A stretch of 35,147 bases of DNA from the IMG/VR virus record IMGVR_UViG_3300033182_000579, positions 1 through 35,147 of that record; one strand, given 5' to 3'. The DNA is from a virus. The position numbers and the translations under genes are program-made. Within the stretch, counting starts at the first letter, position 1. Every line of letters begins with the position of its first letter. The notes under the pieces were generated by a model. It was not told the origin of the DNA, searched no databases, and saw only the letters and a program-made list of their open reading frames with translations. Shown here in pieces: positions 1 through 35,147 of the stretch.

Positions 1-1
1 A

Positions 2-316
2 AGGTATTTCTATGCGTTACGTAGAACAGAAAATGGCACATTATTCTTTGCTAAGATTGATCAGTTAAAAGACGTTGACACTATTACAGTTAACAATCCT
101 GGAGCAGCAGAAGATGATTTTACTGAGTTTGATTATGGTGTTGATTTTTTTGAAGGTCGCTTAGAAGCAGACCATTCAAGACCATATGAAAATTTACAAT
201 GGGACCAATATCGCTGGGACAACAAGAACATGTATTATTATGTAAATGACCAAGGCGAGTTAGTAGTTAGAATTAACCAAACTTATGAATATGACCCTAC
301 ACAGATAGTCACATAA
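2..316 (+). CDS. C-terminal part of a virion structural protein (partial, 5' end outside window)
   Basis: The reading frame is open from base 2 to a TAA stop ending at 316 and gives 104 residues with no start codon needed, so it is the end of a gene that begins left of the window. The piece is acidic and rich in aromatic residues (for example NMYYYVNDQGELVVRINQTY near its end). I do not recognise a named family. It lies just upstream of the giant fibre genes on the same strand, so a baseplate, neck or fibre-related virion protein is the most likely role; that is inference from position only. Confidence 0.7.
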   Translation, partial: RYFYALRRTENGTLFFAKIDQLKDVDTITVNNPGAAEDDFTEFDYGVDFFEGRLEADHSRPYENLQWDQYRWDNKNMYYYVNDQGELVVRINQTYEYDPTQIVT

Positions 317-319
317 ATA
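312..319 (+). promoter_or_regulatory. T4-type late promoter motif (CATAAATA)
   Basis: CATAAATA matches seven of eight positions of the T4 late promoter TATAAATA and fits the NATAAATA form reported for marine T4-like phages. It ends 27 bases upstream of the ATG of the first giant fibre gene, with an AAGGA ribosome-binding site between. It overlaps the stop of the preceding gene. Confidence 0.55.
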
Positions 320-346
320 TGATAAGAGTATTTAAGGAACCACACA

Positions 347-3300
347 ATGGCTGAATTTAAAATAAGTAGATTACGTTTTTCCTGGGCAGGCCCATGGGTA
401 GATCAAACAGCATACAACAAGGACGAAATTGTTCAATACAATGGTAAAGCCTATGTATGTTTAGTACCGCACACATCAAACGGTTTTTATAATGATCTAA
501 ATGCCGCTGAACCAAAATGGGAATTAATGATGACAGGACAAACATGGAAAGGTGTTTGGGCCCCGACTACGTTCTACAGTTTAGATAACATTGTAATTTT
601 TGGTGGTATTGTATATAAGTGTAATGAACAGCATTTAAGCGGTGCAGTACTAGATACTGATATCGCTAAGTGGGACGTTTATGCGGAGTCTAAAACATGG
701 CAAAGTGAATGGACGTCTACAACTACTTATGGTGTTGGTGATATTGTTCAGTATGGTGGTTCAACATATGAATGTATACGGTCACACGTTTCAGCAGATA
801 CTGACTTTGATGGTCTTGAAGCAGACTACCTTGGTCTTGATAGTACGCTCGTTAAATGGAAATTAGTTAAAGAAAGCTTCCAGTGGAGAGGAGAGTACTC
901 TACTTCTTCAGAAGATAGTTCCGAAGTTAGATACAAACTAAACGATTTAGTTAAATATGGCCCAAGTGTATATAAGTGTATTGAAGGTTATACGCCTTTA
1001 TTTGATGGCGAAGATTTTTCAACTAATGTTGATATCTACTTAACTTTTGATGAAACTAAGTGGGAACTATGGATGCCAGGTTTTGACTTTGATCAAGTGT
1101 GGGATGAGTATGCAATTTATCAACCTGGTGATGTTGTTCTATATGGTGGTTACTTATTCCAAAGTAAAGTTATTAACAATATTAATAACGTTCCATCGTT
1201 TAATTCAGGTGATTCGTCTGATGCTTGGGAAATTATCGCACAAGCATATGACATGGAAGGCGAGTGGGAAAGTACAAAAAGTTATAGAGTTGGTAATGTT
1301 GTTACTTACGGTGGCGACTTGTATGTTGCAATTATGGATAGCAAAAATGAGCATCCGGGAGATTGCATTTTTTCAGCCCCATACGAAGCAGACGGTTCTT
1401 CAGGAACTACTATAAAAGTAGACATAGTAGACTCAGTTGATCCGGCACTATTTTCAGTTGGACAAACTGTTACAGGTGAAGGCTTTGCAAGAGGACAAAC
1501 TATTCAGTCATTTAGTGTAGATGGTAGTATTGTAACAATTATATTGAATGAAGCACCTGATGGCGCTATAACTGATGGAGCAATTTTAACCTTTGCTGGT
1601 GCAAATAGTACATTTTGGGAATTAATGATTCCAGGATTTAATTGGAAAGGTAAATGGGAAGAAGGTACTTTATATAATCAAGATGATGTAGCGTTCTATG
1701 GCAATGCTACATATCGTTGCGTTTTAGAACATACATCGACCCTTGTAAATAGACCAGATCTTGATTTACAAAATGCTTACTGGATAGTTTATTTGCAACA
1801 CGATAAGACAAATGCGTTAAGTCAAGCTGGCGAAATGATTGTAGGGTCATCAGGAAAAAAATCAGCGTTATCAATTGGTGAACAATCGCAAGTACTAAAA
1901 GTAGTAGGCGAGTTGCCAGTCTGGAGTGACGTAGATTTTACTCCAAATGTTTATTACGTAGCAACTAATGGCGTAGACGATCCAGATAGAGGAACAACAC
2001 CAGATACAGCTTGGGCATCTGTTAAATATGCTTGTGAACAAGTTGCAAAAGGAACTGGTAGACAAAATGAGAAAGCATTACTAGAAGCAAACAAAGAATG
2101 GGCAATAGAAGATCTTATTAGTTGGATGATGAGACAAGAAGCAGATCTTATTTCCCCATTCGATCAATCTTTTGCATTTGATTTTGAAAAGACACGTCGT
2201 GATGCACGTTACATATTTGACGGTGTAGTAACTGACTTAGCTAGAAATCAAACAGCAAGAACTGTTGCAAATACTTTAGCGTATTTTGATTTAGAATCAA
2301 CTAATAAGTATACTAATGAAGATGTTGCTGCGCAGATAGAATATTTTATTGCAGCAATAACTCATTTATTTGAGAATATTGTATACGCATTAACTAATAC
2401 TGTTCCTGCTACAAACTGGCAAGAAGAAAATAACATAGTTAATCCAGAAACACAATACTTTAATAATTCTTTAACTATAGATGCAGATACATTAACTTTT
2501 GTTAATAACTTAAAACTTATACTTGTAAATGCGTTAACGGCAGGTGAGTGGGCAAATGTGCCCCCCGCTAATGAAGGTGCATATACTACTATCAATGTTA
2601 AGTCTGGAACATATAACGAAAACTTACCTTTAGTATTACCTGCAAGAACTGCACTTAACGGTGACGAACTTCGTGGCGTAGTAATACAACCTGCTAATTC
2701 AGTTAATACACTTTGTACTAGAACATTTGGCGAAATTAACCAATTTGTTGTAGGTTCTACAGTTAATATGGAACACAATACTCCTGTACAATTTGTTTCA
2801 CTTAATCCAGTAGATGAAATTAGTACGATTATTGGAGGCGACAATATTGTTCAAGGTGTCACATATTATGTAATTGGCGACAGTATAACTGACACTAGGT
2901 TCTCAGTTTCGGCAACCCCGGACGGTGAACCTGTAGAACTATTTACTAATATTGGATATATGTATGTCTATGGTGGTGAAGCACTACACGACATGATTTA
3001 CGTTCAAAATGATACTGGTATACGCAACATGACCTTAACCGGATTATTAGGAACTCTTACACCGCAGAACGAATACGAAACTAGACGCCCTTCAGGCGGC
3101 GCATTTGTAAGTTTTGATCCAGGTAAAGGACCAGATGATACTACTGCTTGGATTACACGTAAGTCGCCATATGTACAAAACGTAACAAACTTTGGTAAGG
3201 GTTGTGTAGGTATGAAAATTGATAGTACCCTACATGGCGGCGGATTGCGTTCAATGGTATGTAACGACTTTACACAAGTACTATCAGATGGTATTGGTAT

Positions 3301-6300
3301 TTGGTGTACAGGCGGCGATGCACTAGTTGAATGTGTATCTGTATTCTGTTACTATAACTATGCTGGTTATTTTGCAGAAGACGGTGGTAGAATCCGTGCT
3401 ACAAACGGTAACTCATCCTATGGTAAGTATGGTGTGGTAGCAGAAGGTTTTGACACAGACGAAGTACCAGCAACAGGTAATATTAATAACAGAAATAATC
3501 AAGCATTAGCAGAAGCAGTTTCTGCATTAGGTGCTAATGCAGAAATATTAAAAGTACAATTTAATCATGCAGGTTCTGATTACTTTGATTCTACAACTAA
3601 CCTAATGTGCCATGCTAATAACTTCTTAGATAGCAGCGTGTGGAGCACCGATGGAAATCTTAATATAATCAAAGCAGCGTCAACACCGTTTGATGGGCAA
3701 GATGCTTGGAAAATTGAAGGCATAACTAGCTTAACGGATTCTAGTTACATATATCAGCAGAGAGCAGTTGCACCGCAAGGCAAGACTTATACTAATGTTG
3801 AAGGTGAAAACATTACAGGTTCTGGTATTGGTGCAACATTTGATATTACTGTATACAGTGATCGTTATGTAGTTTCTGTAAATAATGGCGGAAGCGGTTA
3901 CGTTGTCGGAAACCAAATTAGAATACCGGGCGAAACATTTGGTGGTCGTTCAGTTAACGATATTACTATCACAGTTGATACACTATCTATTACTGCTATC
4001 TTAACAATAGGTTATACAGGCACTGTTCCAGAAGGAAGTGCATTAGCGTACACTGGTAGTATATACGCTAAGAAAGGTACAGCTCAATACTTTGATATGT
4101 ATGGTATTTTTACTGGATATGATACTAGGTCTAGCTATATAAGATTTAACTTTGACACTGAAACTGTATCTACTTCGCAATTAGCTGATAGCGGAACAGT
4201 TCCAACATATAATATAGATTATCTCGACAATGACTGGTATAGAATTTCGTTTACATTTTGGGACGAAACTGCGCAAAATACATCATTAGAATTCCGTATA
4301 TATCCTCGAGGTGTAGATGGTATTAAAGGAACAACTAATTTTTATGGAGCTCAACTTCAAATAGGTTCCGAAGCAACATTCTTCTTAGATACTACTGCTA
4401 ACACACCAACTGCGTATGCAAACTTTGATATTCAAGGTTCAGGAAGCGGAGTTGCTGTTATTGCTGACGAATTAAGATCGGGTGCAATTTTCCAAACACG
4501 TATACTTGAAAGTGAACAGTACGTACAAGGAGGTCTAGGGTATAAAACACAGACTAACAACGCACAAGTAGGTACTGACGAATACTTAACTTTAGCGCAA
4601 TCAGAAGTTGCAGAAGCAGAAGAATACGAAGGAATGCGTTTAAGTATTACAAGCGGTAAAGGATCAGGACAATATGGTATCATTTCACGCTATGCTCCAG
4701 GAACTAAGAATGCTTACGTTTTAAAAGAATCTTTTGAAACAATTGAGATTACAGCAACTGATGCTACTACTGATAGATTTACAATCGCAGAAGATGCTGA
4801 CTTTTATTCAATGTATGTTGGACAAAAAATTCAGTTTACTCCTACATACTTTGACGTTACAGTTACTGAAACAGCACAGGATAGTGTTGAAGTATTAGGA
4901 ACATGGGGCGACTTAAACAACTTAATGATAGTTTCTGATACAACAAAGTTAAAAACAGGACAAAAAATTAACTTTACTGGAGACGTTTTTGGCGGAGTAA
5001 TTACTGATTTTGATTATTACATTATTAATGTTGTAGATAGTGAAACAATTCAAATATCAACAGCAACAGGTGGATCAGTATGGCCACTTAATACCGTTAA
5101 CATAGACGACGACGGAAACGTAATTGATGTTAATGTAAAATATACATTAAATTATCCTTCAAACACTAGTTACTTATATGCTACTAGTACAGCTGACATG
5201 GAGATAGGATACCCAATTAAGTTTAACGGAAACAGTTTAGGAGATGTTGTTTTAGGTGATACATATTATATACATGATATATATGATGCGAATAATTTTA
5301 CTATTTCAGATGCTGTTACGTCAGTTACAGCAACAGATACTACTGTAACTACAAACGAAATTACTATTTTAGATACATCGGTATTAGTTCCAATGAACCC
5401 TATTATATTTTCAGGAACTAGTTTTGGCGGATTAACTGAAAAAACTCGCTACTGGGTTAACACTATTGTAGATGGAACGCACTTTACAGTTTCTGATAGT
5501 GTTATTTCTACAACAGCAACAGCAACACAGGTAACAACTAACCTAATTACAGTTACTAGTACAGCTGGATTTACTCCTGGTCGACCTATAGTGTTTACTG
5601 GAACAGTATTTGGCGGTATTGTTAACGATAAAGTTTATTACATTCAGGTTGTAAACGATGCTACATCATTTACTATTTCTGAAACGCCAGGGGGCACAGC
5701 ACTGTCATTAACAACTGCTACAGGTGAACTTATTACTAGAACACCAGGCGCTCCTATTACATTAAGTACTGATACAGGTACATTAACAGGAACTCACCCT
5801 GGCACTAAAGAAACTGTTTCGTCTGGGTCAGGCGAAATGGGTGCATCTTTTTATACAGAAACATATGGCGGTGTTTCACAAGGTACAACATATTATGTAC
5901 TAGAAAAATTTGAAGGTGCTACTAATGAATTTACCATTGAGTCAACACTAGGTAGCGGAACTCCAGTAGCTATATCAAGTGATACTGGATCAATGCAAAT
6001 TGGTGAAGTAGGCTGGGATGATATCAATCCTGGAACAGTAAATACCGTAGGCTACGATTCAACATCAGTCTACACTATTGAACCAAGAATTAAGTTTACA
6101 GATCCTATCTTTACACAAACAGAAATGTCTGCTTCAGAAGTAGGTATAGGTAACTGGAATATTTTTGTAACTAATGGGTTCTTACCTATGATAGTTCCTG
6201 AATCAGGAAATACTGCATACACTACATCAGATTATACTTCTTGGGACACTGCAATTAGTTTACCAATTAGCGGCGATACTCGCGAAGAAATTGATGATCC

Positions 6301-8185
6301 AGGAAATCCTGGAACTCTTATTCCTAATACAGATTATAACGGTGGCTGGGTAAGTGCAGCATATGGTAACAACACTTGGTGCATTCTGTCAAGAACTGGT
6401 GAAATGTTATATTCTGTATCAAATGGGTTAACATGGCTAAGTGTGACATTACCAGATCCGGGAGTAGGTCTTTATAGATCGGTAACTTATGGTAACGGTG
6501 TATTTGTTGCGATAGCACAAGGTTCTAATACTGTTTCGTACTCTACAAATAACTGCGCTACTTGGACTGAAGTTAATACAGCTATTGGAGACGAAGATTG
6601 GACTGATATAGCATATGGTAAGGAAACGTTTGTTGCTATATCACGTTCATCAAGCATAATAAAATACAGTCAAGATGACGGAGTTACATGGACTGAGAGT
6701 AGCTTAATAGATTACGGCGACTCAACTATTGATAACTGGGCAGGAATTGAATATGGTAACGGTCGATTTGTTGCTGTTTCGTTTGATGAACGACCACCTG
6801 TTTATAGTTTTGATGGTATTACATGGTATGCATCGCCGCTAGAAATGTCAGGAACACAACTAACATATGGCCAGGGTGTTTTTGTAGCGTTAGGTAATAC
6901 TAGTACTTGTTATACATCAGAAAATGGTATTAAATGGAAAAAGCATGTAATTGACGCATACACTTATACTGCCGCTGGATTTACATTTGATAATTTAACT
7001 AAGAATGGTGTGTTTTTAACACTTGCCGAACAAGATACATCAAAATATGCATCTAAAATATCATTTGGTTGTAGAGCTCAAGCAAGAGCATTAGTTGACG
7101 ATACTAGAATTACAAGCATTGGTATGTGGGAAGCAGGGTCAGGTTACGATGTAAGTGATTCTACAGTTATACCGTCCATATCAATTATTGATCCTAACAA
7201 TTCACAAAACGTTGAATTGCAATTACGTGTTGGAAATGGAGCATTAGGTGCACCAACATTTACAAATCTTGGAACAGGATATAACTCATCATCGACTGCT
7301 ATCCAAATAAATGGTGGAGGTTATGCCGATGCTTATCAGACCGGCTTAGGAATTATTTGTTCAAATTTAACTAGAATTCCACAACCAGGAGATAACTTAC
7401 AAATTAATGGTAATGATGTTATCTATCGTGTTGCAAGAGCGACAATATTAAATGGCACAACAGTTCCAAATTTAGAATGCGAAATTCGAATTTCGCCAAC
7501 TATGAGTCAGCAATTATCTCCTGAACACTATGAATCATTTACATTGCGTTCAAGATTTAGTCAGGTACGATTAACAAATCACGACTTCCTAAACATTGGT
7601 TACGGTAACAAGGAACAGTCTAACTATCCTTACTTGCCAGAAGATACAAATTTAGAACCGCAAGATGAAGTTCAAGAAACAAACAACGGGCGTGTGTTCT
7701 ACAGTTCAACAGACCAGGACGGTAACTTTAGAGTCGGTGACTTGTTTGCAGTAGAACAGGCAACTGGTATTGTTACATTGAGTGCAGATGAGTTTGGACT
7801 AGAAGGTCTAACAGAACTATCAATTGGTGGTGTTGCACTTGGTGGTTCACCGGTAGTAGTTAATGAGTTCTCAACAGACGGAACATTCGTTGCTAACTCA
7901 AATCAAATAGTACCAACGCAAAAAGCAATTAGAACGTACTTAGCAAGTAGATTATCACAAGGTGGTTCGGATACATTTACTGGATTGTTAACAGCAGGTA
8001 CAGTTAAAGTTGGTGGACCAGATGAAATCACTACAGCAGTTCCTGAAGGAGCAGAAGGTTGGCAGGTTAAAATTGGAACTAAGGCAAATGTAAGCGGTCC
8101 GTTAGCCGCTTGGGCAGGCGATGGAGCGGCAATGGCATACTTTATGAAGACATTTGTCGACCCTACACGTAGTGGACAGCAATAA
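347..8185 (+). CDS. Giant modular tail-fibre/adhesin protein, 2612 residues
   Basis: A giant modular virion protein, most likely a fibre that binds host-surface glycans. Residues about 11-485 hold seven W-x-G-x-W...Y...(D/N)-x-V-x-(Y/F)-G-G-x-x-Y repeats resembling chitin/cellulose-binding modules (CBM5/12-like). A pectate-lyase-like beta-helix section starts near 535 (YYVATNGVDDPDRG) and includes the rung-like VKSGTYNENLPLVLP near 752. Residues about 950-1036 form a block almost identical to the next gene (SDGIGIWC, GGRIRATNGNSSYG). A jelly-roll-like carbohydrate-binding domain lies at about 1085-1358 and is split by a GSGY module. PIxFTG modules fill about 1520-1880, and five or six beta-propeller-like blades (YGNGxFVAxS...DGxxW) lie at about 1920-2200. 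The C-terminal cap has TDQDGNFRVGDLF and IVPTQKAIRTYL. The ATG at 347 has an AAGGA site upstream. Family-level function is likely; the exact fibre type is unknown. Confidence 0.85.
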   Translation: MAEFKISRLRFSWAGPWVDQTAYNKDEIVQYNGKAYVCLVPHTSNGFYNDLNAAEPKWELMMTGQTWKGVWAPTTFYSLDNIVIFGGIVYKCNEQHLSGAVLDTDIAKWDVYAESKTWQSEWTSTTTYGVGDIVQYGGSTYECIRSHVSADTDFDGLEADYLGLDSTLVKWKLVKESFQWRGEYSTSSEDSSEVRYKLNDLVKYGPSVYKCIEGYTPLFDGEDFSTNVDIYLTFDETKWELWMPGFDFDQVWDEYAIYQPGDVVLYGGYLFQSKVINNINNVPSFNSGDSSDAWEIIAQAYDMEGEWESTKSYRVGNVVTYGGDLYVAIMDSKNEHPGDCIFSAPYEADGSSGTTIKVDIVDSVDPALFSVGQTVTGEGFARGQTIQSFSVDGSIVTIILNEAPDGAITDGAILTFAGANSTFWELMIPGFNWKGKWEEGTLYNQDDVAFYGNATYRCVLEHTSTLVNRPDLDLQNAYWIVYLQHDKTNALSQAGEMIVGSSGKKSALSIGEQSQVLKVVGELPVWSDVDFTPNVYYVATNGVDDPDRGTTPDTAWASVKYACEQVAKGTGRQNEKALLEANKEWAIEDLISWMMRQEADLISPFDQSFAFDFEKTRRDARYIFDGVVTDLARNQTARTVANTLAYFDLESTNKYTNEDVAAQIEYFIAAITHLFENIVYALTNTVPATNWQEENNIVNPETQYFNNSLTIDADTLTFVNNLKLILVNALTAGEWANVPPANEGAYTTINVKSGTYNENLPLVLPARTALNGDELRGVVIQPANSVNTLCTRTFGEINQFVVGSTVNMEHNTPVQFVSLNPVDEISTIIGGDNIVQGVTYYVIGDSITDTRFSVSATPDGEPVELFTNIGYMYVYGGEALHDMIYVQNDTGIRNMTLTGLLGTLTPQNEYETRRPSGGAFVSFDPGKGPDDTTAWITRKSPYVQNVTNFGKGCVGMKIDSTLHGGGLRSMVCNDFTQVLSDGIGIWCTGGDALVECVSVFCYYNYAGYFAEDGGRIRATNGNSSYGKYGVVAEGFDTDEVPATGNINNRNNQALAEAVSALGANAEILKVQFNHAGSDYFDSTTNLMCHANNFLDSSVWSTDGNLNIIKAASTPFDGQDAWKIEGITSLTDSSYIYQQRAVAPQGKTYTNVEGENITGSGIGATFDITVYSDRYVVSVNNGGSGYVVGNQIRIPGETFGGRSVNDITITVDTLSITAILTIGYTGTVPEGSALAYTGSIYAKKGTAQYFDMYGIFTGYDTRSSYIRFNFDTETVSTSQLADSGTVPTYNIDYLDNDWYRISFTFWDETAQNTSLEFRIYPRGVDGIKGTTNFYGAQLQIGSEATFFLDTTANTPTAYANFDIQGSGSGVAVIADELRSGAIFQTRILESEQYVQGGLGYKTQTNNAQVGTDEYLTLAQSEVAEAEEYEGMRLSITSGKGSGQYGIISRYAPGTKNAYVLKESFETIEITATDATTDRFTIAEDADFYSMYVGQKIQFTPTYFDVTVTETAQDSVEVLGTWGDLNNLMIVSDTTKLKTGQKINFTGDVFGGVITDFDYYIINVVDSETIQISTATGGSVWPLNTVNIDDDGNVIDVNVKYTLNYPSNTSYLYATSTADMEIGYPIKFNGNSLGDVVLGDTYYIHDIYDANNFTISDAVTSVTATDTTVTTNEITILDTSVLVPMNPIIFSGTSFGGLTEKTRYWVNTIVDGTHFTVSDSVISTTATATQVTTNLITVTSTAGFTPGRPIVFTGTVFGGIVNDKVYYIQVVNDATSFTISETPGGTALSLTTATGELITRTPGAPITLSTDTGTLTGTHPGTKETVSSGSGEMGASFYTETYGGVSQGTTYYVLEKFEGATNEFTIESTLGSGTPVAISSDTGSMQIGEVGWDDINPGTVNTVGYDSTSVYTIEPRIKFTDPIFTQTEMSASEVGIGNWNIFVTNGFLPMIVPESGNTAYTTSDYTSWDTAISLPISGDTREEIDDPGNPGTLIPNTDYNGGWVSAAYGNNTWCILSRTGEMLYSVSNGLTWLSVTLPDPGVGLYRSVTYGNGVFVAIAQGSNTVSYSTNNCATWTEVNTAIGDEDWTDIAYGKETFVAISRSSSIIKYSQDDGVTWTESSLIDYGDSTIDNWAGIEYGNGRFVAVSFDERPPVYSFDGITWYASPLEMSGTQLTYGQGVFVALGNTSTCYTSENGIKWKKHVIDAYTYTAAGFTFDNLTKNGVFLTLAEQDTSKYASKISFGCRAQARALVDDTRITSIGMWEAGSGYDVSDSTVIPSISIIDPNNSQNVELQLRVGNGALGAPTFTNLGTGYNSSSTAIQINGGGYADAYQTGLGIICSNLTRIPQPGDNLQINGNDVIYRVARATILNGTTVPNLECEIRISPTMSQQLSPEHYESFTLRSRFSQVRLTNHDFLNIGYGNKEQSNYPYLPEDTNLEPQDEVQETNNGRVFYSSTDQDGNFRVGDLFAVEQATGIVTLSADEFGLEGLTELSIGGVALGGSPVVVNEFSTDGTFVANSNQIVPTQKAIRTYLASRLSQGGSDTFTGLLTAGTVKVGGPDEITTAVPEGAEGWQVKIGTKANVSGPLAAWAGDGAAMAYFMKTFVDPTRSGQQ
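377..1800 (+). repeat. Seven carbohydrate-binding-like repeats in the first giant fibre
   Basis: Seven copies of about 50-70 residues, each with an initial Trp-x-Gly-x-Trp-like motif, then Tyr, (D/N)xV, YGG, Tyr-x-(C/A) and a closing Trp (KWE, FWE, YWI). They resemble CBM5/12-like chitin-binding modules. Between the sixth repeat's YGG core and its closing Trp there is an extra beta-rich insert (about 1395-1610) that the paralogue lacks. Confidence 0.75.
3776..4040 (+). repeat. GSGY module inserted inside a jelly-roll-like domain
   Basis: An insert of about 85 residues with NVEGENITGSGIGATFDI, NGGSGY and NDITITV. It interrupts a carbohydrate-binding-like domain between YIYQQRAVAPQG and LAYTGSIYAKKG, which would otherwise read continuously. 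The same module is found at about 9220-9475 in the next gene, in a different place. Confidence 0.6.
4890..6000 (+). repeat. Tandem PIxFTG-type modules in the first giant fibre
   Basis: Five consecutive copies of a beta-rich module of about 50-65 residues. Each has a G-x-x-I-x-F-x-G core, GG, a YY(V/I) strand, a (F/I)-T-(I/V)-S strand and often GG...TxTG. Copies centre near 4980, 5230, 5430, 5630 and 5880. A sixth, isolated copy lies near 2750-2960. The same module occurs five times in the following gene. Confidence 0.65.
6110..6960 (+). repeat. Beta-propeller-like blades (BNR-like) in the first giant fibre
   Basis: Five or six blade-like repeats of about 45 residues with the pattern (Y/F)G-x-G-x-FVA(I/V)...YS-x-DG-x-xW, for example YGNGVFVAIAQGSNTVSYS and YGNGRFVAVSFDERP. 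This pattern is typical of BNR/sialidase-type propeller repeats found in phage fibres. No catalytic set is visible, so a binding role is more likely than an enzymatic one. Confidence 0.6.
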
Positions 8186-8186
8186 A

Positions 8187-8194
8187 GATAAATA
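8187..8194 (+). promoter_or_regulatory. T4-type late promoter motif (GATAAATA)
   Basis: GATAAATA lies immediately after the stop of the first giant fibre gene and 22 bases upstream of the ATG at 8217, matching seven of eight positions of the T4 late consensus. A GGAG ribosome-binding site follows it. Confidence 0.6.
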
Positions 8195-8216
8195 CATGAA
8201 CACGGAGTAAAATTAA

Positions 8217-11200
8217 ATGGCAGAGTTTAAACTTGGTAGAATTCGTTTTGTATGGCAAGGCGATTGGACCGCTGATACAGCATACGTTGCAGATGATGTT
8301 GTAAGTTTTGGTGGTAAATCTTATATATGTATTAAAAACCATACAGCATCAGCTGAATTTAATACAGATTTTACAGATGCTATTCCAAAATGGGAAATTG
8401 TATCAGACGGCACAAGTTGGAAAGGTTTGTGGGAACCTGAAGTAGAATATGCTCCAGGTGACGTTGTTAAGTATGGTGCAAATGTTTATATTTGCGAAGA
8501 CGGCCATACATCTGCTACATATGCTTCTCCCGACTACTTAGGATTAGAAGAAAATATTGACCATTGGACTCCGTTTGCTACATCGTTTGATTGGAAAAGT
8601 AGTTGGACTGTAAATACTAGATATAAGTTAAATGACTTAGTACGTTACGGTGCTTATGTTTATGTATGTAATACTGCTCACGTTTCTGCTGCTACTACTG
8701 CTCTTGGTTTAGAAGCTGATAACAGTAAATGGACATTGTTTAGTGATGGTGTTGTTTATAGAGGTGAATGGACAACTACTACTAGATACCGTGTTAACGA
8801 CTTAGTTAAATATGGTGGCAATATTTGGATTGCTACTGCTGCACATACTTCGACAGATTTTGAATCCGACGAGGCAGCTAATTGGGATTCGTTTATTGAA
8901 GGATTCCAGTTTGAAGATTCATGGAACTCAGGAGCAAACTATCAAATTGGTGACACTGTAACATATGGCGGTTATATCTATGTTGCTAAAACAAACAACA
9001 CTAACAGTCAACCAACCTCTAATCCAGCAGACTGGGACGTATTTACAACTGGTTTTAAATTCCAAGGCGAATGGAGTGTTCTAACTGATTATAAAGTTGG
9101 TGATGTTATTCGTTTAAGTGGCAATACATATGTTGCTACAAGCGATAACACAGGAAATGAACCACCAAATGGTACATACTGGAGTTTATTAAACTCAGGT
9201 ATTAATTGGGCTAACAGTACAAAAACTTTCTTACAAGTATCAGGTGTTAACGTTGAAGGATCTGGTTCTGGTGCACGTTTTGACGTTACTAAATCTAAAA
9301 CAGTTTACACAGTTTCTGTTTCAACCGGCTTTGCTGGTACTGGTTACGCCGAAGATGACATTATTACTATTTCAGGTGCTAACGTCGGTGGCTTAACTCC
9401 TGCTAACGACATTACAGTAACAGTAACAGGTGTAACTGGCGGAGCAATAGATACAGTTAGTTATGTTGGTAATTCTACTACATGGAAATCAGGCACAGAT
9501 TATCATACAGGTGATGTAGTTTTATTTGGTGCTAATAGTTACATCTGTGTTACTAAGCACACTGCTGCAACTGGCAATCGTCCTGACAACGATTTAGCTG
9601 CCGACTATTGGAACTTATTAACACTTGGTTCGGAAGCATTAGCACTAACAACCGAAGGTGACATGGTTTACTATGGTGAAACAGGTCCAACAAGATTACC
9701 AGTAGGTATCGATGGTCAGATTTTACGTGCTACAGACGGAATTCCAAGCTGGGCTAACTACGGTCTAATTGATAACGTAGTTTATGTAGGTCCGTTAGGT
9801 ACTAATGAACCTGCACCTGCTGCTGGTTTAACAGTTGACAAACCCTGGGGTAGTGTTCGTTATGCATTAGAACAAGTGCGTGACGGTTACTTAAATCCAC
9901 AAACTAGAGACATATTAAAGAATAATAAAGAATTCTTTATGAAAGAAGTTACTAACTGGATTTCTTATCATTATAGAGTTAATATTACCGAAGCAACTAA
10001 TGGTACTGAGGTATTCACATGTACAACTACTGAAAATTTAGCAGTTGGTATGCCTATTGAATTTAATGGAACACTGGGCGGCGTTGTTGAAGGAACAACA
10101 TATTATGTACACAGTATACCTTCGGCTACAACATTCATTATTAGTGCAACATTAGGCGGAGTTCCAAAAACATTAACCAGCGGAACTGGAATTATGGAAG
10201 GTAATCTTTCATACGACCAAACATTCTGCGAAAGAGACACGGGTTACATTGTTGACGCATTAATTTATGACATTTCTAAAGGCGGAACATTGAAGACAGT
10301 TAGAGCAGCAAATGCTTACTATACCCCAGCAGGAAATGAATATATTAATTCTAACTTTGGAACACAAGGTACACAAACTGTTGAAGCATACAACTATCTA
10401 AAAGAAATTGTGTTGACAGTACTAAACAATGAACAGCCGTTAAATTATCAATCACTAAACGGTATTGCTATTGAAGATAGAGCATCACAAGTTATTGACT
10501 TTACTTTAGAAGCAGAACAAACAGGTATTGACAAGGTTACTACTTTAATTAACATTGTTACTACAGGTATTGCTGCTGGTTCTGCAACAGCAATTCCAAC
10601 AGCAACTAACCCTAACACAACGGTATTCATCAAAACTGGTACATATAATGAAGTATTACCTATCGTTGTGCCAGAATATACGGCAATAGTTGGCGATGAA
10701 CTACGTACATCTGTTGTGCAGCCGCAACCTGCTATTCCTTTATTAGCAAATGATAAAAACAAAACAACAGGTGCGCTTAACAGAATTAAATCTTTAATTC
10801 CTGATTTAATGCAAAATATTGAAGTAACAGTTTCAGATGGCAATACTGCAGAACAGCAATACATCAATGGGTATGGCGGCACAACTACTGCAACAAATCG
10901 TCTTAACACCGGTATAGAATTAATGCAAGATGTCCTTGAACAAGGATTAGACTTTGCAGAAGAACACGGAACAGATCCAGGGACAACACCAACTGGAGGT
11001 TCTGATAATGCATATACTGTTGGGTATGCTAACGCCGTTGCACAACTTGAAGCAAATAAGGCGTTTATCCAAGACGAAATTACATCATGGATACAAGATC
11101 AAATTGACGGACCGGTTGCTCCATTTACCGGTGCATTTACATATGATGTTGATGCATGTAATCGTGACGTAGGCTATATTGTTGATGCATTAGTTTATGA

Positions 11201-14200
11201 TTTAACATACGGCGGTAACTTAGAAACTACAGTAGCAGCACGTTCTTACTTTGCAGAAGGTAGCCCAGTTTATGGTGCTGGCGAAAAAGATGAAGTACTT
11301 GCTTCGTATGCACGTCTAAAGACTATTGTAGGTGAAATTATTCTTGAAACTGATGTTACTACAAGTTCAGGAACTACTATCCTGCAAGATAAATCAAACG
11401 ATGCAGGTTCTGTATCAGCACAGACACAAGCAGAAGCATTAGTACAAGAAATCTACGATACAATTGATACTGACGGAACACTAGCAAGTGAAGATGCTCC
11501 AGATATTACATGGATCCCTACTACATTAACTACCGTTAATACTGCTTTTGTAAACGAAAAATCAACCTTACAAGAAAGTGTAATTGACTACATTAATAGT
11601 AATTATGGTACTTTCATTTACGATAGTGCAAAATGTCGTAGAGATTCCAGACTACTACAAACTGGCGCAGCATACGACATTGCACTTGATACTAACTATA
11701 ACGCTGTACGTGATGGATTATCTTACAGACGTGGTATGGCTGAGAAAGTGTTAGATGAACAACTAACAGAAACAGTTGGTGCTATTACTGAAGAAGGTAG
11801 TTTAGTAGAAGCTCTTATGTCTGATGCAACTGCTATTACTAGAAATACTGCTTACTGGGCAGAAGTTATTGATATTATTCAAAATGGTGAAGCATCTGCA
11901 GATACAATAACATATGCAAATACAGGTGTTGCTGCTAAAACAACAGCACGTACTGAAATACAAACAGATAGAGCAACAATTATCAGTGATTTAACTACCT
12001 GGATTGGAACTACATACCCTTCGTTAAATTACACTGAAGAACTATGCGAAAGAGACACAGGTTATATCCTAGATGCTATATCATACGATATTAACTACGG
12101 TGGAAATAGTGCTACGATTGAAGCAGCAAGAGCATATTATAACGGTACAATTGAAGTACTTCCAGAAAATCAAAGAGAAGAAACAGCAGCGGCAATTAAC
12201 CAATTGTCTACCATTGTTCAAGGGTATCTATCTGGTCCTACTGAACAAACTGAAGCAGACACTCTACTTCAAATTATTGTAAATGTAGTTACAGCAGGTG
12301 ATTTAATTACATTACCTACTAAAACATACCCAAGTTATGCTTGGGCAGCAGCAGGAATCGGCGCAGATGCAGATGCTATCTTAGCAGATACTACTGTTGT
12401 TCCTGCTGTACTTCAATACATTACTGATAATTACAGTGGTTTCATTTATGACCATACTAAGTGTTCGAGAGATATTGGTTACATTATTGATGCTCTGCGT
12501 TATGACATCATGTTCGGTAGCGACTTCCGTTCGTTGAAAGCGGGTATGGCATATCGTAGAGGTTTAGCATCAACTGGTGTCGTTTTAGACGAACAACTTG
12601 AAGCAACTATTGGCTCTCTAGATCATCTAAGATCACAACTGAAAGAAATTACTACAGGAACTAGCAAGGTAATTGAAAGCACTGATATAATTAAGGATAT
12701 CTTAGTTAATGCAACTGTACCTAGTTCGTTTACTTTCTCAGATCCAACAGGTTATGACACTGGCTTCTATAATGCTCGTAGATTAATTGTTGCTAATAAG
12801 CAATTCTTAATTGATGAAGTTGAAGCATACATGGCTGACAACTATGGTGTACTATGGGCAAGCCTAAGTGCAGGTGATAAAGCAGCATGTTTACGTGACA
12901 TGGGGTATATTGTTGATGCATTACAATACGACTTAACATATCGTGGTAATTTGGAAACAATCGTTGCTGCAAGATCTTATTATGTTGACGGCGTATTTGT
13001 TGAACCAAGTGATCAAAAAACAGCAGCATTAGGAGTACAAGCTCGTTTAGCGGTAATGATTGGTTTTATTGCAACAGGTGATGATGATCCAGGTAGCTGG
13101 ACTAAATCAGTAAGCAACAGTTCTACACAAGATACTACTGGCACAGCAGGTAGTGCAGGCGCAGCAGCATTTGCTACAGACCGTATTAATGAAATTTATA
13201 ACACTATTGATACTGGAGACAGTCCTGCGCTAATTAGCCCAAGTACTGCTTGGGTTGATAATGCATTAGTTGATCTAAAAGCAGTAATTGACTCAAGAAG
13301 AGCAATAATACAATCAGGTGCTATTAACTATATTAACTTCATGTTCCCTGACTTAACATATGATCAAGATAAGTGTTCACGTGATGTTGGTTACATGGTT
13401 GATGCTATTGTTTATGACGTAATTTTTGGAAGCGACTTCCGTAGTTCTAAGGCAGGTATGTCTTATCGTAGAGGTCTAATATCAACAGGAGTTGTAATTG
13501 ACGATCAACTTGAGGCAACTGTAGCAACAATTGATTATATTAACGAAGCATTAACTTCAATAACTAAAGGTGTTGAAGGTTCTGTTGGTACAACTGCCGG
13601 AGCTACAAGAGCAGTACAGCGAGCAGATGTTATTAAAGATGTTATTCAAAATGGTTTGGCAGCAATTCCTGCATACAATTTAACTCCTTTCTTAAATTAC
13701 AATACTTCAGATTTAGTGCATACTGCATATGCTACTGCAAGTAACCCTACTGGTGATACTAGCACTTACGGTAATGCAGCAGATCAACTTACAGCAAACA
13801 GTGCATTTATTCAGTTAGAAGTACGTAAATGGTTAGAAGATAACAACAACGGGTATGATACTTTCTGGGCAACACTTTCAAGTGATGCACAAGATCGTTG
13901 TATCCGTGACGTTGGTTACATTATCGATGCTATCCGTTATGATTTAACATACGGTGGTAATACTCAATCACTTGTAGCAGGTAGTGCATATTATTCAAAC
14001 TTTGTATTAACTATTGGAGCAGACGAACTTCCAGCAACACTAGCAGCATACGCTAGAATGAAAGATGTCATTGGCTGGGTTATTGGAGAAGTAGGCTCGC
14101 CAACTTGGACTAAGAGCCCTGGCAACATATTAACTCAAGACACTACAGGAACTCCAGGTAATGCAGCATCAATTGAATTTGCTGAAGATCGTGTAGATGA

Positions 14201-17200
14201 TATTTTAGATTGGATTAATAATGGTTTTGCAAATGCAACTATTGAAGTAGCCACTGATTTAGGCGACGAAGCATATCAAGCATCTTATGCTAACCTGGTT
14301 GCACGTAAAAACGAAATTGTTGAAGATGTTGTTTCATGGGTAGAGAAGTACTGGCAGTCAATTAGTTACAATCAAACTACTTGTCGTCGAGATGCAGGTT
14401 TAATGGTTGATGCTATTGCACGTGATGTTGTAACTGGTTCTAATTTTGCTTCAATTAAAGCAGGTATGAGTTATTATAGAGCATTAAGTTCGACGGCAGA
14501 AGTTATTAACAACGAATTTGAAGCAACTATTGGATCAGTTAATTTCTTAAAACAAAAAGTTAAACACGTTGCAGCAGTTACAGCATCTGCACATGCTGAA
14601 GTTATCATTGATGACATTGTTGGATATATTAACGGCGGTGCTAAACCAACATTAAAGTGGAAAACTACTGATGCAACTGATGCAAACGATGTAGCAGCAG
14701 CAACTATTATTTGGGAAAACAAAGAATTTGTTAAGGCTGAAATTTATGAATTCATTACTCAGAATTACCTAGATATTGAATACAGCCAAGAAAAGTGTTT
14801 ACGCGATGTAGGTTATATCATTGATGCGTTACGTTATGACTTAACATATGGTGGTGATGTAGCATCAATTGAAGCAGCATTAACTTACTATCTAAACACT
14901 ACTTTACAAATTGACGGTAATGATCATGAAGCTACTCTTGCTTCTTATGATTATATGAAGTTTATTGTAATGGAATTAGCTGTTAATCAGTTTAACAGCC
15001 CAGGTGCGTTACAAACAGAAGTAGAACCTATCTTTAAAGATGATTTACAAACTGTTGGTGATTCTGCTTCGCAAGACAGAGTAGAAGAGTTAATGACGTT
15101 AATGTACAACATTATTAGAGATGGCGATTCGTCAGTACCTACAATTACAGTTATTGACTCAACCAGTAATGTATTAACAACATCAGCAGTACATGGCTTA
15201 AAAGTTGGCGATCAATTAACATTTACTACTATGTGGAGCGATTTAGACGAAACACAAACTTATTATGTTAAAACTGTTCCGACAACAACGTCATTAACTA
15301 TATCTAGTTTCTATGGCGGATCAGAGTACGCGATTAGCGATACTACTACTAGTGTAACTGTACAAGTTAAACATGAAGTTGATTACTCAAGTATCAGTAG
15401 TACATTAACACAACAGTTTACAAACATTCAAGGTTCTAAAAGTGCTATTCAAACTAGTATAGAAGAATTTATTAATGATAACTATCCTACATTAGAGTAT
15501 GATAATGATAAATGTACACGTGACGTTGGGTTAATTGTTGATGCTGTATGTAACGACATGGTTTCTGACAGTAACTATCGCACATTTGTTGCAGCAATGT
15601 CTTATTATAGAGGGACACAAGCAAATGAAGTGTTAACAGATGAGAAAAATGCAACAGTACAGTCATATAGAGAAATGAAAAATCTAATGACCAATTACAT
15701 TACATCTACGGATGGTGTTGCGACAAAACGTGTTAATAATTTAATGGATATTATTATTAATATTTTAGATCAAGGTGAAGGCGAAACTCCTGAAATTAAC
15801 GGTACTGTTACATATTATAACGATGTTCCTACAATAGCAGGTACAAATATTCTTAAAGCTAATAAGACATTCCTTGCTAACGAAGCAACTGCTTGGGTTA
15901 CAAATAATTTTGGTGGCACTGTTTCATCATTAGGAAGTCCTACAATCACATTTAGTGCTGTGCATAACTTAATCGTAGGAGATCCAATTACATTTGATGC
16001 AGCAGTAGGTAGTTTAACTGCTGATACAACATATTATGTTGTAGAAGTACCTAGTACTTCATCAATTAAGGTAGCAGCAACACTTGGTGGAACTGCAATA
16101 GCATTTACTGGCACGTTATCAGGAAGTCCTGTAGCTACTTATGTATTTGACGAGACATCTTGCCAAAGAGATATGGTTCGTTACATTGAAGCACTTGCAT
16201 ACGACTTACAATATCCAGGTAATTATAAGTCGTGGAGAGCAGCACAGCTTTACTTAAATGCAGTACAAGGGTCTGAACGTTCAGATATGTTCTATGTACG
16301 TAATTCAACAGGTGTACGTAACCAAACACTAAATGGTTTACGTGGTAACTTAACTGAACTAAATGACTTTGGTACTAGACGTCCGACAGCAGGTGCTTAT
16401 GTATCGCTTGATCCAGGCTTTGGACCTCAAGATAGCGAAGCATGGATTGACACTAAGTCGCCTTACTCACAGAACGTAACTACATTTGGTGTAGGCTGTG
16501 TTGGTGGTAAGATTGATGGTGCTTTACACGCAGGCGGTAACCGTTCAATGGTTGCTAACGACTTTACACAAGTGCTATCGGATGGTATTGGTATTTGGTG
16601 TTCAGGTAACAATTCACTTGTAGAACTTGTATCTGTATTCTGTTACTATAACTACTCCGGTTACATTGCAGACTTTGGCGGACGCATTCGTGCTACAAAC
16701 GGTAACAGTTCTTATGGTACTTGGGGTGTTATTGCTGAAGGTACTGACACTGGTGAAATTCCGTTGTATGCCGAAGTTGATAACCATTCACAAGATGCAT
16801 ATGCTACAGAAGTATTAACTGACGGCGAGGAAGTATTACGTTTTGAATTCGCTAACGCTGGTAGAAATTATACTAATGTTGAATGGGCAATTAGCGGAAC
16901 AGGCTTTAATGCTGCAACAGTTGGTGATGAATTCCGTGATGCAGGTATATTTGAAACTAGACTAGTTGACCTTGATGACGGTAATGGCGTTGGTGGTGAA
17001 GAATATGTTGAAGCACGTAACGTTGCACAAGGTGGCGACGAAGTAAGCATTACTATTGCTGCTACAGACACTGCCCTAGCAAATGCATACAATGGCATGA
17101 GAGTACAGTGTACCGTTGGTACTGGTGTAGGACAATATGCAAATGTACTGCGTTACAATAATGGACAAAAAGTTGCTACAGTTTATCGCGACAGCTTTAA

Positions 17201-20200
17201 TAACTTAACTGCTACAGCAACTAGTGCAACTGGTAACGTAATAACTGTTTCAGATACAACTGAAATGTATGTTGATATGCCAGTTTACTTTGATGCTGAT
17301 ATCGGTGGATTAAATGAAGGTAACTCTCCAACAGACGTTTATTATGTAACTACTATACCTAGTAGCACAACGTTTACTGTAAGTGATTCAGTAGGCGGCG
17401 CAGATATTACACTGACTAACACAAGCGGCCAAAGTGTAACAGTATATGCTGCTGGTTGGGACAATGTTATTCCAGGTAAACCTATTGAAGCTACATTAGA
17501 CTTAACAACTGGTTATGTAATTGAACCTCGTATTGACCATACTGCTCCTGGAGAGACTGCTGTTGCAACAACTACTGCTGGATCTTCCAAATATGCTAGT
17601 GCAGCATATGCAGGTGGTAGATTTGTTACAGTCAATAACGGAACAAATGGAACAGAATACTCAGAAGATGGTATTACTTGGGCAGCAGGTGGTTCATTAC
17701 CGTCAAGCGTTGACTGGGTAGATGTTGTGTTTGGCGGTGGCCAAGGCGCTAGTGCATATGCAGTAGTAGGCGGTTTAGGTGGCCAAGGTGCTGTGCTAGA
17801 AGCAGAACTAGGCGAACTAAACAGTATTGGTTTACCAGGACCTACACAAATTGCACGTATTAATGTTATAGACGGCGGTACAGGTTATACTACACCACCA
17901 ACAATTACAATTACTCCAACTGCCGGCGGTGGCGCTGCAAGTGCTGTTGCAACAGTATTAGATGGAGTAATTCAAGAAGTAATTGTTGTTACTACTGGTG
18001 CAGGTTATGGTGCTGCTCCTACAGTTACAGCAGAAACTGATAAGATTACAGAAATTGTTGTAACTAATGCAGGTAACGGTTATAAGAGTACACCTACTGT
18101 TACATTAACTGGTGGTGGAGCAAGCACACAAGCAACTGTTAGTGCAACACTTAACAATGAAGGTGTTAGTACAATTACAATTGACTTAGACGGCGACGAC
18201 GAGCCACTAAACGGTGACGGATACACATCTGCACCAACAGTTGAGATTGTTGATAGCGATGCACAATTTGTTGCTATTGCCAATGGGTCGCAAGCAAACG
18301 CACACTTAGCATTAGACAGTGATCCAACAGACAACTGGACAGCAGGATCGGGTAACCTTCCAAACTCTAATTTTGTATCACTAACCTATGGCGATGGAGT
18401 GTATGTTGCAGTAGGCGGTTCATCGCCAGGTGGTGCAGGATGTGCAGCAACTTCAACAGACGGCAGTGCTTGGACTACAAGAACTAATATTGCTCTAGCA
18501 GCAGGTTCGTTTACCGGAGTTGCTTATGGTGCAGGTTCTTATGTTTGTATTGCTAGTGGCACTAACCTAACTGGTACAAGTACAAATGGTATTACATGGG
18601 TACCAGGAGGCAATATGCCTGCATCAACTACGTGGGAAAGTGTTGCATTCGGTAATGGACGTTTTGTTGCTATTGCTAGCGGCGGCACAAGTGCTGCATA
18701 CTCATACGACAACGGTGTAAATTGGTACGCAAGTCCAAACGGTCTACCATCAACTCAAAATTGGTCTACCGTTAAGTACGGACAAGGTTTATTTGTTGCA
18801 ACAGCATTAGGTACAGATGAATACGCTTACAGTTTTGACGGTGTATACTGGCATGCAGGAACACTAACATCAAGTAACGACTGGAAAGCATTAGTATTTG
18901 GTAATCCAGATAATAATCCAATATGGGTAGCATTAAGTGACGCATTAGACAATGAAGCAAGTGTTATCTATACAGGTGCTAAGGCAATGAGTAGAACAAC
19001 AGTAACAGATGGCGCACTAAGCATTGTTAGAATGGCTGAACCAGGTTCAGGTTATCCGAAAGGAACTGTTGTTAGTGCTACTGCTCCAGGAACAATTACT
19101 TTAAGTACTTCTTACAACTTGCTACCAAATCAGCCAATAACATTTACAGGCTGTGAAGATGCAGGTTTAGAAGACGGAGTAGTATATTATATTGCAAATG
19201 ACTATGTGTCAGGAAATGATATTTCTGTTAGTTTAATACAAGATAGCGGTACTGACTTAACTATTGAAACTGCTACATTCTCAGGTGCAACATATAAGGC
19301 AGGACCAATAACTACAATTACTGATACTAACTCAACTGTTACTGCACCAGTAGTAGCAAGACAAGGCGACGGAGTAGTTGCTAACCCAACATTTACTAAT
19401 AGAGGTACAGGCTTTGAAACAGCAACAGTAGAAGGTGCTGGTGACGGTTTTGCAGATTTGTATCAGCCAAGCACGTTTGTTGCAGTTAGAGGTTTGTTTG
19501 ATTTACCAGAACCTGGTTCAAACGTTGTATTTGATAACATTCCAGGTACATGGTATAAGTTAGTTGCAGTTAATAACATTTTAGGTTCAGATGGTAATTA
19601 TCAGGCTACATTCCAGTTAAGTCCGTCATTAACTGTACTAAATGCTCCCGCAGATAGTGTAAACATTACTACTACTAACAAGTATTCGCAAGTACGTCTA
19701 ACAGGACACGACTTCTTGTATATTGGTACTGGTAACCAAGCTGACACTAACTATCCTTATGTTGACATTACAACAGCAAGTGTAGATAAACAGCAACTTG
19801 GTTCCGGCGGCGGTCGTGTGTTCTTTACAAGTACTGACCAAGATGGTAACTTTAACGTTGGTAATTTGTTTGGAGTACAACAGTCCACTGGTACAGCAAC
19901 ATTGGATGCGGATGCGTTTAACTTAGCAGGTCTACAATCATTACAACTACAAGGTATTGGTTTAGGTATTGGTTCAGCGATTATTACACAGTTCAGTACA
20001 GACCCGTTCTTTACTGCTAACAGTGATAGTATTGTTCCAACGCAACGTGCTATTAAGAGTTACATTACAGCACAAATTGGTGGTGGTCAATCTAGTTTGA
20101 ACGTTAACACATTAACAGCAGGTGTTGTTTACATTGCAAACGATGAAATTACCACAACTAGCGGTGGACAGCTAAATATTAAAGCGAAGATGAACTTTAC

Positions 20201-20252
20201 AGGCGGAGTCGACGGTGCACCAGTTGCATTAGGCTTCTTCTTACAGAGATAA
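8217..20252 (+). CDS. Giant modular tail-fibre/adhesin protein, 4011 residues
   Basis: Paralogue of the preceding 2612-residue protein, built on the same scaffold and very large for a phage protein. Seven CBM-like repeats lie at residues about 10-470, with a GSGY module between repeats six and seven. Twelve cysteine motifs of the type C-x-RD-x-G(Y/L) lie at Cys 671, 981, 1140, 1277, 1416, 1558, 1720, 1895, 2056, 2194, 2433 and 2649. A beta-helix rung (FIKTGTYNEVLPIVVP) is near 805. The conserved central block is at about 2760-2850 (SDGIGIWCSG, GGRIRATNGNSSYG). A beta-propeller-like region interrupted by GSGY repeats is at about 3120-3570. The C-terminal cap carries TDQDGNFNVGNLF and IVPTQRAIKSYI. 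The likely role is a host-recognition fibre; the helical repeat array could act as a long rod or spacer (inference). The ATG is preceded by GGAG. Confidence 0.85.
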   Translation: MAEFKLGRIRFVWQGDWTADTAYVADDVVSFGGKSYICIKNHTASAEFNTDFTDAIPKWEIVSDGTSWKGLWEPEVEYAPGDVVKYGANVYICEDGHTSATYASPDYLGLEENIDHWTPFATSFDWKSSWTVNTRYKLNDLVRYGAYVYVCNTAHVSAATTALGLEADNSKWTLFSDGVVYRGEWTTTTRYRVNDLVKYGGNIWIATAAHTSTDFESDEAANWDSFIEGFQFEDSWNSGANYQIGDTVTYGGYIYVAKTNNTNSQPTSNPADWDVFTTGFKFQGEWSVLTDYKVGDVIRLSGNTYVATSDNTGNEPPNGTYWSLLNSGINWANSTKTFLQVSGVNVEGSGSGARFDVTKSKTVYTVSVSTGFAGTGYAEDDIITISGANVGGLTPANDITVTVTGVTGGAIDTVSYVGNSTTWKSGTDYHTGDVVLFGANSYICVTKHTAATGNRPDNDLAADYWNLLTLGSEALALTTEGDMVYYGETGPTRLPVGIDGQILRATDGIPSWANYGLIDNVVYVGPLGTNEPAPAAGLTVDKPWGSVRYALEQVRDGYLNPQTRDILKNNKEFFMKEVTNWISYHYRVNITEATNGTEVFTCTTTENLAVGMPIEFNGTLGGVVEGTTYYVHSIPSATTFIISATLGGVPKTLTSGTGIMEGNLSYDQTFCERDTGYIVDALIYDISKGGTLKTVRAANAYYTPAGNEYINSNFGTQGTQTVEAYNYLKEIVLTVLNNEQPLNYQSLNGIAIEDRASQVIDFTLEAEQTGIDKVTTLINIVTTGIAAGSATAIPTATNPNTTVFIKTGTYNEVLPIVVPEYTAIVGDELRTSVVQPQPAIPLLANDKNKTTGALNRIKSLIPDLMQNIEVTVSDGNTAEQQYINGYGGTTTATNRLNTGIELMQDVLEQGLDFAEEHGTDPGTTPTGGSDNAYTVGYANAVAQLEANKAFIQDEITSWIQDQIDGPVAPFTGAFTYDVDACNRDVGYIVDALVYDLTYGGNLETTVAARSYFAEGSPVYGAGEKDEVLASYARLKTIVGEIILETDVTTSSGTTILQDKSNDAGSVSAQTQAEALVQEIYDTIDTDGTLASEDAPDITWIPTTLTTVNTAFVNEKSTLQESVIDYINSNYGTFIYDSAKCRRDSRLLQTGAAYDIALDTNYNAVRDGLSYRRGMAEKVLDEQLTETVGAITEEGSLVEALMSDATAITRNTAYWAEVIDIIQNGEASADTITYANTGVAAKTTARTEIQTDRATIISDLTTWIGTTYPSLNYTEELCERDTGYILDAISYDINYGGNSATIEAARAYYNGTIEVLPENQREETAAAINQLSTIVQGYLSGPTEQTEADTLLQIIVNVVTAGDLITLPTKTYPSYAWAAAGIGADADAILADTTVVPAVLQYITDNYSGFIYDHTKCSRDIGYIIDALRYDIMFGSDFRSLKAGMAYRRGLASTGVVLDEQLEATIGSLDHLRSQLKEITTGTSKVIESTDIIKDILVNATVPSSFTFSDPTGYDTGFYNARRLIVANKQFLIDEVEAYMADNYGVLWASLSAGDKAACLRDMGYIVDALQYDLTYRGNLETIVAARSYYVDGVFVEPSDQKTAALGVQARLAVMIGFIATGDDDPGSWTKSVSNSSTQDTTGTAGSAGAAAFATDRINEIYNTIDTGDSPALISPSTAWVDNALVDLKAVIDSRRAIIQSGAINYINFMFPDLTYDQDKCSRDVGYMVDAIVYDVIFGSDFRSSKAGMSYRRGLISTGVVIDDQLEATVATIDYINEALTSITKGVEGSVGTTAGATRAVQRADVIKDVIQNGLAAIPAYNLTPFLNYNTSDLVHTAYATASNPTGDTSTYGNAADQLTANSAFIQLEVRKWLEDNNNGYDTFWATLSSDAQDRCIRDVGYIIDAIRYDLTYGGNTQSLVAGSAYYSNFVLTIGADELPATLAAYARMKDVIGWVIGEVGSPTWTKSPGNILTQDTTGTPGNAASIEFAEDRVDDILDWINNGFANATIEVATDLGDEAYQASYANLVARKNEIVEDVVSWVEKYWQSISYNQTTCRRDAGLMVDAIARDVVTGSNFASIKAGMSYYRALSSTAEVINNEFEATIGSVNFLKQKVKHVAAVTASAHAEVIIDDIVGYINGGAKPTLKWKTTDATDANDVAAATIIWENKEFVKAEIYEFITQNYLDIEYSQEKCLRDVGYIIDALRYDLTYGGDVASIEAALTYYLNTTLQIDGNDHEATLASYDYMKFIVMELAVNQFNSPGALQTEVEPIFKDDLQTVGDSASQDRVEELMTLMYNIIRDGDSSVPTITVIDSTSNVLTTSAVHGLKVGDQLTFTTMWSDLDETQTYYVKTVPTTTSLTISSFYGGSEYAISDTTTSVTVQVKHEVDYSSISSTLTQQFTNIQGSKSAIQTSIEEFINDNYPTLEYDNDKCTRDVGLIVDAVCNDMVSDSNYRTFVAAMSYYRGTQANEVLTDEKNATVQSYREMKNLMTNYITSTDGVATKRVNNLMDIIINILDQGEGETPEINGTVTYYNDVPTIAGTNILKANKTFLANEATAWVTNNFGGTVSSLGSPTITFSAVHNLIVGDPITFDAAVGSLTADTTYYVVEVPSTSSIKVAATLGGTAIAFTGTLSGSPVATYVFDETSCQRDMVRYIEALAYDLQYPGNYKSWRAAQLYLNAVQGSERSDMFYVRNSTGVRNQTLNGLRGNLTELNDFGTRRPTAGAYVSLDPGFGPQDSEAWIDTKSPYSQNVTTFGVGCVGGKIDGALHAGGNRSMVANDFTQVLSDGIGIWCSGNNSLVELVSVFCYYNYSGYIADFGGRIRATNGNSSYGTWGVIAEGTDTGEIPLYAEVDNHSQDAYATEVLTDGEEVLRFEFANAGRNYTNVEWAISGTGFNAATVGDEFRDAGIFETRLVDLDDGNGVGGEEYVEARNVAQGGDEVSITIAATDTALANAYNGMRVQCTVGTGVGQYANVLRYNNGQKVATVYRDSFNNLTATATSATGNVITVSDTTEMYVDMPVYFDADIGGLNEGNSPTDVYYVTTIPSSTTFTVSDSVGGADITLTNTSGQSVTVYAAGWDNVIPGKPIEATLDLTTGYVIEPRIDHTAPGETAVATTTAGSSKYASAAYAGGRFVTVNNGTNGTEYSEDGITWAAGGSLPSSVDWVDVVFGGGQGASAYAVVGGLGGQGAVLEAELGELNSIGLPGPTQIARINVIDGGTGYTTPPTITITPTAGGGAASAVATVLDGVIQEVIVVTTGAGYGAAPTVTAETDKITEIVVTNAGNGYKSTPTVTLTGGGASTQATVSATLNNEGVSTITIDLDGDDEPLNGDGYTSAPTVEIVDSDAQFVAIANGSQANAHLALDSDPTDNWTAGSGNLPNSNFVSLTYGDGVYVAVGGSSPGGAGCAATSTDGSAWTTRTNIALAAGSFTGVAYGAGSYVCIASGTNLTGTSTNGITWVPGGNMPASTTWESVAFGNGRFVAIASGGTSAAYSYDNGVNWYASPNGLPSTQNWSTVKYGQGLFVATALGTDEYAYSFDGVYWHAGTLTSSNDWKALVFGNPDNNPIWVALSDALDNEASVIYTGAKAMSRTTVTDGALSIVRMAEPGSGYPKGTVVSATAPGTITLSTSYNLLPNQPITFTGCEDAGLEDGVVYYIANDYVSGNDISVSLIQDSGTDLTIETATFSGATYKAGPITTITDTNSTVTAPVVARQGDGVVANPTFTNRGTGFETATVEGAGDGFADLYQPSTFVAVRGLFDLPEPGSNVVFDNIPGTWYKLVAVNNILGSDGNYQATFQLSPSLTVLNAPADSVNITTTNKYSQVRLTGHDFLYIGTGNQADTNYPYVDITTASVDKQQLGSGGGRVFFTSTDQDGNFNVGNLFGVQQSTGTATLDADAFNLAGLQSLQLQGIGLGIGSAIITQFSTDPFFTANSDSIVPTQRAIKSYITAQIGGGQSSLNVNTLTAGVVYIANDEITTTSGGQLNIKAKMNFTGGVDGAPVALGFFLQR
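8244..9630 (+). repeat. Seven carbohydrate-binding-like repeats in the second giant fibre
   Basis: Seven copies matching those of the preceding gene, for example WKGLWEPEVEYAPGDVVKYG. Repeats six and seven are separated by a GSGY-type module at about 9220-9475 (FAGTGYAEDDIITISGANVG), which is absent from that position in the paralogue. Confidence 0.75.
10200..16270 (+). repeat. Twelve-copy C-x-RD-x-G(Y/L) helical repeat array, arranged as A-B pairs
   Basis: Twelve motifs occur at Cys 671 to Cys 2649. Type A reads C-x-RDxGYIxDAxxYDxxYGGN then AA..YY. Type B reads CxRDxGxxxDAxxxD then SDFRSxKAGMSYRRGL and a DEQLEAT-like strand. The order is A, A-B, A-B, A-B, A-B, A-B, A', so five tandem A-B units of about 280-340 residues are flanked by single A copies. 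A helix of the form ANKxFIxxE...W usually precedes each Cys by about 35 residues. Wider spacing around the last copies is explained by inserted PIxFTG modules at about 15170-15360 and 15935-16130. The 2612-residue paralogue has one degenerate copy without the Cys (TRRDARYIFDGVV near residue 616). Confidence 0.75.
17580..18930 (+). repeat. Beta-propeller-like blades split by a GSGY repeat insert
   Basis: Blades such as YGDGVYVAVGGSSPGG, FGNGRFVAIASGGTSAAYS and YGQGLFVATALGTDEYAYS form a propeller-like region. Between the strand WVDVVFGGGQ (about 17715) and the strand AQFVAIANGS (about 18265) lies an insert of about 170 residues. It has GGTGYTTPPTITIT, GAGYGAAPTV, GNGYKSTPTVTLTGGG and GDGYTSAPTVEI, four copies of a G-x-GY-x-x-xP-T(V/I) repeat. 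Confidence 0.6.
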
Positions 20253-20265
20253 CAGGAGATAACAA

Positions 20266-20586
20266 ATGGCAACAGGAAGACTGGGAAATGTAGATGTTCC
20301 AGCAACAACAAATACAACAACATATACGGTTCCAATCGGAACATATGCAGTAGCAAATATATCGCTAACTAATCGAAATGCAACTTCGGTAAATATACGT
20401 GTAGCGATGGCAACTACAGCAACACCAACTGATCAAGAATGGATTGAATATGAAACAGTATTAATTCCAAATGGTGTGTTTGAACGTACTGGTTTAGTTA
20501 TGCAAGGCGGATTAAACTTAGTAGTTTATTCAAGTGCTGCAAACGTTGGTTGTACTGTTTACGGTATTGAAACGTCTACTACTTAA
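20266..20586 (+). CDS. Small beta-rich virion-associated protein, 106 residues
   Basis: A short, Thr/Val/Ala-rich, probably all-beta protein (TTYTVPIGTYAVANISLTN; GVFERTGLVMQGGLNLVVYS). No signal peptide, membrane segment or catalytic motif is visible. It sits 13 bases after the stop of the giant fibre and 23 bases before the next fibre gene, with a GGAG site upstream of its ATG. This position, together with the composition, suggests a small structural partner of the fibres such as a collar, trimerisation or connector protein. That role is inferred from context; I do not recognise a named family. Confidence 0.7.
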   Translation: MATGRLGNVDVPATTNTTTYTVPIGTYAVANISLTNRNATSVNIRVAMATTATPTDQEWIEYETVLIPNGVFERTGLVMQGGLNLVVYSSAANVGCTVYGIETSTT

Positions 20587-20609
20587 TAGGATTTGGGGAA
20601 TAAAAAGAT

Positions 20610-22805
20610 ATGGCACGTTATAACACAGCACCACAAACATTAACGGTAACAGGTGCGCAAACATTTACTTACGCATTTACTGGGGGAATTATTTCCTTAA
20701 CTGGTACCGCTGGATATACTGTTACGATGGCGAGTCCGGTCTTTTTCCCAGGAAGCAGACAAACATTTTATAATGCAACAAACGGCAACATTACATTAGA
20801 AACACCAAGCGGAAATATTACTGGTAACGGTGTTACACTTGGTACAACAGTTACTATTCCAACTAACTCTACATACCAATTAACATCAGACGGTACTAAC
20901 TACGTACTAACAAGTGCGTTAGCAGGTACTACCGTATTTGAATTGCCTGTTACATTTAATAACACATTAAATGCAGATGCAAAAGTAGAACTAAATCCAT
21001 CAGATGCTAACGTAGAAATTAAACCAACCGGAACAGGTCTTGTTGACATTAGCCCAGGAAGTTCAGTTGCCATACAACCGGGCGGCACTGCAACAATTAG
21101 ACCTACAGGTAACGCAGAATTAAGTTCAGCATCTGGTACACTAAGTATTGGTGATGCTGGACAAACTACAACAATTAAAGGTAATATTAGTGCAACTACT
21201 AATGCACAGACTATTAGTTTAAGTCCTGGAACAACAGGTACTGTTACTATTCAACCAAACGCTAACTGTACTATTGGCGCAGGTGGAACATTAAGTATTA
21301 GTTCTACAACTGCTGGTTCAATTAGTAATATGAACATTGGTGCAACTAACCCAGGAACTGGTGCATTTACTACATTAGGTGCAAGTGGAACAGTATCATT
21401 ATCATCTAGCACTGATTCGTCAAGCACAGGAAGTGGTGCAGTTATTGTATCAGGTGGTATGGGTGTTGCTAAAAAACTATACGCAGCAAACTTTGAAGGC
21501 CCAATTGGTGCAAACTCTGCAAACACTGGCGCATTTACTACACTTAGCGCAAGCGGTGTTACTTCAATTACTAATTCAACTGCATCAACAAACACTACAA
21601 CTGGTGCATTAAAAGTAACTGGTGGTGTAGGTGTTCAGGGTGCAATTTACGCAGGTAGCATACAAGCACCAATTGGTAACGTAACAGCAAACAGCGGTGC
21701 ATTCAGTAGTCTAACAGCAAGTGGTGCAACTACATTTACTGCTAATACTGCATCAACTACAACAGCAACTGGTTCTGTAGTAATAACAGGTGGATTAGGT
21801 GTAAGCGGACAAGTTACTGCTGGTACACTTAGTGGTAACCATAGCGGCGGTTCAGGATCCTTTACTACATTAACTGCATCTAGTACAGTTACATTAAGTC
21901 CAGGCGCTAATGTTACACTTAGCCCAACTGGTACTGGTACTGTAACCATGTCTCCAGCAGGTGGTGGCTCTATTAACAATATGAGCATAGGTGCTACTAC
22001 TGCAAGTTCAGGCGCATTTAGTACACTGGGTGCTACTTCAACTGTTACACTTTCAAGTACAACTGACTCAAGTAGTAGTACTACTGGCGCTGTACAGATT
22101 AGCGGTGGTTTAGGTGTTGCTAAGAAAATATATTCAGGTAGCGGTTTTTACGGTAACGTTGTAGGCGGATCTTTAAGCGGTACTACAATTTCAGGTAGTG
22201 ACACAACTGATTCTACTAGCACTACTACTGGTGCGTTAAAAACAGCAGGCGGTTTAGGTGTTGCTAAAGCACTTAATGTAGGTACTGACGGAACATTTGG
22301 TTCTACTAGTAGAGGAGCAAATACTGTTGTACGTTCATTAGCAGGCGACTCTTATCGTTGTGGTTTTGAAGCATACGGTAACAGTCAGGGCACTGGCTAT
22401 GTATATGTAGGACAAAGCTCGTCATACGGCGGCGGCATGATGTACAATGGCGACGGCTCCCCAGCATTTGCTACAAATGAAGGTTCTGACTATATTTGTT
22501 TCTACAGAAACGCAAGTGGTACGAAAACTGTAACAGCAAAGTATTCTTATAATGATAATAACTGGATTTACTACGGACACATACGTCCAAGCGGTAGTTC
22601 AAATGATTTAGGTACTTCAAGTGCTAGATGGCGTAACATTTATACCAACGACTTACAGTTAAGTAACGGCATAGGTGACTATACTATTGTTGAGGGCGAG
22701 GAAGACTTGTTCTTGTACAATAACAAAAATGGTAAGACTTATAAATTCTTAGTAGAAGAAGTTGATCCGTCAATTGTTCCACCAAAAGCAGAAACAGACG
22801 ATTAA
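20610..22805 (+). CDS. Repetitive tail-fibre protein, 731 residues
   Basis: Low-complexity Thr/Ser/Gly/Ala-rich fibre protein. The N-terminal part has beta-strand repeats (EIKPTGTGLVDISPGSSV). The middle has about six copies of a 50-60 residue unit (GAFTTLxASG ... TTGALKVTGGxGV ... IYAG), typical of phage shaft domains. The C-terminal part is more complex (FEAYGNSQGTGYVYVG, YGGGMMYNGDGSPAF) and ends with SARWRNIYTNDLQLSNG and a short acidic tail. The RWRNIYTNDL segment resembles the region that precedes a peptidase S74 intramolecular chaperone in many fibres, but no S74 domain follows. The likely role is a trimeric fibre with a receptor-binding tip. A GGGG run lies upstream of the ATG. Confidence 0.8.
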   Translation: MARYNTAPQTLTVTGAQTFTYAFTGGIISLTGTAGYTVTMASPVFFPGSRQTFYNATNGNITLETPSGNITGNGVTLGTTVTIPTNSTYQLTSDGTNYVLTSALAGTTVFELPVTFNNTLNADAKVELNPSDANVEIKPTGTGLVDISPGSSVAIQPGGTATIRPTGNAELSSASGTLSIGDAGQTTTIKGNISATTNAQTISLSPGTTGTVTIQPNANCTIGAGGTLSISSTTAGSISNMNIGATNPGTGAFTTLGASGTVSLSSSTDSSSTGSGAVIVSGGMGVAKKLYAANFEGPIGANSANTGAFTTLSASGVTSITNSTASTNTTTGALKVTGGVGVQGAIYAGSIQAPIGNVTANSGAFSSLTASGATTFTANTASTTTATGSVVITGGLGVSGQVTAGTLSGNHSGGSGSFTTLTASSTVTLSPGANVTLSPTGTGTVTMSPAGGGSINNMSIGATTASSGAFSTLGATSTVTLSSTTDSSSSTTGAVQISGGLGVAKKIYSGSGFYGNVVGGSLSGTTISGSDTTDSTSTTTGALKTAGGLGVAKALNVGTDGTFGSTSRGANTVVRSLAGDSYRCGFEAYGNSQGTGYVYVGQSSSYGGGMMYNGDGSPAFATNEGSDYICFYRNASGTKTVTAKYSYNDNNWIYYGHIRPSGSSNDLGTSSARWRNIYTNDLQLSNGIGDYTIVEGEEDLFLYNNKNGKTYKFLVEEVDPSIVPPKAETDD
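21300..22290 (+). repeat. Shaft repeats of the 731-residue fibre
   Basis: About six units combine a GAF(T/S)(T/S)L strand, a Ser/Thr-rich strand ending in TTGA-like residues, and a GG(L/V/M)GV turn followed by an aromatic-Ala-Gly segment. The units have diverged at both DNA and protein level. Confidence 0.7.
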
Positions 22806-22816
22806 TTCTAAAATAC

Positions 22817-22841
22817 TGTGCGTGAACGTTGTTCACGCATA
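22817..22841 (+). terminator. Strong intergenic hairpin between fibre gene and oxygenase gene
   Basis: GCGTGAAC and GTTCACGC form a perfect 8-bp stem with a GTT loop at 22820-22838. It extends outward by a T-A pair, a G-T wobble and another T-A pair, giving about 11 bp. It begins 11 bases after the fibre stop. No T-run follows, so it may be a weak terminator, a processing site or a translation-controlling hairpin; it ends 9 bases before the next ATG. Confidence 0.55.
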
Positions 22842-22850
22842 AGTATTAAC

Positions 22851-23468
22851 ATGAAAGTAATTAGACCGTTTAGTCCGCCTATATACCTAGGCCAAATTTC
22901 AGACGACTTTTATGAGTTTATAAAACAACACTCAGATAAAGCTCACAAAGAACGAGGTAAGCCTAGAGACCTAGTTGGAAACATTAAAAATCAATTCCAG
23001 ATAAACTTTGACAATGACGATATAATCAAGTTTACAGATTATCTAAAACCTCACTTTGAATATTTTCTTTCTAACATAGAAATAGAAGATCAAATAGAAC
23101 GAAAAATTGAAACTCTAAGTTGGGAAGATCAAATTTGGATTAATTTTCAAGAAGCAGGTGAATTCCAGCCTTTGCACATGCACTCTGGAATTTATTCAAT
23201 GGTAATATATGTAGATGTTCCTGAAGAAATTAAGAAAGAACAAGAAGCAATACATGAATATTCAACTTGGCCAACTGCTGGACAAATACATTTTGTAGGA
23301 ACAGCAGAAGAAACTACTTGGTCTGTAAATAATTTTACATTTTTGCCTGAAAATAAACAAATATTAATTTTCCCTGCAACACAAAGACACTTGGTTTATC
23401 CTTTTAAAAGCGATGTTACAAGGGTAAGCATATCAGCAAATATAACATCGTTAGGAGTTAGAGCATGA
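22851..23468 (+). CDS. Putative 2OG-Fe(II) oxygenase, HxH type (beside halogenase)
   Basis: A 205-residue protein of the 2-oxoglutarate/iron oxygenase superfamily, TIGR02466/PF13759-like. The core contains LHMHSGIYSMVIYVDVP (His109, His111), the strand GQIHFVG, LIFPATQRHLVYPF (distal His180) and TRVSISANI (Arg191, a candidate 2OG-binding residue). The first pair is HxH where most superfamily enzymes have HxD. I chose the ATG at 22851 because the upstream GTG at 22818 would translate through the hairpin. No good ribosome-binding site is visible, which is odd. Its end overlaps the halogenase gene by four bases (ATGA), so the two are probably translated together and may act on the same substrate (inference). 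Confidence 0.75.
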   Translation: MKVIRPFSPPIYLGQISDDFYEFIKQHSDKAHKERGKPRDLVGNIKNQFQINFDNDDIIKFTDYLKPHFEYFLSNIEIEDQIERKIETLSWEDQIWINFQEAGEFQPLHMHSGIYSMVIYVDVPEEIKKEQEAIHEYSTWPTAGQIHFVGTAEETTWSVNNFTFLPENKQILIFPATQRHLVYPFKSDVTRVSISANITSLGVRA

Positions 23469-24976
23469 ACATTACTATTGTTGGCGGCGGAACAGCAGGT
23501 TGGCTTGCTGCATTAATGATAAGCAAAATACAAACATCGCACACAGTTACAATGATAGAATCAGATAAAATTCCTATCATTGGCGCAGGTGAAGGTTCAA
23601 CAGGACACTTAAGAGACATTGTATGTAATAATTTATGGAACTTTGGGTGCGATCAGAAAGAATTTTATGCAACTACAGATGCTACACCAAAGTTAGGAAT
23701 TAAGCATAAAAATTGGACTCCAAAGAAAAATACACATTATTACGGACCAATTGACGGAACAACTACACCAACAGAAATTCCTGACTATCATTTTTGTCAT
23801 GGATTAGCAAAACATCCTGACAAAGTACATACTATAACAGAGCTAGGTACTTATATAGAATATCAAAAATCAACGTTCTTCGCACCTGAATCTACAACTA
23901 GTAACCATGCATACCATTTTGATGCACATAAAGTAGGTCAGTATTTTAAGAAAGTTTGTGGCGAAGATGTTACTACTATAACTACCGAAGTTAATGAAGT
24001 TGTCTTAGACCCGTTTAACGGAAATATTACAAAACTAAAATTAGCAAACGGTCAAGAATTAGAATCAGACTTTTTTATTGATGCAACAGGCTTTGGCCGT
24101 GTGCTAATGAAAAAACTTGATAACGAATGGATTAGTTATGCAAAACATTTGCCTGTAAATTGCGCATTGCCGTTTTTATTACCGTACGATGATGACGAGG
24201 TAATAGAACCAGTAACTACAGCATTAGGTATGGATGCTGGGTGGATGTGGCAAATTCCAACACAACAACGTTGGGGGATGGGATATGTATTTGACAAAAA
24301 TCATATTACACCAGATCAAGCACATGAAGAAATTGAACGTACATTAGGTAAAAAAGTTGACCCTATTAGAGTGTTAGACTTTGATAGCGGAAGATTAAAA
24401 GAACCATGGAAGAAAAATTGTTTAGCAATAGGACTTTGTGCAGCATTTTCTGAACCATTAGAAGCAACAAGTATCCACGCTACTATAATCCAATTATTAT
24501 TCTTTGTATTTGAATATTTAAAAGATGACCCTAAGGCATTTTGTAACAATGGTAACGCATACTTGTATAATAGAAAAATAAACGGCATGTATGATAATTT
24601 TAGAGAGTTTTTAGAAATTCATTATGCAGGTGGAAGAACTGATACAGAATTTTGGAAAATGATGTCGTCAGGAGAAACTCGCAGCGATTTAGTAGCAAAT
24701 GTCATAGATGCTTGTAAAATGCGTATGCCTAACGGTACAGACTTTGAACAAAATTATGGGTATGCAGGATGGTCATTATGGGCATTCGTGTTGGCAGGAA
24801 CCGGACATTTAACACCTGAGATTGCACAAAACGAATTAGACTTCTACGATAGAAATCAAATGGGAAAAGATATATACGATACATATTTTGAAAAATGGAA
24901 AAACATGTCGCAAAGTCATATTACTATGACAGAATTTATCCGTTCGCGCAGAGAGATAAATAATACGGGAGGCTGA
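23465..24976 (+). CDS. FAD-dependent (tryptophan-type) halogenase
   Basis: A 503-residue flavin-dependent halogenase, near full length for the PrnA/RebH family. The N-terminus has the FAD-binding GGGTAGW (residues 7-13), followed by AGEGST near 41. The halogenase signature GWxWxIP is present as GWMWQIP (259-265). Lys76 in TPKLGIKHKNW is the likely counterpart of the catalytic lysine of PrnA. The block CLAIGLCAAFSEPLEATSIH contains Glu333, matching the catalytic glutamate region. The family forms HOCl from reduced FAD, chloride (or bromide) and oxygen, and halogenates an aromatic substrate; a flavin reductase must be supplied elsewhere. Halogenase genes of this type are known in marine T4-like phages, but their substrates are unclear. 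It overlaps the oxygenase upstream by four bases. Confidence 0.88.
   Translation: MNITIVGGGTAGWLAALMISKIQTSHTVTMIESDKIPIIGAGEGSTGHLRDIVCNNLWNFGCDQKEFYATTDATPKLGIKHKNWTPKKNTHYYGPIDGTTTPTEIPDYHFCHGLAKHPDKVHTITELGTYIEYQKSTFFAPESTTSNHAYHFDAHKVGQYFKKVCGEDVTTITTEVNEVVLDPFNGNITKLKLANGQELESDFFIDATGFGRVLMKKLDNEWISYAKHLPVNCALPFLLPYDDDEVIEPVTTALGMDAGWMWQIPTQQRWGMGYVFDKNHITPDQAHEEIERTLGKKVDPIRVLDFDSGRLKEPWKKNCLAIGLCAAFSEPLEATSIHATIIQLLFFVFEYLKDDPKAFCNNGNAYLYNRKINGMYDNFREFLEIHYAGGRTDTEFWKMMSSGETRSDLVANVIDACKMRMPNGTDFEQNYGYAGWSLWAFVLAGTGHLTPEIAQNELDFYDRNQMGKDIYDTYFEKWKNMSQSHITMTEFIRSRREINNTGG
24955..24962 (+). promoter_or_regulatory. T4-type late promoter motif (GATAAATA)
   Basis: GATAAATA lies inside the end of the halogenase gene, 19 bases upstream of the ATG at 24982, with a GGGAGG ribosome-binding site between. 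The position and spacing resemble the motif before the second giant fibre. Confidence 0.5.
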
Positions 24977-24981
24977 AATTT

Positions 24982-25479
24982 ATGGCAATTAATTTTTCTA
25001 ACGGTAAAGAAATAAGTGAACTAGCACTTAATAAGCTATATGCTCAAGGGCATATCATACAATGTGTACAAACTACTAGTACAAGTGCAGTTACGCTAAG
25101 TGCAAACAATCAGTCTGACCTTTTTAGTTTAAGTATTACTACTAGTTCTAATAGTAGTAAAGTACTTGCATACTTGTTCCTAACAGAACGAGCAGACAAG
25201 GGCACTAATAGATGGTCTATTTTCTATAATATGTTAAGATACAATGGACCTGGTTCAGGTAACGGTAGTAACATTATCCACAGCGGATGGAATGGAACCT
25301 TCCGTTTTTATTTAGGCAACTATGACAAGTATTACTTACATAGTCCAGGAGTTGCAGGTACGCATACATATACTGCTAGTGCTAGAACATATAACCAAGG
25401 AACTGGTTATGTTAACTATGGCGGTAACCAAGGTGGAACAGGAATGGGAATTATACGATTAATGGAGGTAGCAGGATAA
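24982..25479 (+). CDS. Small virion-like protein, copy 1 of 3 (165 residues)
   Basis: First of three adjacent paralogues that share a MAI(N/I)F start, a Ser/Thr-rich first third, a central R-x-D-x-G...W block (here RADKGTNRWSIFYNMLRYNG), a G-x-x-G-THTY-like strand and a C-terminal (I/A)-x-R-L-M-E or V-L-H-E ending. Composition is beta-rich and glycine-rich with no signal peptide or catalytic motif. The position after fibre genes suggests a fibre tip, decoration or receptor-binding subunit. The strong GGGAGG site supports the ATG at 24982. I do not recognise a named family. Confidence 0.7.
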   Translation: MAINFSNGKEISELALNKLYAQGHIIQCVQTTSTSAVTLSANNQSDLFSLSITTSSNSSKVLAYLFLTERADKGTNRWSIFYNMLRYNGPGSGNGSNIIHSGWNGTFRFYLGNYDKYYLHSPGVAGTHTYTASARTYNQGTGYVNYGGNQGGTGMGIIRLMEVAG

Positions 25480-25979
25480 TGGCTATTAATTTTGCTACAG
25501 GACAACAATTAGCAGCACAAGGATCAAATCTTGTTGCAAATGGAAATGTTGTTCAAGTAGTTGAAGCTCATCATACTAGTCGTTTAGCAACTAGTAGTAC
25601 TAGTGCTCAAAACTTTTTTACGCAAGCAATTACATTAACAAACGCAAGTAACGGTGTTATTTGGTATTATAATAGTGCGCAACGTTGCGATACAGGCGAC
25701 GGTCCTTGGAGTTTAGGTTATCACGATATGTATAGAACAACTGCTGGTAGTGGCTACGGTACAGGAACGCGAATGTTTTACAGTGGTTATAACGGATTTA
25801 CTGCTAACAACATCATACACTATTCTAAGATGGGCGTAGACTTTCCAGGAATAACTAATCCGCAATATTATATTAGGGTATGGGCATATCCTGGATGTAA
25901 CGTACAGTTTAACAGTCCTAACAACCAAGGTAGTGATGGTGTTGCTGTGTTACGATTAATGGAATTTCAACCATTATAA
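25479..25979 (+). CDS. Small virion-like protein, copy 2 of 3 (166 residues)
   Basis: Second paralogue of the set, starting MAINFATGQQLAAQG and ending VLRLMEFQPL. Its central block reads RCDTGDGPWSLGYHDMYR, aligning with RADKGTNRWSIFYNMLRY in copy 1. The ATG shares one base with the stop of copy 1, and a GGAGG site lies about 10 bases upstream within that gene, so translation is probably coupled. The sequence is clearly related but well diverged, which implies an old duplication. Virion role inferred from neighbours. Confidence 0.7.
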   Translation: MAINFATGQQLAAQGSNLVANGNVVQVVEAHHTSRLATSSTSAQNFFTQAITLTNASNGVIWYYNSAQRCDTGDGPWSLGYHDMYRTTAGSGYGTGTRMFYSGYNGFTANNIIHYSKMGVDFPGITNPQYYIRVWAYPGCNVQFNSPNNQGSDGVAVLRLMEFQPL

Positions 25980-25997
25980 GAAAAGGGTAAATACAAT

Positions 25998-26507
25998 ATG
26001 GCAATTATTTTTAGCAGTGGGTCACAAATCAATAGCGCATATTCGGCAAATAGTGCTAATCCTCGTTTGAATATAGGATATGGCGGAATTGTACAAACTG
26101 TGTACACAACCTATACTAGTAACTTTAGTACCTCAAGTTCTAGTTTTACTAACTGGGCAAGTTTAGCCATTAACATTAGACCAGGTAATAAGGTACTAGC
26201 AGAGTATCATATGAAAACTAGAGAAGATAACGGTAATGGTACTTGGAACTTATCTAGACATAGACTTCGTGTTTCTAAGAACGGTGCATCTGCAACTGAA
26301 TTAATTAATACAGGATTCCATGGAGCACAAGCAAATACCATTTATCAAAACAATATGCACTACTTATGGGATCCAGCAGGTGCTGGAGGTACCCATACAT
26401 TCTATGCTGATGCTAGTGGATGGTCTGGTACTATGTACTTTAATAGATCAGGTGGTAACGGTGACGGAATCGCCTGGCTAGTATTACACGAAATAGCCAA
26501 CGCATAA
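25998..26507 (+). CDS. Small virion-like protein, copy 3 of 3 (169 residues)
   Basis: Third paralogue, starting MAIIFSSGSQINSAYS. The central block is TREDNGNGTWNLSRHRLRV, followed by LWDPAGAGGTHTFYADASG, close to the SPGVAGTHTYTASAR of copy 1. It ends AWLVLHEIANA where the other copies end with RLME. An AAAGGG site lies upstream. It is the last virion-like gene before the tail chaperone. No enzymatic motif is seen. Confidence 0.7.
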   Translation: MAIIFSSGSQINSAYSANSANPRLNIGYGGIVQTVYTTYTSNFSTSSSSFTNWASLAINIRPGNKVLAEYHMKTREDNGNGTWNLSRHRLRVSKNGASATELINTGFHGAQANTIYQNNMHYLWDPAGAGGTHTFYADASGWSGTMYFNRSGGNGDGIAWLVLHEIANA

Positions 26508-26528
26508 AGATTTAAGGAGATTATAAAA

Positions 26529-26945
26529 ATGTTTGGTCAAAAAAGACACATTAACTTTAGTCATGCTCTAGAAGAATTAAGACCTGGAGCAACTTGGAGC
26601 ATGAGACAAAAAAACGATGCTGACGAGTTTGATTGGTCTACATGGGAAATGGACTGGGAAGACAGCAACGAGTTGCCAATTCCAACAGAAGATGAGCTAC
26701 AAGCTGCAATGGAAGTTCTTAGAGAAAACGAACCTATGCGAGTGTTACGTGAAGTTCGAGATACATTTTTACAAGAGTCTGATTGGGTAGTTGCTAGAGC
26801 ATTTGAAACTGGTGAGCCAGTTCCTACCGAATGGGCAGAATATAGACAGTTTTTACGAGATATAACAGATGGTAGTTACACACCTACGTTTGACGACGAA
26901 GGATTTATGTATGTAGATGATATACAAGCAAAAAAACCTAAATAA
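26529..26945 (+). CDS. Phage tail (fibre) assembly chaperone-like protein
   Basis: A 138-residue acidic protein whose C-terminal half reads LREVRDTFLQESDWVVARAF followed by VPTEWAEYRQFLRDI. The pattern RxxRDxxLxxSDW...VPxxWxxYRQxLRDI is characteristic of Phage_tail_APC-type assembly chaperones that sit after tail-fibre genes. The N-terminal half has conserved-looking Trp/Asp-rich segments (FDWSTWEMDWED) and is specific to this phage group. It probably helps fold or assemble one of the fibres just upstream and would not be in the mature virion. An AAGGAG site precedes the ATG, and a terminator follows the stop by about 25 bases. Confidence 0.8.
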   Translation: MFGQKRHINFSHALEELRPGATWSMRQKNDADEFDWSTWEMDWEDSNELPIPTEDELQAAMEVLRENEPMRVLREVRDTFLQESDWVVARAFETGEPVPTEWAEYRQFLRDITDGSYTPTFDDEGFMYVDDIQAKKPK

Positions 26946-26970
26946 ATTTTATTAATCTAATCTTCTTACT

Positions 26971-26994
26971 AGCCCTGCATTGCAGGGCTTTTTA
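26971..26994 (+). terminator. Rho-independent terminator ending the structural block
   Basis: AGCCCTGC and GCAGGGCT form a perfect 8-bp GC-rich stem with an ATT loop at 26971-26989, followed by a run of five T. It is the clearest terminator in the window and separates the fibre/chaperone block from the oxygenase operon. Confidence 0.9.
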
Positions 26995-27058
26995 TTCACA
27001 TTTTTTAAATTTGCATATACCTTGAAATAAGTATTAGTACCACAACTAAGGGTATATT

Positions 27059-27289
27059 ATGGATTATATAAAAGAATTTGAAGAATATAGAGATACCGGT
27101 GTTATTAGAAATAAATTTGTAGCCGCGTTCTTAGAAAATAATTTTTATGAGCTGCTTGACGTTCCGGAAAGAGATGCATTTGTACAAATACCAGAACTTC
27201 AGAAATGGTTGCGTGAAAATTTAGATGAAAGTATATGGGGTAATCAAGAAAAAGTTGAAGCTTATCAAGCATCTAAAGGTATATCGTAA
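27059..27289 (+). CDS. Small protein of unknown function, first gene of the oxygenase operon
   Basis: A 76-residue acidic, probably all-helical protein (MDYIKEFEEYRDTG; ELQKWLRENLDESIWG). No signal peptide, membrane segment or metal motif is seen. A TAAGGGT site lies about six bases upstream of the ATG. Its stop overlaps the start of the next oxygenase by one base (TAATG), so the two are probably co-translated. I do not recognise the family. Being the leader gene after a terminator, it marks the start of a new transcription unit. Confidence 0.65.
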   Translation: MDYIKEFEEYRDTGVIRNKFVAAFLENNFYELLDVPERDAFVQIPELQKWLRENLDESIWGNQEKVEAYQASKGIS

Positions 27290-27858
27290 TGGAAATAGAT
27301 CTTCTATTTCCGCAAGTTGTATATAGAGCAACACTACGAGATGCAGAACAATTTAATCAATTAACTGTTAATAAGATTACAGAAGTTGAAAAAAATGTTC
27401 CAAGCGGTGGCGAAAATTGGATTAGTGATGTATACAATACTTGTGGAACATATGAAGTTCATTCAGATGCATATTTTGATAGTCTTACAAAACTAATTAC
27501 TAAACATGTAAATTGGTTTGCTAGAGAATTAACTATTCCTAGCGACATTGAATTTAAACCTAAAGAAAGTTGGGCCAATGTTTACTATAAGCATGGCTAC
27601 CAAGAATTTCATTACCATGCAACACATACATTTAGTGCAGTTTACTATGCTAAGGTAACAAAGAATACAAAAATTATATTTGAGAACCCGTTTACTGATA
27701 TGAACCCTCTACCTACGCGATCAACTGAATATAATGCTGCTACAAAAACATATTATCCAAATGCAGGAGAATTGTTCATCTTTAGAAGTCATTTAAAGCA
27801 TGCTATTCCGCCGCACTTAGATGATGATAACCGAATAACTCTAGCATTTAATTTTTAA
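27289..27858 (+). CDS. Putative 2OG-Fe(II) oxygenase, HxH type (TIGR02466-like)
   Basis: A 189-residue protein matching the TIGR02466/PF13759 putative 2OG-Fe(II) oxygenase pattern over its whole length. It has ESWANVYYKHGYQEFHYHAT (His108 and His110), SAVYYAKV, IIFENP, GELFIFRSHLKHAIPPH (distal His171) and RITLAFNF (Arg182, candidate for binding the 2OG carboxylate). Length is normal for the family, so it is probably complete and active. The expected reaction class is Fe(II)- and 2-oxoglutarate-dependent hydroxylation with release of succinate and CO2; the substrate is not known. The TAATG junction with the gene before implies coupling. Confidence 0.8.
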   Translation: MEIDLLFPQVVYRATLRDAEQFNQLTVNKITEVEKNVPSGGENWISDVYNTCGTYEVHSDAYFDSLTKLITKHVNWFARELTIPSDIEFKPKESWANVYYKHGYQEFHYHATHTFSAVYYAKVTKNTKIIFENPFTDMNPLPTRSTEYNAATKTYYPNAGELFIFRSHLKHAIPPHLDDDNRITLAFNF

Positions 27859-27867
27859 GGAATACTT

Positions 27868-28470
27868 ATGCAAACACCGATAATTACTGACGAAAAACCA
27901 AATCCAGTACAACAATTATATCCTACTACAATAGTATTAGACTACATGGATGAGTTGGATTTGGATACTCTTAAATTATTGCCGCACTGGGTAAGAAGCC
28001 AAGGCTGGCATGATAGTGGAGTTAATTTTTTAAACTGTACTAGAAGCGGTGAACAGTATGAAGTTCCTGAAGGTAAAATATTATGGGATTATACTATGGC
28101 TCCTGGGATGGAAGAGATACAGGAAGCAGTACAGAAAAGATTAAATCTATGGGTTAATGCTGTAACAGGGCAAGAATGTTATGAAGCAAGTGCATATTAC
28201 TGGCATTTTACATTTTATAAAGAACACGGCTATCAGTTACCGCACATACATCAATGGGAGTGGACAGCCATTGTCGGTTTGCGTAATAATGGCACTGTTA
28301 TTATACAAGATCCAAGAGGTATAGCAGTAGGACAAGGTAATCACATGGTCCATAAAGAGATAATTGTTAACCCTGGACAAATTCTTATCATACCTGGATA
28401 TATAACTCATTCCTCAGTTCCTTGTTATCATCCAGATGGTAGAGATATCTTAGTAATTAATGGAAACTAA
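27868..28470 (+). CDS. Putative 2OG-Fe(II) oxygenase, HxH type
   Basis: A 200-residue oxygenase-like protein. The core reads FYKEHGYQLPHIHQWEWTAI (His126, His128), a strand with TVIIQDPRG, then PGQILIIPGYITHSSVPCY (distal His181) and GRDILVIN (Arg192). This matches the double-stranded beta-helix order of 2OG-Fe(II) oxygenases with HxH in place of HxD. The first 100 residues are specific to this protein and may form the substrate lid. An AAGGA site lies well placed upstream of the ATG. The substrate is unknown. Confidence 0.7.
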   Translation: MQTPIITDEKPNPVQQLYPTTIVLDYMDELDLDTLKLLPHWVRSQGWHDSGVNFLNCTRSGEQYEVPEGKILWDYTMAPGMEEIQEAVQKRLNLWVNAVTGQECYEASAYYWHFTFYKEHGYQLPHIHQWEWTAIVGLRNNGTVIIQDPRGIAVGQGNHMVHKEIIVNPGQILIIPGYITHSSVPCYHPDGRDILVINGN

Positions 28471-28471
28471 T

Positions 28472-28987
28472 ATGGATATCTATGATTATATAAAGGTATA
28501 TGACTTTAATATAGAAGATAACATTTTATCTGAAATAAAAAATGCTAATTGGATTAATTCAATTGAAAATGTAGCACATGCATTAGATGGAAAGTATTCT
28601 TTTTATGAATTGAACGATTATAAAGATGATATTTATGGTAATTTATGGGGGCCGTTACTTACAGGTCAAATGCAGATTATTAATGAATATTTAAAATCGC
28701 ACCCTAAATTAGAGTTAAGCGGAGGAACAACTTTTGTTTTTAAAAAATACAAAGATGGTGATTGCACTTACGATACAACTGGATGGAATCCTGGCGAGCC
28801 AACGACATTAAGAGTTATAATGAGTTTAACTGAGTACGAAGGCGGCGAAGTTTTATTTAACAATGACTATAAGGTTAAATTAGGAAAAAACCAAGTATTA
28901 GTGTTCCCTAGTGCATTTATGTATCGTTACGAGCAGTTACCTGTTACTAGCGGTATTAAGTATACTGTAGAAAGTGGTATTGTATAA
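28472..28987 (+). CDS. Degenerate 2OG-Fe(II) oxygenase-like protein lacking the metal ligands
   Basis: A 171-residue relative of the oxygenase at 33882-34427: both start (M)xxxDYIKV-like, share a (K)YKDGD/KYEEDD segment, a GG(E/D)(V/L)xF strand, KNQ(V/A)(L/I)VFPS and a PVT-x-G-x-(K/R) end. Aligning the two, the HxD of the relative (THVDD) becomes TYDTT here, and the distal His (YPHQ) becomes Tyr (YRYE). The terminal Arg becomes Lys. All three iron ligands are therefore missing while the fold-defining segments persist, so it is probably a non-catalytic pseudo-enzyme, perhaps a partner or regulator of an active paralogue. I chose the ATG at 28472, which has a GGAA site six bases away, over the one at 28460. 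Confidence 0.7.
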   Translation: MDIYDYIKVYDFNIEDNILSEIKNANWINSIENVAHALDGKYSFYELNDYKDDIYGNLWGPLLTGQMQIINEYLKSHPKLELSGGTTFVFKKYKDGDCTYDTTGWNPGEPTTLRVIMSLTEYEGGEVLFNNDYKVKLGKNQVLVFPSAFMYRYEQLPVTSGIKYTVESGIV

Positions 28988-29571
28988 TGTTTACTTATAA
29001 GATTATTAGAGGTTTGCTTGATAAAGATTTGTGTAAAGATATGACAGACTTTATGTGGAAGCAACATACTCAAGGTGGATTTTATTATGATGCGCAGTGT
29101 AAAACAAGCCCTGCATTTTTAAATTTGTTTAGTTCTGTTAATGTAAACTTAGCAGAAAAATTATCAAAAGAACTTAACTTTGAAGTGTTTCCAACGTATA
29201 ATCATTGTAGACTTTACTTTCCAGGAGAAATATTAGAACCCCATAAAGATAAACTTCAATGCGAAATTGGCACGTCTATTACACTTGGGTATGAAGGTGA
29301 AAAGCCATGGCCTATCTACATATATCAAGATAATGAAATTGTAGAAGCAAATTTAGAAATTGGCGATGCATTGGTTTACAAAGGGTTTGATACTTTGCAC
29401 TGGCGTAACAAATATGTTGAAGGTAATTGGCAAACACAGGCATTTTTATTTTATAACACAACACCTAGATTTGATGATCCTATTATAGGTGATTTACGTA
29501 ATGTAAAGTTAGTAACGGAGTTCGATACATGGCGAGAATCGCGTCAGAATACACAGACAACAAAGACTTAG
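28987..29571 (+). CDS. Putative 2OG-Fe(II) oxygenase, HxD type
   Basis: A 194-residue protein with LYFPGEILEPHKDKL (His86, Asp88), a GTSITLGYEG strand, LEIGDALVYKGFDTLHWR (distal His138) and a QAFLFYNTT strand. This is the order expected for a prolyl-4-hydroxylase-like 2OG-Fe(II) oxygenase. The basic residue that normally pairs with 2-oxoglutarate is not obvious; Arg140 is close to the distal His. Its ATG shares one base with the preceding stop. Its last 14 codons overlap the next gene by 43 bases, the largest overlap in this operon. The substrate is unknown. Confidence 0.75.
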   Translation: MFTYKIIRGLLDKDLCKDMTDFMWKQHTQGGFYYDAQCKTSPAFLNLFSSVNVNLAEKLSKELNFEVFPTYNHCRLYFPGEILEPHKDKLQCEIGTSITLGYEGEKPWPIYIYQDNEIVEANLEIGDALVYKGFDTLHWRNKYVEGNWQTQAFLFYNTTPRFDDPIIGDLRNVKLVTEFDTWRESRQNTQTTKT

Positions 29572-30137
29572 AAGCAGATCCAAATTTAATTTTTGTGTTT
29601 GATGACATCCTCCCTGAGTGGTTAACTATTTGGGGTGAGGAATCAATGGTACACTTTGAATGGGTTTACGACAACAGATCATATCCCGGTGGCGAACCAT
29701 TCTTTGGTAAAATGTTTTTAGATGAACATACAAATCGGACATTACCGCCAATAGTTGATGTTGTCCTTGCAGGTTTTGAAAGTTACATAGATCGTAAAGA
29801 AGACTTTGACTTTATGATTGAAAAATGTGTTAAGATACTTGCTAATGCACAATTACCTTGTACTCCCGGCGAGCCGCATGTAGACACCTTTAAATCTAAT
29901 CATTGGACATTAGTGTATCATTTAAACGACAGCACAGGTGATACACGCTTTTATAAAAGCCAAGAAAATCTTACTGTAGTAAAGTCTGTACCATTTAAAA
30001 GAGGAAGAATGATATTATTCCCTAGTTTTTATAATCACGAAGGTTGTGTTCCAGAGAAAGGATTGCGTATTAGCATAGGAATGCAACTATTAGCAGAGTC
30101 AAGATTAACACCTATTAGGAATATAGAAACACTATGA
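29529..30137 (+). CDS. Putative 2OG-Fe(II) oxygenase, HxD type (paralogue of 31922)
   Basis: A 202-residue enzyme-like protein with LIFVFDDILPEW at the start, EPHVDTFKSNHWTLVYHLN (His117, Asp119), GDTRFYKS, FKRGRMILFPSFYNHEG (distal His170) and KGLRISIGMQL (Arg180). All canonical facial-triad and 2OG-binding positions are present. It is closely similar in plan to the product of 31922-32545, which has the same N-terminal (I)FVFDxIxPxW segment, so the two are in-operon paralogues. The ATG has a GGAG site eight bases upstream inside the previous gene. The residue order matches dioxygenases that hydroxylate small molecules or peptides; the substrate is unknown. Confidence 0.82.
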   Translation: MARIASEYTDNKDLEADPNLIFVFDDILPEWLTIWGEESMVHFEWVYDNRSYPGGEPFFGKMFLDEHTNRTLPPIVDVVLAGFESYIDRKEDFDFMIEKCVKILANAQLPCTPGEPHVDTFKSNHWTLVYHLNDSTGDTRFYKSQENLTVVKSVPFKRGRMILFPSFYNHEGCVPEKGLRISIGMQLLAESRLTPIRNIETL

Positions 30138-30703
30138 CCATAAACCCTTTTAGAAATTTATTTTATAAAGAAAAATTTCCTTTTGATAAGGAAGTGCTTA
30201 TGCCACTCCTTCTAAAAGCAATTGAAGTAACCCCGCAACGTGCAGATTACGATTATCCTACAACTGATGAACGCATACAACCTCATACATGGTCACAATT
30301 AAATGACTATATGGTTTTTATTAAAGAAACAACAGATAAAATTTGGAAAGATTGGGAGCTGGCAAATGATATTGAACGCTATGTTACCAGTAGTCATATT
30401 AATTGCCAATTAAAAGGACAGTCAGTAAGAGAACATGCGCACCCTGGTGTAGATATTGTAGCAGTTGGATATGTATATGCTTCTCCTGGCACCGGCAATA
30501 TACAATTTAGAGATCCTATGGAATATTGTTGGCAGAATCTTCCTAAAGATACGCATCCTAGAGATAATTGGAGATCTATAGAAATTGAAACTGATGATGT
30601 TTTATTTTTTCCAGGATTTTTAAATCATAAAACAGAAATAAATCAAACAGATGACCCTCGTTGGACTATTAATTCTATGATTAGATCTAGGTTGTTTACG
30701 TAA
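30134..30703 (+). CDS. Putative 2OG-Fe(II) oxygenase, HxH type
   Basis: A 189-residue TIGR02466-like protein. The motif run is QSVREHAHPGVDIVAVGYVY (His101, His103), NIQFRDPMEY, TDDVLFFPGFLNHKTEIN (distal His165) and DPRWTINSMI (Arg176). HxH replaces HxD as in four other genes of this window. It overlaps the previous gene by four bases (ATGA) and its stop directly abuts the ATG of the methyltransferase, so the three are in one coupled translation unit. The N-terminal 80 residues are specific to it. The substrate is unknown. Confidence 0.75.
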   Translation: MTINPFRNLFYKEKFPFDKEVLMPLLLKAIEVTPQRADYDYPTTDERIQPHTWSQLNDYMVFIKETTDKIWKDWELANDIERYVTSSHINCQLKGQSVREHAHPGVDIVAVGYVYASPGTGNIQFRDPMEYCWQNLPKDTHPRDNWRSIEIETDDVLFFPGFLNHKTEINQTDDPRWTINSMIRSRLFT

Positions 30704-31315
30704 ATGAATGGTGTTGATGAAAATGCTTGGAATTGGTTTTATATGCTGCATCCAAATGGTGGACCTTGGGATACAGTTGATTTTAGCCCCGATCAACACA
30801 TAATTGATTTTGTTAAGCATTATAACATTCCTATAGGATCTAAAATTCTAGATTCAGGGTGTGCCGATGGTAGAAACAGTAAGTACTTAATAGAACAAGG
30901 ATTTGAAGTTACAGGTATTGATATTTCAACAGAAGTTACCAAACGAACATCAAAAAGACTTCCTAATGGAACATTTATTGCATCTAATGTTTTAAAATTT
31001 AATACAGAAGATGTATATGACTTCATAATAGACGCAGGAGCAATGCATGTAAACAACCCTTCGTTCTATAGACAGATAATTGAAAAATATAATTCATTAT
31101 TAAGTAAGAATGGAATAATGTTTATTAGAGTATTCAACAATGATAAAATTGATAATATCTTTAATATCGACTTTAATATGCCAGTATTTGGCATGTCTGA
31201 AGAAGACTTTTTAGAATTTATTAACGGTTACTTTAAAGTAGAAACTAAGATATTTGACAAAGAATACGGAGCACACGGTAAAGGTTGTAACTACTTTTAT
31301 TTACGAAAAATATGA
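30704..31315 (+). CDS. SAM-dependent methyltransferase (class I)
   Basis: A 203-residue class I methyltransferase. Motif I is KILDSGCADGRNSKYL (47-62), followed by FEVTGIDIS (68-75, the acidic residue that binds the ribose of S-adenosylmethionine), a TFIASNVLKF strand (90-99) and motif IV YDFIIDAGAMHV (105-116). The overall order resembles the small TehB/UbiE-type enzymes acting on small molecules. It is the only non-oxygenase enzyme embedded in the middle of the oxygenase run, abutting the gene before and overlapping the next by four bases (ATGA). That suggests methylation of the same product that the oxygenases modify; this is inference. Confidence 0.85.
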   Translation: MNGVDENAWNWFYMLHPNGGPWDTVDFSPDQHIIDFVKHYNIPIGSKILDSGCADGRNSKYLIEQGFEVTGIDISTEVTKRTSKRLPNGTFIASNVLKFNTEDVYDFIIDAGAMHVNNPSFYRQIIEKYNSLLSKNGIMFIRVFNNDKIDNIFNIDFNMPVFGMSEEDFLEFINGYFKVETKIFDKEYGAHGKGCNYFYLRKI

Positions 31316-31917
31316 AAACTATAAGATACGATAATAAAATGATGTACGGTATATATCAAAGTGATTATATTGTAGAGCATTTAGAAGAAATACGAGAAAG
31401 TTGCGAACAAGCTGTTGAACGAATTAATAATCTAATAAACACTGGTGAAGAACAAACAGATGTAACTTGGTTCTATCAGCGATATAATATTTTTTCAGTT
31501 CGTACAGGAGACATACATTTTTATAATATCTTTAAAGAATTAGTTGAAGCAATTAGTACTTACTTTAAAGATATGCAAGTTGAAGACGACGGACAAGTTT
31601 GGATGCAGTCCTGGCTTAATCATCATAAACAAAATGAGGTACTGGGTAAACACGATCATGCTAGTCCTGTACACGGATATATTTGTTTAGACCCAAAGAC
31701 AACAAAAACAGTATTCTACGATAATACTGTAGAATCAAATGTACTTTATGAATTAAAAAATGTGCCGGGACAAATTTATATTGGCCCAGGAAAAAGAGAT
31801 CATGCGGTAATTAATACTGATGATTATGACGGATATCGACTAACAATGGGATTTGACATTGATGACGATTTCACGTATAATTTAGGTTTAATACCAATAA
31901 TACTAGATAGGAAATAA
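31312..31917 (+). CDS. Putative 2OG-Fe(II) oxygenase, HxH type
   Basis: A 201-residue protein with VWMQSWLNHHKQNEVLGKHD, then HDHASPVHGYICLDP (His114 and His116 form HxH), a TVFYDNT strand, VPGQIYIGPGKRDHAVIN (distal His164) and YRLTMGFDID (Arg176). It is of the same putative-oxygenase type as 27289 and 30134, with an extra N-terminal helical part (residues 1-90). It starts inside the ATGA overlap with the methyltransferase gene. The substrate is unknown. The extra His/Asp around the HxH pair (HDH) makes the exact ligand set uncertain. Confidence 0.72.
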   Translation: MKTIRYDNKMMYGIYQSDYIVEHLEEIRESCEQAVERINNLINTGEEQTDVTWFYQRYNIFSVRTGDIHFYNIFKELVEAISTYFKDMQVEDDGQVWMQSWLNHHKQNEVLGKHDHASPVHGYICLDPKTTKTVFYDNTVESNVLYELKNVPGQIYIGPGKRDHAVINTDDYDGYRLTMGFDIDDDFTYNLGLIPIILDRK

Positions 31918-31921
31918 AATT

Positions 31922-32545
31922 ATGCAACACCCTTCATACATACCATTATCAAAAGTATCGTCTGAAAAGTATCCGGATTATAATAGCGATAACATTTTTG
32001 TATTTGATGAGATTTTTCCAAAATGGATGGAAGATGATCACGAGTATCAAATGCTTTTAGAAAAATGGGAATACGGTCATTTAACTGACAGTTCGGTTCC
32101 AGATCGTAAACCATTCTTTGGTAGACAGTTGTTTCATAAGCAATTAAATTATAGCGAACAGTTCACACCTGTAGTGAACAATATTATATCGGCTCTTGCT
32201 AGAGGTATATGTCCTATGATTGACAGTGAAGGAGCATGGGAAGATTTGTATCGTGTTTCTTTTAATGGACAATTAACTGGAATGGAAGCAGGACTACATT
32301 GTGATACCCAGGAAAGAAATCACCTTTGGACAGCAGTGTACTTTGTTAATGAAGCAGACGGCGACTTACAATTTTATGTTAGCAAAGACGATCAAACACC
32401 TACTGACAAAGTAGAATTTAAGAAAGGTCGATTTGTTGTATTTCCAAGTGGCTATGCACATAATGCATTAGCACCAGAAAAGTCTGATTGGAGAATAACT
32501 ATTGCAATAATGTTTGAGTTTAATACTGAGCGACAATATAAATAA
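31922..32545 (+). CDS. Putative 2OG-Fe(II) oxygenase, HxD type (paralogue of 29529)
   Basis: A 207-residue oxygenase with NIFVFDEIFPKW at residues 24-35, EAGLHCDTQERNHLWTAVYF (His126, Asp128), GDLQFYVS, FKKGRFVVFPSGYAHNAL (distal His180) and DWRITIAIMF (Arg191). All expected catalytic positions are intact. The spacing and the motif following HxD (NHLWTAVYxxN versus NHWTLVYHLN) show it is a paralogue of 29529-30137, separated from it by three genes. An AGGAAAT site lies eight bases upstream of the ATG. Its stop shares a base with the next ATG. Confidence 0.82.
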   Translation: MQHPSYIPLSKVSSEKYPDYNSDNIFVFDEIFPKWMEDDHEYQMLLEKWEYGHLTDSSVPDRKPFFGRQLFHKQLNYSEQFTPVVNNIISALARGICPMIDSEGAWEDLYRVSFNGQLTGMEAGLHCDTQERNHLWTAVYFVNEADGDLQFYVSKDDQTPTDKVEFKKGRFVVFPSGYAHNALAPEKSDWRITIAIMFEFNTERQYK

Positions 32546-33090
32546 TGGCAGTAGCGGTATACGAAAATTTCTTAGATGACGAATCATTGGAAGAAGTACT
32601 TCGTTACTTTAATGAAGTACAACACTCTCCATCTTGGATTAATAATTCAGACTTTTTTCCATCGTATCTAAATAAAAATCCTGGTCCTCTTTTAGTAACA
32701 ATGGTGCCGCAAAATATGACTGACACTATAACAGAATACTATATTGATAAGGGCATTTTTAAGAAAAAACCTAAATTTATTGACGTACTTCTTTACATTG
32801 GGCATCCTGGCAGTGCTATAAGTTGGCACACTGACGGAGCATCTGATGTATATTCTACGCCTCGTGCTGCATCAAGTGTATACTTAACTGAAGATTGGCA
32901 AGATGAATGGGGCGGATATTTTCTGTATAAGAAAGATAACGAATTAAAAGCAATAGAGCCAACATTTAATAAAGCAATAGTTTTAGAAGAAGATGTAGAG
33001 CATTGCACAACAGTTCTTAGTATGCAATCTAAATTACGAAAAAGTATGCAAATATTCTTTGACAAAGAGGCACTATATGCAATGATATAA
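32545..33090 (+). CDS. Putative 2OG-Fe(II) oxygenase, HxD type (prolyl-4-hydroxylase-like)
   Basis: A 181-residue protein with VLLYIGHPGSAISWHTDGAS (His95, Asp97), ASSVYLTEDW, GGYFLYKKDN, AIVLEEDVEHCTTVLS (distal His153) and LRKSMQIFF (Arg165). The WGG(Y/E)-(F/L) strand and the HxD...H...R order are those of the prolyl-4-hydroxylase-like branch of the superfamily. It starts at a TAATG junction. An exact TATAAATA precedes the ATG but is too close to serve it. A fragment of a hydrolase-like frame begins within its last codons in another frame. Confidence 0.78.
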   Translation: MAVAVYENFLDDESLEEVLRYFNEVQHSPSWINNSDFFPSYLNKNPGPLLVTMVPQNMTDTITEYYIDKGIFKKKPKFIDVLLYIGHPGSAISWHTDGASDVYSTPRAASSVYLTEDWQDEWGGYFLYKKDNELKAIEPTFNKAIVLEEDVEHCTTVLSMQSKLRKSMQIFFDKEALYAMI

Positions 33091-33218
33091 ACTTTTTAAA
33101 TCAAGATTTTATTTCAATAGGTATGACACAGGAACCTGCATTAGATGGAATACATTTTGGAAAATTAGGGCATCAAAAATTTGCAGAACAAATTTATCAG
33201 GAACTTAACAATGACTAA
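33063..33218 (+). pseudogene. C-terminal remnant of an SGNH/GDSL-type hydrolase
   Basis: A frame open from 33063 to a TAA at 33216-33218 encodes 51 residues with no usable start at its beginning. Its second half contains DGIHFGKLGHQKFAEQIYQ. This is the last conserved block of SGNH hydrolases: D-x-x-H gives the catalytic Asp and His, and GH..(F/V)AE.I is the helix after it. The upstream parts with the catalytic Ser, Gly and Asn are absent, so it looks like the 3' scrap of a deleted gene. An ATG at 33123 could express 31 residues, but no plausible ribosome-binding site precedes it. It overlaps the next gene's start by eight bases. Confidence 0.6.
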
Positions 33219-33891
33219 AATTAAATGGTGTATATATAAAAATGATCCAATTGGGGAGGCTTGGAAAGAACTAGCATTATTTCCGCCAGAACGATTAACA
33301 GCGTTTGATTTAAGAAGATCGACATATAAGAATTGCCCTGCATTTAAAGATGCAGTTGAAGATTACTTTGTTATACGATCACCAGTAGATCTTGACTTTT
33401 CGTGGGATGAAGGAGCAGCGCATTTAGATGTACGAAAAGGTGGTGGCTTAATCCAAGAAAGGTTAGATGATCAAGGCGAAGGAGATCCAAGATTAATTAC
33501 ACTGCTATTCCAATATATTTTTGTGGCAGAGAAAGATACAGTAATGGAAGTATTTTCTCCATCATTTAGTGAACAACCCCTTCCATGGCATATTATACCT
33601 GGTCGCTATAACATACATAAATGGGTTAGACCCGTTGATGTAACCTTTGAATTTAAGAGTAAATCAGGCAGGTATAAAGTTCGCAGAGGAGAACCGCTAT
33701 TGTACATTAAATTCCATACTTCCGAGTTATTTGACAAGTTTGAGTTTGAACAAGTTGAAATGGATGGTAAAATTTACGAACAAGTAGCAGCATGTACTTC
33801 GTTAAAAGATTACATGAAAGGCTTATCACTTTCTAAAATTCATGACATGTTTGATAAGAGTATAATAAAGAAGTACTTTAAATGGTTTTAA
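33211..33891 (+). CDS. Protein of unknown function in the oxygenase operon (226 residues)
   Basis: I do not recognise this protein with confidence. The central part has WHIIPGRYNIHKWVRPVDV, the strand VTFEFKSKSGRYKVRRGEPL and LLYIKFHTSELF, so a beta-rich sandwich with a GEP turn is likely; this loosely recalls DUF6065-type proteins, but I could not test that. The C-terminal 50 residues are helical and basic (DMFDKSIIKKYFKWF). The ATG at 33211 has an AGGA site at 33199-33202; an upstream TTG at 33181 is less plausible. It lies between two 2OG oxygenases and overlaps the next by ten bases, so it shares their operon. Confidence 0.7.
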   Translation: MTKIKWCIYKNDPIGEAWKELALFPPERLTAFDLRRSTYKNCPAFKDAVEDYFVIRSPVDLDFSWDEGAAHLDVRKGGGLIQERLDDQGEGDPRLITLLFQYIFVAEKDTVMEVFSPSFSEQPLPWHIIPGRYNIHKWVRPVDVTFEFKSKSGRYKVRRGEPLLYIKFHTSELFDKFEFEQVEMDGKIYEQVAACTSLKDYMKGLSLSKIHDMFDKSIIKKYFKWF

Positions 33892-34427
33892 CAGACTTTA
33901 TTAAAGTAGTTGACTTACCTGATTTAGATGTTATCCTTAAACAGTGCATGTCTCTAGAAAGTGAAATGTCTCCTGCGATTACTGCTGGAGGTTATACAGA
34001 TTACCGCAGTTGTAAAGAATATGTATTAATACCTAACGCATACGAAGTCTACGATGCCGATACTAAACTTTTATTTGACAATGTAGAAAACGTGTTCCAA
34101 TATGTTATCAATGAGTACATTACTGCATTTCCAGAAGTTGAATCATCGATATTAAAACAACATTCAGGATTTCAAATATTAAAGTATGAAGAAGACGACA
34201 ATTATCAAACTCATGTCGACGACTTTAAACAAGCGTTTAGACGTTTAAGCATTAGTATTGTTCTTAATGATAATTTTAAAGGCGGAGATTTAAAATTCTT
34301 TAACAAAGAACAATACACTGTAAGAAAAAATCAAGCAATAGTTTTTCCATCGTCATGGCAATATCCGCACCAAGTTACTCCTGTTACGGAAGGAACTCGA
34401 TGGGCTATTGTTATTTGGACTGTTTAA
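33882..34427 (+). CDS. Putative 2OG-Fe(II) oxygenase, HxD type (prolyl-4-hydroxylase-like)
   Basis: A 181-residue oxygenase with FQILKYEEDDNYQTHVDDFK (His111, Asp113), RLSISIVLND, FKGGDLKFF, RKNQAIVFPSSWQYPHQVTP (distal His163) and GTRWAIVIW (Arg173). All canonical metal and 2OG-binding positions are intact, and the plan matches phage-type prolyl-4-hydroxylase-like proteins. It is the intact relative of the ligand-less protein at 28472-28987. It overlaps the preceding gene by ten bases. Its stop overlaps the stop of the convergent cupin gene. Confidence 0.85.
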   Translation: MVLTDFIKVVDLPDLDVILKQCMSLESEMSPAITAGGYTDYRSCKEYVLIPNAYEVYDADTKLLFDNVENVFQYVINEYITAFPEVESSILKQHSGFQILKYEEDDNYQTHVDDFKQAFRRLSISIVLNDNFKGGDLKFFNKEQYTVRKNQAIVFPSSWQYPHQVTPVTEGTRWAIVIWTV

Positions 34428-34771
34428 GACGAAAGGAAACAGGCATCGTCTTTATCACTTTTATTACTAACTTGCGTAATTGATGCATTATCTTCTAATG
34501 CTTCTAGGCCAACTGGCATATGAGAAGATATATGAAACACTACACCTTCGTTGATTTCCTTTTCGTAAAGTTTGCCGTCGGTTACATCAATCCATGTAAC
34601 CTTAAAAGATCCTGCATTGACAAACCAACTTTTGTTAACTTCTTTATGAAAGGTTATTGGAGTTTTATTTCCTGCATGAGCAAATACCATAATTTTTGAA
34701 TAATACCACTCGGTATCAGCCCATACTAAATCATAACCATATTTTGTTTCTATAACATTACTATTATTCAT
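34424..34771 (-). CDS. Small cupin-domain protein
   Basis: A 115-residue single-domain cupin on the minus strand. It shows TPITFHKEVNKSWFVNAGSF (His42, Lys43, then W-F-V-x-x-G-x-F), a KLYEKEINEGVVFHISSHMP strand pair (His80, His84) and GLEALEDNASITQVSN, ending in a DKDDA-like tail. This matches small cupins related to the cupin half of type II mannose-6-phosphate isomerases, which bind a metal or a sugar. Several marine T4-like phages carry such proteins with unclear function. The ATG has a TAGGTAG site. It starts six bases after the Nudix gene, so both are in one minus-strand unit, and it converges on the oxygenase operon. Confidence 0.75.
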   Translation of the reverse strand: MNNSNVIETKYGYDLVWADTEWYYSKIMVFAHAGNKTPITFHKEVNKSWFVNAGSFKVTWIDVTDGKLYEKEINEGVVFHISSHMPVGLEALEDNASITQVSNKSDKDDACFLSS

Positions 34772-34777
34772 AACTAC

Positions 34778-35147
34778 CTACGATATTAAATCTATTAATT
34801 GAAATACTGTTTTTAACTTGTTTAAGTTAGTTTTTTTATTTAAAGTATTTTGTAGTCCATAGTGTAAAGGTTTGGGCCACTTGCTAAATGATACCCAGGC
34901 ATATCCATCATGCTCGTCATTTAATATGGGCATAAATTCTTCCTTAACTACACATAAGTATGTGTGGAAGAGAAACTGCGCATCATTAGATACAAATGTT
35001 TCTAACGGTAAAGTTTTCTTAATTTCAACATCGCCAATTTCCTCAGAAATTTCACGCTTTAGGCCTTCCCACGGAGTTTCACCTTCTTCGTTGCCGCCTC
35101 CAACAAGCCCCCACAATTCTTTTTGCTTACTACCTGTGCGGTGTAAG
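34778..35147 (-). CDS. Nudix hydrolase (partial, 5' end beyond the right edge)
   Basis: Minus-strand gene whose N-terminus lies outside the window; the frame is open to the edge (LHRTGSKQKELWGLVGGGNE). It contains the full Nudix box G-x5-E-x7-RE-x-x-EE-x-G as GGGNEEGETPWEGLKREISE followed by EIGD. Nudix enzymes cleave nucleoside diphosphates linked to another group, such as oxidised nucleotides, ADP-ribose, NAD or capped RNA. The specificity is not visible here. The C-terminal half ends in a helical KKTNLNKLKTVFQLIDLIS. Visible length is about 122 residues, close to complete for a MutT-type protein of about 140. Confidence 0.85.
   Translation of the reverse strand, partial: LHRTGSKQKELWGLVGGGNEEGETPWEGLKREISEEIGDVEIKKTLPLETFVSNDAQFLFHTYLCVVKEEFMPILNDEHDGYAWVSFSKWPKPLHYGLQNTLNKKTNLNKLKTVFQLIDLIS

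Follow-up and report, generated by a model that had tools for sequence, protein, structure and literature searches.

A run of ten 2OG-Fe(II) oxygenase-fold genes behind fibre-type genes in an IMG/VR virus record

Few accessory genes of ocean phages are as numerous as those for 2OG-Fe(II) oxygenases: each genome of 16 cultured relatives of the virus described here has 8–23 of them. Ten such genes are reported in phage S-CREM1 (PMC9964418). In the cultured relatives many copies are scattered in the genome besides a run. The run described here follows the distal tail-fibre genes, a slot that in its relatives precedes the neck genes. In Syn9 (Kyanoviridae) the order is fibre assembly, gp40, two halogenases, gp43, gp44 and gp45–54. 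The Syn10 run is headed by CPUG_00131, which is VirX1, a biochemically characterised viral halogenase that accepts a broad range of substrates in an active site that is large and accessible (PMC8407142). No reported substrate was found in the literature on ocean-phage 2OG oxygenases.

The window analysed here is the whole 35,147 nt stretch of IMG/VR record IMGVR_UViG_3300033182_000579, from a marine T4-like virus. Ten oxygenase-fold genes follow one another at positions 27289–34427, interspersed with one methyltransferase, one uncharacterised protein (g11) and a GDSL-hydrolase remnant; oxygenase no. 11 (g0) is outside the run and overlaps the halogenase. The arrangement has precedent: sequenced ocean phages already carry a similar halogenase-containing block.

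Gene content of the run

The features are as follows, all on the plus strand.

22818–23468, +, g0, PF13759-type oxygenase (PF13759 3e-15; phrog_81 3e-30; H120-x-H122, H191, R202)
23465–24976, +, flavin-dependent tryptophan-halogenase-type enzyme (PF04820 1e-92; PDB matches PrnA, RebH, VirX1)
24982–25479, +, f1, small fibre-type paralogue of f2 and f3
25479–25979, +, f2, small fibre-type paralogue of f1 and f3
25998–26507, +, f3, small fibre-type paralogue of f1 and f2
26529–26945, +, tail-fibre assembly chaperone, Phage_tail_APC (PF16778 4e-9; phrog tail fiber assembly 9e-12)
27059–27289, +, 76-aa protein without significant family, overlapping g1 by 1 base
27289–27858, +, g1, PF13759 oxygenase (PF13759 7e-16; PDB 2rg4/3bvc; H108-x-H110, H171, R182)
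27868–28470, +, g2, divergent PF13759-like oxygenase (iterated g0 profile 1e-14; H126-x-H128, H181, R192)
28460–28987, +, g3, predicted P4H-like pseudo-oxygenase (phrog_61 5e-12; ligands lost)
28987–29571, +, g4, phrog_2954 ("ferrochelatase") family, predicted prolyl-hydroxylase-like 2OG oxygenase fold (H86-x-D88, H138)
29529–30137, +, g5, PF13640 oxygenase (PF13640 7e-7; phrog_274 2e-23; H117-x-D119, H170, R180)
30134–30703, +, g6, PF13759 oxygenase (PF13759 2e-11; H101-x-H103, H165, R176)
30704–31315, +, g7, class I SAM-dependent methyltransferase (PF13649 3e-11)
31312–31917, +, g8, PF13759-like oxygenase (phrog_2696 5e-42; phrog_81 2e-8; H114-x-H116, H164, R176)
31922–32545, +, g9, PF13640 oxygenase (PF13640 9e-7; H126-x-D128, H180, R191)
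32545–33090, +, g10, PF13640 oxygenase (PF13640 1e-7; H95-x-D97, H153, R165)
33087–33215, +, apparent C-terminal end of a GDSL-type hydrolase (frame translation; PF14606 weak)
33211–33891, +, g11, distant relative of the Syn9 gp43/phrog_7084 partner family (phrog_17480 4e-17; phrog_7084 6e-6)
33882–34427, +, g12, PF13640 P4H-like oxygenase (PF13640 7e-18; H111-x-D113, H163, R173)

The run genes are near-contiguous, with overlaps at the majority of junctions. ATGA junctions are present at g5/g6, g7/g8 and g0/halogenase (a 4-base overlap), and there are 1-base overlaps at position 27289, g3/g4 and g9/g10. Longer overlaps are found at g2/g3 (11 bases), g4/g5 (43) and g11/g12 (10). The remaining junctions are gaps of 9, 0 and 4 bases, and a single 120-base gap contains the hydrolase scrap. 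The PF14606 match of this scrap is weak (E 0.13) but falls at positions 148–175 of the 178 in the profile; the scrap reads as a genuine C-terminal end. A preliminary description of the stretch had listed these ORFs, which were recovered as described. Its methyltransferase and hydrolase scrap stand, but of the "two unknown proteins" only one, g11, lies within the run.

Superfamily membership, by profile or double-stranded beta-helix fold, was found for all ten run genes and g0 with Pfam, PHROGs and iterated profiles, and with AF2 and Foldseek for g4; this agrees with the ten genes plus an eleventh by the halogenase initially proposed. Matches above the curated Pfam cut-off are those of g1 and g6 (PF13759) and g5, g9, g10 and g12 (PF13640). 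Below it are g2, g3 and g8, which are placed by PHROGs or iterated profiles; g2 is without a Pfam match, and a search for a near relative found none. The phrog_274 label of g5 and g9, DNA endonuclease V/denV, is not supported: Pfam assigns g5, g9 and Syn9 gp51/gp53 to PF13640 and finds no endonuclease.

The run genes are mutually diverged, as had been noted. They are too short and diverged for reliable alignment in one tree, a difficulty likewise met in PMC9599517. Single-sequence IMG/VR scans with g9 and g4 gave no match, and relatives were reached only with alignment queries; a nucleotide search against cultured phages and tblastn with g9 against the same phages also gave none. An origin of the run by tandem duplication was rejected except for the paralogues g5 and g9 (32% identity) and perhaps g3/g12 (29%); the best matches of g4, g6, g8, g9, g10 and g12 are genes of other phages.

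Metal ligands, g3 and g4

The HxD...H triad is complete in g4, g5, g9, g10 and g12. Five of the eleven genes (g0, g1, g2, g6 and g8) have H-x-H...H instead, a family-wide variant also seen in PDB 2rg4/3bvc. The C-terminal Arg that binds 2OG is present in g0, g1, g2, g5, g6, g8, g9, g10 and g12; in g4 the usual position holds no Arg. Nine of the ten run genes have a complete HxD...H or H-x-H...H set and are possibly active, and one appears to be a ligand-less pseudo-oxygenase. In this gene, g3, the proximal H and D are missing, the distal H is replaced by Y155 and the Arg by K167, so that Lys167 stands without metal ligands. These columns are conserved in 97% of g3's relatives, and g3 is predicted to be catalytically dead. 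It might serve as a subunit for regulation or substrate docking, or be a copy in decay.

No Pfam model matches g4. Its ligands, H86-x-D88 and H138, correspond to invariant columns of alignment A3. The AF2 model (pLDDT 88.8) was compared with the PDB by Foldseek, and the best 50 matches are all 2OG/Fe(II) enzymes; the first is the P4H 4j25 (4.5e-9) and the second a P. putida P4H complexed with EF-Tu. None of the 51 members of phrog_2954 matches any Pfam family at 0.01, and neither a chelatase profile nor a chelatase fold was found. The family annotated as ferrochelatase in cyanophage records is therefore predicted, from the structural model, to be a prolyl-hydroxylase-like 2OG oxygenase. This changes the reading of pelagiphage and seasonal-virus results (PMC9599517, PMC11561400), where the co-occurring pair would be two oxygenases and not an oxygenase and a haem enzyme. 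A profile link from g12 to g4 was discarded as it was created by phrog_3531-type fusion proteins, and the fold comparison was used instead.

These matches bear on two other functions. A role in DNA repair or base modification, AlkB- or Tet-like, is very improbable: the g4 profile has a weak match to a Tet-like dioxygenase (E 0.024) and repair was suggested in older literature (PMC2984593), but the best structural matches are prolyl hydroxylases, the cassette is without a replication or repair gene, and PMC9146016 notes oxygenase copies that lie away from repair genes. Reprogramming of the host, proposed for cyanophages (PMC3037559), is unlikely. The enzymes would hydroxylate host proteins (EF-Tu, ribosomal proteins, regulators), in keeping with the EF-Tu complex matched by g4, or would just consume 2-oxoglutarate and shift nitrogen and energy status. 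The consumption of one metabolite needs no ten diverged enzymes, however, and the position behind fibre genes and the halogenase partner are left unexplained. A further point against it is that g3 is still an open frame despite its apparent loss of catalysis.

Linkage to fibre genes and possible functions

About 2.3 kb separate the end of the halogenase gene from the run. The halogenase looks intact by sequence, with a PF04820 match spanning 450 aa and GxGxxG-type and WxWxIP motifs seen by eye in the translation. Fibre-type genes, as first described, and fibre-chaperone genes lie directly upstream of the run; relatives of f1 in contigs L176 and L178 are also followed by an APC-type chaperone. 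The window fibres have 10–15% Gly and no collagen-type GXY repeats. They are not Gly-rich, unlike the fibres of other phages with runs, a point against tailoring of fibres. The motif ATAAATA, the cyanophage late-promoter core, is rarer in the window than expected (5 sites vs 19), and its four plus-strand sites lie just upstream of the genes at 347, 8217 and 24982 and of g10.

Small marine phages with a different backbone have runs of up to 11 oxygenases just behind Gly-rich fibre-type genes. After dereplication at 60% identity, fibre-type genes precede the run in 14 of 17 loci. Gly-rich fibre-type genes make up 25 of 56 upstream genes vs 2 of 185 other genes (Fisher p = 2e-16, genes treated as independent). 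The oxygenase run far exceeds chance expectation, yet it is not unique: so many genes side by side had seemed exceptional, but Syn9 and Syn10 have 9–10 and contig L080 has 11. What is new is the pattern of runs behind fibre-type genes in distinct phage backbones.

A further component is the phrog_7084-type partner (gp43 in Syn9), which has an oxygenase gene next to it in 65 of the 80 loci that were retrieved independently. Its fold gives weak dUTPase/dCTP-deaminase-like matches (E 3e-3, TM 0.35) and no function is assigned. The window's candidate, g11 (ATG at 33211; TTG at 33181 possible), is at the distal end of the run and is missed by the partner profile built here. Cyanophages and small phages of different backbone have the same guild of fibre, fibre chaperone, halogenase, partner and oxygenase run, which lends indirect support to the dedicated modification system proposed earlier. 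The products belong to the superfamily, and related phages have runs plus scattered copies, not scattered single copies only.

This recurrence also bears on whether the fibre-to-neck gap is simply a hyperplastic region that gathers unrelated morons, the oxygenases having separate functions. Gene order is modular (between the g6 and g8 counterparts is a methyltransferase in the window and another oxygenase in L090, where g11- and g4-type genes are on the other strand), the hydrolase remnant shows turnover, and copies are scattered in cultured genomes. The content is nevertheless strongly biased to one superfamily with halogenase and partner across distinct backbones, and the partner is regularly oxygenase-adjacent; accretion of this kind is quite improbable.

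The cassette may chemically decorate the phage's own receptor-binding fibres or the cell surface. The best-supported mechanism, possible though short of probable, is that the phage's own distal fibre proteins are tailored by hydroxylation and halogenation. The run genes would be expressed late, together with the fibre genes. Each oxygenase would hydroxylate a different side chain (e.g., Pro, Asp/Asn, Leu, Lys) of the distal fibre or adhesin proteins during folding, the halogenase would act on exposed Trp/Tyr, and the methyltransferase would add a further mark. The outcome would be a chemically diversified receptor-binding tip, and the gain, loss or inactivation of a single oxygenase gene could then shift recognition. 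The best PDB neighbours of g4 and g12, by structure or sequence, are protein prolyl hydroxylases (g12 matches a P4H at 2e-4), and the accessible site and broad scope of VirX1 fit the requirement of a polypeptide substrate. A permissive insertion hot spot, or late transcription in common, could also account for the adjacency to fibre genes. In cultured relatives many of the oxygenase genes are located elsewhere in the genome, some near DNA-repair genes (PMC2984593), which also counts against this mechanism. Virion proteomes (PMC9964418, PMC9602691) report no fibre hydroxylation; the papers do not say it was sought.

The enzymes might instead modify a host-surface glycan or lipid, or a secondary metabolite made during infection, e.g., as a superinfection block or receptor change. 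In S-SSM7 and Mosig the fibre-to-neck slot is occupied by carbamoyltransferases, aminotransferases, nucleotidyltransferases, isomerases and methyltransferases; Nol-type carbamoyltransferases adjoin the runs in L046 and L086; and in S-SCSM2R oxygenases are mixed with glycosyltransferases and a radical SAM enzyme. Such sugar-nucleotide and carbamoyltransferase genes point to glycans, and VirX1 accepts free small aromatics for halogenation in vitro (PMC8407142). Surface or small-molecule tailoring is still rather unlikely, as the window's cassette is without glycosyltransferase or sugar-nucleotide genes, the longest run (L080) has only fibre-type and structural-looking genes on its flanks, and the nearest relatives of g4 and g12 with a solved structure have protein substrates.

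Returning to fibre tailoring, a wider and more doubtful proposal is that marine phages of different lineages share an adhesin-tailoring system, in which diverged prolyl-hydroxylase-like oxygenases, halogenase, gp43-type partner and dead paralogues modify the receptor-binding fibres post-translationally. If so, the evolution of host recognition would proceed through turnover of these genes in addition to fibre mutation. The fibre linkage across backbones replaces a vague "auxiliary metabolism" label with a hypothesis testable on culturable phages, and VirX1, until now a biocatalysis tool, belongs to this cassette.

Comparison with related contigs and cultured phages

The window has the at least eight adjacent oxygenases downstream of fibre/chaperone genes that delimit the cassette, and a flavin halogenase is present. 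Jointly with the fibre-tailoring mechanism, it is tentatively assigned to the fibre-linked halogenase/2OG-Fe(II)-oxygenase cassettes of marine T4-like phages and small marine phages of other backbone.

The nearest relatives are IMG/VR contigs L090 and L091, in which g8, g9, g10, g12 and NUDIX have the same order at 37–60% identity (g8 48% and g10 37% to L090, g9 49% to L091). They differ in the strand of the g11-type and g4-type genes, which is the opposite one, and have no methyltransferase in the available stretch, the left part of the run being beyond it. L091 continues into proteins resembling baseplate, neck and sheath. Contigs L080, L046 and L065 resemble the window in their 7–11 adjacent oxygenases, but have a different backbone and Gly-rich fibres. 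L080 (11 oxygenases), L046 (9 and, like the window, a halogenase) and others are behind Gly-rich fibre-type and MAHFA genes.

In Pelagibacter phages HTVC008M and Mosig the region from tail fibres to neck has 5–6 oxygenase genes side by side, one of g4 type among them. Their runs are shorter than the window's, and that of HTVC008M is on the opposite strand with its halogenase by the terminase, although this halogenase has an oxygenase neighbour, as with g0. S-CREM1 ORF67–ORF80 (OP535465) resemble the window's cassette and comprise a collagen-like protein, halogenase, gp43-type protein and nine adjacent 2OG oxygenases (ORF72 and ORF74 are counterparts of g6 and g8, the latter at 39% identity), but include a JmjC member, are without a methyltransferase and come from a phage of Synechococcus.

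Syn9 gp41–gp54 and Syn10 CPUG_00119–00132 lie, like the window's run, behind fibre-assembly genes; they comprise halogenases, a gp43-type partner and 9–10 head-to-tail oxygenases. The Syn9 counterparts are gp54 (g4), gp45 (g6), gp47 (g8), gp50 (g12) and gp51/53 (g5/g9). Order and subfamily mix differ and identities are only 21–35%. What sets the window apart from these two phages is the presence of three small fibre paralogues and a chaperone after the halogenase and before the run, of a methyltransferase, an apparent GDSL remnant and a putatively dead oxygenase, and the distal position of g11.

Anatomy and neighbourhood of the run

The region 27289–34427 of the window, which is the entire 35,147-base IMG/VR fragment, contains twelve genes (g1–g12), all forward. 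Ten of these have an oxygenase fold (g1–g6, g8–g10 and g12), as the preliminary description had claimed in reporting ten oxygenase-superfamily genes head to tail. Gene g11 is the only other member that is not a methyltransferase, and no function was assigned to it. The majority of junctions overlap or are at most 9 bases apart. The only larger gap, of 120 bases, is 5' of g11 and is occupied by the last 40 or so codons of a GDSL-type hydrolase, hence the "hydrolase scrap" of that description. The eleventh oxygenase that it placed beside the halogenase is g0, which has a 4-base overlap with the halogenase gene. The original observation is real and well described. Fibre-type genes come first, then g0 and the halogenase, then three small paralogues of fibre type, an APC-type chaperone and the run; a cupin and then a NUDIX gene follow on the other strand. 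This anatomy argues for enzymes that act jointly near fibre synthesis.

Features of the window
347–8185 and 8217–20252: two giant ORFs of 2612 and 4011 aa, probably tail fibres; their repetitive N-termini are related
22818–23468, +: g0, oxygenase
23465–24976, +: halogenase
24982–26507: three tandem small fibre-type paralogues, chaperone next
28987–29571, +: g4, phrog_2954, T4-GC 615, labelled "ferrochelatase"
g7, +: methyltransferase (PF13649, 3e-11)
33087–33215: C-terminal GDSL-type hydrolase remnant, between g10 and g11
34424–34771, −: cysteine-dioxygenase-like cupin (phrog_7851, 8e-12)
34778–35146, −: NUDIX gene, 58–60% identical in L090/L091

The nearest relatives, contigs L090 and L091, share g8-g9-g10-g12 and the NUDIX gene with the window at 37–60% identity, but L090 has another oxygenase where the window has the methyltransferase. 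This difference, the hydrolase remnant and a dead oxygenase (g3) represent gene turnover. Beyond the run, L091 encodes proteins that resemble baseplate, neck and sheath, as judged by eye. Because the gene order is shared and L091 extends to neck-like proteins, the window run is placed in a fibre-to-neck slot. Pelagibacter phage Mosig and T4-like cyanophages have tail proteins similar to those of the window, whose right-hand part showed no nucleotide match in a search among cultured phages. No tRNA was found in the window. The window has fewer copies of the late-promoter-like ATAAATA than expected (5 vs 19), and those on the + strand, at 313, 8188, 24956 and 32538, are each shortly 5' of a gene.

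Active sites and misleading labels

Six run genes pass Pfam cut-offs, and g2, g3 and g8 are placed in the superfamily via PHROGs or iterated profiles. A ligand audit shows an HxD...H set in g4, g5, g9, g10 and g12 and an H-x-H...H set in g0, g1, g2, g6 and g8 (H-x-H members are at 22818–23468, 27289–28470, 30134–30703 and 31312–31917). H-x-H is the rule among the PF13759-type relatives collected here and is present in both solved structures of the family. It may represent a putative three-histidine metal site in these predicted oxygenases. Every ligand is lost in g3 (28460–28987), a pseudo-oxygenase and paralogue of g12 with an intact reading frame.

Relatives of g4 are present in 152 phage records, and most of the annotated ones among those listed carry the "ferrochelatase" label. 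Gene g4 has no Pfam match, nor has any of 51 g4-family sequences at 0.01, and H86, D88 and H138 are invariant in the alignment of these 51. The AF2 model (pLDDT 88.8, pTM 0.84) gives 653 Foldseek matches below 1e-3 in the PDB, with a P. putida prolyl hydroxylase as the top match; the best 50 of the 653 comprise only 2OG/Fe(II)-type enzymes and uncharacterised proteins with the same fold. Because of the modelled fold, the invariant H/D/H and the lack of Pfam matches in all 51, the label is very probably wrong, and phrog_2954 is a predicted 2OG-Fe(II) oxygenase family. PMC9599517 and PMC11561400, in which the family is handled as a haem or iron enzyme, should be read again in this light.

Similarly, the phrog_274 label "DNA endonuclease V" is borne by PF13640 oxygenases at 29529–30137 and 31922–32545 and by gp51/gp53 of cyanophage Syn9 (L103). 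True denV is missing from the cyanophage genomes reviewed in PMC2984593.

Fibre association and candidate substrates

In L080, L046 and many more loci with another backbone, 4–11 oxygenases are found 3' of Gly-rich fibre-type and MAHFA (phrog_7759) genes. Loci were dereplicated at 60% identity and those with at least two upstream genes counted; in 14 of 17, at least one of the four nearest upstream genes is of this kind. Counted by gene, the frequency is 25/56 upstream vs 2/185 elsewhere (p = 2e-16). We infer that the Gly-rich genes encode fibres from their composition, their position and the precedent of Gly-rich adhesins known from phages.

The run enzymes may tailor adhesin side chains, a candidate substrate consistent with the prolyl-hydroxylase-like folds and the fibre chaperone beside fibre genes. 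The halogenase is homologous to an open-pocket enzyme, which would fit side-chain tailoring. The strongest rival is tailoring of a glycan, given that the fibre-to-neck slot of relatives holds sugar-nucleotide, carbamoyl and methyl transferases.

Comparison with known phages

The characterised viral halogenase VirX1 (PDB 6qgm) matches Syn10 CPUG_00131 across all 530 residues (E 0); therefore a characterised iodinating halogenase heads the Syn10 oxygenase run.

L194:9997–11589: VirX1 gene in Syn10, directly 5' of gp43 and the oxygenase run; "hypothetical" in GenBank

The gp43/phrog_7084 partner family (L050:6146–6907, L114–L193) is abundant among viral contigs, has a weakly dUTPase-like fold and shows no Pfam match among members tested. 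Of 80 loci fetched by the partner itself, 65 have it next to an oxygenase; its kinship with g11 is distant only. In another phage (L176/L178:85–1431), a pair similar to the window's small fibre-type paralogues recurs with a chaperone, and the gp43-type gene there is without an oxygenase neighbour.

Profile searches (phrog_81, 61, 274, 2954) of 16 cultured Kyanoviridae found 8–23 oxygenase genes each and longest runs of 2–8, which are lower bounds since PF08007/DUF6445-type members, e.g., Syn9 gp49, can escape the profiles. Syn9 gp45, 47, 48 and 50–54 match these profiles and gp49 is JmjC_2 (1e-16); gp46, the sole gp45–gp54 member without assignment, has HxD plus a later H. S-CREM1 has nine adjacent oxygenases by annotation. 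Counts in the literature are in line with this: ten in S-CREM1 (PMC9964418) and 24 in S-SCSM1 (PMC9602691), the older norm, as cited in PMC3037559, being one to five. Runs of at least three are present in 43 of 80 IMG/VR loci fetched via the g4 family, the longest being 11 (L080). These eleven adjacent genes (L080:4409–10280) are on a small non-T4-like marine phage contig.

HTVC008M, Mosig and S-SSM7 use the same fibre-to-neck slot, and in Syn9, Syn10 and S-CREM1 fibre genes, halogenase, gp43 and run form one series. The window sequence itself is no new kind, and its run is a further case of an arrangement already in GenBank genomes, e.g., Syn9, where it is masked by the labels "denV", "ferrochelatase", "minor coat protein" and "hypothetical". 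The useful novelty lies in the association with fibres across lineages and in the corrected labels.
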